A stretch of DNA of 64,000 nucleotides from Bryoerythrophyllum caledonicum (Eukaryota; Streptophyta; Bryopsida; Pottiales; Pottiaceae), in contig OZ020515.1 of assembly GCA_963971425.1 (NCBI GenBank), positions 5,596,291-5,660,290 of the forward strand, in the 5' to 3' direction. Shown in pieces: positions 1-64,000 of the stretch (position 1 is its first letter; each line of letters starts with the position of its first letter). The translations under genes and the position numbers were made by a program. Under the pieces are notes generated by a model. That model had not been told where the DNA came from. It saw only the letters and a list, made by a program, of their open reading frames with translations, and did no database searches.

Positions 1-1135
1 AAGGCCTCTTCATCCTTCAAAAGAACTCTACAAACTTTTAGAACCAATGGAATTCCACGCATCCTTTAGAGATATTTGACACTAGTTTATCAAATTTCTG
101 GTCATGCTTCCTTTTGATAACATTTGCGAGATAATAAAAACTCCATTTCAACTTTCTCACAAACATCATCCAACACCATAAGGATCTTCTTCTTGCGTAG
201 TTTCTCCTATTTGATTTGTCCCATTGATTTGTCTTCAATTCTGCTTTATTCATTCTTACTCAAGTCCTTCAAAATGCAGCTTTGAACTTTTTCTGTGCCA
301 CCTTGCATCACCGTGTCTGTCACATCTTCAGCAAAAGTAATTGCTGCAAACCTTGAATTCAAACGTTTATATAACTACCTTGCTAGAGTTGACTTCCCGA
401 TTCCGCCCATTCCCCATAGCCCAAAATCAAAACACTCTTCTCTTGGTCAAGTCTTTGAATGGTCTCTTGTGCTACTATATCAACCCCAATGACATGTTCT
501 CCAACATCCAATGGAAGTGGATTATTGGCCCATTCAAATATCCTTCCCACAATTCCATTTACAACATCTTTTACCAACCTACAAATCAAAAACATCATAT
601 GAAATCCACATTGAAATATCAAATCGGCGTATTGTATTCTCCCTCATCTTAAAAACACTTCCTACCTTTTATTGCCTATTTCATAATTCCAACCATCCAA
701 CACTGAGGCTCTCTCCAAATCCTTCGTCCATTGATCAATGAAGGTTGCATTGTGTCTTTCCTTCAACTTTGCATATCCACTTGACAATCGACCTTTTTCC
801 GGAAGCCACACTTCCCAAGGCTCAATCTTGCAGAACATTGAAAGAACTTTCACACCACGAGTCTCCAATATGACATGTAGTTCTCTTAGACACTACTCCA
901 ATTGGGCATAATTCTTTGAAAAGATGACAACTACAATTGGTGTTGTCTTGATGGCATGCTCAATGCATGTCCAAGAGTCTTGACCCTTATCAATGGATAC
1001 ACATTCAAGAAACAATTGCAACCCAACACACTCCAAGCCATCATATAGAAATCCCACAAAGCTAGTCTTTGTGTTGGGGCCTCGATGACTAATGAAAACA
1101 TCATAGTTCTCAAATAAGTCTTCTAAAGACAACAA
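1..1135 (-). pseudogene. TIR-NB-ARC (TNL) immune receptor, decayed and cut by the window edge
   Basis: Relic of an intracellular nucleotide-binding immune receptor, read right to left from an ATG at 1133-1135. The TIR domain (893-1135) starts YDVFISHRGPNTK and runs to FSKNYAQLE. The same frame continues through a TAG at 890-892, where the family has Trp (LE-*-CLREL), into a linker ending in EKSVLIL. A frameshift then leads to an intact P-loop, GLWGMGGIGKSTLAR, at about 378-422. The kinase-2 motif KILMVLDDV is at 162-188 and a GLPL-like motif, GIPLVLKV, at 33-56. Only about 35 codons separate the last two; family members usually have roughly twice that, so the RNBS-B region is probably deleted. 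Further stops lie between the motifs. Leucine-rich repeats, if present, are outside the window. The product cannot be functional as it stands. Confidence 0.88.
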
Positions 1136-1391
1136 AAGATTGAAGAGAAGTTTCAGTGTGACATCAATTCAACTTCAACAATCACATGTCTAGAATGACT
1201 TCAAGGCATTGATATCAAGAGATTTTTCCTCTATTCCAAATCAAATAAGCAAAATCAGCTCTAATCATCTTTTGGTATCTATTGGTATTATTAGTTCAAA
1301 GAGAAAAAAAAGGCGGCTCAAAATTTTGGAACTACCCTTCTTCACTTTCAAAGGCAACTGAGACTAGTTCTATATTAAGTTTAGAGACTAC

Positions 1392-1594
1392 TGCCTTGGT
1401 GTAGTGGTTTGGATCATGCCACACCGGTGAGGTGGTTGTGAGTTCAAGTCCTATTGCCGGCGTGGTGCCTACCACCATAGTCCACCCAATTATGGTTGGG
1501 AGTCTCAAGACCTTGTTGTATGGGCACCCACAAAGCCCTCGGGAGAGATGACATGTTGGTTGTCTCTAAGGCAATTAGTGTAGGGAAGCACTTA
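1392..1594 (+). mobile_element. tRNA-derived SINE, 5' half (split by the 14.7-kb element)
   Basis: The head looks like a tRNA with an internal Pol III promoter: box A TGGTGTAGTGG at 1397-1407 and box B GTTCAAGTCC at 1442-1451. The body from about 1476 matches the second SINE copy at 37748 almost base for base. The target duplication TTAGAGACTAC lies immediately upstream (1381-1391) and again after the tail of the 3' half (16447-16457). The sequence breaks off at CTTA (1591-1594), where the large element begins, and resumes at 16298. Total SINE length without the insert is about 350 bp. Confidence 0.92.
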
Positions 1595-1632
1595 AACACG
1601 CAATTAAGCAATTATGCATTTAGCCAAGTGCA
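1595..1632 (+). repeat. Left terminal inverted repeat of the 14.7-kb element
   Basis: The first 24 bases are the exact reverse complement of 16274-16297. After a short gap, GCCA and AGTGCAC also match the right end. Confidence 0.92.
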
Positions 1633-2192
1633 CTGGTTGTTGGTAGAAAGCCGCAAGTTATTTGCTCACAACTTTTTAAAAAATCAAAATTTGGCAAAAG
1701 TTTAGTATGTTTTTTGTCAAATTTTTTTGGTGTTTGTCTTCTCATACATTGGCATCTTCATGTTCATATCAGTAATATATTTTTTACATTCGCTACCTTT
1801 TTTTAGAAAATATATGATTTCTACTCTAATTTGCAAATCCTGCTACAAAATTATGGTCATGTGCCCAAAGAGATTATAAATGTGTTATGAGTTATTATAG
1901 GATTTTAGAGTATTGCACTACAAATACAATGTGTAAGAGATACAAAAATATATATGCAAATTCCTAAGACAGTGTAAAGTACCTCACTGTATTTTATAAT
2001 GCAAAAACATACATAATCAAGCAATTCCACACTATTGCTGAGGAATTCTAAAATCAAACATATCATATGGACCACCCAATATATAAATATATACCACCAA
2101 CCGAACGATAGACACATCTCAAACTGCATTATATTAATGTACTTGCCACCTAAACTGCGTGCATGCTCTACTATAGTATATAGCTCCACGGC
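1633..2192. other. Subterminal non-coding DNA of the large element
   Basis: AT-rich, with no credible coding frame and no recognised repeat. It lies between the left TIR and the 3' end of the minus-strand gene, so it probably holds that gene's 3' UTR and polyadenylation signals. Confidence 0.4.
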
Positions 2193-2408
2193 TCACAGCT
2201 CATCATCTGGCGGAACGACTCTCTCCACGTGTCCAATGGCGCTACCTACCATAGCGGACAATTCATGATCCTGCACTGGACGATCTCCCACATCTTCGAT
2301 GCCAATGGACGCACACTCAATATATCGATAATTGCCAGGAACACCCTCCCGCGTATGCCTTATTCTATTATCATTATAGAAAAAACCATCCTCTCTATTG
2401 AAGGACAT
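2193..2408 (-). CDS. Possible C-terminal piece of the large element's minus-strand gene
   Basis: A 71-codon frame ending in an acidic tail (VVPPDDEL). It lies just downstream of the MITE insertion and outside the main body of the minus-strand gene. Its own frame is closed shortly upstream of the ATG, so it may be a last exon, or the frame may have been displaced by the MITE. No domain recognised. Confidence 0.3.
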   Translation of the reverse strand: MSFNREDGFFYNDNRIRHTREGVPGNYRYIECASIGIEDVGDRPVQDHELSAMVGSAIGHVERVVPPDDEL

Positions 2409-2504
2409 CTCTCGCTCTGATGAGAAGGCCGCTGAAATGTAATGATGTCCTCGGATACGCTAGATCTTGGAATGGAAGGCAAACCTGGTCCGGTATCACT
2501 CTCA

Positions 2505-2857
2505 CACTAGTACAAAATAGGGAAAAAAAAACCACACTCGGTTTGGAGTTGCAGTTCGTTTGACCTCAATGTTGGAACAGTCAGCACTGTTCCTATATCG
2601 GGCTGTCCCGGGTTTTTTGGCCATAACTCCCTCAATTTTGGGAGTTTTTGGACGTGTAATATACTGTTGGAAGCACCTTAAAAACACGCTTTCAACGGAA
2701 TATTACAAGTTTAATAACTCCCAAAAATGAGGGAGTTATGGCCAAAAAACCCGGGATAGCCCGATATAGGAACAGTGCTGCCTGTTCCGACATCGTGGTC
2801 AAACGAACCGCAACTCCAGATCGAGTGCGGTTTTTTTTTCCCTGTTTTGTACTAGTG
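2505..2857. mobile_element. CACTA-type fold-back MITE (353 bp)
   Basis: The element begins CACTAGTACAAAA and ends with its reverse complement. It is flanked by a 3-bp target duplication, TCA (2502-2504 and 2858-2860), as in the CACTA (En/Spm) superfamily. The two halves are almost fully complementary over more than 150 bp each, so the whole element is one long hairpin; the centre lies near 2670-2695. It carries no gene. It sits in the 3' part of the minus-strand gene of the large element and is therefore younger than that element. Confidence 0.9.
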
Positions 2858-5800
2858 TCAGTACCTCCGAACGTCTCTTGTGTCTCCGATACAGGCTCTG
2901 ATTGAGAAGGCATCGAAGGCTGTGGAATCCTCCTCTGCGCCGAAAAAATTCACATGAATCCAATCCTTCTTCGTCCATCTCCAGCCTAGGACCATCAAAT
3001 GTACGCCCCCCTCCTGCCCCTGCCGCCAAACTAACATCTACTACATATGTATCTTGCATCCTCTGTATAAGTGTTGCAGACGTCTCCCCTAAAGTATCTT
3101 CCACCGTCCGCTGCGTTGATGGAATCCTCTCTCTTGGAGGAGACTGGTTCACTCCATCCTCATCGGTGTCTGAACCACTACGAGATGAGAAAGCTTCAGT
3201 GGTACCTGAACGTGGCAATCTCTCATGTAAACCACCTCCATCCTCATTGTTGTCTTCAGCGCTCACTCCACCAACCGCCTCTTCGGTCTCAGGTACGATG
3301 TTGCAACCAATACTTGTTCCTCCTGTCCTGACCAACAATTGTCCTTGGAAATCGTCGGACAACCCATTGTACAGGAATGAAACTCTGTCTGTACAATCGT
3401 CAATGATGAAAATCTCAGATCCCTAGAAATCTCCTTCAAGGATTGTGGGAATGGCCGTAGATATGTTACAAGCCACTAAACCTCAACCACGGGGCAAGTA
3501 TGAGCCCACTAGTCTTGCCAGCTCTGATGGAGATCTCTCAAGTGAATCAACTTCAGAGGATTGGCGTGCCTCCCTTCAGTGATCCAAGAAAACAAGTGGA
3601 AGTGGAACGTCTCCTGAAACATATTTCGGGCCAGGAGATGTACCCACAGGGTTCTGCATACAAATCACAACATCGCCAATCGGTTATACTACTTGCTCCA
3701 GACGCCCATTCTCTGTAAAATCGAGAGCATGGGGATTAACCGAGTTCGGATCAAATGCCCAACATCCACGTTGCATAGTACATCCCTCTAGAAGCTTCAC
3801 CTTCGTGAAAAACTCTTCGTTGGCATACACGGCCGTTGGTAACAAGAAGATGACGTTCCATCGTTCAATATTTACCATCTATAATGCCAGCTGTGCAAAA
3901 GCTGCTGATTACTAGGCGTCTCCCCAATGACCATCTCCATGCCTCCCACCGCCACGTTGACAATCAATCACCCACGAACATGGTTTCTCCAACTCTATGT
4001 AGTCGGTGCGGAATAACCCTCTTCTACACCAAACCGGAAGAAGATTCTCTGTGTCGCTCTGGCCTCGCCTCTTGACTTCCATCTGCCAGGCCTAATTAGC
4101 AGTAGCCTGTCCTCCCACATCCACGGACAGTCCAATATATTCACGCCCCCCTGCTGCAATGTCACCATAATGAAACCTGATGGAAGGGGGGATGAGGTAG
4201 CCTATGTCTTCCAGTTTAGACACCTTTCCCCGCACATGAGCACTCCAAGCCTTTTTCGTGGTAGCATTCAAAAGCTTCCTAAAGGAATCAAGTTGTTTGT
4301 TACTCCTTGGAAAATACTTCCATACACGGATACGAAAGAACTCCTCCATGGAATTCGGTGTACTTTCCTTGTTCTCCACCATCAACCAACGGATGGAATT
4401 CATTACAACTTCTCATCTCGTATATCGGTCAACCACACCAGCAATCGTACGAGGATGTGGATTCTTGTCTTTTACACCGTCAAAGTAATATGCTTGACGA
4501 GGTCTTACTCCATCTTCCTTCACCGGCTTTGCTGCTGCAGACTTTGCCACCTGAAGATAATATGGATTCGGAACCCTACCTAATGGCCTCAACCAATTCT
4601 GGGTCATCTCCTTTGTTGTTGGTCGTACATCCACATTTGGATCCAACTCTTTCTTCCTCGCCATGTCCTTCTACTTGTCCTCTTCCTCCTTGCTGTAGAA
4701 GAGAATGTTGGCTTCGTAGTCCTTGCATACTTGAATGATAGCTTCAAAGCAATCATTGCTCGGATTCCATGCATGATTGGTCAGATCCTCTATGTTTTTC
4801 GCCAACCTCTTCACCGTGACAACTCCATCCCCCTTGGGCAACTTATGCACTGCACTTGCCGCACCCACCAAAGCAACAACCTTGCGTGCATTGTCCGCAC
4901 GTAGTGTGCTATCAGGCCTCCCGTATGGATCCCAAATTTTACGGATCTTCCTCAAATCCTCCTCCATGGTAGAATATGACTGTCTCTGGAACTCCGCCAC
5001 GTTGATCCGCGCAGACTTCTCAATGTAGAACTGGCGATCATCATACACGACAAAGAGACCTCCCGCCGCTCGAACGTGTCCAGGTACTCATTTAAAGGCA
5101 TAGTACCATCTCTCCACTGCTGCTGTGCAAGCTTACAAGCTGTTACCATGTGTTGTCCATCCACCGGTTCCTAAATGATATGATCTTGAAGCCAAGAATA
5201 TTGGGATCCCATGGCACTCTGTGCAGAAGCACTGCCGTGTGCAATGAACATGCGCTCAAACTCTCGTGCGGTTCCTACCAATGGAAATGGCAGTTCCTCC
5301 TTTTCAACGACACCATCATCGGTAGTAGTATGCTCGATGTATCTGATCGGTCGAAGTACCAATCTACTTACCCAAGTCGCGGATTTTGGGTCTCGTAAGC
5401 GGTTGAATACTTCTGTGACCCTCTTCTGTGATAAAACCCAATGGTTCATTTCCGGATTCTCCACAGAGACAATGCGGTCTATGTGTGCCTTAAATACAAA
5501 ATTCCCCCACACTGATCCTTTTATAATCTCCTCCGTTGTAGGCACTGGTGCTTTTAAATACATTGAAGTAGGAACATCGTGTAGTATCTCCGCATTGTCT
5601 TCAAAATCCTCTAGTATACTATCTGGAAGGTTGTGAAAATCTTCTACCTCCGGCGCCATGGCTGACAAATCAGCTAAATCTCCCGGTGTAGATGTAGGGG
5701 CCTTACGATGACCATCAGACGTCCTAAGTCCCGACCTAGGAACCCTGCCACCCGATCTTGCACTTCTTCCAATCAACCTCCTCCTGCTTGGATCCAAACT

Positions 5801-6478
5801 TGATGGGCCTTCTTTTGAACCAAAAGCTCCATCACTGTCCATACACCGTGGCCTCTTCGTAGGATGTCCACTCGTTAATGGAGGATTCGGTAATGTCTGT
5901 ACCTCAGAAGTTGTGGTGGGATGTTGGCCTCCACTTCCCCTCCCCCCCTCCAGTGGTCGCCAATCTAGTTGCAACGGCTCAGCAAGAATTCGATAAACTT
6001 CTGTTTCTTCTGGTTCCGCTGGTGGGGCTTGAGTTGTCGCACGTGATGGGTCCCTCTTCCGAAATGCCTCATATCTAATATGTTCCTCCATAATCTTGTT
6101 AGCTTTCAGCACCATCTCCGGTGATAACGCTAAATAGGCTAAGACGTTGTTGTATCTAGGAGTACGTACTGCAAGAGAGATGTTTAACCAAAACGTCTGC
6201 AATGATTTGAGGAATTTCACCCGACCTGGAGTTTGAAGAAGATTCAAAGGGACAGGTGCAAGAAGTAACTTCTTCGAAAGAGAAGTCTTCACCTCCGATT
6301 GACCTGGACCTACTGCGCAAGTAAGATATACCATATCATCACGTTGAAGAGTGATTGCTTGGATTTTGCCAAAACTCTTCCCCAACGCAGATGTACGCTT
6401 CCCCAGCTCAAAGGGATAATCCGTCACCCATAAGAAGGCGCTCGACTCATCCACTTTTGCGATCCACCAGCCGTGGCT
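2799..6478 (-). pseudogene. Large unknown protein of the 14.7-kb element (about 1200 codons, decayed)
   Basis: I do not recognise this protein. The first piece (6454-5171, 427 codons) starts near GESHGWWIAKVDESSAF, just after a possible splice acceptor at about 6480. It has a low-complexity Ser/Pro/Arg-rich middle and ends ...QDHII. After a TAG the frame continues, and a 1-base shift near 5050 moves it to a second frame. That frame runs through YDDRQFYIEKSARINVAEF, NHAWNPSNDCF, VRPTTKEMTQNWLRP and MEEFFRIRVWKYFPRS down to an acidic segment near 3000. At least a dozen in-frame stops interrupt it, but there is little indel damage. The 3' part is interrupted by a MITE. It is transcribed away from the DUF7869-type gene. 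A role as accessory transposition protein is only inferred from position. Confidence 0.65.
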
Positions 6479-6559
6479 CTCCTAGATTCTGTCAAATTTT
6501 GGTGGTGCTATAATGCAACACTCAAAAAACTTGTATATCATTACAAAACAATAGTCACT

Positions 6560-7260
6560 ATTAGTATGGAATAAGAATTTTTGAACCTCCACTCATTGCA
6601 CAATTTTTTTGAATATGCTACACCCCTTGTCTACCTCTAAAAACTTTTGCACTACACAAGATCTAAATCCAATACCATCATGTTAAGCATGTTGTTAGTT
6701 CTTTGGTGAATTAGCATATCAATCCAAGTCAATTATTTTCACACATTGTCACACATTTTTGGCCAAGGTACCAAAAAATCTTCTACCTTTCCACATAAAA
6801 CTTTGAGATCTTCATATGATTCACTTTTGATTTTTCCTACCGCATTATGTGATGTAAACCTTCTTATTGACCATTTGGATTCTCATTTAAAACAATATCA
6901 AGTTCACAAAAAAATATAACGTGAATTGAGAACTTTTGAACCTCCACTCATTGCACAGTTTTTTTGAATATGCTACACTCCTTTTCTACCTCTAAAAATT
7001 GGTGCATAAAGAATTAACAGTGTGCTTAACATTATGGTAATTAATTAAGACCTTTTATAGTGCAAAAATTAGACACCAATTGAAGTCAAAGTCTGCTGAT
7101 CCAGTAATCGCAAGAAAGAAAATGAGCCTTTTCTCTACTTCAAACATTATAATCCTTCAATCCGTGCGGTCAAGCTTTATGAAATTTTGTGAGTCTGTTA
7201 ATTAATTAGTCGTTATTGAGATCCTACGGTTTAAACTACAAAACAAACTTCATTTTTTCT
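6560..7260 (+). repeat. Internal dispersed repeat, copy 1
   Basis: A block containing 'gaatatgctacac', 'gtaaaccttcttattgacc' and 'caatccgtgcggtcaa'. The same block recurs at about 11690-12260 and partly at 9590-9741 in direct orientation. It also recurs at 29220-30460 in inverted orientation. Non-coding. Confidence 0.75.
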
Positions 7261-7516
7261 TCCTAACTAATTGCACAAAAACAACTATTTTCAACGATTT
7301 TTGGTTGAGATATTCTCAACATAATGTATGGACCAACGTACTTTGGGTATCAATTACAAGTGTATCACCTGCAGGGTATGACTTCTTGGGCACTACTACC
7401 CGGTTATCAACCAAGGTATCAATTTAGGATATCAATTTAGGGTTTTGGATTAGGGTTTTTGAATTGCGGGTATCAATAAAGGTTAGCAATCCTTTGCAAC
7501 GTTGGGTAGTCCTACA

Positions 7517-7540
7517 AGGGGTGTGCGCACACACACCCCT
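7517..7540. repeat. GGGGTGTG...CACACCCC palindrome, copy 1
   Basis: Inverted repeat with 9-bp arms (AGGGGTGTG / CACACCCCT). It is followed within 60 bp by a CTAGGGTTT telo-box. Related palindromes occur at 8505 and 10057, each also followed by TAGGGTTT-type motifs. Confidence 0.7.
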
Positions 7541-8029
7541 GGCAGTAGTTGCGAGGGAGGTTGTGAGTGTGAGAGCCTAGGGTTTGGTGGAGGGAGCCAA
7601 TGGAGGTGAGGGAGAGATGAGCTTGTGAGGGCGGGAAGAGAAGGGCTATGATGGCGGGAAGAGAGGAGTTTTGAGGGAAGGGAATGGACGGAATGTGAGA
7701 AAATGTGACGGTGGGAGGGAGTTGGGGCGGCGTCTATAGGTGAGAGGAGATTGTCAGGGGCGGCAGGCGTTCAGCAGGTCCTTATCCTATGATCCGAGGC
7801 GTTCAGTAGCTGTGCGCAATGAGCAGGGCACGATCCGACGCATCTATGCGCGATGGCATCCAGCAGCTCGCACCGATCCGAGTAGCTTGATGTCGCCGTG
7901 AAGCGCGATCGTGGGAGACAGAAAGGCGACGTGTGTGCTTGTGGAGACCAAACTTTGCGCGCTCTTCTCCGCCCCACTCCAATGAAGAACTGATGCACAG
8001 CCTCACTCAGATTCCTTCTTCGCAGCTTC

Positions 8030-8225
8030 GTAGTGATTTCTTCTTCGCACAGATCTCCCTCTTTGCAGAGATCTCCTTCTTCGCAGCTTGTCCTTAAGTC
8101 CGTAGAGATCTCCTTCTACGCAGCTTGTCCGTGTTTGCAGCGAGCTCCTTCTACGCATCTTGTGCGTGTCTGCAACGAGCTCTTTCTCCGTGTCTTCTCC
8201 TTGTTTGCAGAGATTCCTCCACGCG
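8030..8225 (+). repeat. Degenerate tandem repeat (GAGATCTCCTTCTTCGCAG-like)
   Basis: About five irregular copies of a roughly 30-46 bp unit built from 'gagatctccttct' and 'cgcagcttgtcc'. Frames crossing it in several readings look like repeat artefacts rather than genes. Confidence 0.55.
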
Positions 8226-8504
8226 CTAAAGTGCCATCACCTCTCCTTTCCTACGCAAGTCCGAACAGTTGCCGTGTACGGTGACAAGAGATTCCTTCTC
8301 CGCAGCTCTTGCTTGTCTGTAGAGATTCTTTCTTGGCTTAAATGCCCGCACTTCTCCTTTCTCGCGCTAGTCCAAACAACTATGAGGATTATCAGCTGCA
8401 GGATCCTTGTTCATCTCTCAGAATTATCACTTGTTGGCGCTTTCACAAATTGTCGTCTAAGATCTCGTTTGGATGTGCTAGATGGAAGAGCACCAGTAGG
8501 TGGG

Positions 8505-9741
8505 GGTGTGCGTGCGCACACCTCTAGTCTATGGAACTACATGGGATCGTCTAGGATCTCATGGGAACGCGGCAGCTAGGATTTTTTAGTTCAAGGTTTG
8601 GTTCCTAGAGGCGGCGGCTAGGGTATGGATCTGTGGCAGCTAGGATTGGGATTTGTGGGCTGATTTGTGTAGCTGCACCCACGAATTCAATGTCATACTA
8701 CGGACTACACTCACGGCTTCAGTTGTAGTGGTTTTGATGTCACTCAGTAGTTGATGTCTCCCATCATGTATAAACACTCAACTTCTTTTGAATTTGACAA
8801 TTTGAACATATTATTTGGTGTTTTTTTTGTGTGCTAAGTTGCCTATTTTTAATTCAGTAATGAAACAAAGTTAGGAAAGCTTACCTTGTTCACAAAAGTT
8901 CCCTCTAAGCACAAATTTCCTCCTCCAGTCTGTACACCACACGTAAAGCCCACAGAAAATAGTAAATGAAATAAAAATTGACATGGCTTCAACATGTTTG
9001 CGAGAGAGCTCACCTTTGAAAGTGGGAAGAGAAGAGACCTCCAAAGTCCGAAAGGAAACCTTATAAGCAAGTTCAAACCTTGTGCCTTAAGCTGAATTGT
9101 CCAATCTTAACTTTTGACTTTTGACTTTGTTTTTTCTACTATATAAACTTTTTACATATTTAATTAAATCTTTGGGCTAATAATATAATACAAATATACT
9201 TGATAGTTTTTATCACATGGTTTTAACAAATCACCATAAAAAATTTATGCACATTTTGCAGGTTTCTTGGAAGAATAGAAAAACTTGTCCAACAACAAGA
9301 ACGAAATGGTGATTTAATGTTGAACGCCATCAAACAATGATGTATGTACCCCTAACACCTGTAACGTACTTTGAGGTAATCAATTATTTCTATACATATT
9401 TCATATTGATTCTTGATCAATCTTCTATACTATTTTATGTAGAATAACCTTTATGTGGATGTACAATCCCTTTGTTTTTATAAGCGATTGTATCAAGTTC
9501 AAATGGTGTCAATATTAGTATGTAATATTATTTGTTTTCGTATCGATAAAATTCATTTGTTGTCTTTAGTGAAAATTTCTACATTAACCTAAGTCAATTC
9601 CACATACACATGATCACACATTGTTAGGCAAGGTACAAACTAAACTTCTTCCTTTCCACATAAAGCTTAGAGATCTTTATATTATTTTCATTTTATTTTC
9701 TCTATAAAAAGATGTGGTGTAAACCTTCTCATCGACCATTT
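8505..9741 (+). repeat. Central tandem duplication of the large element, unit 1
   Basis: Starts with the 18-bp palindrome GGTGTGCGTGCGCACACC (8505-8522) and telo-box-like GCGGCTAGGG motifs. It then carries 'gagagctcacct' and 'ttgaacgccatcaa' blocks and ends in 'gtaaaccttctcatcgacc' at the gap. The same order of blocks returns in unit 2. Confidence 0.75.
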
Positions 9742-9941
9742 NNNNNNNNNNNNNNNNNNNNNNNNNNNNNNNNNNNNNNNNNNNNNNNNNNNNNNNNNNN
9801 NNNNNNNNNNNNNNNNNNNNNNNNNNNNNNNNNNNNNNNNNNNNNNNNNNNNNNNNNNNNNNNNNNNNNNNNNNNNNNNNNNNNNNNNNNNNNNNNNNNN
9901 NNNNNNNNNNNNNNNNNNNNNNNNNNNNNNNNNNNNNNNNN
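9742..9941. other. Assembly gap (200 N)
   Basis: Exactly 200 N, the same as the second gap, so the real distance is unknown. It falls at the junction of the two duplicated units inside the large element, a place where an assembler would be expected to collapse or break. Confidence 0.95.
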
Positions 9942-10120
9942 CGCGCCAACGCCTGAGCGCCTGCGCCGCGCTCCGCCCGGAGGACAATTTTTTTGAATCG
10001 CAGCTCTCGCTGCGGTGGGGCGTTTTTGGATGGGTGCAGGAGCAGCAGCAGTTGGGGGTGTGCGCGCGCACACCTCCAGTCCACGGTTACTCCATGAGGT
10101 GTCGAATGAACTTCGTGGGA

Positions 10121-10248
10121 CCGGCGGCTACGGTTTGGCTGCGGTGGCTAGGGTTTAGTTGTGGCGGCTAGGGTTTAGTTGCGGCGGCTAGGTTTTGGAT
10201 GCGGCGGCTAGGGTTTGGGTGCCTGGATGTGGCGGCTAGGGTTTCAGG
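10121..10248 (+). repeat. 20-bp telo-box minisatellite
   Basis: Five units in exact 20-bp register (10121, 10141, 10161, 10181, 10201) of the form GCGGCGGCTAGGGTTTAGTT, plus a sixth after an 8-bp spacer. Each contains TAGGGTTT, the plant telomere/telo-box core, or a one-base variant. In plants telo-boxes are promoter elements and Polycomb-recruiting sites; that role here is inference. Confidence 0.8.
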
Positions 10249-11349
10249 TTGTGCGGTGATGTGCCGTACTGAGGATTTAGTGCCATATTATTTACTTCAC
10301 ATTGACTTCAATTTGTGTGGTGTTGGTGTAATTATTTCAGTTGAACGAAGGTTGAACTTACTAGTTGTTGACTGCTATATGTGTATTCATTCAACTTTGC
10401 AATTTTGTACATACTGAAGTTGGTGTCCTCATTTGTGTATTCAGATATTGGTATTCACCTAACTCTATCGTAACTCTTACTGAACTTCAATCATCATGCA
10501 CCTATCCCTGAGTTCCCTCTATGCAGAATTGAAACAAAGCTAGAAGCTTACCAAATTTGCTAAAATCTCCTCGATGTGCAAATTTCCTTCAATCTACACA
10601 GTACACAAAGTTGATAGAAATCAGTGAATGAAGAAAAAATGCACATGGCATTAAGGTTTCGAATGCAAGAGAGCTCACCTCAGAAACTGGGAAGAGAAAT
10701 GACCTCCAGATTTGCATAGAAACCTTATATCCATGTTGGAACCTTGTGCCTCAAGTTTACAAGTCAAAGTTTGACTTTTGAACTTTGGATCTTTTGCTTT
10801 GTTCCTCCTTATGTTTAAACTTTTAACATATTATATTAAAGTTTTGGGGTATATGTAATACGATGATACTTAAGAGGTTTTATCGCATAGTTTACCGTAT
10901 AAATTTCATGCATGTGGTGCAGGTAAAGTGGGAAGGGTTAAAAATCATGTTCCACAATGGCGGAATGGTGATTAAATGTTGAACGCCATCAAGCATCAGT
11001 GCGTATACCGCTAACACCTGCAACGTATCTTGAGGTAAAGATTTATTTTTATACAAGTTTAAGATTGATTGTTGATTGATCTTCTATACTATGTTGTTTG
11101 TAGAATAACCTTTACGTGGATGTACAATTTTTTTTTTTAGCGATTGTAATAAGTTCCAATGGTGTCGGTAATAGCAATTAGACAACATGGTTCATTTTCT
11201 TCCCTAAGTTCAGTGGATTCCCTTCGCTTCAGTTCACTTGGATTCAAAAAATCGCATCCCGCATGATCTAGATTCGTTATCATCATGTCAGAAATGATAT
11301 AAGTTCTATTTACACCAATGTTTAGGGATGCAAATTAAATGTAGCATAT

Positions 11350-11530
11350 TTAACCCCTAAAGGATCAAGTGTCCGAAATGGGCTTTTTGAAAGTTCGGTC
11401 AGGTTCCTGTAGTGTCAATTTCCACCATTTCTCTTTGAAATTTTTTCTATAGAAAGGCATTACAAAGACTTTAGTGGGAAAACAATTTTTACCTAAATTG
11501 GACATTTGATCAAAACAATTTAGGGTTTTG
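11350..11530. mobile_element. Degraded TTAA-type MITE
   Basis: The left end, TTAA then CCCCTAAAG (11350 on), matches the termini of the TTAA family at 17778, 31497 and 35542. The right end is degraded; only a stretch near 'ggacatttgatc' is complementary to the left subterminal 'gatcaagtgtcc'. Confidence 0.45.
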
Positions 11531-11689
11531 AATTTCAAATGGGGAGAGCAGGCAAGTCAAGCACGTCCAAAAACTTTTGCTACGACACTCTGTTGAATGT
11601 GAGATTTTCAATACTTGCAAGTAATATAATTTTCCTTGATGTTTTCAAAATAAGTTCTTGTTTCTAGCAAAAAATAGCATACCAACCCA

Positions 11690-12260
11690 AGTCAAACATT
11701 TCACACAGTGTCAGTCGGTGTTGGGCAAGGTACCAAAAAAACTTCTTGTTTTCCAATTAAAACCTAGATATCTTTTTATATTTCACTTTTTATTTTTTCC
11801 ACAACATTATGTGGTGTAAACCTTCTTATTGACGATTTGGATTAACAATCCAAAACATATTAAGTTCACAAAAAATTACACTGTGAATTAACAACTTCCA
11901 AACTTTCACTCCTTGCATAGTTGTTTTGAATATGCTACACCCATTCTCTACCTCTGAAAATTGGTGTACAAGGAACTAACATCATGCTTAACAAGATGGT
12001 TGTGGATTTAGACCTTGTGAAGTGCAAAATATTGATACCAAGTGAACTTAGTGAAGTCAAAATCTGCTGATCCACTGTATGCAGGGAATAAAATGAACCA
12101 TGTGCTTGACTTCAAACACTATAATTTTTCAATCCGTGCGGTCAAAGTTTATGAAATTTTTTGAGGTTGTTATTGAATAAGTCTTAATTGAGATCCTACG
12201 GTCAAAAGTAGAGATAAAAGTTTTTGTTTCCTTTTTTGTTCATTGCGCTGGAATCCAACA
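11690..12260 (+). repeat. Internal dispersed repeat, copy 3
   Basis: Same block as 6560-7260: 'gtaaaccttcttattgacg', 'gaatatgctacac', a Ser-free AT-rich middle and 'caatccgtgcggtcaa'. It ends about 270 bp before the start codon of the DUF7869-type gene. Confidence 0.75.
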
Positions 12261-12528
12261 ATTTTGAAGTGTTTTTGGTGTAACACTGTCATTGTATCTT
12301 CAGGGTTAAAGACTCCATGCAAGGAGTTCATGCTCTACAAATTATTAATTTTTTTATTTCAAAGTTGTTTTTCCAAAAGGTCCAATATCATCATCATATT
12401 TTAAACTGTAAATATGTGTTTAGAAACATATCTTTTTATCTGATGAATGGTGCTTTAAAGGTTAACAATTAGTACATGTATTTTGACTAATGTGCAGCCA
12501 TAATGTTCATATTTTTTGAATAGTGATA

Positions 12529-15500
12529 ATGGAGAGCCGCACGATTCAGACTCCTTCGATACGGCCACACATCCAAAGGGATAATATGCTTTCCAATAGC
12601 TCTGTATGGGCCCGATTAGTACGAGCAGCACGTGCAAGACAAATTCAACAAAGATCTGTTGGGATCATGACTTCTGAATTGGAAAGGGCAGTAGAATTGC
12701 TTTCTGAGAGAGGAGATGTGGTGGACTTAGCAACCAGGGAGCATGCATTGAAAAGTCGCATAGAGTTGAATGGGTCGAAGTTGTTCCCATTCGAGGTGGC
12801 GGTGCGTATTACTAGGGTAGATGATGCATTGCATTGGACCGGAGAGATTGTAGGAGAACGCCTTGGCATGTGTGTGGGCTTGATCATTTGTTGGCATCGA
12901 TCTTTGCTACGTGTAGTGGCTGTAGAACCTGATATCCCAAGTGTCCATGGTGACATTGGATCACAGATAGCGCCTACACAACTGATGGCCCCAGAATTTG
13001 ATTTTCGTGAGTTCATCAACACACCAGGATCCACCCAGAGGTCTCGATGCAGTAGTCAAGCTTCAAACGGCAGAGATGAAAATTCGCCGTTTTCTCAATC
13101 TACTCCCTCAAATATCCAAGATTTGCCCCATGTAGATGGATTTGCTTATATTAGACCAGCACGTCGTCCATATTCTATGCAAAATAGGAGAATGAGAGAT
13201 TCAAGGGAGCCATCATTGAGAGAAGCTGCACCATCGAAGGTAACGCTTAGAAGCGTGCAAATTGCAATGGCACGAGGAGGATGCAAACGCAATTGTTTGA
13301 GGGACGTTCCAGCAAGGTATCTATTGGACATGCGATACAATGCATGGGGTAGTGAGTTTTCAGTTCGAAGTACGTGGATGAGACAGATGTTGGTTTCTTT
13401 TTACACAAGGATGGAAGGAACTCGTCGAGACAAGTTTGTAACAAAGTTAGATGGGAAAGAAGTTTGCAATGCTTGCTATGCTCTTGGGGTTGGATAATCA
13501 TAGAGGCGCTTTAAGCAATTGAAGAAGGGCTGTCTAATATATGGAAGAGTGACATCGATTCACGGCAATATCCTTTCATATCCGAAAAGAGAGAGTACTA
13601 GAATGTTTGCAGCAGAGGCTTGCTTTAAATCGTTTGTCGATGAAGCTGGTTGTCCTCAACCTCATCGTTGTATTCGCCGTAAGAGTGACAACGAAGTGGT
13701 GCCTCTCATTCTCCTTCCTATGAATACAACCAAATTTGATGTATTCAATTACGTGAACGAGGAGGTGAAGAGAATTTGTAATGGGGAAACCATCTCTATG
13801 AGTTCGTTCCGGAGGATGTGGCGCATCAAGTATCCCCACGTTCAGGTACCTCCATTCTCGAGATTCTCAAAGTGTTATCATTGTTGGGAGTATAAATGTG
13901 CCATGGAGAGAACCACCAATACGGATGCAAGGATAAAGATAAAGGAGTTGTTTATGTTGCATCTGCGCAACCAGATGGAAGAACGTAGGCATTATTGGAT
14001 ATTCAAGAGGTCGTGTTATATTAGTCTTGAGTTGTACATGTGCATCATAGTGGATGGCATGGATCAAAACACGACCATGGTACCGAGGATGCGTCAGACT
14101 GTGAAGAACATTGAACATCGGTTTGTGAAGACCCATCTGTGTGGTGCTCTTGTACATGGGATTGGTTTATATTGTGACGTGTGGTTTGGAGCTCACCACA
14201 AACACGATAGCAACCAAGTCGTGAGTACATTGTTGTACGTGATTGGAGATGTGCTGCGGAGGAGGGGCTTTTTGCAACCAACATTGCGAATTTGGGCGGA
14301 CAACTGCACACGTGAGAACAAAAACATTTATATGTTTGCTCTATGTGCTACATTGGTGGGATTGGGGTTTTTTCAGGAGGTGGAACTATCTTTTCTTATA
14401 GCGGGCCATACACACGAAGATATTGATCAACATTTCAGCTGTATATCAAATACGTTGAAGAGGTCGGACGTGGACTCGTTGAAGGAAATGATTAGTCTTA
14501 TAGAACAAGGAACATCTCCTACCGAGGCATTCGTTAGCGCCCGGCTGCTAGAGAATCTATGGGATTGGAAATTGTTCATAACTCCTCACTTATTGACAGG
14601 TCACGATTCATTGGTGGGCATAACATTTCCGTACCACATGCGATTCTATATGGACAATCGAAAAGGGACTCGTGAGGTTCGAGTACAACATAAGCATTAT
14701 TGCAAGGATCCATGGGGACCGGAGGTAGGGACGAAAACTTTGAGGTCGTTGCCAAGTAGGGATGAGGGACCGTCGTTTGCGCAAGTGTTTGCAGCGGACG
14801 AACGGGAGTTGAAGGCGTTGGATAACTTCATTGTATATCAACAAAGGTGCATTCAAAGGTTGCAACATGAGGACAAGAATCGTGAGGCAAAAGTAGAGGC
14901 TGAAAGATTGAAATTCTGTTTAGCTCAATTTCCACACAAAGACCGTAGCAATGAACATCGTTCCTCACCATTTTAGCCTTCTGAGTTCTCCGACACCGGA
15001 CCTACAGGGAGTGCATCTTTGGATGTAATGGATGGTGCAAGTGAAGAAAATCGCGAGATAAATGTCGTAGAGCAGGTAGTGGCTATGCTTCCAAATGCCG
15101 AGATTTGAGGATACTTTGGTCCTCGTAGAGGAAGACCCTCTAATCAAGCAGTGCGTAGGGCACAACGAACAGAGCGCAATTATGTTGAGGAACGCGCCGA
15201 AGAAGGAGCAATGCATGAAGGTAATTACGACCCATTTCCACCATTTAATCCACAATCTGATATCCGTTGTGGACAATTTGTAGCCTTGAGTGTTGATCGA
15301 GCAGAGATAGAAGGCGGTATACCATTTTATGTAGGGAAAGTGATTGAAGAAGGAAAAAACCGATGGAGACTTAAGATAAAGGTTTGTTGGTATTGGCCCA
15401 TCATCCAAAGGGGGGTTGTTGATGGACATGGGTCTTCTGCACAACAGTATGCAAATTGCATGGATTCATTCTGGGAGCCATCTGGAGAGAGCCATAGTTG

Positions 15501-15720
15501 GGTAGACAAAGATGCATGTATTTTTTCATGGGTAGACACACCGGAAAGAACCATGTCCGGGGCCAGCGGGTGGAGAAAGCGCAATGTATTTGGAGCGCAG
15601 GTTGAAAGCAGGATTCGCATTCTTCAATCGGCAAAGGCTCACATACTACAATATATTGCAATGCAAACCGAGGCTATCGATGATGACCGTTTGCAAGCAG
15701 CCCTAAATTCTATGGAGTAG
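12529..15720 (+). pseudogene. DUF7869-type protein, candidate transposase of the 14.7-kb element
   Basis: One open frame of about 1060 codons with no frameshift but four in-frame stops (TAA 13495, TAG 13501, TAG 14974, TGA 15106). ATG 12529-12531 follows a possible splice acceptor (gaatag). Order of motifs: RGGCKRNCL; the GKEVCNACYALGVG segment spanning the first stops; the cysteine cluster CYHCWEYKC; IIVDGMDQN (first acidic centre); LRIWADNCTRENKN (second); and GHTHEDIDQHF (third). The last two are the hallmark of the family I know as DUF7869. The spacing suits an RNase H-like DDD/E nuclease, but that is inference. The C-terminal 150 codons (RCGQFVALSVDR to SWVDTPERTM) look like a small beta-barrel or Tudor/BAH-like module. 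Its place inside a TIR element supports a transposase role. Confidence 0.85.
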
Positions 15721-16249
15721 ATAGTGTGCCTTTTTGAGAGTATACTAGTTGTGTATGGTAATTGATATATAATAGTGTATGTGTAAGAGTAGTATATTCT
15801 AAGGGTGATGTAAGACGTTATGTCATTAATCCTTTAGAACAAAGCTGTGTTTACTATTGGTGCTAAGTCCAATTGTAGAAGCATCTATATTTAGTTTTTA
15901 CTATTGTATGCATTATATACTACGTAGAATATTTTTTAATCAATTGCCAACCCTTGCATAAAGTATGTTTTTAATGTGATTACGCCTCTTTGTATACTAC
16001 AATCTTTCAAATCTATCTTTGAATATTGTGAAACTATATAAAATACACATTTATCTAGTATTAACGAGGGGCCACCACAAATTAGTTGAAAATGCCAAAA
16101 AAATCGCTTCCAATATGAACAACCATGATTGTACGTAATATTGTTGCAAAAGCTCAATATTTTTTCTTTGGAAAACATTTTTTTTTTTTGTTTTTTTTTA
16201 ATTTTTTTTTAGTTTTACCACTTTTGTTCACAATGGCCGCCGTTGTACC

Positions 16250-16297
16250 CAAGTGCACTTTTAAGTGGCCAAGTGCATAATTGCTTAATTGCGTGTT
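16250..16297 (-). repeat. Right terminal inverted repeat of the 14.7-kb element
   Basis: The last 24 bases (16274-16297) are the exact reverse complement of 1595-1618. The inner part (GTGCACTT...GGCCA) matches the left end with a 4-bp gap. Confidence 0.92.
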
Positions 16298-16446
16298 CTT
16301 AGTGTAGAAAAGTGTTTACTCTCAAGAGGGGGGAATAGTTCCATTACACTAGCCTATGTCTCGTGGCCATATGCTTAGTAAAGAGAATGAACAAACACTA
16401 TATTCACGCCGGCCTCCTTCGGAGACCGGAGTTCTTCTTCTTCTGC
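16298..16446 (+). mobile_element. SINE, 3' half with (TTC)n tail
   Basis: Resumes the SINE exactly where it stops at 1594. It matches the copy at 37748-38023 through 'ctagcctatgtc', 'gtggccatatgcttagt' and 'attcacgccgg'. It ends in a short TTC run followed at once by the target duplication TTAGAGACTAC (16447-16457). The tail is related to the LINE 3' end at 46526-46770. Confidence 0.92.
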
Positions 16447-16766
16447 TTAGAGACTACCAAACTCTTCCAGGCCTAAGTAGGATTCTCATCCATTCACCAC
16501 CAAGCTATTCCATCAATATAGAAACAATGAATATGGATATTGAGAGAAAGGAAAGGGTAGTACAATGAATCTGAAGATTGATTTTCTATTGAAACCAAAA
16601 GTGATTATACAAAAAATAAAATGGAATGTAGAATAATCTCCTTACCTTCACTTGTGCACAACCTTTTTGAGGGCCTAACATCACTCGCCATGGCTGCCGT
16701 CACACTAACACTAGTGTTGCACTACCATCAATAAAAAAATTAGAATAAATTGACAATATCGACAAG

Positions 16767-16885
16767 AAATCATACAAGCCTATGATTCTCCAACCCCTCA
16801 CAAATCATACAAGCCTATGATTCTCCAACCCCTCACAAATCATACAAGCCTATGATTCTCCAACCCCTCACAAATCATGCACTTC
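16767..16885 (+). repeat. 35-bp tandem repeat, three full copies
   Basis: Three identical 35-bp units starting AAATCATACAAGCCTATGAT at 16767, 16802 and 16837, with a partial fourth. The identity shows a recent expansion. Confidence 0.9.
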
Positions 16886-17777
16886 ATATAGTATGGAAAT
16901 CATCATCATCTAAGTCATGAGCTATTATTGTCAACATCATTCAAACATGGTCAACGATAGGGATGGGCAAGTGATGAAAACACACAAATTATTGACTTGT
17001 CTCTTTACTACATCACTTTTTGCAACAAGCAAGTCCCATTCTCAATGAGAACCTTCATGATTATTAGAATGAGAACAAACTCATAATAACTAGGTAGCAA
17101 TAAATGCAACAACCATCATCCTATAAACTGAAAACCACCGGAACTTTGAGAATATCAATCTCATGATAATCTCAAATATAATTGGATATGCAGAGAAATG
17201 AAGTTCCAATATTTGGTGTGGCGATACTAATAACGGAATAGTAATAAGAATATCACCATTGACGTGGTTGCATGACATATATACCATGTTTAACCAAACC
17301 CTAACCATCTCAATTTGTGAAATAGAAAGAGAAACATCATCACCGACATGAGAGCAAACTCAACCAGACAACCTCAGCAACACCGACAAAACAACAACAC
17401 CGACAAACTGAAAAGAAGATAATTTGAGTAGAGTAAGCCCCCCCAAAACCGACAAGTTAAGGAATGTGCATATATGGAGAGAGGAGATAATTATACTGTT
17501 ATTTTTCAGTGATAGCCAATAGAATTACAATTCCAACCCAAGTGATTTCATATTTTTTTCGATGAAAACTGAATTAGTTATGAATTTTCAAACTGTGCTG
17601 CCATGTTTAGTGGGTGGCCAGCAGTATGTACCCCATAACCAACGACCGAAAGAAAGGGTCTTGACTAACAGCAAACCTCCATTTGGAGCTGAGTTGGTGG
17701 TAATGGGATGGAAGAGGGTTGGATATACCCCAATTTTGTAGGCGTTGGCTATGGGTTTTCGTTGGTGGGGGCTTACC
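16886..17777. other. Non-coding spacer
   Basis: AT-rich sequence with no credible reading frame. A phrase near 17290 ('aaaccctaaccatctca') recurs at 25503, so part of it belongs to the dispersed repeat described at 18830 and 25495. Confidence 0.4.
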
Positions 17778-17781
17778 TTAA

Positions 17782-18622
17782 CCCCTAAAGTCGAAAGTCC
17801 TCAAAACTGCCAAAAACCCTCAAAACTGCCCTCTTTCAATGCAAGGTGAAATTTTTTAACTTTGGACAAATTTTCGAGTATGTAACCGTAAAATCTAGTA
17901 CCTAACTTGTACATGTACATGCATACCGAATCTTAGATTCAAATTCCTCTCCATTTGTGAGATCGTAATGTTCAAAGTTGAAAAAAAAGATTTTTTCCTT
18001 GTTGCAGAATGGAAAACTAATGTTTTGGGGGCCAAAAAAACCAAATTTGAAAGGAAATTTGACATGAGGCTCTTCAAATTCTTGTTCCTGTGTGAGTAAG
18101 GAATATGTCCATATAATTTTTACCCTCATAGGACCTATAAAATCTAAAGAAATGCTTTATTTTTCACATGGAGGTATGCTGAAATACAAATACAAATGCC
18201 CATTTTCAACAATTAAAAAGGCATGTAAAAAATTATCGGATTGAAAATCCAAACGGTGAGATCATGCTTTACTACCTCTTTTACATTTACAAAAATCAAA
18301 ATTCCAAAAATAATGAAATCTCAATTTTTGGTGAATTTTTGAAGTTATTGCGATCTAATTGATTTTGGGCAGATTTTGAGAATAAATGAGCATATACCGC
18401 AGTTTTGGGCAGATTTCAGCATGCCCTAACAGTGTTTTCAAACTTTGACCGTGAATATCTCCTAAAGTATGAGGAATTTTGAAGCATATATGGTGTCATT
18501 TTAAAGGTATGGGAAAACTCTACAATCTTTCAAAATTGTAACTTCATACGATCTAAATTTAGTAACTGAGAGCCTGACCGGAGTCAGATCGACCACATTC
18601 TGGTAGATTTCGACTTTAGGGG
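17782..18622. mobile_element. TTAA-type non-autonomous element (841 bp)
   Basis: Perfect 15-bp inverted ends CCCCTAAAGTCGAAA, flanked on both sides by TTAA (17778-17781 and 18623-18626). TTAA duplication with CCC-starting ends is typical of piggyBac and Kolobok elements. There is no transposase frame inside. Confidence 0.82.
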
Positions 18623-18829
18623 TTAATGGTTAGGGATGTAACATACTCGCCAACTGCTCCAGTTCTCTTAAACTGCAACCACAACTACAGATATTAGTGC
18701 AGAAATCACGATCTGAACGAAAAGAAAGACCAAAGAAACTCCCTCTTCACCAACACAGACCGGTGCAGCTAAATTTCGTCTAAAAAAAGCTAGAAAACCC
18801 ACCAAATATACCCTCCCATGAAAACCCCA

Positions 18830-19386
18830 TGTAAACTTCACCAGGCCATCCCAACTGCAAGCGCCATCCATATGAATCCAACGAGGAACAATTCATATCG
18901 TATATTACACACACTCTCATGAAAGATTGAGAAGAAGCTCACATGGTACCGACAAGTCACCCTCGACGAATCACCTGAAGTTTGTGGAAGAAGAGAAGTG
19001 GTGGCAGTTCAAGTGAGAGGAGAGCGATCTGTGAGAGAAGTTGAGAAACGCAGAAGGCAGAGCAGCAACCTGAAGATGACGATCTTCTGAGAAGGTAAGT
19101 GAGAGTGTGCAAATAGATCGATTGAAGCGTACTTGAGACTGGGTACTGGACAAAAGCAACTGTACCAGTGGTTTAGATGATGTTCAACGAAATCTGTGAA
19201 TTTAGTGGATTATGCAAGGCAACGTCTAGATCAGAGGTACACTTGGGTTTTGTTAGTCACAAGGCTTGACCGGTTCTAGAGGACGTCGGTTCTCGGTCTA
19301 CAGTGACCGTGGGTGCATTAATGTCATGTGTCCAGTAAAAGCAAGAAGGAATACTGAAGGTCCACTTGAAAGAAGTGACTCACAAT
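18830..19386 (+). repeat. Dispersed repeat, copy A
   Basis: Matches 25545-26480 in the same orientation in several blocks: 'gcgccatccat', 'gagaagaagctcaca', 'ccgacaagtcaccct', 'gaatttagtggattatgca' and 'gggtgcatta'. Nature unknown; the two copies flank the Copia insertion. Confidence 0.65.
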
Positions 19387-19389
19387 CTA

Positions 19390-20086
19390 CACTAAAGATG
19401 ATATTTAGTGTTTAGGGACCATTAGTGTAGTTACCCCTATGACCTGACTTTCACTAAATGTCAACTTGTTTACATTTAGTGTTTAATGTCAAAAAATCAG
19501 TCTAACAAAATTGCTCATAACTTTTGCATCACGCTGAATTAGAAGATGTACCGTATACCAATGGAATCTCCTTGAAAAAACACATAAGCTAGTCACCTCA
19601 CTCGATAGAATTGGTGCGAAATTGATAAAGATATGCCGCCTCAAACTTTCAACCAAAACTCAAGAAATCTGCCCAAAAATATTCACTATAACTTTTTATT
19701 TAAGACGAATTTGAAGATGGGTAAGATGCCATTGGAAGCGTCTTTTCAAATCAGTTTAGATAGGCACCAGAAACTCTCAAATTGGACAAAAACTGCCCCC
19801 GAAATCATCATTTGAAAATCCAACCTTTAAAAACTCAGCCCAACATGGAAGGTTTGCTTTTGACATGTGGCGAGATTTGGGTGACTTGCAATGAAATGTG
19901 GCATATGACATTGTTACATAACCAACACTAAATGTCAATATGTTAAAATGTAATAAGGGCAAAAGTTACAAAAATTGACAATTAGTGTTTAAATTGACAT
20001 TTAATGTTGTTACATTAATAGGATAATTGACATTTAGTGTTCAAGTTCGTAATTAGTGTTGCGAACACTAAATATCATCTTTAGTG
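19390..20086. mobile_element. Non-autonomous TIR element, about 0.7 kb
   Basis: Inverted ends CACTAAAGATGATATTTAGTG match perfectly. The bordering CTA/TAG suggests a TA target duplication or a slightly longer TIR. The motif AACACTAAAT and variants recur in both orientations inside, mostly near the ends, like subterminal transposase-binding sites. No gene. Confidence 0.75.
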
Positions 20087-20110
20087 TAGTGATATCTAGT
20101 GACTACACCT

Positions 20111-20434
20111 TGTTGAAAGTACATCTTTCAGTCCAACTAGGATCATAGTGGTCCAGCTCAGGCACTAAGAAAAATGATGTGGAAAACTGCCACAAGGGCA
20201 AAGAATCAGTTACTGTTTCAAATCAAGCCATTAGCAAGTTGAGATTGCAGCAATGATTGTTTGTTAGCAGGCAGAGGGGTATTAATGCACGTTCCCAAGG
20301 TCTTGTATGTATCCTTGTTATTACTCATGCAGAATATACACAGAAGCAACTTGTGGCAAAAATGTCTTGTGTCTTTGTTCCACATCTGTTTCACACCGTG
20401 AACAATGTGTTGGTCTAGTTGTTTCTTTTCAATA
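20111..20434 (+). repeat. Copia 5' LTR
   Basis: A 324-bp LTR starting TGTTGAAAGT and ending TTCAATA. It is equal in length to the 3' LTR, with only about a dozen mismatches by eye. The 5-bp target duplication CACCT precedes it at 20106-20110. Confidence 0.93.
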
Positions 20435-20446
20435 GGTTATGGGCCC
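20435..20446 (+). promoter_or_regulatory. Primer-binding site matching a half initiator tRNA-Met
   Basis: GGTTATGGGCCC abuts the LTR. It is complementary to the anticodon stem-loop of eukaryotic initiator tRNA-Met (GGGCCCATAACC), not to the tRNA 3' end. This is the half-tRNA priming known from Drosophila copia and related elements. Confidence 0.8.
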
Positions 20447-20759
20447 TGGGCACCAGTAGCAGCATTCAGATAGACCATGAGAGACTCACACTGACTAAGG
20501 AGAAGTTTCTCATCACACTCTATTTGCCATACCAGAAACAATTTTATTTGTTCCTTTAAAACAAAGACAAAAGTTATCCATAGGCCATATTAGAGTTGCA
20601 TTAAGCCGAAACCTGTAAAAATTACGTTGTAAAAGTCGAGAAAAGCTTGGAATCGAGTCAGGTTGAGAGATAGCACCATGACAAAAGCACAGGCCACAGG
20701 GCCAAACCTGAACACTTACGAAGAAGTCATAAATATCCAAGGCACTCACACAGGCTACT

Positions 20760-21730
20760 GTGACCACCAGACCCCCAGAGATATCAAACTTCACTGCACA
20801 CGTAGAAAAACTCACAGGAGAGAATTTTGGAGTATGGAAATTCCAGATGAGTGTCATGTTTCGTGTAAGGAAAATGCTTAGCATTGTAGACGAGTCTCTC
20901 ACTCAAGAAGCGTCAGATAATCCTGAGGACTGGGAAGACAAGGACACTGCCTGTCAATCTATGATCTTGTCTACAATAGACCCCAAGTTAATGTGCAGAC
21001 TGCGAACATGAGGGACTGCAAATCAGATGTGGCGTTGCTTGTACAGTGTGTACGAGCTCAATGCCACAGAGAACGTGCAGCTACTACAACAAAAGTTCTA
21101 CGAAATGAAGATGAAGCCCGGGACAGAAGTCATGGATCATATAAGTTCAGTCGAGGAGCTTGCAAACCAACAGAACGATCTTGGTGAATCTGTATCGGAG
21201 CAAGCAATTGTATGCAAGATTATGTGTTCTTTACCGCCGAGTTATAGACACATGATATCTGCATGGGATAATGTGCCTCATTCCATGCAGACCATCGAGG
21301 CCCTCACTTTTCGACTCCTCCGAGAGGAAAGCAGGAATCGTGTGTAGGGCGAGACAGAAGAAGAAAGTGAGAAAGCTTTCTACACAAGCCGTGGCCAGAG
21401 ATTGGAAGCAAATCAAAAGGCCATGACACTAGTCTAGGAAAAGAAGAAAAAGCGAGCAAGATTACCGAGCTCAAGAAAACAACTCGCCACAATCGTTGTG
21501 GCCAGAAGGGGCACTGGGAGCGGGACAAAGAATGCCCGGAGAGGAAGGGAGGGCAAGGAGTAAACATGAATAGCGGTGATGCCAAGAGCGACGCCAACAC
21601 CGCAGCAAGTGAAGAGCAAGACAGTTTGGCTTTTATGGCCCACAGTGGAAACGAGATATATGCACACAATGCGTGGTATCTTGATGGTGGCGCGACATAA
21701 CACATGACCGATCGCCTTGATTGGTTTAGC
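20760..21730 (+). pseudogene. Copia gag and protease region, decayed
   Basis: The capsid-type frame begins near 20760 (MTTRPPEISNFTAHVEKLTG...NFGVWKFQM) and continues after a TGA (21009-21011) to about 21346. It contains the typical QKFYEMKM and SLPPSYRHMISAW phrases. A zinc-knuckle remnant (RCGQKGHWERDKEC) lies near 21495-21540 but its first cysteine is not in place. The protease motif reads WYLDGGAT-*-HMT near 21675, with Gly where the catalytic DSG/DTG has Ser or Thr and a stop where relatives have Gln. Not functional. Confidence 0.85.
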
Positions 21731-21766
21731 ACGTTCTTAGAAATTTCTGAAGGATAGTGGCCAGTA

Positions 21767-24700
21767 ATGATTGCAGATAATACAAAGTTATGGGTGCGTG
21801 GCGTCGGTCAAATCCGAGTGGAGTGCCTTATCAACCAAAAGTGGGAGCAACGAGTTTTGGACCAGGTATTTTTTGTTCCTGCTCTTTGTAAGAATTTGTT
21901 TTCGGTAGGAAAGGCTGCAGACAGAGGGTTCATCACTACATACACACGTCAGACGTGTTACCTTACGTCTCAAGAGGGCAGAGGAGAGATTGTGCTAACT
22001 GGCACAAGGACCGACAAGCTCTATCAACTTGAATTAGTGGTAATCCACCCAGAAAGCCAGGCAAACCTGACATCGACCAAGCCCACGTCACAAGCATTGG
22101 TGGCACCTTCAGCAAAACAACTCGATTTATGGCACTAGAGACTTGGCCATGCCAATATCGACACCATCATTCACATGCAGCAACATGCATATGTTGATGG
22201 CCTGCAAATATCGACTCATGCACTCCCCAACCATCCATGTGAAGGGTGCGCAATGGGAAAACTTCACCGCAGCTCATTCCCGAAGGCCAACATGACACCA
22301 CCTGCAGATGAACCAGGAATATTTTTCCACGCAGATGTTTGCGGGCCAATAAGCACGCGTTCTTTAGGTGGCGCACATTATTTTCTTATGTTCAAAGACT
22401 ATTACAGCGGATACCGAATTATTTACTGCCTAAAAGAAAAGTCCGAGGTTTTTGCATGCTTCAGAGCCCTTCAAGCCTCTACGGAGAAATACACTGGACA
22501 CAATATAAAGAATCTGCGGAGTGATGGAGGAGGCGAATTTGTCAACAAGGAGTTTGCAACATATCTCACAGCCGAAGGGATCTGCCATGAGACAACTGCA
22601 CCATACTGCCCAGAACAGAATGGCAAAGCTAAAAGAGAAAACCGCACACTCGTGGAGTATGCACGGACTCTACTGCACGCCAAGCAAATCCCCTTGTGGT
22701 TCTGGGCAAAAGCGATCCAGACAACAACATATGTGCTAAATAGAATTGGATCACGAACAAGAAACTTTGTAACACCATACGAGTTATGGAAAGGAAGGCG
22801 TCCATCGATCGCACACCTAAGAGTTTTCGGGAGCCTGACATACGTTCACGTTCCAAAAGCAAATCGACGGAAGCTTGATCCCAAGAGTATCAAGATGGTT
22901 TTTGTCGGCTATTGTCTCACGACAAAAGCTTATCGGCTTTGGGACCCAAGTCGACGTCGCATTGTTATCAGCAGGGACGTTATATTTGATGAATATACGT
23001 CACCTCACCAAGTTATTAGCACTTAGGCATACTCAGGGCTTTTCTCGCTTGAGACCCAACCAAAAACTGTTGAGATCCAAACTGGACCAAGTGGAGCCGA
23101 GCCTTCATCGCCCATAAATAGACCAAGGTCCACCAACGCAAGTCACAACAAAAGTCAACATGCAGCAGACAGTCTAGGAGCATCAACTTCGGACAATCAT
23201 ACACTTGTATCGTCAAATCCGACAAGCGACCTCCACTTGTACGTTGATCTTCATGAGAATGCAACTGGCCAGACTAGCCACAAAAGTCCAGCCCTTGGTT
23301 ATGCCAAAGCCAGATCACCTCGACCAATAAGAACCAGGCAGACACCTGCCAAGTACAACAACTACTACGTTCCAAACTCTTTCGTCGGCGTTGCCACATC
23401 TACACAAATCCCTCTGGATCTAGAGAACTACACAGCTGCGATGGCAAGCCCCGACGCGCAAGAATGGCAGAAAGCCATGAACGTAGAATACAAAGCGCTC
23501 ATGAAAGCAGGGACGTGGAAACTTGTATCACTTCCTGCAGGCCGAAAACCTGTCTCATGCAAATGGGTATATCGTATCAAGACCAACGTGGATGGATCCA
23601 TTGCCAAGTACAAGGCGCGCCTCATCGCAAAGGGTTTATCCAAACTAAAGGCATTGACTATGATCAGACATTCAGCCCAGTGGTTAAATATGAGTCGATT
23701 TGCACTATGCTTGCAATCGCTGCCCACCAAGACATGCGTCTTGCACAATTCGACGTTCAAACAGCTTACTTGAATGGTTTGCTTGACTTTATCATTTACA
23801 TAAAACAACCTCCTGGCTTTGAGGTTGCTGGAGAAAACGGTGTTATCTTAGTGTGTCTCCTGATCAAAAGCCTCTATGGCTTAAAACAGTCTGGACGTAT
23901 TTCGAACTCGACCTTCGATGAGTTCCTGACCAAATTCGACCTTAAGGCCCCAGAAGCAGACCCGTGTGTATATGTCTCCACACGAAGACCATATCTTATT
24001 CTTTCATTGTTTGTTGATGATGGGCTTGCTGCCAGTGCGTCGAAATCCCGATTGGCGGAGATGCTCCAATACCTTGAGGAAGCATTCTCCATCACGAAGT
24101 CTAGTGGTGACATTTATATTGGATTACATATCTACCAGGACCTGCGACGAAGACAAATTTACATCAACTAGGTGGTATATTTGCGACGGATTATTGCCAA
24201 CTTTGGTTTCACTGCATGCACGTCGCTCAGCATTCCTGCCGACCCAAACGTGAAACTGGACTCAACACCAGAGTCTGCTTCTAACGTGCAGTTCTCCTAC
24301 TCAACTGCAGTGGGCAGCCTAATGTTTGCACAAACGTTGAGCCGACCTGATATCAGTTTTGCTCTGAGCATTGTTGCTAAGTTCACGTCAAACCCTCAAC
24401 ATACGCACTATCAAGCAGTTCGAAGAATATTTTGCTACTTGGCTGGCACTGTGGATTTGGCCATCTGTTATGATGGCAATGCCGACAACATCTTGCTCGT
24501 TGCTTACTCTGATGCAGACTATGCAGGAGACATAACTGACCCAAAGTCACGCACCGGCTCTCTTCTCCTCATCAACCACACCCCTGTCGCATGGGTGAGT
24601 CGAAAACATACTTGCGTGGCAACTTCAACTACAGAATCGGAGTATGTGGCAGCAAGTTCCACAACAAAGGATGTCATTTGGTTCAGGCGTTTGCTCGACA

Positions 24701-24960
24701 ATGTTGGTTTCTCTCAGCCAGCACCCACTCGGTTGTTTTCAGACAACCAAAGCGCAATCCGCCTCGTCCACAACCCGGAATTTCATCGACAGACAAAGCA
24801 CATCGACATTATGCACCACTTTATCCGGGAGCACCAACAATAGGATACCATCGATGTCTCTTTTGTCCCTACTGCTTCCCAGCTTGCCGATCTGTTTACA
24901 AAAGCTCTTCTGCCAATCGTTTCCTATCTCTTCGTGGCTCTCTAGGAATGTCACAAATTT
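21767..24960 (+). pseudogene. Copia integrase, reverse transcriptase and RNase H, decayed
   Basis: GAG-pre-integrase motif LWH-*-RLGHAN near 22130. Integrase zinc and core: HADVCGP and RSDGGGEF supply the two Asp. The third site reads PEQNGKAKREN, with Lys where the family has the catalytic Glu. Reverse transcriptase: CKWVYRIKTN, a frameshift near 23640, DVQTAYLNGLL, SLYGLKQ and the active-site FVDD near 24010. RNase H: YSDADYAGD, STTESEYVA and DNQSAI, ending HIDIMHHFIREH near 24830. At least five stops and two frameshifts. The product would be a virus-like-particle enzyme set acting on the element's own RNA. Confidence 0.92.
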
Positions 24961-25025
24961 CCTGCAGCGGATATCGTGGAGAACATTGACAGCCCGCTAC
25001 CATGAAGTAGCGGTCTGAGGAAGGG

Positions 25026-25349
25026 TGTTGAAAGTACATCTTTCAGTCCAACTAGGATCATAGTGGTCCAACTCAGACACTAAGAAAAATGATGTGGAAA
25101 ACTGCCACAAGGGCAAAGAATCAGTTACTGTTTCAAATCAAGCCATTAGCAAGTTGAGATTGCAGCAACGATTGTTTGTTAGCAGGCAGAGGGGTATTAA
25201 TGCACGTTCCCAATGTCTTGTATGTATCCTTGTTATTACTCAAACACAATATACACCGAAGCAACTTGTGGCAAAAATGTCTTGTGTCTTTGTTCCACAT
25301 CTGTTTCACACCGTGAACAATGTGTTGGTCTCGTTATTTCTTTTCAATA
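25026..25349 (+). repeat. Copia 3' LTR
   Basis: 324 bp, TGTTGAAAGT to TTCAATA, preceded by the purine tract GAGGAAGGG and followed by the target duplication CACCT (25350-25354). Confidence 0.93.
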
Positions 25350-25494
25350 CACCTTTCATGGCGGAAGAAAAACCAGTTTGTTGTTTCCACATCTCACATG
25401 AGAGGAAGATACAAACAAGCACTTCCAAAACCAACTGACCAGCAAAGCGTCCGAGAGCCTATCCAAAAAGTTTTCATAACTCCACACATGAGAA

Positions 25495-26480
25495 GGCCAA
25501 ACCCTAACCATCTCAAACCATTATGGAAACCCTAGAACCAAGCATCCACGTAAACTCCACCAGTGCATCCCAGCTGCAAACGCCATCCATGAATCTAATG
25601 AAGAACAGCCCAATCCACAAGTTACTACACTCTCACGAAAGCATGAGAAGAAGCTCACATCCTACCGACAAGTCACCCTGAAGTTTCTAGAAGAAGAGTA
25701 GTTGTGGCACTTCAAGTGAGAGGCAGGGATCTGTATGCCCGCGCACATGAGGCAAACGAGGATTGTGCAACGTCCTATGTGAGGGCGCGGAAACATGGGT
25801 TTTCTATGGCCAGCCCTCACGGCCCAAAGCAAATATTTCGTGAAACTTGAGTCCTCACGAATTGTTCACCTCACGTTTTGCCCCTAGGATTAATCAGCCA
25901 AGCCCAAAAATTTAGACCTGTCAGGAAGTCACTACGCAAGTCTACCCGTCTCTCTCCATAGAGCAAGTTATTGAATTCCGCATAATAGGGATAGAAAGAG
26001 AATTCTTCCTTGATGGACCCAAAAACAAGCTTGAAAAGTCAACATGGCTGTAAAAATTGGGTGGCTTGTTGGACGAGGATGGGGCCCGCCGTGATTAAAT
26101 GGACGTCCAACCCGGCCCTCACAGCTCGCAGGTGCGCTAGCCTACAAGAGAAGTTCAAAGACGCACAAGGCGGAGCTGCAACCACGAGAAGACGCCATGG
26201 AGTCGATGTTCGGTGAAGGAAAGTTGTGGTGTGTGCAGAAAAATTGAACGAATTGTTCTTCACACTAGCGACCGGGCAAATGCAAATGTCTCAGACGCAT
26301 TGATGATATTCAACGTAATCTGTGAATTTAGTGGATTATGCAGGGCATCGTCTAGATCATACGTACTACACTTGGTTCGCGGTGACCGCGGGTGCATTAC
26401 TGTGATGTGTCCAGTAAATTCAAGAATGAATTTGGAAGGTTCACTTCATATCGGCGACTGGACGACTGAGTAATCGACAA
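25495..26480 (+). repeat. Dispersed repeat, copy B
   Basis: Direct-orientation relative of 18830-19386 (and of a phrase near 17290). It shares blocks such as 'gccatccat', 'gagaagaagctcaca' and 'gaatttagtggattatgca'. A segment at about 25735-26300 has no counterpart in copy A. Short frames inside look fortuitous. Confidence 0.6.
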
Positions 26481-26534
26481 ATCTAGTAGATTACCCAAAA
26501 CATGGTCTAGGTTGATGAAACCCTTAGCCAAAAG

Positions 26535-27010
26535 CAGGGTTACCAATCCGACGTCCTTGGGGGTCTGAGAGCGTCCTAGGGCGTCCTAGGACGAAGACGT
26601 CCTGACGTCACATCGGACGCAGCGTCCGAGGGGGTAAAATGCATTTACCGAAGGTCGTAGTAAGTTTTCTGGACCGTCAGATTCGACGAAGTGCGACGCG
26701 GCGAGATCTCAGCCGTCGAAATGCATCGAGTCGTCCGACTGGACCCCGCCGTCGGAGAGATCGGACGGCACCTCGGCCGTCCGCGTGATCGGACGGCCGA
26801 TGGACAGATCGTACGGCCCCGATTTGATCGCGGGGGCGCACGACGGCCGTCCGATTAGGCCGACGGCTGTAAGGCCGTCCGATCGGGCGGCTGACCGATC
26901 AGGCGGACGGCCGCCCGATCGGACGACCGAACGGACGGCCGTGCGACTAGCCGATCGGTCGTCCGTCCGATCGGATGGCCGCGGTGGCGGTCGGCCTCAT
27001 GGCCGTCCGC
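26535..27010 (+). mobile_element. hAT-like left terminus with GC-rich subterminal repeats
   Basis: Starts CAGGGTTACCAATCC, similar to the inverted ends at 39016 and 60039 (CAGGGTTGTCATA on the minus strand). It is followed by about 450 bp dominated by CGTCC/GGACG and GGCCGTCCG words in both orientations. CAGGG termini and short subterminal repeats are typical of hAT elements. I could not find a matching 8-bp duplication. The partner end may be in the gap at 35906. Confidence 0.5.
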
Positions 27011-27014
27011 CACC

Positions 27015-27050
27015 CTATAAAAGGCCGTCCGCCAACCTCTCTCTCTCACT
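27015..27050 (+). promoter_or_regulatory. TATA box and CT-rich start region of the kinase-like gene
   Basis: CTATAAAAGG at 27015-27024, followed about 20 bp on by a CTCTCTCTC tract, a common plant core-promoter layout. It lies about 400 bp upstream of the ATG at 27423. Confidence 0.6.
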
Positions 27051-27179
27051 TTTTCCTTCCCCTCTCGAAAATTGAAATATATTTTTGAGTGGATGCGGAG
27101 TGGCTTTGGTTGGCATTTTTCCATCCATTGGCTGCTCATCTTTGGGAGGAAGAAAGTGATTCACATTTGGGGGGGAGTT

Positions 27180-27405
27180 TTTGCGGTTTTTTTTAAGTTT
27201 TTTAAAAACTTGTTCGTAAAATGCTTTTTTCATAGTTTTTTTATAGAACTTGTTCCAAACTAGTTTTTTTCTTGAACTTTTTTTTAAAACTTGTTGTAAG
27301 AAGTTTTTTCTCTTAGTTTTTTTTAGAACTTGTTCCCATCTAGTTTTTTTCTTGAAGTTTTTTTAAAAACTTCTTCTAAAAAGTTTTTTTTTAAAACTTC
27401 GAACG
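27180..27405 (+). repeat. T-rich degenerate tandem repeat in the leader
   Basis: Repeats of 'tagtttttttcttgaa', 'aaaacttgttc' and 'aagttttttt' in at least two units of roughly 90 bp. It lies in the presumed 5' leader of the kinase-like gene. Confidence 0.6.
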
Positions 27406-27422
27406 GCGGCGGGGTCAAGAAG

Positions 27423-28907
27423 ATGCCGAAGGACAAGAAGAAGCAGAAGGTTGCGGACTTCGGAGTGAAGCTTCATCCAATCCACGACGTTCCATCTGAG
27501 GCTTGCAAGAATTTCCTCATAGAACTGACCGTCAGATTCTATGAGGAAAATTCTATTCGATCATTGGAGAGCAAGTACGTCAGATATAGAGATGAAGGCC
27601 CCGAGAAGTTCCGGACGGACATGCGGCAGCACATGATGGACGCGCTTCAAGCCCCAATGTGGAATACGGAGACCCAGAAGCGCGGGTTTTAGAAGTTCTT
27701 GGATGCCAGAGTACACGATTCACTTTGGAATGCCAAGAACTTGTTGACCAAGTTTGGGAGGTTCAATCGTGCGGTAGATGAAGTTTTCAACGACGTGTTG
27801 TTGAAGGCGGATTTGTTCGTGGCCCAGATGAAGCCATTCGCCAAGAATCGAAACCAGCGTGGCTCCGTGGGATGGTGGAACTCGATAGAGGGGCACCAAG
27901 AAGACCTGCTGCGTAAAGCCCATCTCATTGCCATTCCGCCAACAGCCGCGGTTATACGAATGGACAATGCCAACAGGAGAGGTGGATACGCCACCATTCG
28001 CAAAGTCCGCATTGAGGGTGCTCCGGGCATTGAACCATTCTGGGAATTTGCCGCCAAGTTGTCCAACCAATCGGAGACACAGCCGGATTTGGCAAAAGTT
28101 GAGCATCAGAATGAGTCGATGGCGGTGAGGATTCCACATCCGGGTGTCATCCGTTTCGTGGCCATTCATCCGGACAAGTACGAAGGCTATGCGTATTGGT
28201 GGAATGGCGGGACAGTTCGAGAGATGTTGAACCGGAATATCGAGTTTGGTGACGATGTCATCACACATTTGAACTATGGGAGATTCCCCGATGATGAGAT
28301 TATTGGAGTTCAACAGTTGGTTCGTTTTCGCAAAAAACGGACCGAGCTTGCGTGGGCGTTGTTGCGCATCATGAACGAGGTCCACAAGAGCAACAATCTC
28401 CACAATGACTTGTCTCCCGACAATATCCTCCTCCACTTCCCTCCAGATGAATCGCGAGTGTATATTGGAGTATGCGATTGGGGCATGACCACGAAGGTTA
28501 ACGAACCAATGCAGTCTCTTTATACGTTCACAAAGCGTGAAGACATGGTCGAGACTCTGCGAAGGCGATGGTGGGTCGATCCGCGGGTTGCGTACTTGCA
28601 CAAACCAGATGCGGATGTGCAAATGATTCCGAAGTTATCAATGGCTTCGGAGGAGTTCGCTACGGCCCGAATAGCGCAACGAATCAACGGGCGGACAATG
28701 TCCATAGACTACGAGAATCTGCAATGGGAATCTCGGAGTTCCGTAGTATTCTCAAATCAAGAATTTGCGGATACATTTCATATGTACATGGAGAGAGTCT
28801 GCAACAAAAACCGAGAAAGCGCTGGAGGATTGTTTCATATCATTACACGCTTCAGCGACACATACAACTGGCCCACGCCTCATGAGCATTATCGGTCAAC
28901 GTATTAG
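27423..28907 (+). pseudogene. Protein kinase-like gene with one in-frame stop
   Basis: A 494-codon frame from ATG 27423 to TAG, broken only by TAG at 27690-27692 (residue 90). The N-terminal third is a helical, Lys-rich region without a known domain. From about residue 180 it reads as a protein kinase: glycine loop RRGGYATIRKV, hinge YWWNGGTVREML, catalytic loop HNDLSPDN (28401-28424, HxDxxxxN complete) and DWG instead of DFG near 28476. The catalytic Asp and Asn are kept, so activity is possible if the stop is bypassed or is an assembly error. A possible start downstream of the stop would lose only the N-terminal part. It lies about 900 bp inside a hAT-like terminus and faces a converging gene at 35500. 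It may be element cargo or a host gene copy. Confidence 0.75.
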
Positions 28908-29219
28908 TAATACATAGGTTTTACATTATTCCTTTCGGCATTATTAGACTATACTAGATAGCATGCACATTTTGAAGTGACTATAGCAATAGTCTTAGAT
29001 TAATATGTATTACATGCCTTTATAATTTGGGCACAAGAAGTAAAAAAACCTTATTTCATATAGCCGTGCAAAGAGCGACATTTTTTGAATTTTATATGGT
29101 TTAGGTTGTGGCATAGTTCCAATTTTTTAACTTATCAATGTGTTCTATTTCAAAATTATTGTATTTCAGAATTTTTGTTCAAATTACCTCAAAATATCCT
29201 AATCCAACCTTATAATGAG
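28908..29219. other. 3' flank of the kinase-like gene
   Basis: AT-rich; likely holds the gene's 3' UTR. No other signal seen. Confidence 0.4.
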
Positions 29220-30460
29220 ATTTCCCTACACACCAATTTTTAGAGGTAGAAAAGAACTGTAGCATATTCAAATCAAGTGCGCAAATACTGGAGTTTAAAA
29301 ATTGCCATTCCATGTTTTATTTTTTAGTAAACTGAATAAGATTTCAAATGATAATCCAAACCGAGGTTTAGGAAGGTTTTCATGTGTTCACTACATGTTG
29401 TTGAAAAAGCAAAATGTGTAAAATATGATGATCTCTAGGTTTTATGTAGAGAAGACGTATATCAAATTTTACAAGTTTGGGTTCGAACTTTTCGGATAGA
29501 TCATAGTGCCCATGGCACAAAATCATACATAACCTCAACCATTTTATGTTTCTTGAATACAATTTAGCATTTATAGGAATTACCCCCATTTGAAACGCCT
29601 CCTCATGCCCGACTCCCTACTCATACAACATGTCTCCTATATCCCCAAAAATATCGTGGCAGTTTTGATCCGGAAACACTTCAAAGTTGTTGGATTCTAG
29701 TGCAATGACCATAGAAGGAAACCAAAAGTTTGATTTCTAGTTGTGACCGTTGGAACTCAATTAAGACTTATTAAAAAATATGTTTACAAAATTTCAGAAA
29801 CTTTGACCGCACAGATTGAAAGATTATAGTGTGTGAAGTGAACCAAATGGTTTAGGGTCTTCACTGCGTTTAGTGGATCCGCAGACTTTGACTTTACCTG
29901 GGGTCAAAATTTTGAACTAGGCAAGGTCTAAATCCACTACACTAAACACTGAATATAGTGTAGAGGGATTATTGATGTAGATCACTCACACTAATTTCCA
30001 TCAAAGCATGTGCATGCCAAGTTCTGATTGGGTATTTGTTCTCAAGCAAGTGTGTGTCAGTCAACAATTGCATGAAAATTTTCAATTAGTGTAGGAAATT
30101 TCAAATAGTCTAGTCTACACTATATTCACGGAACGGTGTACCTGAAACATGATGGTAGTTCCTTAGACAACAATTTCTTGAGGTAGAGGACAGGTGTAGC
30201 GTATTCAAAACAACCATGGAAGTAGTGGAGGTTCAAACTTTGCCAATTCAAACTTCTTTTTCTTGTGAACTTCATGTGTTTTGAATTACTAATCCGAATG
30301 GTCAATAAGAAGGTTTACACCACATATTAATGTAGAGAAAATAAAATGTAAGAAATACAAAGATATGTAGGTTTTATGTGAAAATTCATAAGATCTTTTG
30401 GTACCTCGCCCGACAATGAGTGACAATGTGTGAAAATGTTTGACTTGGGTTGGTATGCTA
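29220..30460 (-). repeat. Inverted copies of the 14.7-kb element's internal repeat
   Basis: Reverse complement of the block at 6560-7260 and 11690-12260. Key phrases are 'gaggtagaaaagaactgtagcatattc' (in part), 'tttgaccgcacagattgaaag' (in part) and 'gtcaataagaaggtttacacc' (in part), at about 29250, 29805 and 30300. An insert at about 29937-30140, bounded by TACACTAAAC / CTACACTATATTC motifs, splits it. This shows a second, rearranged relative of the large element nearby. Confidence 0.7.
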
Positions 30461-31064
30461 TTTTAAAAAATTTCAATAAAGAGAAGACTTGTTTTTTCAA
30501 GGGAACGGTGAAATACATCGTTTCTCATAAGGTTTTCCATGACATTGTCATGTACATTCTTCTAAATATTTACACCTGAATTAGATGCATAGAAAAGTTA
30601 AAAGTTTGATTCAAACTTTGCATGTTTAGGGTTCATGCACGCTTTGACGACGTCCCCTTCCATCCAATTGTATTCTTTCCGTGTCCATCATCATATTATT
30701 GTTTCAAATGAGATTTCAAACGAGACACCTTACATGTCTTGTAAATGAATATCGCCATATATAACAAATTTGAAAACACAACCAATACTAACACACAAAA
30801 AACATGCATGAGATCGAATGTGATGAACATATTCTCTAGCCATAATCTACATCCAAAGTTTAGTCCCTAAAATGTTATTTTTAAGTACACTCCAAAATGT
30901 CAAATTTTCAAAACTTTTGTAACAATTTTTTTGCTTACATACCAGATGAAAACGCACCCAAAAAGCCCAAATCCGAAGTCGGAATTGAAAAAAAATAAAT
31001 TTTTTGGAAGTTATTAAGTCGCTGTTATGTTAATTCTGCCAAAAAAATAGTTTCATCCACTATG

Positions 31065-31262
31065 GATGAAATTCTATGCGGCGGAAGAAAAATCCCGCAG
31101 CGGATGAAAAACAGCGCAACGAATTAAAAACAAGCTGCGGATGGAAAATAAAATTGCGGATGAAAAATCACCATGTGGAGGAAAATCAGAGTTCGGTTTA
31201 AATGTTTGCAGCGGATGAAAACATTCGCAGTGGATGAAAAGTAGACTGCAGATGAAATTTTG
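31065..31262 (+). repeat. GCGGATGAAAA degenerate repeat array
   Basis: About nine irregular units of 18-25 bp around GCAGCGGATGAAAA. A diverged set in the opposite orientation (TTTTCATCTGC, TTTTTCGTCC) lies at about 31910-32060, so both may be subterminal arrays of one element with a nested MITE between them. Confidence 0.6.
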
Positions 31263-31500
31263 AAAACCTCATTATACTATTAAACTACATTACAATGGTT
31301 GGACTAATGCGTTTCAAGCAAACGCCAACCGCTAATTTGCATCTATAGAAGTTTGGTAGTGGTTCGCGCTTGTTTTGCAACGCATTATAACAACCACTTT
31401 AATGAATTCTCTATATTGTTTAATATTAAGAAAAACATTCATTTCAAAATTACTTTTAAAAAACAGGAAGAGTAGAGAAGGAGCGGGTTACAAACATTAA

Positions 31501-31852
31501 CCCTTAAACGACATTTCATGGCCTGGGCGGGCAGCTCGAAATTGGATCACGGCATCTTCTATACTTGGACATCAATGAATAGTGCACTTTTGAACTTGGG
31601 CATCATGAATAAACCAATCAATGATGAGTTTGCAACCTCCTAAAGGTTATCAACCTACCTACCGCAATCCTTTCAAAGCACAAATCACTCATACAAATTG
31701 TGATTTGAATTGTAAAATTTCACTTTGTGAATGCATCAAAAGAAGGTGATTAGAATGATATCAAAAAATATGTGAAAAGTTGAGTACAGGAAGAGCTACA
31801 GAGAAGATTCTGTAGAAACCAAGCCCCTCGGGCTGGCTCTGACGTTTAAGGG
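31501..31852. mobile_element. TTAA-type MITE (352 bp)
   Basis: Inverted ends CCCTTAAACG flanked by TTAA on both sides (31497-31500 and 31853-31856). No gene inside. Same class as 17782-18622 and 35546-35760, different interior. Confidence 0.8.
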
Positions 31853-31904
31853 TTAACTTGTTAAGTGTTTCTTAATAGTGTTCGTGATGATTCTTAACAC
31901 TTTG

Positions 31905-32065
31905 CCATAGTCATTCGCAGACGATTTTCATTAAAGTGTGCCTGTGCGCACATACCTGTGCGCCTGGCCCATGTAGCTTCTGAAGACTGTTTTTCGTCCA
32001 GAGATTGTTTTCTCAACCAAGGACTGCTTTTCCATCCTCTGACTATTTTCATCTGCAGGGGCGGA
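31905..32065 (-). repeat. Inverted set of the GATGAAAA array
   Basis: Units read on the minus strand as GCAGATGAAAA, GGATGGAAAA and GGACGAAAAA. See the array at 31065. Confidence 0.5.
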
Positions 32066-32679
32066 AATTGTAATTTGGCCACATTATATTAATAGTGGAT
32101 ATCGGCTCTCTAAGTAGGGTTATATTTAGCAGAAAAAATAAATTGTATAGGAGGTTTTCCAAAAACCACATTCTTCTGAGTGTTTATGAAGCATTTTAAG
32201 GAAGTTCAATGCCTAACTCCGTAGGTAGATTGCTACGACATATTTACTCGGACATCTACAATCATAACAATTTAAAGCAATGAAGTATATGCAATCATTA
32301 ATACAAACATGCATACATTAAATTGTAGAGGCATTCAAATATGAATAGCAAAAATGCTTATAGGAAGATTTTGTTGTATTCATTGATATTGTATAATGTA
32401 TTTGGTATACCATTTCGTGTACTCTATAGAGTAATTTCCACACACTAAAATATCCTTAGAGCATAACTTATGCCCATACACAAAACATGACAAATCATCA
32501 CAACAGAGTACAACAACTAACCCGCACCCATATTCACTGACTGTATCAATGCACTTTATCTACTAAACATCCAAATAACAAACCCTATCATGTACAATAG
32601 CCATCTCGACCAAACCATTTTAATGTTGTTGATCCACATGTTACAAAACTGAACACATATAACAATCCTTCACAAAGTT

Positions 32680-33905
32680 CTGCTCAAGCAAATATCGATG
32701 GAAACGAACAAGCAAATAAACTTGGGAAAGAGGTCCTGAAAAAAACGCATGAAAATGCCAAAGACTTGTACGAACATCCACATGCTACCCCATACCACTT
32801 CCAAAAAGAATATCGGCCTCCTAAAGAGGATACCCCCATTAAGGTTCCGGTTTTATTCTTGAACAAATATCTCAAGACACAAGACCTCTATAACAACCTT
32901 GACACAATCAAGTAAAACTTCCCTAATATAGAATAATGGGTTCGCAACAACAAAATAGACTATGAACTCTCTACGAATTCTTCGAAAAATTCCATCATCC
33001 CAAACTCACAAATAACATGCGTCATCAAATTCCGTAATAGTCGATATTTGGGAAACGCCCGAAAACAACTCTTATTTGGAATAGAAAAATTCCCATATGT
33101 AACATGCCCCATATGTAACATGCCCCATATGCACTTTCTCAGACGCCGACAAATCACTCCATGTTCTACCAAAAATGCCAAAACCATCACATACACTCCT
33201 TAATTGTCACAAGACATAACAAAGCAGTACGAGAAATTCGAAAACTATTTACCTCCCATAACAAATCACGATGATTTATCCTCATGAATGCCGGCACCTT
33301 TAATAACAAGTTACAACCCACAAGGAAATACGGTCCCCCCTTGGCTATTCCCGAGTCCCATGTACATGCGCAACATAGCGCTGTCTTTGTAACGCTAGAC
33401 TCAAAGCCGACATACTTTGCATTCGGGGCCTACCATACAACGACCCACCATCGACCACATTAACCAAGAGTATACCATTCAATTTATCAAATTCACATAT
33501 TGTAATGATAGATTCTCCCCGGAAACAATTGAAAACAAAATAAATGAATACTAACCCAGCAACCCCTTATTAATGACATCATTGCCCTCGGATGGAAAAT
33601 GGACCCGCTTATTGTAATCACTGCCGATGCTCGTGCCACCACCTTTATCCCATCTATAAATATCCTTTTGAGATACCTTTAAAATCTCCATCGAAACAAT
33701 TTCACACACTTTCAATATTATTAACACTGTTGCCATTCAACAGGCCATGTCCATTCTACTACACCAACGCAAAATGGAAAAGAAACCAAGCTCTCCTTGA
33801 CAGGGTGTCTGGTGGGCATGGTCTTAGTGATGGAACGAACAGATTCTTTATTCACGGAACGAGCAGATTCTTTGCGGAGCGGGGTTTCTCTTCTTGCTTT
33901 AACTT
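32680..33905 (+). pseudogene. LINE fragment, 3' part, heavily decayed
   Basis: Plus-strand copy of the C-terminal region of the LINE at 46526-50773: DGNEQANKLGKE (RNase H end), YELSTNSS, GNARKQLLFGIEKFPYVTCPIC and HHIHSLIVTRHNKAVREIR, with many stops and shifts. A 17-bp duplication (catatgtaacatgcccc twice) sits at about 33093-33127. The non-coding tail at 33808-33900 ('ggtgggcatggtcttagt', 'ttattcac') is the LINE 3' UTR. Truncated at the 5' side. Confidence 0.82.
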
Positions 33906-34267
33906 CTAGGTCAGAAATACTCAAGGAACTTTAGAGGTACAGGTTGAAAAAAAAAGATTATTTAACATGTAATGATATGAAATACTCTTTAACTTTTATG
34001 AGGTGAATGAAAAGTTGGAATGTATAAAAATTTCTCATTCCACACATCCACTTATACTAAAAAATTATCAATAAAATTCATTTGGAAACATGTAGCATGC
34101 ATTGTACATTCATCATCCACATTGACATGGCCGCAACGTAGAAATATTTAATAAACATCGATTAGAAGATCTTAAAAAATGACCTTCTAAATGTACAAAA
34201 TAGTCAACATTGTTCTCACATGAAGACATTATCCACATGGATTACATTACACAAAGACCATGTATGA
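33906..34267. other. Spacer between LINE fragment and converging gene
   Basis: AT-rich, no reading frame of note. Probably includes the 3' UTR of the minus-strand gene ending at 34268. Confidence 0.35.
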
Positions 34268-35500
34268 TTAATCGGAATCTGAGTCAGTATCACGTCTTTG
34301 ACTTGGCCCAGCGCCACTTGAGTACGGCCCGCTTGAATAAACATCATACAAGTTATTGTATTGCCTGTTCATGTAGCGAGATTCATCTTCGAGCCTGCGG
34401 ATGTACTCGTTATGGCTTTGTATTGTGGCTTCATGCATTTGTCTTTCAAACTCGGCATCTTCGTTCTGACGAGGTGGAAACGTTGATGGAGGTGTGTTGT
34501 CTCTTCCATCTAATCTCCGGCCATATCCATCGTAAGGATGGCCATATACGTCGTAATAGACGTGTCCAGGGTTTGGAGTGTCGTGTTCTTCCTCTTTTCT
34601 GGGGGAATTACGACCAGACTCGTACGTATCTCTTGGATGCGTTCGCGTATAGCTGTGAGGGGTGTTGGTCCCTGTACCACATTGGCCGCCATCCAAAGAA
34701 CGACCATATGCATGGTAAGAACCGCCATATCCGTCATGATAGACGAGTGCAGAGTGTGGGGTGGTATGTTCTTCCTCTTCTCCGAGGGAATTACGATGAG
34801 ACTCGTACGTATCCCTTGGATGCGTTGGCGTATAGCTCTGAGGGGTGTTGGTCCCTGTACCACATTGGCCGCCTTTGTAGTAATGGCTGCCACTCCCCCC
34901 ACCAAATGTTACAGGCGTGGAACCCATATCATTGCCACGGTTGTAGTCGTTGTAGTTATGTCCCCCGTACTCTTCTGGAGGTGTCTGCTGTTGTTGGTGG
35001 GCATCGGGATCGTCCCCGGATCTTCGGTTTGACCAACGTGGCCAACAATCACTCGGTTGATTCCAGGTGGTTGGTATAAAATGGGCAGTTCGATCCATCA
35101 GGCTGACATTGCGGCCCGCCACGGTGCGCCAGTCCACATCCTTGTGTAGGACGATTTCCGCCCAAACCATCGCCATGTTCGAATACAACATGATCTCCGG
35201 CCTCGAGTTACGCACACCCACCGCACCAGTGACCTCATGATATCGATGGCGGAAATGGTCGCTCAGACAATTGCTCGCTAGACCTTCGCGCCGCGGCCCT
35301 GATATCCTCGCTTGTGCCCTTGGCCACAACTTCATGAGGTGCTTCATCTTCACGTACCTCTTGCACATGGTGCAAGTCCACAACCTCTCTTCCTCGTCCT
35401 GCCATCCGTACTCCGCAACAACATCTGGATCGTCCGTTGCGTCCCAATCCATCTCGGGCGCTTTGCCCTTTGGAGCAACGGGCCGGTTGGACCTTGGCAT
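34268..35500 (-). CDS. 410-residue protein with a Cys/His N-terminus and a duplicated 61-residue repeat
   Basis: An uninterrupted ATG-to-stop frame. The ATG at 35498-35500 follows a plausible splice acceptor (ctagttag), so a 5' non-coding exon is likely. Residues about 40-90 read LWTCTMCKRYVKM...SDHFRHRYHE, a Cys2 plus His cluster that could be a BED-like or other zinc finger. The middle is Gly/Tyr-rich. Two tandem copies of a 61-residue unit (34508-34690 and 34691-34873, 183 bp each) carry GTGTNTP and HPRDTYES. A short coiled segment (FERQMHEATIQSHNEYIRRLEDE) in part precedes an acidic DTDSDSD end. It is the only long intact frame in the window. The function is unknown; an hAT-type N-terminal half is one option. 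Confidence 0.6.
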   Translation of the reverse strand: MPRSNRPVAPKGKAPEMDWDATDDPDVVAEYGWQDEEERLWTCTMCKRYVKMKHLMKLWPRAQARISGPRREGLASNCLSDHFRHRYHEVTGAVGVRNSRPEIMLYSNMAMVWAEIVLHKDVDWRTVAGRNVSLMDRTAHFIPTTWNQPSDCWPRWSNRRSGDDPDAHQQQQTPPEEYGGHNYNDYNRGNDMGSTPVTFGGGSGSHYYKGGQCGTGTNTPQSYTPTHPRDTYESHRNSLGEEEEHTTPHSALVYHDGYGGSYHAYGRSLDGGQCGTGTNTPHSYTRTHPRDTYESGRNSPRKEEEHDTPNPGHVYYDVYGHPYDGYGRRLDGRDNTPPSTFPPRQNEDAEFERQMHEATIQSHNEYIRRLEDESRYMNRQYNNLYDVYSSGPYSSGAGPSQRRDTDSDSD

Positions 35501-35545
35501 CTTCTCTAACTAGAACAAACAATTAAATGAATGAATGGGAATTAA

Positions 35546-35760
35546 CCCCTAAAGTTCCTTGACAATTTCCCTCAAAAACTATAAGTGATACTAACTTTCA
35601 AACCAGAAATCCAAAAAATAAAATAAAAATATGTCCACGAAGCTCTTATCAAAGGCAATGTAGAATAAAAATTTCAGAGAAAATTGATTGGTTATCAAAT
35701 TTTAGGAACCTGCCCCAAAATCAAGGAATCCACCCGAAGGAGATTGTGGTCGTTTAGGGG
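35546..35760. mobile_element. TTAA-type MITE (215 bp)
   Basis: Ends CCCCTAAA / TTTAGGGG flanked by TTAA at 35542-35545 and 35761-35764. The interior ('actaactttcaaacc', 'aaatccaaaaa') matches the relic at 56230-56432. It sits just upstream of the gene at 35500, perhaps in its first intron. Confidence 0.8.
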
Positions 35761-35905
35761 TTAAACGAATTAAAAAATAAAAAATATCCCACCACTCGAG
35801 GGGGCGCAAGCGATTCGGCAGAATATGCCAAAGCGACCAGCTCGCCCACTAGAGTGTGGGAGAAAGGTCGGCCGTCCGCCTTTTATGCCGACCGCGAGTG
35901 GCGGA

Positions 35906-36105
35906 NNNNNNNNNNNNNNNNNNNNNNNNNNNNNNNNNNNNNNNNNNNNNNNNNNNNNNNNNNNNNNNNNNNNNNNNNNNNNNNNNNNNNNNNNNNNNNN
36001 NNNNNNNNNNNNNNNNNNNNNNNNNNNNNNNNNNNNNNNNNNNNNNNNNNNNNNNNNNNNNNNNNNNNNNNNNNNNNNNNNNNNNNNNNNNNNNNNNNNN
36101 NNNNN
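35906..36105. other. Assembly gap (200 N)
   Basis: Exactly 200 N; real size unknown. It hides the very end of the long-TIR element that starts at 36106, the 5' part of the SINE it probably interrupts, and perhaps the right end of the hAT-like element. GC-rich GGCCGTCCGCC words just before the gap resemble 26555-27010. Confidence 0.95.
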
Positions 36106-37747
36106 ACTTGAATTAGAATGTTGTATTATGCTATAAACAACAAAATCTTTTGACATTTTCAAAGAAGGTAATATTCTTTGCACAAGTGAAACCTCCTTTG
36201 TTATCGACAGAAAAATACCATTGAGCAATGTAGTTTAGAGGTAAAGACGTGTTTTTAAATGACTTGTCTTAAGGTCATATTCAAATTTATGAAGCATAAT
36301 GTCGAATCATCCAATGTCCATATATCTCATGTGTAAGGACCCTTTGGAACAATCCACGAATTATTCTTTAAAAGCATGGGGTGGTTGAAATATATATTTT
36401 TAAATTGTTGGGGTTATGATCATTTATCACCTAATTCAACCAGATGTAAAGATGGTGCATTCAAAAGCATCCTCTCAAGGCCATAATGGTCCAAAGTCAA
36501 AGTGGTTGCTTCACATCAGTTCTTACCAAATGCTGTCAATTTAACTTTTAATTGATTAAACCTTGCGAAAGTTAGATGAAACTCCAAAAGGCTTTGCTTC
36601 TAAGGGTGACACCTTCAAAAGGTCACATTAAACATGTCTATTGTAAAAGCAATGGATGTAGGGGGTTTGTTGCTCTTCATATATGTATTATATTTGGAAC
36701 ATAGAGAATTTGTTTTTACATCGATGTTAAATGGTTTCACTTTTAGTTCTCTAAAATGTGCAAACTATTTATATGTTTCTTAACTTTTTTGTTTATCTTT
36801 TCATGCCCCTTCTTAACATTGGATTCAATTGTAGAATACTTATATATTAAGAGTATTACCTTCTTCTAAGATTCCAAAAACAAAGTATTTTCTTTGTTGT
36901 TAAAAAACATTTTAACCCAAATAAAGCACGTTTACACTTCTTGGGGAAGTTGGGAAAAAAAAGTAATCTCGAAGGGGCCACTAGCAAAAATTGTAGAAAC
37001 TACGTACAATAAAGAAATAGGAGCAAATATATTCAATTAGGATAAATTTTATGAAGAAAGTACATGTAACATACATTGCTTTAAAAGTGTGAAATTTGAT
37101 TATAAATAATATATAATTAGATATAATGTCAAAGAACTATGTAATTGGTACATACAAAATATCATGGAAAAAATAGGTACAAAATTTGAATGGTAGATTC
37201 TATTGATTTAGGTTCTCACTATTTCTCAAGTAAAGCGGGTATTTTTTTATGAAAGTCTATGGATGAATTAATGGGAGGGTTAGAGGGTTGGAATAAACAA
37301 CATATTTTTTAATAAGTGGTACATTCCTAATTTATTGTGGGGCACTCATGCAACATTTTATTGTTGGATAACTTGTACATTTCCTCCGTGGTTAGAAGCT
37401 TACACTACCCCTTATGTTTGGGGATTTATATATTTCCCTCTCATTGCATATTTAAATAATTCCTTTGTAAAGTTAAGTTGCGTAATTCCTTTGTAAAGTA
37501 AAGTTAAAGGGTTGTTACACAAGGGATATATGGACATTGGATGATTCGACATTATGCTTCATAAATTTGAATATGACCTTAAGACAAGTCATTTAAAAAC
37601 ACGTCTTTACCTCTAAACTACATTGCTCAATGGTATTTTTCTGTCGATAACAAAGGAGGTTTCACTTGTGCAAAGAATATTACCTTCTTTGAAAATGTCA
37701 AAAAGATTTTGTTGTTTATAGCGTAATACAACATTCTAATTCAAGTA
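36106..37747. mobile_element. Non-autonomous element with ~231-bp terminal inverted repeats
   Basis: 36106-36336 is the reverse complement of 37515-37747 with only a handful of differences, starting (GGT)ACTTGAATTAGAATG. The outermost bases of the left end are lost in the gap. TIRs of 200 bp or more are typical of Mutator-like elements. The 1.2-kb interior is AT-rich with no coding frame. The right end abuts a SINE body without its head, so the element probably interrupts that SINE. Confidence 0.82.
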
Positions 37748-38023
37748 CCAACATAGTCCACCCAATTATGGTGGGGGGTCCCATGGCTCCGTTATATGGG
37801 AACCCACAAAGTCCTTGAGGGAGATAAAATGTCGGTTGTCTCTAATGCAATTAGTGTAGGGGAGCACTTAGAGTAGAAACGTATTTATCCTCGAGAGGGG
37901 GAAGTAGTTCTATACACACTAGCCTATGTCCCGTGGCCATATGCTTAGTGAAGAGAATGAACAAACACTACATTCACGCCGGTTCCATTATAAGACCGTA
38001 GTTCTTCTTCTTCTTCTTCTTCG
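37748..38023 (+). mobile_element. SINE, second copy, 5' part missing
   Basis: Begins inside the body ('atagtccacccaattatggt') and runs uninterrupted to a (TTC)n tail at about 38010-38023. It shows the intact junction 'gcacttagagtagaaac' that the 14.7-kb element splits in the other copy, which makes it the key reference for that insertion. Confidence 0.88.
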
Positions 38024-38289
38024 CAAGTCCAATGGAACCATTTAAAGTAAATAGCTGCTATATTTGGTTCCGACAAGATCTTGGCATTCCTCAATCATCA
38101 CGGCAATTATGTCCTTCCCTAGAAGTTGGAAGGAAAACTAAATTTACAATATAAATATAGTTTTTCAACGCATGGGAAGAATGAAGGCCTTTTCCAAGGC
38201 GAGAATGGAGTTTGCCCAACTTTGTTCCTCTGCTACCTTCAAAGGGTTGAGTCCCCACCCTCACGTCCCCGCCCCTAACGTCCCCGCCC

Positions 38290-38790
38290 CTTCCCCGCCT
38301 AATTTTGGACTCAAAAAACTTTGGATGGCCATATTTCACTCAAAAATAGCCCAAATCAAGCGTTGGAGGTGTGTTTTGACATCTAAATTTTCCGTGGATG
38401 CCGAAAAACATCTCATAAGCTTAATTTGGACAATTTCTGAGTGAGATATGGCCATTCAAAGTTCTTGATTCCAAAATTAGGCAAGGAGGGGCGAGGACGT
38501 CTCCGCCCTTGTTGTTTAGGGGTGGAGACGTCCCCGCCCCTAACGTCCCGGCCCCTTCCCCTACTAATTTTGGAATTAGCAACTTCAAATGGCCATATTC
38601 ACTCAAAAATAGTCCAAATTAAGCATATGAGATGTTTTTTGACATCTAAATGTTTTGTAGATGCCGAAAAACATCTCATAAGCTTAATTTGGACTTTTTT
38701 TGAGTGAGATATGGCCATTTGAAGTTTCTGATTCCAAAATTGGGCTGGTAGGGGCGGGGACGTCTCCGCCCCTACCATTTAGGGACGGAG
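38290..38790. repeat. Array of two long hairpins with GC-rich palindromic spacers
   Basis: Two successive palindromes (about 38300-38480 and 38570-38735). Each arm reads 'atggccatat..cactcaaaaatag..ccaaat' and its complement around a centre near 'gacatctaaa..tttgtagatgc'. They are separated and flanked by GGGGCGGGGACGTCTCCGCC-type GC palindromes (38490-38560 and 38755-38785). Frames across the region are symmetric artefacts. Confidence 0.8.
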
Positions 38791-38929
38791 GTGTCCTCGT
38801 GCCTAATATACTATTTTATATAATCAACTATTCATTTTTTTTTGTCTAAATCTTGCGTGGCAACATTTTAGTGCATATGTGGCTGCCACATTGCTTGTTT
38901 TTTACCTTGCGGGTAAGTCAATTTTATGT

Positions 38930-39016
38930 TGACTGTATCGGATGGGCGAGTGCTCTACCGGATGGGCGAATCGGACGGACCGGCGAACCGGATGTCCGTC
39001 TGGTATGACAACCCTG
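38930..39016 (-). mobile_element. hAT-like right terminus
   Basis: Ends ...GGTATGACAACCCTG. Its reverse complement, CAGGGTTGTCATA, matches the end at 60039 and resembles the left end at 26535. Repeated CCGGATGGGCGA / GGACCGG words lie just inside. No partner duplication found. Confidence 0.5.
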
Positions 39017-39197
39017 GTCTGTGCTAAGATAAAACTTCTAGTGAGTTTGTAAGAATAAAGACGGATGAACCCGGATGAAATCCCTAATTGATCCTAAAGC
39101 TGCTAAACGGACTGCCGGATTAGTTAACGGAACTCCAAGAAAGTCTGTCATCCGGAGCTGTCACTATCAGCTGCCATCATTAGCCGTACTAACGGCC

Positions 39198-39245
39198 ACC
39201 TATAAAAGGCTGCGGCGCAAGAGAAACCTCTTTCTTTTTATGTCT
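39198..39245 (+). promoter_or_regulatory. TATA box of the gag-like frame
   Basis: CACCTATAAAAGGCTG at about 39199-39214, followed by CT-rich sequence. It lies about 235 bp upstream of the first ATG of the frame at 39434. It resembles the promoter at 27015. Confidence 0.5.
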
Positions 39246-39433
39246 TCTTTGCGTATTGTGCTTCCACTCCAGCTTTTTTTTTCTCTCTCTCTCCCTCATT
39301 CTCCTAACAGCCGGCCGTTAGGGTTTGTTAGCTTAGACGGTTAGAATGGACCTGTGTCCGTTAGGGAGGGTTTTTGTGAGGACGGTGCGTACAGGGACAA
39401 CATCGAGAGAAAGAGAGGAAGTAGGCAGACTCG

Positions 39434-41348
39434 ATGAAGACGGTCTCCATGGCCAAGAAGAAGAGAACAGACAGAGATTGGCGAGGGAAGCGAGATGAAG
39501 AGCCGGCCGCTGCGCTTCCACCATTGACGAAGGTTCTACCGGAGATCCCTACAGACCCGAACGACTACAACCTTCTGAAGGAGAGCTTGAAGGCCATAGG
39601 CTGCGACGGCTTTTTTGACGTTGCTTGAGGCATCTGTGAGGAGGTGTACGTCCGGGAGATGATAGGAACGCCGGACCAGAATTACGAAGGGATGATGCGG
39701 GCCCATCCAAAATTCTAGGGAGTTCCGGAATGGATACAGGCGTACGACTTCCGGGCCGGCTCCACCAAGGTAGTGAAACGGCGAGACGAGTTCCTGATGG
39801 AGGAGTTCAAAGGGAAAGCCAATCCAAAGGAGGGGTACAGCTTCCAAGATTTGAAGCATCAGGTCGCCAAGTTAGTGCTAGGGTTTCTAAACCCTATCTT
39901 CCATCCAGAAAAGTCGAAGCGAATAGTGGCAAAGTGGGCCTGTACCTTCCTCAGAGCACTCCGGGGAAAGATACTATTGGACTTGGGAACGCTCATAAGC
40001 GAGATGATCAACCGGCTCGTGGCCAACCTCTAGAAGGTGAAGAAATCGGCAACCCCACTGGCCTTCTATGTGGCGTAGTTCTACTGCCATCACCAGCAGC
40101 TCACCCAGACTGAGTAGAGGGAGTACGACGAAGTCCTCAACTTCCAGAAGTATGGAGGTGAGGAGACAGAAGAAGAGTCCGGAGGGGCAGCAGAACCAGC
40201 GCCAGAATCAACAACCACGGACACCCCAGAAGAAGACCGGAGGGCCCAGAAGCGGGCTTGAGAGAAGAAGCCGATACCGGAGGATCCGGACACCTGTAGT
40301 ACGTCCGAATCTTCAGGAGCAGACGAGTCCGGGCCGTCCGTGGAAGCCAGCCGGAAGAAGAGGAAACTCGACCCTGAAGACTCCAAGGGCCCGATGAAGG
40401 AGATCGACGACATCCTATGCGGGCTAACCTGGAGAGTGGGAGCTCTCAACGAGCTCAACTACGTCATGAAGACCGGCGTAGAACATGTCTTCCAGAGTTT
40501 GGGGCTCGACCGGTTGGAAGAGGCGATCCGACCGATAAAGGATCTCCAGAACAAGGAGATCTCCCTGAAGGCAGTGCATTTAGAAGTCACCAACCTGTAC
40601 ACGTCCAACACAACGTTGACAAAGCAAGTAGCACACTTGCGACAAGAGACAATACTGGCAGTGGTGGCCCGAAAATAGGCGGAGGCAAGAGCGAACGCAT
40701 CGGTAGCCGCCTTGACGAGAGTCCGGGAGGCCCTGAACTTTTCGGTGGACACGGTCAACCGGGGCAAGCTCTTCACCGAACTGGTGGAGAAGGAAAAGAA
40801 GGTGAATATGGCCAACATCTTCCGGTTTGTCCTTGATCAAGCGCAGAAGATGGGCCAAACTTGGCAGCAGATGAAGCTTTTGGTGAGCAACATCACTCCG
40901 GTGGATTTGGAAGACCAGGCGGCCCAAGTACTGGAAGACTTCATGACCCCGGGCCGGAGCACGGCTCCTCCGGAACCGCCAGAGTCCGATCCGGCTCCAG
41001 CTCCGGGTACCTCAGCAAATCCGGAGGACCTCGATACTCTGTCACCTTGGACACCCGTGGAAGGTATTGTATCTCCCAACCCCAACACGGATGAGATACT
41101 AAAGAATCTTCCGGATTTGCTGACGCCTCCGACAATGCGCTTGCCTGAACCTCCGGAAGAAGCCAAACCCCAAGCACCACCCAAGTCAGTGTCCTGGAGG
41201 CTGGCATATGGACCAGGGAGCCCTCCGAAAGTTATAGGGACTTGGTCTAGGAGGCCAAACCGACTTCTGAGCTGGAATGACCGACACCTCCAATTCCGGA
41301 AGTTGCACCGGAACAGTAACCACCACCTCAGGATTCTAGGACTCCGGT
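39434..41348 (+). pseudogene. Unknown gag-like protein, one frame with seven internal stops
   Basis: A single frame of about 640 codons with no frameshift. It is interrupted by TGA 39626, TAG 39716, TAG 40031, TAG 40076, TAG 40115, TGA 40259 and TAG 40676, and ends at TAG 41348. The start MAKKKRTDRDW is basic. The middle (DLKHQVAKLVLGFLNP...RGKILLDLGTLISEMI) looks helical and capsid-like. A segment rich in Glu/Thr and then KKRKLDPED (possible nuclear signal) follows. The C-terminal half is a coiled region, then Pro/Glu-rich (PPEPPESDPAPAPG). No protease, integrase or reverse transcriptase is visible downstream. It could be the gag of a large non-autonomous LTR element or a DNA-element cargo protein. 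I do not recognise it. Confidence 0.6.
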
Positions 41349-44300
41349 AGCCAGGGCTTCTCTAGCGGCTGAACCGTCGACCTGGAAGGGCAGCTCTTTG
41401 CCGGCAACATCAAAGATGGCAAGGGGTAACCAGCGGGTTCCGGTGGAGATCTCCCCCTCGCGCAGAAGTGGGAGAAATCAGGCACCGGGTGCCCCGACTT
41501 AGGTTAGTACTTAGATATAGCATTTTTGGGCTGTAATTCCAGACCGATAGCGATTAACGATGGGGCTCTAGTGCACCCGGCTGCTGGCGGAATCAAGTGC
41601 CAGCTTTTGTAAGTTAGGGTAGGAAATCTGGTGTCCGGAAATTTTTCCGAGGTTATAGGATCTTAGATCCAATCTGAAACTTTCCCGGATTTCTCAGATC
41701 TTTTAGATAAGATCATGCGGATTTCCAATAGATGGGTGGAAGGCTAAGTTTAGGAGGAATTTAGCGAGAGGGAAATTATTCACGACCCACATCAGGAGAT
41801 TGCCTGGGAGAGCTGGAGGACTATTGCAGAGGTGTTCCTGGTAGTCTCCATGGTCCGGAAGTAGCCAGGAGGGGAAGAGATGAACTGCAGAGGTGTTCCC
41901 GGTAATCTCTAGGACGCGGAAGAATCCTTGTTACACTGGATTCCGATTGAGGCCGGAGTTTACCCCCAAGATAGGAAAAAACTTGATGTATAGGACTAGA
42001 TGGAGAACTCTAGGTAAGAGGTAACACCTTCGCGGAGAATCGCAATCGTACTTACCGGAATGTCGTTGTAGTCCGGATTTGTCTCTATGTGACTGCGTTC
42101 GGAAGGCCATCCGGATGTTGTGAGAGTCTAAGTCTAGCAGCAGCAATCAATCACCAGTTAGCGGAGTAGGGAGAGTTGTGTCCGGTCACTATAATTCTGG
42201 AGCAATGGGTGTCTAGCCACTTAAAGTCACAAGGCATTGGAGAATTTGGCCACTTCCACAAAACATGATTAGTGGCCTTCCAGTCACTTGCTTAAACCTT
42301 CCGGAAGACTCTCTGAGGGGGAGCAGAGAATAATCAAACTACCTATCGGTTGACCGGAACCTAGTTCCGGCAATCATTGTACAAATTCCGGACTCCGGAG
42401 GGATCCGGATCCGTAATACATGAATGAATAGAAGGGCTAACTCATGAATGATTGATGTAATAGTTTAGTTTTGGGGAATATTCTGAAAAGAATACTAGGT
42501 CTCTGTGGGAACGAAACCGGATTGGTTTACTTTGGAGGCATGTAGTAACGATTGAGTGCATACCGGAGGAATACTGACTCTACACACTGCAACACCATGC
42601 GGTGGAATTGAGCAGTTCACCGTATTGGACTGGTGGGAGTCGTGATTAGAACTCGGTGGCATGTCAAGCTTGCGTTTGGTAGACCCAAGAATCTCCGCCC
42701 CTTCAAGCCCGCCTGTCTTTGAGAAAAGATCCTCCATCCCTTGGAAACTCCTGAAGGCTTCTACTGTGAGTTTGAGATCACTAGAACATTGGGAAGATCT
42801 TAAACGAAGCGTACCTTAGTCTGGAACTTTCTCGGAGGTGCCCCCCTTTAACCATGCTTGATAGGAAGTGATTTGCATGAAAGCCCGGATGAGGTCATCC
42901 ACTGTGGCTGTATATAAACACGTTATGGTATTTTTGGATTGTTGGAGCCAATCATTGTGGACTGTCTCCACAAGGTTGCAGGATGACATGTCCGTTCACC
43001 CGTCAAGTGTGAGGTTCTGATAAAATACATCCACTCTCATTAGTGGGTTCACTAATAAGTCATTCTAACGAACAAGATAAATTAAAAGAGGCATGGGAAG
43101 AACTCTTGGTACTGGAGCATGAGGTGATCTATGATCTTTGAAAATGTGATCTATGATCTAGACCATGAGCATGAGGTGATCTTTCTTGTATTAGTGCATG
43201 GCACATGCCTACCAAGTTTATTTTAATCGACATTGACCATGTTCGTGGCCATGTTCTTGCACCATGTCTATTGAAGGTTGTCCTGCTTGATATCGTGATC
43301 TATGACTTTCTCGTTGTTCTGGGGATCGTGACGAGCACATTATATTGCTCTTGTATTAGATGGATTTGCACCATGGGGATTTTGGAACTGAGGCTTTCAC
43401 ATGAATACAGTTGATGCTGAGAACCCGAGGCACTAAGTGCGATAATTTTAAGGATTTTAGGGTTTTAGAAAGACAACAGCTTCAGATACGTTCTAAGTGC
43501 TTTGCAATCTCTTATAGGAATTGGGGGGATTTTGGCAAAGGTACAGAGCAGTTGCAAGCGGACGAGGTTCCATAAACGAGTGTTGGGGTGAATCTTCACG
43601 ACAGACTGAATTCTGTCCAAAATTTGCTTTGTTGTTTTTTGAAGATGTTCTCCAGTTCATCTATGCATTTGTAAAGATACCTTTGTTATCAATTGCCTTG
43701 TGCAATTGTTGGATGAAAGGCGACAATCATGCTTTTGTTAGATTTAGGGTTTCAATAAAATTTCAATTTAAGATGTAGTGTGCTGAATATGTGGCGTGAC
43801 CATGTTCATGTCACTGGAGGACGGGACATTGCTTACCAACTCCTGATCGGACGCGCAAAAACTGAAGCAGATCAAGTTTAGGAGCGAGTACAATCCAAGG
43901 TGAGTAAGCATATGCTCATCGACATTGTCAAACATGATTTGCATAACATCATTGACCCTTGAAGGAACATTGAATTTGGGCACTTGGTAGGGCTAGACTT
44001 GTAAATGCTTGAGCTTTGATGTGCGTTAACCGTCGTGTTCCATGTTGTGCTCGTCGTGATTGCTAGGGTTGGTGCATGATCCTGCTCGTGAAACTAGCAT
44101 GCACATGAGTGGCCTTGCAATGCATATGGAACCAGTGGGCTCCAAATCTATACACAATCCTGGAATCTGATACCTTGTTTTCTAAACTCGCAATTGTCGT
44201 CATCTTGAATTGTGGTGCCTTTTAACGATGCATCATGCATTCTCTTGCTTTTGTTCATGGCTTGCTCACAATAATATTTACTTCTGCTTCTGTTTGTATG

Positions 44301-44459
44301 TGCACCTTGTTGTGCGCGGCCAGGGATTGTTGGTGGAATGTCTGGTTTCCTTGTCATGCTATAGCTCAAGTTTATGGTGTGAGTATGTGATGGTCATTAT
44401 GTTGTGGTATCTCTAATGATCCACATGAGGGACTTCATTTTAGATCCAGCTCTGGCATG
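41349..44459. other. Non-coding stretch, no recognised feature
   Basis: 41349-42450 is rich in TCCGGA/CCGGA words like the preceding frame and is probably the 3' part of the same element. The rest is ordinary AT-rich sequence without a credible gene, LTR pair or TIR that I could find. Confidence 0.4.
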
Positions 44460-44599
44460 GGAGGATTAGGGCATGTTGTCTTCGGACATGGACACAACAG
44501 CACATGACATTAGCACGGCGGCTCAAAACACTGGCAAGAGTTCTGGGGATATGGGCACGTTCTCTAACAACATGAGTTTGCTTGTAGAGGAGTTGAGCA

Positions 44600-45185
44600 T
44601 GGAGCTTTAGGTGGGGGATGAGGCAATCCAGGCTCCGGAGATGGATTGAGGCTTGGAGTCAACGGAGCAAGCATTGAGGAAGTCCATTTGTGGGACTTTG
44701 TTCGATGTTCTACAGAGGACCAGAGGTCTATCTTCCCTCACATGCCCGAGTTTTACATCCCCTTGTGTCGGATGTTGCCCATGACGGAGGTCCGTTTTTC
44801 AATGAAGCCCAACATTGAGAAGCTGAAGGGTGAGTTTGTGAAAGGGGTACCACCCGAGTTTGGCATGTTTCTACGTTGTTCTTAAGAATTTCTCTATGGT
44901 GGAGAGTGAGGTTCTTCCCGAAGAACGTGCAAGTTGGTCAGAGCTCTAGCGGGAAGAGGATAGAAAGTTTGAGGCAATGATTAACGGAAGGTCAAAATTA
45001 TAGAGGCTTTCAAACCAATATTTTTATGTATGGAATAGAAATCACTATCACCTTGCTTGGATAGAGGTCGTCTCCACCATGCACAAGAATGACGTAGAGT
45101 TCCACATTTTGGTGCGGGCGGTGTTGCTAGAGCCAATGTTGGGGAATTAACACATCCTCATGAACGCTATGACCAACTAGAGCAA
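44600..45185 (+). pseudogene. Unrecognised gene remnant
   Basis: A coding-like stretch (GVNGASIEEVHLWDFVRCSTEDQ ... MKPNIEKLKGEFVKGV, in part) for about 80 codons to TAA at 44883. It continues in another frame (SMVESEVLPEERASWSEL ... YVWNRNHYHLAWIEVV ... HILVRAVLLEP) with stops, to a possible GTGAGT splice donor near 45186. The xWNxNHxxxAW phrase vaguely recalls ParB/sulfiredoxin-like folds; I give that little weight. Confidence 0.35.
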
Positions 45186-45189
45186 GTGA

Positions 45190-46525
45190 GTTTTTAAATT
45201 AAACAATTTCATATTTTCTTGCAATGCACCTATTAGATAATTTATGATGAATTATTGTCACAGTGGAAACTCAGCAATACTAAGGTTTATGTGCATTGAC
45301 TTCCAAGCAAAAGGATTCTGATTACGTGACTCAGCAGCTTACGCACGAGCTAAAGTGAATTCAACATTTTGATTTTTTGGACTTTGATGAGTTGAAAGGG
45401 TTGGTCAGTGAGGAAGACCAAGAACTTGACCATGTGAGTGGTCGGTGAGCAGTCGGCGTGAGCGGTGAGCGGTGAGCAAAGAAATTCCGGGCCAATTTTT
45501 AGTTTTTATTTGGTTTAGGGTACTTTGGGGGCCGAAAGTCGTGGGTCTTTCTCAAGTACAATAACTAATTTTTGTCTCGTGATCCTATAACCGTGGTAGG
45601 ATATTTACATTATACAAGAAAAATAGATATTGTTAGTTGAAGTATAAACCCTATTGCCGTGGAATTAATGTTGTACAAAAGCAATTGAAAAGCCGAAGGT
45701 AGTCAAGTACAATAATGAAAGTGACAAGAGATGCCCATTACCGCGGAAAAATTCAAAATTGTGAGACGGTGAGGAAGCTCATTATTAGCAATGCCTTCAC
45801 AAATGATATGAGACATTGCATATTAATATGTTTTGGAGATGGGAACTACAATAGGGCCACCACTACCGGCATTCATGTGTAGGTGATAATAAAAGACATT
45901 CAAACTCATATTGATTGGGGTCTTCTCCACAATCCCATTGCATGATATTGTTAGGCATCACCATCTTCTACTGTAGGTGGTTAAGGTTGTAAATATTTAT
46001 GTTCTAGTTGTGTCAATTGATGTTGTTTTTTAGTTCTTTGCATTTAATTTCTTCTAACAACTCCATTTCCTGTATGTGGTATCACATACAAAACAATTTT
46101 TTTTTAAATTGCCCCTAAACATCATTTTATGAAAGTTAAATGTGTGAATTGTATCATTTGCCATAGAGCAATAGTGGCTAGGAAATCACAATACCGTGTA
46201 TGATGCCAAAGAACAAAGTACAAAATATATAAATAAGATAGTAGAACAGTACTAGCAAACTAAGGCCATATAAATGACCACAACAACAATAGAAAATCTA
46301 TGTAGAAGAACTTTCCCTACCCTCTAGTGCCTCAACATCTAGAAATTGATAAACACGAGGGTTGAAACCATGATGTCTCTGAACTAACGGTGGAGAATGC
46401 AATGAAGCATAGGCACGAGCAATAGTCTCTGCATATGATGGAAGCGTAAATGACTTTGGTGGAGATGAGGCAGGGTCCATCAGTCTGCCAAATAACTAAA
46501 TAGTTAAGTAATTATACTTTGTAAA
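45190..46525. other. Non-coding spacer
   Basis: AT-rich, with a short run of GAGCGGT repeats at about 45436-45478. A 60-codon minus-strand frame at 46298-46480 is too short and context-free to call. Confidence 0.4.
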
Positions 46526-46769
46526 AAGAAGAAGAAGAAGAAGAACGCCAGTCTCCGAAGGAGCCGGAGTGAATAAAGTGTCTGTTCGTTCCACTACTAA
46601 GACCATGCCCACCGGACAAGGAATTAGTAAACTAGAACTACTTCCCCTTCTTGAGGGTAGACACTATGTAACAAGTGTCCAGATACCAACCAATCACACA
46701 AACAACCATCGTAACAGCTAACTAAGCAAGTCGCCACAACCACAGAACCAACCTAGTCAGGAGAAGCAT
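46526..46769 (-). repeat. LINE 3' UTR with (TTC)n tail, related to the SINE tail
   Basis: On the minus strand: 'ctcaagaaggggaagtagtt', 'ggtgggcatggtcttagt', 'aacgaacagacact', 'ttattcactccggctcc', then a run of TTC. The SINE tails at 16298-16446 and 37895-38023 carry the same blocks in the same order. Confidence 0.85.
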
Positions 46770-49700
46770 TTAAGGGGGGTCTTGTATTTCGGGGAGGGCT
46801 TGGTTGTTTTCAATTTTGCGTTTATGTAGAAGAATGGACATGGCGTGTTGGGTAGCTATGGTGTTAATGTTTTTAAAGGATGTTCTAATAGTTTCAATGG
46901 GTATCTTGAAGGTGTCTTCTAGAGTTTTCATAGATGGGATAAATGTGGTGGCCCGAGCGCCGGACGTGATTACCATAAGGGGGTCGACATTCCATCCGAG
47001 GGCGATGATGTCGTCAATAAGGGGTTGGTATTTGTCTATTTTGTTTTGGATTGTTTCCGGGGAAAATCTATCGTTGCAATATGTGAATTCAATGAATTGA
47101 ATGGTGTAGTCTTGGTTGACGTTATCGGGTGGTGGGTCATTGTATGGTAAACCTTTGACACAAAGGATGTCCGGTTTGAGCCTAGCGTTGCAATGACATC
47201 TTTGAGTCATACATGAACATGGGAGTAGCCAAGGGGGGACTATATTCTCTTGTGGATTATTATTATAAGTACCGGCGTTCATTAATATGAAACATCTCAA
47301 TTTATTGTAGAAGGTGATTAATATTCGGACTTCCCATACCGCTTTATTATGTCTTTTAACAATTAGAGAGTGTATGTGGTGGTTTTGGCATTTGAGTAGA
47401 ACATGAAGCCATGTGTCGGGGTCCGTTGAGGGGCATATGGGACATGTTATGGATGGGAATCTTTCTATTCCAAAGAAGAGTTGTTTGTGAGCATTTCCCA
47501 TATACTGACCCGTACGGAATTTGATGAGGCATGTTATTTGCGAGTTTGAGATGATGGGATTTTACCAAAAGTTTGTAGAGAGTTCATAGTCTATATCGTT
47601 ATTGTTAGTCCATTTTTCTATGTTAGGAATATTTTCTGCGATTGTGTCAAGGTTGTTGTAGAGGTCTTGTTTTTTGAGATATTTGCCCAAAAATCTAATT
47701 GGACCTTTTTTGGGGGTGTCTTCTTTGGAGGGCCAATCTTCTTTTTGAAAGAAGTATGGGGTAGCATGGGCGTGTTCGTGTGGATCTTTGGCATTTTTGT
47801 GTGTTTTTTCTCGGCCTTCTTTTGCAAGTTTGTCTGCTTGTTCATTGCCATCAATATTGGCATGGGCTCTCGCTTTGTGAAGGGTTGTGATTTGTGTACG
47901 GTTTTGTAACATTTGGACCATTGATGTTAATATGGTTTGGTCGGGGTGGCTATTGTGAAAGGTAGGGTGTGTTATTTGAGTGTTTAGTAGGTAAAGTGCA
48001 TTTATACAATCAGTGAATATATGTGCGGGTTCATTTTTGTATTTTTTTGTGATGATTTGTAGTGTTTTGTGAATGGCCATGAGTTCTGCTCTGAGGATAT
48101 TTTGTAGTCCATGTAGTCTTTTGGCTAGTTTAATTTCTTTGGTAGAATTATATATGCCATATCCAGCTTTTTCTCTGCGCCAAGAGACCGGGCTAATTTG
48201 TTCCGGTGGTTTAAAGGAGCCGTCGGTGTAATAACTATGTGCGGGGTTAAATTTTGGTGTGGTATAATTTGGGTAGTCTGGGAGAGGGGGAGGTGTGACG
48301 GAGTAGTTTAATGTGTTGTTGACATATTTTAATTTTGACCAGTTTTTACTTTTGTTTACGGGGGTTTGTATGGGTGTTGGTTGGGCCGGTTTTGTGTATG
48401 GTCGTTGTATGTCTAGATTGTCTGTTATGGAGGTAAGTTCCGCAAGTTGTTCTAGGGAGCCAAGGGTTTGATTTTGATGATGGACGCATAGTATTTGTAA
48501 TGTAGATGGCTCAGTTTGGGATTTTTTTAGCTCGGGTGGAATATTAGGTTCTTCGTATGGTATTGTGTCAGCTTCGAATACTGCAATGATGTGGGAATCT
48601 GGGAATGGGTTTGAATGTTGATTGTTGTTTTGGTACCAATTGTTGTTCGGTGTGACGATGATTGTTTTTGTATTATTTGGATCGTGTTTGGCAGCAAGTC
48701 TAGCCCAATGTATGGCTTGTTCCATGTCTTTCTCGTTGTGGGGGTGAACTATGCCATTTCCGATCCATTTGTGGTCAAAGGCCTTGCTTAGGGATCCAAA
48801 TATTTTGTCTCTTTCGTATGGTGAGTAGAATTTATTAAGTTTGGTAGGACATGTGATTGGGAAGGAAAAGTATGAGTGCTCGATGTTAAAGGATGAGATA
48901 AGTGAGTCTAGAATGGGGGTGGGTATTGTGTATTGCGCATTTTTGAGGGGGTCGGTTTTTGGTATTCGATATTTATACCTTTGGTAAAGCCATATTAGTT
49001 CGGTTTCAAAGGGTTGGGTTGTTGGTTCAATGTTTGTAGGGGTTTGGAACTTTGTATGATATTGTTTCCATAACCATTGGAGCCGGGTAATGGGTATGGT
49101 ATGTAAATGTCGGCCGTTTTCTTCGTATAGATGAGCTTGATTGTTGTCTATTAGAATTGTGTTTGAGGATGTAAGGATATTAATTTCGGGGTTGCATTCT
49201 GTTGTGTAGATGTTTAAGAGTGGGATAATTATGGGTGGTGTTACGGATCTTGAGTCTGAGAGTTGTTCTTGTGGGTGGTGAGCAAGGGTGATATCTGAGT
49301 ATATTTTGTTTTGGATTTTTTGGTAGTATTGTTTTAGTTTTTCGGTGTTGTGTGTGGAGGTATTGGTGTCGTGCCTTGGAAAAAGGTCTCTTTGAGGGAG
49401 CCATTTATTGTATGTATTATCATTGTGTTGCCATTGGTATAAATATTTTGTGTAAGTAGTTTGTATGTTATTTGTGTCTGTGTGTTGGATATGTTTATGG
49501 CGTATGATGTTATTAATGGGATATGTGGTAGGGTTTTTGGGGATGTATGTTGGGGGACGGGGATGGTATGTATGTGGAGGGTTAGTGGGATTGATTGGTG
49601 TGGGGATATTTCTTGGAGTGATGCGATTGTTGAGGGTGATGAATGAATCTTTAAGTGTATGAGAGTGTGGGTGTGTGTTACAAGGAGTGTGGCATGTAGT

Positions 49701-49802
49701 AGGACAGGTAGGGTGGCAAAATAGTTGTTTAGCAACATTTAGTGCGCTTTTTAATAGTTTGGATGGGGTGAAGTGGTAGGTTTTGAAGTCTTCATTGTTC
49801 AT
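46770..49802 (-). pseudogene. LINE polyprotein: extra domain, RNase H, zinc knuckle, PD-(D/E)XK-like nuclease
   Basis: A 746-codon frame (49802-47562), one TAA at 47562-47564, then the same frame to 46770. An early Thr/His/Pro/Asn-rich linker is followed by YERDKIFGSLSKAFDHKWIG...TIIVTPNNNW (about 48550-48830), a domain with weak PCIF1-methyltransferase-like layout. RNase H has all four acidic sites: YYTDGSF, RAELMAIHKTL, HIFTDCINAL and DGNEQADKLAKEG. The C-terminal part has CPICPSTDPDTWLHVLLKC (zinc knuckle), then KPDIL...FIEFTYCND...KYQPLIDDI, which fits a restriction-like endonuclease of the R2/Dualen type. Expected role: target cleavage, reverse transcription and RNA removal for the LINE and, in trans, the SINE. 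Confidence 0.85.
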
Positions 49803-50103
49803 GATGTGTGTGCCGTTGGGTAAAGTAATTTGGGTTAGTTCAAAAATATATTTGAGAGGAGTTTTTGTAGAAGTTTTTGGGAGAGTTGGCCATTAAGTGT
49901 GTTGTGGTTTATTGTTTCTTGGCACCATAGTGTTTCTAGTGTTGTAGGATTAATAAGGAACTTTGGGAGTGTGCTTTTAAGGTGGATTTTGGCTATATGT
50001 TTTAATAAATAGAATGTTCGTGTTATTGGTGATCTTATGCAGTCACTTTTTTTAATTCTGGGTATGTTTTCGGCGCCACCATATTAGGCGAGGACATAAT
50101 TTG

Positions 50104-50760
50104 TTAATCCAGTATATATTTTCCAAGCCTTCCTTTATCGTTTAAAGCATTTTGCAATTGTTCGCCTATACATCGGAGATATGCGTTTTTGAGGGAGAAA
50201 GCTTCAAGTCCAAATAGGTTATGTGGAAGTTGGGTTATTGCATTTGACATGCATTTTGGTAATCCACAAATGGTTTTTTGTGTGACTATTATTTTTTTAT
50301 CAAGTTTTTTGATAGTTGGCATAGAGTATGGTACACCGTAGAAACTGTATGCCACCCCTGGGCGTAGTACGGTATCTACCATTTTTATTTTTTGTTTCAT
50401 GGTGGCCGGACATGCTGTTAGTTCTTTACATTGTTTGATGAGTTTCGTGGTTGTAGTATGGATTTGGATTTTCCATTTTAGTGAGGGGACAAGATTTGTA
50501 CCTAGATATATGTATGGCTCGTTTCGGTGTAGTATGGGGATCGGTTGATTACGGTAACTAATGTTAGAAGCTTGCATTAGGGCTTTAAAGGTGGTAGGGT
50601 TCAATTTGGATTTGTTTGGGCATCCGGTAGCAGCACATTTTTGGACACCTACGTCCATGCCGGTCCATTTGCAATATCTATCAATTTTATTGAGTTGTAT
50701 TTGGATCGATTTAATTTTGTTAGTTATGACGGCAAGGTCATGTGCATATCAGACGGATTT
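50104..50760 (-). pseudogene. LINE reverse transcriptase, C-terminal part
   Basis: Starts at YAHDLAVITNKI (50737-50748 for the first four codons), where reverse transcriptases have YADD, so the second catalytic Asp position reads His. It continues through IDRYCKWTGMDVGVQKC, the thumb motif PYIYLGTNLVPSLKW, and PGVAYSFYGVPYS to a stop at 50104. A damaged stretch (49803-50103) separates it from the rest of the polyprotein. Confidence 0.82.
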
Positions 50761-50773
50761 CCACGTCACATCA

Positions 50774-50965
50774 TGGGGCGGGCGCGTGCCTTCGGACCGT
50801 GCGCGCAGCACTTGGGGTCGGGCGCGTTACAATTAGGACTGGGCGCGTACCCCTCAGGGCCGGGCGCGTACCCCTTAGGGCCGGGCGCGTACCACCAAGG
50901 TCGGGCGCGTACCGTTAGGGGCCGGGCGCGTATCATTGTGGGTCGCGTGCGCACCTGCCTATCGG
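50774..50965 (+). repeat. GC-rich minisatellite (GGGCGCGTACC)
   Basis: About nine units of 20-26 bp centred on GGGCCGGGCGCGTACC, with variable linkers. It begins exactly where the LINE sequence stops. Reading frames across it are artefacts. Confidence 0.82.
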
Positions 50966-51205
50966 GCGCGCTCGCTCGAACAGTGCATTTGCGCCTCAAA
51001 AGGGCTGAGGTAGAAAGAATTTGAAAGAATACAATTGTACAAGGGTGGTCTAACATTAAAATTATTTATTTCAATGTGGTGCCTTCATGAATGGGCACTG
51101 TCAACTCCAAGTACATATTTTAAGCTACAGTACTATTGTACCATGCAATCAACACACCACTAAATATTTTTTTAACTTATATAGTACCCTCGTGTCCGTC
51201 ATCTT

Positions 51206-51463
51206 TTAATCATGTGAGCTCTCTGATTCTTCATTGTCTTTCCGCTTCCGATTTGATCGGCGAACATTTTGGGGAAGAGAGAGCCCGTGAAGCACCATCG
51301 TATTGTTGTTAGGTACCTTATCGCAATCCTCATCGTCTGCATCATCGCCCGATGATGAGAAGTTCTCCGCTGAATTTTCCAAGACTGGTGCCACGTACTC
51401 CTCAATCTCCGAGGCCAAGTTTCGTAATTGTAGCTCGGCTCCAGTAGTTGATGCGGCGTTCAC
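51206..51463 (-). CDS. Small acidic/basic frame, possible transposase tail
   Basis: 85 codons: an acidic stretch (SSSGDDADDEDCDK), then a basic end (NVRRSNRKRKDNEES). The upstream frame stays open a little (GVTDKRKNIR) before a stop. It resembles the charged tails seen at 59621 (GVRRSSRLNN), so it may be the last exon of a DNA-element transposase. Very uncertain. Confidence 0.25.
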   Translation of the reverse strand: MNAASTTGAELQLRNLASEIEEYVAPVLENSAENFSSSGDDADDEDCDKVPNNNTMVLHGLSLPQNVRRSNRKRKDNEESESSHD

Positions 51464-51529
51464 AAGTCATTTTACTCGGATATTCTTCCTTTTGTCTGTT
51501 ACTCCATCCATGTTTTTCTACATCTTGTT

Positions 51530-51660
51530 TTTGTATGACATAGTTGTTCTTATTTTATATGACATGGTGGTTTTGACTATGTATGACATGTTGTTTTGAC
51601 TTTCTATAACATGGTGGTTTAAATATTGTATGACATGGTGGTTCTAACATTCTATGGCTT
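51530..51660 (+). repeat. TATGACATGGTGGTT degenerate repeat
   Basis: Four or five irregular units of about 27-30 bp carrying tatgacatggtggtt. No gene. Confidence 0.55.
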
Positions 51661-52561
51661 CCTAGTCATTACTTGTTGAGCTTGATTATTAATAGTACTT
51701 CACTTCATTTTTATCCTTACTCGGTGGACTTCAACTTGGTTACTACTTTTTGGTCTTTAATTTGGTTAGTACTTAATGGTCTTCATTTTGGTGAGTACTT
51801 AGTGGTGTCAATTTTGGTCACTACTTCGTTCTCTTAAATTCAATCATTATTTGGTACTTGTCATTTTGGTCATCAATTGGTTTAGGTTTTTAAAGATTAC
51901 AATGTTTAAAGTGAACAAAGAGTAGGGGTTTACAAATTGTCAATCTACAATTTATTGTAGAAGAACTCCTCATGTTTAAAAAAAAAATTGAATGACCAAT
52001 TCGAAGGTTCTAGGGTCATCATATACTTTAGAAGACATAAAGCAAAAAATACCAAAGCTTTTAATTGTGTAATAGAAAATGAAAAGTTCTTATAACGCTT
52101 TAATTTTATATAGGAAAGACAAGTTTTATGTTACCTTATCCAACAATATGTGATAATGTTTTCTCAATTCACTTCGACTTGTGAATAATTCTTTCACTAT
52201 TTAATAATGTTTTTTCACATCAAAGATATGGAATAATAAAGAGAGGTGCATTGTATGATTGTCGCAGTATGGATTGGGTATTTATAAAAAAAAAAAAAAA
52301 AAATTTAAAAAAATTCCACTTTAGCTTAGAATTTTAGGAGGTTTATAAAAATTGGCAAAAGGCAAGTTTTTATTTGGAATATTGGAAGAATCACTTTCTT
52401 TCCGAGACTTCACATGTGGTAAAGAATATTTTTGCTAAATATTCAAAGTATGATCTTATGATTGTTTTTTTTTAAATGTAGTCTCGTTGCTCAAAACGTG
52501 GCAGAAGTAATAGAAGGAAAAACCAATGCTTACTGTTTCTATTTTCAATAATTGTTCTTAC

Positions 52562-55500
52562 AGTCATCATAAATTAATTCATCTCATTTTTTTAGGGATT
52601 TTGAAGATAGTGGAGGCTATGAACAAGAAATGTCCATTTCTACGGAAAGTTTATCAAAATGTGTTATGGATGGAGAAGAAGAGTGCATTTATTTGGGAGA
52701 GAATTCTCCATCAAAGGAAGGAGAAGTACTGCAACCATATGATTTTCCTCCCTTGAGTGACGATGTTACTATCCCACATTCATCCAAAGGCTACATACGT
52801 CGTAGTCGTGATGAAATAATAGAAGCATTGAGAGCTAAGGTGCAAGTTCCAAATGCAGGAGCATTTGATAAGAAAGATTTGAAATGGGAAGTCGTGCAAA
52901 ACATGGTGGTGGGCAAAAAATTGACACTTTTGAAGCCATTATACCCTCGAACAGATTGAGGGACTTTGTAGAGGGTGAGAGTATAAATCGTGATTTTCCA
53001 TGTACATTCCTAGAGGCATCTCTAAAGTGTGTACAAAAGGTTGGAGAAGCTGAAAAACCCCAAGCTAACAGTGCCGTTCAAAAGATTAGATGAGTGTAAT
53101 TTTATTGGTTCTTGTTGATATTCATTCAAACTTAGCAATCTTTGTTGTCTCAATATCTTTGGTTTTTTTTCTAGCCTATGTATAAGATTCTTACTTTTAC
53201 GTATTTGATTTTTTTTTTGAATGAATAGATTCCAATGTGAATTTGGACTTGAAGACAAAACACACAAGATGAAGGACGATGTTGAAAAGATCTTTGTTGG
53301 ACACTTACAGAAGAAATTATCTACAAACCAGAAGATTGCGGCAAAGAGAGTAGCAAAGTAGGTTGCTAAAGCGACAAAAGATAGTGTTAAGGCTTCAAAG
53401 GCTACACAGAAGATGACATTTTCTGAAGAAGCATTTGAAGTTGAAGCGCCTCCTATTGTCCCCCCATCTCCACCAAAACCATCTATACATGCATGGAGAG
53501 CTTCAAAAGTTCAAGCTGGATTATCCAAGAAGAGAGGTTGTCTTTGTAAGTTTGACGCAAACAATATTATTTGGAAACTACTTTATGTGCTATCCAATTT
53601 CGTTGTTTCGATCACATCAACAAACAATCAGAACCTTGCCATGGAAGTTCGTTTGTAGGTTTTAGACATTCAGTTGGTGCGAGATTGTCAGAAAGCACAA
53701 AGATATGGATTCGTAATTGTTTGGGTCAAGGGTTGACTCCTTCTCAGATACTGACAAAGCATAAACAAGAGGTTTTAGATGCCGCTATGAAAGGTGATAA
53801 ATGTACACGAGATACGTTCATCATGCCAGATGATGTTTATAATATTGCAAAGAAAAGAGCATCTGAATTATGGCAGATGCATGTGAAGGATGAACAAAGT
53901 ATTTGTGTATGGGTTGAAGAAAATCCGGATATGGTCTTCTATTATCAAGAATTTGGTATTCCTCAAATGAATGAATTTCCAAAAATTGAAGAGGAAGCTC
54001 CTTTTTGTCTTGGAATACAAATTCATGGCAACAAACTATGATGCTTCAACATGGACATAATAGAGCCCTATCTATGGACTCTACATTTGGAACTAACGAG
54101 CCACAAGTAAGTGTCTTGCTTTTAGATATTTAGATTGTATAATTATAATTCTATTTCCTTTCATTATTATGGATTGATTGTTTATGTTTTTATTGATCCA
54201 GTATCCATTATATACTATCCTCGCTTTTGATGAATGGCAAAATGATATTCCCGTCGCATTCATTATTGTTGAAAAAGCGAAAGGGAAAGATATTACTCCG
54301 TGGCTTAAAGAACTTGATGCTCGCGCAAAAACTGTGAAACCGGATTGGAAGCCAAAAGCATTTGTTGTTGATAATGCCCAAGCATAAATAAATGCTATCA
54401 AGTAAGTTTGTTATAAAGTTATGCTCATTGATATTTTACTTGTTAATTTCTTTCTAAACCTTTGATAAACTCTATAATTGATTAAAGAAATGGTTGTGAT
54501 TTTGTAGGAAAGTGTGGCTAGATATATCTATTTTGCTTTGTTTATGGCATGTGAGGAAGGCCTGGAATGAAAATGCCGTACAAAATATTCAAGATCTATT
54601 GCTACGGGCACAAGTTTTGAATGCCGTCGCAGGCATTATGTATTCATCAGATTTAAATCAAGGAGAAGCGGTTGTCAAGGCTGTAGAAGTGAAGATTAAA
54701 GAATTGTCACACTTGTATCCAAATGCTAAAGATTTTATAGAGTGTTTTGAAGACAATTGGATGGGAAAGACTTCTATGTGGGTGACTGGAAACAAAAAAA
54801 TTCCACATTTTGGACACAAACGCTACTGTGGAATCGTACCATTGCAATTTAAAATCTATTCTTGCAATCACAAGAAATCGGCTTTTGGGACAGCAAATGG
54901 ACTGGTTAATATACAATCTTGTCAATGATGTATTAAACCACTACTGGTATGGTGTCCAATGTAAAATCTATGGATTTACAAAAAACAGAAAAATGGAGGA
55001 TATAGTTGCTAGTGTTGTCTTACGAGCTCGTGAGATTCCAAATGACTATGTCTCTCTTTTTCCTAGAGGCAAAGATATTGTGCTAGTGATGTCCATGACA
55101 TCATATCCACATGTCTGGACAGTGACGGCACCCAACTCTGATTGGGCGCAATGCGATTGTCCTCAAGGCGTACGTGGCTATATTTGCAAACATGTCATAA
55201 AGGCTATAAAGATGATCCATCCGTGTGTCAAGGATGCTATGATTATCAAGAAGACGGGAACTTTATGTGGCACTACAGAGGGGGAATATGACACATCACA
55301 AATTGATGCTTTCTAGAAAGGTAAATTGGTCCAACAGAGTGATGATTGTGATGTATTAGGAGACAATTGTCAGATTGGGAATACATCCGTAAATCATGCA
55401 TCTAGACAGCCTCATATCTTGACTATACATGAGAAGCTTATTCAGGAGGCAAGAAAAATCTTGAGTGAGGTTAAAAGTATGGTCATGGAAGACACTGACA

Positions 55501-55702
55501 TTGCAATGAGTGCAGTAGCCCATCGTGTTGTTGTGCGAGGAAAATTGATCGATTGTCAAGCCTTAGCTTCTACAGGTCTTTTACATCCAACATCACAATC
55601 TTCTTTTTCCCTTGGCGAATGTGATAATCGAGCACGACGCCAAAAGAACTTCTTGGAGGGATCATCTAACGGAGGGGATAAAAAACAAGCACGTATGGAA
55701 CA
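52562..55702 (+). pseudogene. Mutator-like (MULE) transposase gene with introns and a SWIM finger
   Basis: Spliced transposase gene, partly decayed. The N-terminal region has KRGCLCKF and, one frame over, DHINKQSEPCHGSS and FRHSVGARLSEST. The core shows HGHNRALSMDSTFGTN (first Asp, near 54080), YPLYTILAFDEWQND, AFVVDNAQA (second Asp), LLCLWHVRKAWNE and TNATVESYHCNLKS (Glu). The SWIM finger is CDCPQGVRGYICKHV at about 55150-55195. Two introns are clear and keep phase: 54107-54201 (GTAAGT...CAG) and 54402-54507 (GTAAGT...TAG). Damage: TAG at 53360-53362, frameshifts near 53580, 54030 and 54810, and TAA at 54385. A low-complexity C-terminal part runs to 55702. TIRs were not identified. Confidence 0.88.
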
Positions 55703-55709
55703 ATGAATA

Positions 55710-56229
55710 TATTTACAGGTACTAGTATAGGTAGAAGTATTGTTTTTGGGATATGCAAGTACCATGTCAAACATGCTTAGAGAGAAGTACGGTGGTTTTA
55801 CCTACCAAGTGTAATGGTTTGCATATGTTTTGTTTTATAGTGAAATTTGTCTTAGTATTTTTCTTTATACCAAAATAAAATCTTCTTTATAAAATTCTAT
55901 CATTTTGTAGTATTTTTTTAACATAAAATCTTAATTATGATTAACTAAGTTTCTTTCAATCTACCATAGTATACCTTAGTATATGTGTTAACTTACTTTG
56001 TTTTCCATTCTTCTTTAATCTAATAATCTCCAAAGGAAAAAATTCTTTCAATGACTTCTTGAAGGTTAGGTCATATTCCCATGGTATCAATCAAAAACCT
56101 TACTCTACAAAATGTTTCTTATAGATCAAGAAACTTTTAGACCTTCAAATTGGAAGTATAATTTCCTCCCAAATTTAATGAGAACTTTACATTGTTTTTA
56201 ATTTCAAACGGGGAGAACGGAGTCATTGG
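55710..56229. other. Non-coding flank of the MULE gene
   Basis: AT-rich, no gene seen. Likely 3' UTR and possibly the 3' TIR of the MULE. Confidence 0.35.
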
Positions 56230-56432
56230 AAAGTCCCCATTTATCAATTTGAGTGGTACTAACTTTCAAACCACAAATCCAAAAATAATAAAAATACCTC
56301 CAAATGGCTCTAACGAGAGACAACATAGTATAAAAGTTTCCAAAACCAAGGATTTTTTTCTTCAAATTTTAGGATCCTATCCAAAATCAAAAACACCCCC
56401 CCCCCTCAAAAGGAGATTTGGTCCTTTAGGAG
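56230..56432. mobile_element. Relic of a TTAA-type MITE
   Basis: The interior matches 35546-35760 ('actaactttcaaacca', 'aaatccaaaaataa', 'caaattttaggatcct'). The right end CCTTTAGG followed by AGTTAA (56433-56436) is a one-base variant of the family terminus. The left end is not recognisable. Confidence 0.65.
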
Positions 56433-56479
56433 TTAAGCTATTCATAAATAAATTACTGTGATCAACATTACTACTAACC

Positions 56480-56800
56480 TACTATACATGTTTCTAAATA
56501 CTATATTTTAAATACTAAATACTATATATTATATAGTATATATAGTGTCAAGTATTGACAAATATGTAGTATTTAGATACATAGTATATATATATTATAA
56601 AAAATTGTAATATATAGTATTTAGAAAAATAGTGTCAAATATAGAAAAATTATGTAATAAAAATTTGTAGTATAAAATATATTTAAAAAAAATTATAATA
56701 TAGTATTTAGAAATATAGTATAAATATATACTATATTTGACACTATATATTAGTAGTATATATATGACACTATATATATATTTTTTTAAATTACTATTTA
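56480..56800. repeat. AT-rich ATATAGTATTTAG repeat tract
   Basis: About 320 bp made of tactatatat / atatagtatttag / tagtgtcaaatat words in both orientations. Low complexity, no gene. Confidence 0.75.
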
Positions 56801-57083
56801 TTTTGAAATGAAACAAGAGATTTGTTATTTGAAATGCAAACTTTATATGTTAAAATCTTTAAACACAGAATGAAAAATGAAATCATAGGTGACAACCCTG
56901 CTACATAAATATGTTGTCCATTAAAATTAGACAATGATAACTTTTCAAGATCCAAGAAACCGCATATGGATTGCAACATGATGTTTTATGTGTATTTGAC
57001 ATACAAGGTGTAAGAATTGGTTTATACAATAGTTTCAACTCTTTTTGTGTTGAGCCTAATCCAATGATACATGATAATTTCAT

Positions 57084-57464
57084 TTAGATCATCATTGCAC
57101 TACATGTTTGAGAAGTTGCAAAATGGTCATATATTACATGCATGGTGCCGTATTTGAACATGATAAGGCTCAAATCTAAGGTTAATGGATTGGTGGAAAC
57201 ATTGCTTATTTGACCTTGAGCAACGTCAACTCTTAGATTGGATAGCGTGAACGCCAATCTGCAAATCTTACTTTCTCTCTCTTCATATAAGTTCTGCAAG
57301 CAAAGCGAAGGAAGCAGTGATGTATCACATGTTTCAAATTTCACTTCCAAGACAATTACGAGGCATATGCAAGCAGCAATTTCACAACTGATCATCAAAA
57401 TGTATTGAACTGAAAAAGTCACTGCAGCAAAAACAAAATGAGACCATCTAAGCATGAAACTCAT
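57084..57464 (-). CDS. Unrecognised 126-codon frame
   Basis: ATG-initiated frame with a hydrophobic N-terminus (FVFAAVTFSVQYILMI ... AACICLVIVL) that could be two membrane segments, and a polar rest. No family recognised and no supporting context; it may be chance. Confidence 0.18.
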   Translation of the reverse strand: MSFMLRWSHFVFAAVTFSVQYILMISCEIAACICLVIVLEVKFETCDTSLLPSLCLQNLYEERESKICRLAFTLSNLRVDVAQGQISNVSTNPLTLDLSLIMFKYGTMHVIYDHFATSQTCSAMMI

Positions 57465-57539
57465 TGATTTGCTTGCAGCTGCTTACTTCTGTGAGCCAAA
57501 TAATATGATCTAGCGAGACGTCCTAACACAAAAAGCATC

Positions 57540-57935
57540 GAACAGGAAGAGCAGGGAGCCGGGGTGATGCGATGTAGGAGGTTGATTCAGAGCAGAGCGG
57601 GAGCGGAGCGGGAAGATGGGATGCTACTGCAGAACGAGGGAGAATGCGGCTGCGGGAGAATGAGGCAGCAGGCTGCGGTGGCTAGGGTTTGGACGGGACC
57701 TCCGCGACTGACCGGGTATTGCCCGGGTATTAGGCACGACAAAATTTTCTTGCTGCAGCTGCCCGGGCAGCGACTCAAGAGCTCCGCAACGACCGTGTGC
57801 AAGGAATACGGTGCTCCTACGAGGAGGGCACATGACCATATGGTCCTTCCATGGCATCTAACATCCGCCAAGCAAAGCTTCAACTCCACCAATGGTGGGC
57901 CACGATTGCAGACCAGACATTGTCTAAAATAGTTG
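57540..57935. other. GC-rich island with a telo-box
   Basis: Markedly more GC-rich than its surroundings, with GCGGTGGCTAGGGTTT near 57675, almost the same unit as the array at 10121. Open frames on both strands reflect the composition. Possibly a promoter or leader of the element containing the frames at 58100-59620. Confidence 0.4.
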
Positions 57936-58099
57936 TTCGTATTCTAGCCCTTACGTGTTCAGCTAGCTCTTGCGAACGAAACTGAAGTATGTATTCTTTT
58001 GTCCACAATAAGAGCTGAAATAGATAAGCGCCGGAAAAGGCTGCGTCATTGGTGTATATTTATACCAATAGCCGATGCCTTCAATAAAGACTAGGGGCC

Positions 58100-59621
58100 G
58101 ATCCCGTTCGATGGTACGATGCAAATATTTACTCAGAGGATTCCGACCTAGATGCCCTGAGGCCGATCCCGGTGGGTGACCGTAATTGTGAATTTGATGT
58201 GTTGATAGCCAAGGAAGAGGAGGAGCACGATATGGAAGCTCTCCGCTCTCAACTAGAGTACCGGGGGAATCCTAATATTTGGGCGGAAGGCGCTGATCAC
58301 CTTGAGGAAACAAGAAACCATTATGGAGATAATGACGACGTAGAAGAAGAATTGGCTCAAGGTCGTTGTAGACTTTGGAATCGAAGTCCTCGTCGCAGTC
58401 CTTCGCCTCATCTTCCTCAAAATGAGGGCATTCATGAAGTGCATCCTTTGTCTACTTACTTAGAAAGTGACATCCCAAATGTGGCTAACCTTGAAGAGCC
58501 TCAAATCGGGGGGGGGATGTCGGGAACGTTCGTGACGATGACAATTCCCCATCAAATTATGGAGGTGGAAATGGAGATGCCGACAACAAAGGAGCCGGAG
58601 GGAACGTGGTAAATACTGCAACTCGAAATTCGGAAGGATCGGTTGAAAATCGGTATGGCCAGGGGAGCCTTCTTGGAATGGGTGCATCATTTCGTAGCAC
58701 TGGAGTGGTTCAAGGAGACTCTGACACAAATGTTGAAAACACAAGAATTGTAGAGACGGCTCCAAGAAATGAAAGGGTTGTTAATGTGCGAAGGCGTTTT
58801 GACCTGGAATATGTAGACCCCTCTGATGCTTTTGCATTCACAGAGGACCTTGAGCCACCGGTTGTGGTGTTGCCTACTGTTATTAATGACCTGAATACAC
58901 CAACGCCGCCTTCCCGGAATTTCTCTTCTCCTAAAATGACGAATGCCATGTATCGACCTTCCCAACAAAGTGTAGGCGATGAGGGACGGGTCTAAACACT
59001 TCCGCTACTACTGCCACAAATAGCAGACCCCCTTTGGTCGCTAGAATGGGGCCAATTCATCCAATGGGTTAATATCAACAAGGCAGTGGATGGACTAATG
59101 CTCGTGGAGGGTCTAAAGGCCGTGGAGTAGCTAGAGGCCATGGAGGAAGAAACAACGGCAAAGCATCATCCTCAAGGCCTTGTAGACGTCCCCTCATTGA
59201 AATAGGGGCACAAGATCCAAACGTGGTTGTACAACCATTTTTGGACACGTATGTTCTAGGACGTTCTTCATCAACGACTGCATTTATTGTTTTGAGTCGA
59301 GTTCCTTGTCCTACCAACAGCTCAACTATAAATTCCGATGGTGATGATCCTCACGCACATCGACAAAAGAGATTCAGAAGCTCGCATTGCCATGGTGAAA
59401 GAGTCGTAGAGCTTCGCTATGACAACTCTGAAGTAAAGGGCTTTTGGACTATGGATGGTAGCAATGGAGAATACGAACATGAGAGCGATGAAGGTGCTAA
59501 TGATGACAACGGTTCGGATTGCGATAAGGCACTAGATGATGATAATATCATCATTCCAGATGCGGTTATGGGTGGTCCGTCTACCGAAGGAGTGCGTAGA
59601 TCGAGCCGTTTGAATAATTAA
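58100..59621 (+). pseudogene. Acidic unknown protein, broken over three frames
   Basis: Coding-like sequence in three successive frames: about 58130-58610 (SDLDALRPIPVGDRNCEFD, Glu/Asp-rich, many Pro/Ser), 58606-58995 (NVRRRFDLEYVDPSDAFAFTED) and 59223-59621 (NPNVVVQPFLDTYVLG ... GVRRSSRLNN and stop). The end is a strongly acidic tail with a basic tip. About 420 bp further on lies a hAT-like terminus, so this may be the C-terminal part of an hAT-type transposase, but no catalytic motif is visible. Indels or introns separate the frames. Confidence 0.4.
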
Positions 59622-59989
59622 CGGACAAGAAAAGTAGCTACGTATATGTATGCGAAATCAAGAGAGTTGTGATAATTCATAGAAGAAGCTACGAGATTAA
59701 AAAGTTTTTTAGATAACTAGTGCCAATATTATTTGGTTTGGAAGTATGAAATCAGAGCATTGTTGTTATATCGTGAAATGATTTAATGTAATGGACAGCT
59801 TCAGATTTCAAACATTTAGATCCCCCTAGGTGAATGATGCAGGGGCGGGGATGCCGCCATTAGGGTCGGGGACGTTGTTGCCCTAGCACCACCGTGCCGT
59901 GACATGTCTGAATATGACATGTCCATCATAGTAAAAATTTCTAACCTGCAAAAAATTATTGGACGCATTTCAGGCAATCCATCCGAACC

Positions 59990-60039
59990 GTCTGCCTGTC
60001 CTATCGGATTACCCTAACCCGTCCGTTATGACAACCCTG
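59990..60039 (-). mobile_element. hAT-like terminus
   Basis: Ends CCGTCCGTTATGACAACCCTG, the same as the end at 39016 for the last 11 bases. The Gypsy fragment starts within about 10 bp, so the element probably inserted into it. Confidence 0.5.
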
Positions 60040-60043
60040 AGCG

Positions 60044-61450
60044 GTGGCTTTATGGTCTCATAAGGAGAGAGATCGGGTTCTACAACGAGCTAAGAGGTTT
60101 GTGTGGGAGAGGACTCACCTTATGAGATTGCGGCCAGATGGTACTAAGAAGGTAGTACCAGTTCCAATAGAAAGAGTAAAACTGATTAAAGGCACACATG
60201 AGGACCTTGGACACTTTGGAGTGCGGAGGACTTATAGTCTATTTCAGATTCACTATTGGTGGCGTGGAATGCAATCCCAAGTGCAAGCTTTGGTGGCCTG
60301 GTGTATAGTGTGTGACCGTGTACGAGCTTCTTTTAACGCTCCGATGCCACAATTACAACAATTGTCAATTATGGGCTTAGGATATAGATGGAGCTTGGAT
60401 TTTGCAGGTCCTTTGCCAGTGACACCTTGACACAACAAGTATGTGTTGGTGATCATCGAGAATTTTTTGAAATTGATAGAGTTAGTGGCATTGCCTGATA
60501 AGTTTAGTGCGGGGGACGCTTCTTCGTTTCTTGACCGTGTTCTGAGTCGCTTTGAAACTCCAGCAGAGGTACTCACAGACCAAGGGAGAGAATTCTTGGG
60601 TGAGTTTCAGACGTTGTGTGAGCAAACAATGATTGATCATCACACTACTTCAAGGGATCACCCCGAAGCATATAGATTGGCGGAACGCATGGTGGGAACC
60701 GTCAAGAAGGGGCTCTGGAAGTACAGCTTGAAGAAAGGACATCACCATGATTGGGATTTGCTGCTACCGTGGATAACAATAGGCTATCGGTTCAGCAAAT
60801 AAGCGTCCTTGGCGTCTTTTTCACCTTACTATCTGTTGTTCGGAAGGCACCCGGTTTTACCGATTTGGAAGGCCATTCAAGTAGATGTTGACACCGTGTT
60901 GGCTAACATGGACAATCCAGACACATGGGCTCAAATGTGTGAGCAATGTGCAGATTTGTTCAAAAGGGTGATGCCTGTGGCATTGGAGAACCTTTCCATT
61001 GCTCAACATTGAGATACGTTGCGCTATGCTATAATACGGGGAGGTGGTTATCAATCGCAGGTGCGGCGTTTCACGCTTGGAAACTATGTGTATTTGCAGC
61101 AAGCAACGCCCTCCACCTTGGATGTGATAGCATGAAGGATAATTTTGAGAGTTTGTGAGGTGAAGGACTCAGGGGTGTTAGTGTTGGAGGGTTGTGATGG
61201 TAAGATGTGGAATGATCACACGCACAATTGTGCGCCTTGCCACTTGCCATACATTGATGGGACAATACACTCTGGCCTCTCTCACATCTCTGTTAGATTA
61301 CGTTGTCGGTTGTGTGGTAGCGCCAAATGGGCAGCCACTCTGATTATTTGTGATTTATGTTATACGGGGTCGCATTTAGAATGCTTAACTCGACCTTTTT
61401 TGGAGGTACCAGTGGGTCAATGGTCTTGTCCTGAGTGTTTAGCACGTTGA
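60044..61450 (+). pseudogene. Gypsy (Ty3) integrase region with a C-terminal PHD finger
   Basis: One frame, no frameshift, four internal stops (TGA 60428, TAA 60800, TGA 61010, TGA 61133). The integrase zinc motif is HEDLGHFGVRRT...CIVC. The catalytic core has Asp in RWSLDFAGPLP, Asp in LTDQGREFLG, and Glu 35 positions later in LAERMVGTVKKG. It then has YRFSK-*-ASLASFSPYYLLFGR and a GPY/F-like region. The last 50 codons are CRLCGSAKWAATLIICDLCY ... HLECL ... WSCPECLAR, the C4-H-C3 pattern of a PHD finger, a histone-tail reader. It could steer integration to particular chromatin. Reverse transcriptase and upstream parts are missing; the fragment begins at a hAT-like end. Confidence 0.85.
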
Positions 61451-61659
61451 GGGTCTGAGTAGACAAAGTCTAGCATTAAAAATGTGTTAGAGGCAATTAA
61501 CAATGGCGCTCTACTTGCACCCGGCCTACCCTTTGTTTGTTGAGTCTTTTAGAGTCTTTTCATGTGGACCACATTGATTCTATGGTTTTGAGAGGTTTTC
61601 ATTCACGGTTATCATTCAGTTTACACATAAACTGTGTGGTTCGCCAGAGTGAAAAAGGA

Positions 61660-61700
61660 CTTTAGCACGGGCGAAGGGGGCAAGTAAAGGGGTACTTGTA
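61660..61700 (+). promoter_or_regulatory. Candidate polypurine tract and 3' LTR start of the Gypsy element
   Basis: GGGCGAAGGGGGCAAGTAAA GGGG, a purine-rich run, is followed by a TG at 61697 (TGTAGACC). This is the layout of a polypurine tract and LTR start, about 220 bp after the end of the pol frame. The LTR end and a second LTR are not visible. Confidence 0.4.
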
Positions 61701-62118
61701 GACCACTTACTACTTCTTGGTGTACGAGGTTATGAGTCATTTATTTCTTTTCCCTAAGTCTGGATTGCTGATTGTGTGTAAGTGTGTATTGTTTTATTGT
61801 TTAATAGAGGTAACGGTGGTGGTTGTGTCACCGTTACTCTCAAGTTGTCTCTGAATGTGCGCTCTCACCTGATTAACACGATGTTATTTGGGCACGATGC
61901 GGTTGTGCTCGACAGGTCCAATGCGCCATTGCCTCTTCAGGAGTAGTCTCCTTGAAGTGGTGATAGAGGTGGATCAGGAAGGGACATATTGGCGAGCGTT
62001 TGGCGTTGTTGACACCCTTCTCCAACCTAATCACTACATCCTTTATAATAATTGCCTAGTTCACCATCCTTTCTCCAAGATAGGAAGCATACAAGGTGTT
62101 AGCAAGGGTGATTGTGAA
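61701..62118. other. Possible 3' LTR of the Gypsy element
   Basis: No gene seen. If the purine tract is right, this is LTR sequence; there is no second copy in the window to prove it. Confidence 0.3.
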
Positions 62119-62973
62119 TTAAGTAGGTTTTTTGGGGTACAAGATTGATATAAGGAATGCAAAGGCTTGTTTGGCTCGGGGATCGAGACACTCCTGTAAT
62201 GCATAACCATTCTTGGCGTCCTTGGTGTTGAAGCGTCCTTTAGGGTATTTCTCCTTCTTCAGACTTGTCCAGCCTGCTCCTTGTCTTGGAAGTCTATACA
62301 CCTCCTGCCACATTCCTATGGTCCACCTATTCGGACAAGTCCGGATGTTATCTCCCTCTAGCTTAGATAACGGGACATGTCATATCTCTTGCACGGTTGA
62401 CTCCACACAAAAGCCCAAATAGAAATCAAGAGAAGAGAGACAATCCATCCGTAGAAGATCCTACTTGAACTTGGTGAGTTCAAGAGGATCCTCAGGAATT
62501 ATAGAAGAGATCTCCTTCACCATGGAGGTTGTTGTGTGTGAGGAGGATCCAGGTGCCATTTGGCATTTGGACGTCGTCGTGATCTCCTTCCTTGCCGCGG
62601 TCCTGATCTCCTTCCTTGCCACGGTCATGCTCTCCTTCCTTGCCGCGGTCATGCTCTCCTTCCTTGCCGCGGTCATGCTCTCCTTCCTTGCCGCGGTCTT
62701 GCTCTCTTTCCTTGCCGCGGTCGTGCCCTCCTTCCTCGCCGCGGTCCTGCTCTCCTTCCTCGCCGCAGTTCTGCTCTCCTTCCTCGCCACGGTTCTGCTC
62801 TCCTTCCTCGCTGCGGTCTTGCTCTCCTTCCTCGCTGCGGTCTTGCTCTCCTTCCTCGCCGTGGTCATGCTCTCCTTCCTTGCTGCGGTCCTAGCATTTG
62901 GCCTTGGACTCGATCTTAGAGTTCGGGCCTTAGGCTCGGGCCTTGGAATTTGGGCCTTGGGCTCCAAGTGCAA
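62119..62973 (-). pseudogene. Unknown element protein with ARKES octapeptide repeats
   Basis: From ATG 62973: a Pro/Arg-rich start, then about 13 repeats of the octapeptide TAARKES(K/R/M) encoded by the 24-bp minisatellite at 62585-62896. Next comes DPLELTKFK to a stop at 62461-62463. In another frame the coding sense continues with LEGDNIRTCPNRWTIGMWQE, GAGWTSLKKEKYPKGRF and DPRAKQAFAFLISILYPKKP to 62119. The last block looks like a conserved domain that I remember only from multi-copy, uncharacterised proteins of non-seed plants. A role as retroelement or DNA-element protein is inference. Confidence 0.5.
62585..62896 (-). repeat. 24-bp coding minisatellite, 13 units
   Basis: Thirteen units in exact 24-bp register, plus-strand consensus TCCTTCCTTGCCGCGGTCAT GCTC. 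No unit breaks the register, and substitutions are mostly silent or conservative on the minus strand, where it encodes the charged octapeptide. Confidence 0.92.
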
Positions 62974-62989
62974 ATTCTACCTTTAAGGA

Positions 62990-64000
62990 CTACTCTTATT
63001 ATTTTTAAGGTTTTTAAGTAAGTCATGATTTTTCTTTCTCTTATCTTAACTAGAAATCGACATAAGTTTAGTACTAACTCTCAAACTTAACTATATAGTC
63101 CAAGTTTAACACTCCTAACAAACTAACTAAAAAAATTTGAAAATTTGTGGTACGACAGAAGGTTAGTGATAAATTGATCCTAAGTTGTTGTGACTATTTG
63201 GAATCAACGGAAATATAGGTGTACGCTACGCACAGAGCTCAAAACCTCCAAAAAGCAACTACAACCACGCCCTTCAAGCAAGTCTAAGCAGAAAGCTCAA
63301 AACGAGAGATTGCACATTTGTTGACTTACCTTGGAATTGCGTCATCAAGGGGCCAATCCAATGCCACAAATACCAATGGCATCTGCTTCAATGAAGAGCT
63401 ACAAACAACACCAATAATACAATTTAACTTGATTGAATGTACACAACTCCTTAAAGCAGAAGAATTCAATTGGCAACTACAACTTACCGTCAACCTCTCT
63501 TTGAAAATCAAGGTCTCTGAAGCTCAAAAGTAATATTTAAGGATCAAAACATCAAGAAGGGTGCTCTCTCTACAACACAAATACTAAAATCCAATCCAAA
63601 ATGACACGATTAAATCTATCATTTTTGCATAAGTTAATAAAAGAAATATAAATAATAGAGCAAAATGTAGTATAATAACTCGCAAAACATTTTCAACAAG
63701 TCTTTTCGACTCAGGTGGTTTTGATGTTTAGTACTTTGAGAGACATGTCTTTTGGCAATTTGGAATCTATCTGACAATGCAAAAAGTTCCGAGTTTGAAA
63801 AAGAAATATCCGAGAGGACTATTTCATGTAAATTTTATTAAATGCACACCATGTTATTGTAATAACCATTGCAAACTGTTATAGCAAAACAACGAGCTCT
63901 CTATGCATGCCATCAACAAAACTTCAACAACAAATTCAAAAAGCTCTCAGATAGCTACTCCAACAATTGCAAAACCTCCATTATCAAGGAGAAAAAGAGA
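62990..64000. other. Non-coding end of the window
   Basis: AT-rich sequence with no credible gene or repeat that I could recognise. Confidence 0.4.

Follow-up and report, generated by a model that had tools for sequence, protein, structure and literature searches.

Results

Nested insertions at the locus

The window analyzed here is a 64,000-nucleotide stretch of contig OZ020515.1 from Bryoerythrophyllum caledonicum. Near its left end, two large genes, TP2 (2193..6541, minus strand) and TP1 (12529..15720, plus strand), lie within a transposon that is nested in a SINE; neither gene is intact in this copy. An 11-bp target duplication of the SINE, TTAGAGACTAC, was read directly on the left at 1381..1391 and on the right at 16447..16457. 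The two parts of the SINE, both on the plus strand, were delimited by direct reading together with alignment to an unsplit SINE: the 5' part occupies 1392..1594, and the 3' part, with a TTC-rich tail, 16302..16446. By eye, the SINE head contains motifs like the A and B boxes of the tRNA type. Scored against the genome, the head matched at 41 or more places, its own included, at 92-100%.

The transposon splits the SINE at CTTA, its target duplication, which was read directly at 1591..1594 (left) and 16298..16301 (right). Between these lies a decayed copy of 14,703 bp (1595..16297), delimited by its ends and duplications. The left TIR (1595..1626, plus strand) and the right TIR (16266..16297, minus strand) are 32 bp long and 94% alike, with the outermost 24 bp perfect (1595-1618 and 16274-16297). 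At up to 3 mismatches, this 24-mer occurs in the window at these two places only (100 shuffles gave a mean of 0). With the insert and one CTTA removed, the SINE aligns with 37746-38014 (85% over 270 bp), in which the junction runs through without interruption and is present once. Thus, the bracketing duplication, the split at CTTA by an element whose 24-bp inverted ends are perfect, and the insert-free junction of an unsplit SINE elsewhere in the window were all found as the first-pass annotation had described them. The size of 14.7 kb that it had given holds as the distance between the borders, but 200 bp of this are a run of N between the TP2 and TP1 genes (9742..9941), and a CACTA-like foldback MITE sits in the left gene, TP2 (2505..2857; arms found, flanking TCA seen by eye). 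Self-comparison revealed an internal direct repeat, the copies of which (6709..7230 and 11672..12202, both plus strand) are 79% alike.

The nesting in the SINE gives a clean insertion order. The SINE came first, with its 11-bp duplication, the transposon followed with 4 bp, and the MITE then entered TP2 with TCA; both genes have decayed. Because this copy is decayed, it could be mobile only with proteins from other copies.

Other repeated sequences are present in the window. A second repeated unit, at 26535-35872, holds two ORFs, one kinase-like (27699-28907) and one of 410 aa that has no known domain (34268-35500). It has stretches in common with the central repeats of the transposon, and another transposon copy (C8, 3.9 Mb) contains most of it at about 94%. 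A 746-aa ORF at 46770-49802 matches both RNase H (2.7e-11) and PCIF1_WW (2e-8), an unusual combination, and part of this ORF is repeated at 32447-33796 (77%).

The transposon family across the genome

The 437-Mb assembly (894 contigs) was searched with the ends of the element. A 27-bp end sequence was present in 567 + 563 = 1,130 exact copies, while the reversed control gave 0, so that the ends are far from confined to this locus. With the left-end 300 bp, 40 matches were scored at 95-100% from 797 first-look candidates, and with the right-end 300 bp, 40 were scored at 93-100% from 1,321; both sets include the window's own match.

The right TIR was found at up to 4 mismatches in all 20 TP1-bearing loci, the window included, with changed tips in three. 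At the right border of these loci, the 60 bp inside are 93% alike on average and the 60 bp outside 28%, and none of the 190 outside pairs is more than 60% alike. Likeness therefore ends at the right TIR, in agreement with the view that the borders of the element are secure.

To the window copy we added 10 long copies and 10 others, picked because the position of their far end could be predicted from a TP1 or TP2 gene, giving 21 copies for a survey of both ends. Both ends were obtained for 18. Fifteen of these have exact 4-bp duplications (CTTA, TGGT, AGAA, AATG, TTGT, TTAT, CAAC, AACA, CATA, CTAT, AACA, GTAG, AACT, TTTC and TTGA), one has an exact 5-bp duplication (CAGAT), and two are imperfect. 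In 3 of the 10 long copies, no second TIR was found within 18 kb at up to 4 mismatches. Copies with both ends are 12.2-16.0 kb long, and the ends start with AACACG. Of the features by which cut-and-paste elements are recognized, shared TIRs, a target duplication of near-constant length and the empty site were all found in this family.

Among the first 100 TIR places listed, 27 facing pairs are less than 30 kb apart, spanning 2.2-9.9 kb (12 pairs), 11.3-14.4 kb (12 pairs) and 19.1-25.1 kb (3 pairs). The short pairs have the look of non-autonomous derivatives with internal deletions. TP1 frames that are 99.84% identical in DNA were found in two copies that lie on different chromosomes and differ in their flanks and duplications (AACA and TGGT). 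Such near-identical frames in different flanks with different duplications argue for recent movement of the family.

A single 200-N run is also present in 8 of the 10 long copies fetched, mostly between TP1 and TP2, as if the GC-rich centre of the transposon resists assembly or had been held back from it. The window itself has a second 200-N run, at 35906-36105.

The combination of a DUF7869-type gene with a second large gene, which had been noted for this copy, is borne out, and many copies have both. TP1 and TP2 are divergent: comparing 88 listed TP1 matches with 91 listed TP2 matches, we found TP2 head-to-head at a distance of 4.8-10.3 kb for at least 44 of the 88, a lower bound, where about 0.4 such pairs would be expected by chance under uniform placement. 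No other TP1-TP2 arrangement within 20 kb was seen among the listed matches, and the other 44 TP1 matches have no partner among the 91 TP2 matches listed. For the idea that every autonomous copy carries both genes, these pairs give a bound only.

TP1, a DUF7869 protein and presumed transposase

In the window copy, the TP1 frame has four in-frame stops ahead of the final one. Its match to PF25273 (DUF7869) lies at 14119..14667 on the plus strand, with an E-value of 1.4e-45 on the read-through frame and 5.8e-46 on the open part. Relatives of TP1 have open frames of about 1,066-1,077 aa, and in 46 of the 88 listed matches the frame is no shorter than 1066 aa and the matched part is free of stops. 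The in-frame TAA, TAG and TGA in the window raised the idea of a stop-reassigned genetic code, which was rejected given that these 46 relatives are open under the standard code; a glutamine-rich 746-aa ORF of the window without an in-frame stop also counters it.

Motif comparison pointed to three presumed catalytic residues, all encoded on the plus strand: a first D in DGMDQ (codon 14053..14055), a second D in ADNC..EN (14299..14301) and an E in GHTHEDID (14416..14418). The presumed catalytic spacing is D-81-D-38-E. Judged by eye, the way in which hydrophobic strands and helices follow one another around D, D and E would fit an RNase H-like fold. AlphaFold predictions from single sequences gave no reliable fold (pLDDT 40.5 for TP1 and 30.9 for TP2), and a comparison of TP1 with solved structures gave no significant match.

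A search of prokaryote contigs returned three loci for TP1. One of them, L080, was discarded as a chance hit because its match spans just 15 residues; the other two are DUF7869-like. The two remote relatives (L078 and L079), which have 21-25% identity to TP1, both keep DGM.Q, D..EN and GHTHEDID; in each, by hand count, 37 residues separate the second D from the E. One of the two carries D..EN and GHTHEDID past an in-frame stop, which is perhaps an intron. Both relatives are on short contigs of two metagenome-assembled genomes labelled Bacteroidetes, and these contigs are probably stray eukaryotic DNA in bacterial bins. Viral contigs gave no confirmed relative of TP1, and neither did tblastn of phages and plasmids.

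For dN/dS, we used 19 of the 22 subjects that match all 1063 codons, from 31 subjects searched; L033 and L029, which are the same places as two other rows, and L048 were left out. After removal of pairs with dS of 0.01 or less (3 of 153 for TP1), pooled dN/dS was 0.20 for TP1 (150 pairs, 18 copies) and 0.056 for its DUF7869 core (149 pairs), in both cases with the window copy left out. The dN/dS figures reported here are raised because broken copies are among the rows.

DUF7869 is not confined to this family, since at least 150 matches of several frame lengths were scored in the genome. Further frame-length classes (about 1074, 1082 and 1087 aa), many of them open, were seen genome-wide and are probably other transposon families. 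The Pfam entry for PF25273 describes a domain of unknown function and nothing more, and a literature search for DUF7869, PF25273 or GHTHEDID found no paper.

TP2, a second large protein under selection

The window's TP2 gene is a remnant. It has 12 stops in the two stretches that were aligned with an intact relative, is frameshifted near 5051-5054 and contains the MITE. Frames of 1317-1371 aa are present in 29 of 91 listed relatives. TP2 matches no known family: searches against Pfam, NCBIfam and PHROGs gave no match, nothing significant was found in the PDB, viral contigs held no confirmed relative, and tblastn of phages found none. Of 10 subjects in which TP2 matched, 7 entered the dN/dS analysis, and the pooled value was 0.35 (15 pairs, 6 copies, window copy left out). 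By region, the value was 0.12 for residues 470-640, 0.51 for 850-1110 (10 pairs) and 0.70 for the tail.

By eye, TP2 has a DGQH motif with a strand-like and then a helix-like stretch behind it, which resembles ParB-like domains, and this region adjoins and partly falls within the most constrained part of TP2. A later stretch, also by eye, recalls the motif order of beta-class methyltransferases; it is weakly constrained, at 0.51. The ParB_N profile had 0 matches in the genome. N6_N4_Mtase had 84, nearly all short, and all are more than 20 kb from every one of the 91 listed TP2 places. We then compared TP2 with eight methyltransferases (E. coli YhdJ and seven phage proteins) by hhalign and HMMER; the five of these that were scanned all match N6_N4_Mtase and show no ParB fusion. 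The hhalign probability for the methyltransferase alignment was 0.0 with TP2 and 0.1 with reversed TP2, a test that is weak because TP2 is represented by one effective sequence (Neff about 1). Unfiltered HMMER found no domain between the methyltransferases and TP2, with the best shuffle at 1.6 bits. With the tests at control level, an assignment of TP2 as an N4/N6 DNA methyltransferase was not borne out, and a very diverged domain could be missed by them. We treat the likeness of TP2 to ParB-methyltransferase proteins as a lead only.

Discussion

The ends and borders of this family, its duplications, the empty-site logic, the copy number, the two-gene architecture, selection on both proteins and the conserved D-D-E pattern are all shown here. 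From the sequences, we propose, with a probability of about 0.8, that the element belongs to a family of class II cut-and-paste DNA transposons in which the DUF7869 protein TP1 is the DDE transposase and TP2 an accessory protein. TP1 would be an RNase H-like enzyme that binds the shared ends and catalyzes transposition, excising the element and joining it to a staggered cut, and this joining would leave a 4-bp duplication without a fixed sequence. Transcription of TP2 would run in the direction opposite to that of TP1, from a central region common to both. As to function, TP2 may be an accessory protein maintained by selection, most likely one that binds DNA. The window copy would have entered an already integrated SINE, acquired the MITE and decayed.

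We compared the family with described superfamilies. CACTA (En/Spm) and KDZ elements are likewise long TIR elements, some with accessory genes, but CACTA duplications are 2-3 bp and those of KDZ about 8 bp, whereas the duplication here is 4 bp, and the ends here are AACACG rather than CACTA. Two-gene PIF/Harbinger elements pair a transposase with a second gene, as seen here, but have a 3-bp duplication (TNA or ANT in Ectocarpus, according to PMC12477816) in place of the 4 bp of this family. They differ further in that TP2 matches no known DNA-binding domain.

Sola1 elements have TIRs and 4-bp target duplications, and a 4-bp duplication is what we find here. For Sola2, PMC3627910 also gives a 4-bp target duplication. 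The Ectocarpus element Sola1-1_Ec32, as described in PMC12477816, is 21.5 kb long; its second gene lies on the other strand from the transposase gene, and for it a protein of 1104 aa with ParB and methyltransferase domains is reported. By that description, the present element is similar in being long and in having a large second gene opposite the transposase strand. It differs in its length of 12.2-16.0 kb and in TP2, which has no detectable ParB or methyltransferase domain where the Ectocarpus protein reportedly has both. Given this resemblance, the first-pass view that the two-gene combination lies outside every described superfamily is not established.

It is accordingly conceivable, at a little under even odds, that the element is a member of the Sola1 superfamily, with DUF7869 as the Sola1 transposase and TP2 as a greatly diverged accessory of the Sola1-1_Ec32 type. 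The duplication length, the opposite-strand second gene of a long element (PMC12477816), the listing of Sola1 for Physcomitrella in PMC9033089, and the DGQH/ParB-like stretch with its later methyltransferase-like motif order would all fit. Against this, TP2 matches nothing in Pfam, NCBIfam or PHROGs, the hhalign and unfiltered HMM tests with the eight methyltransferases were no better than controls, ParB_N has no match in the genome and none of the 84 N6_N4_Mtase matches lies near a listed TP2 place, and constraint is weak on the stretch that recalls a methyltransferase (0.51, 10 pairs). Membership in Sola1 is compatible with the cut-and-paste explanation and would make the element one of a known kind. 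More doubtful, to judge from the same sequences, is the proposal of an undescribed superfamily, with 4-bp duplications, AACACG ends and D-81-D-38-E, that has DUF7869 proteins as its transposases and in which TP2 represents a new class of transposon protein working with the transposase.

The roles of the two proteins might also be reversed, with TP2 as the transposase and the DUF7869 protein as accessory or cargo, given that the genes are linked and both are under purifying selection. We consider this very improbable: constraint is far stronger on TP1 (0.056 in the core, compared with 0.35 for TP2), a D-D-E pattern kept in remote relatives was found for TP1 only, no remote TP2 relative having been found for comparison, and DUF7869 forms a wider family in this genome. 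That the nested structure is an artefact of assembly or scaffolding around the N gap, a gap shared by the window element and most of the long copies fetched, is scarcely credible, since the gap lies clear of both ends and their duplications, which are read without a break, and other copies share the ends, the gene order and the spacing.

With TP1 as the likely transposase and TP2 as its putative accessory, DUF7869, so far a domain of unknown function, gains a concrete and testable role as a transposase core. A single genome here defines the ends, the target duplication, open-frame copies and the empty site together. Furthermore, the presence beside the presumed transposase of a large protein that is free of known domains and under selection makes accessory roles in long eukaryotic transposons testable.
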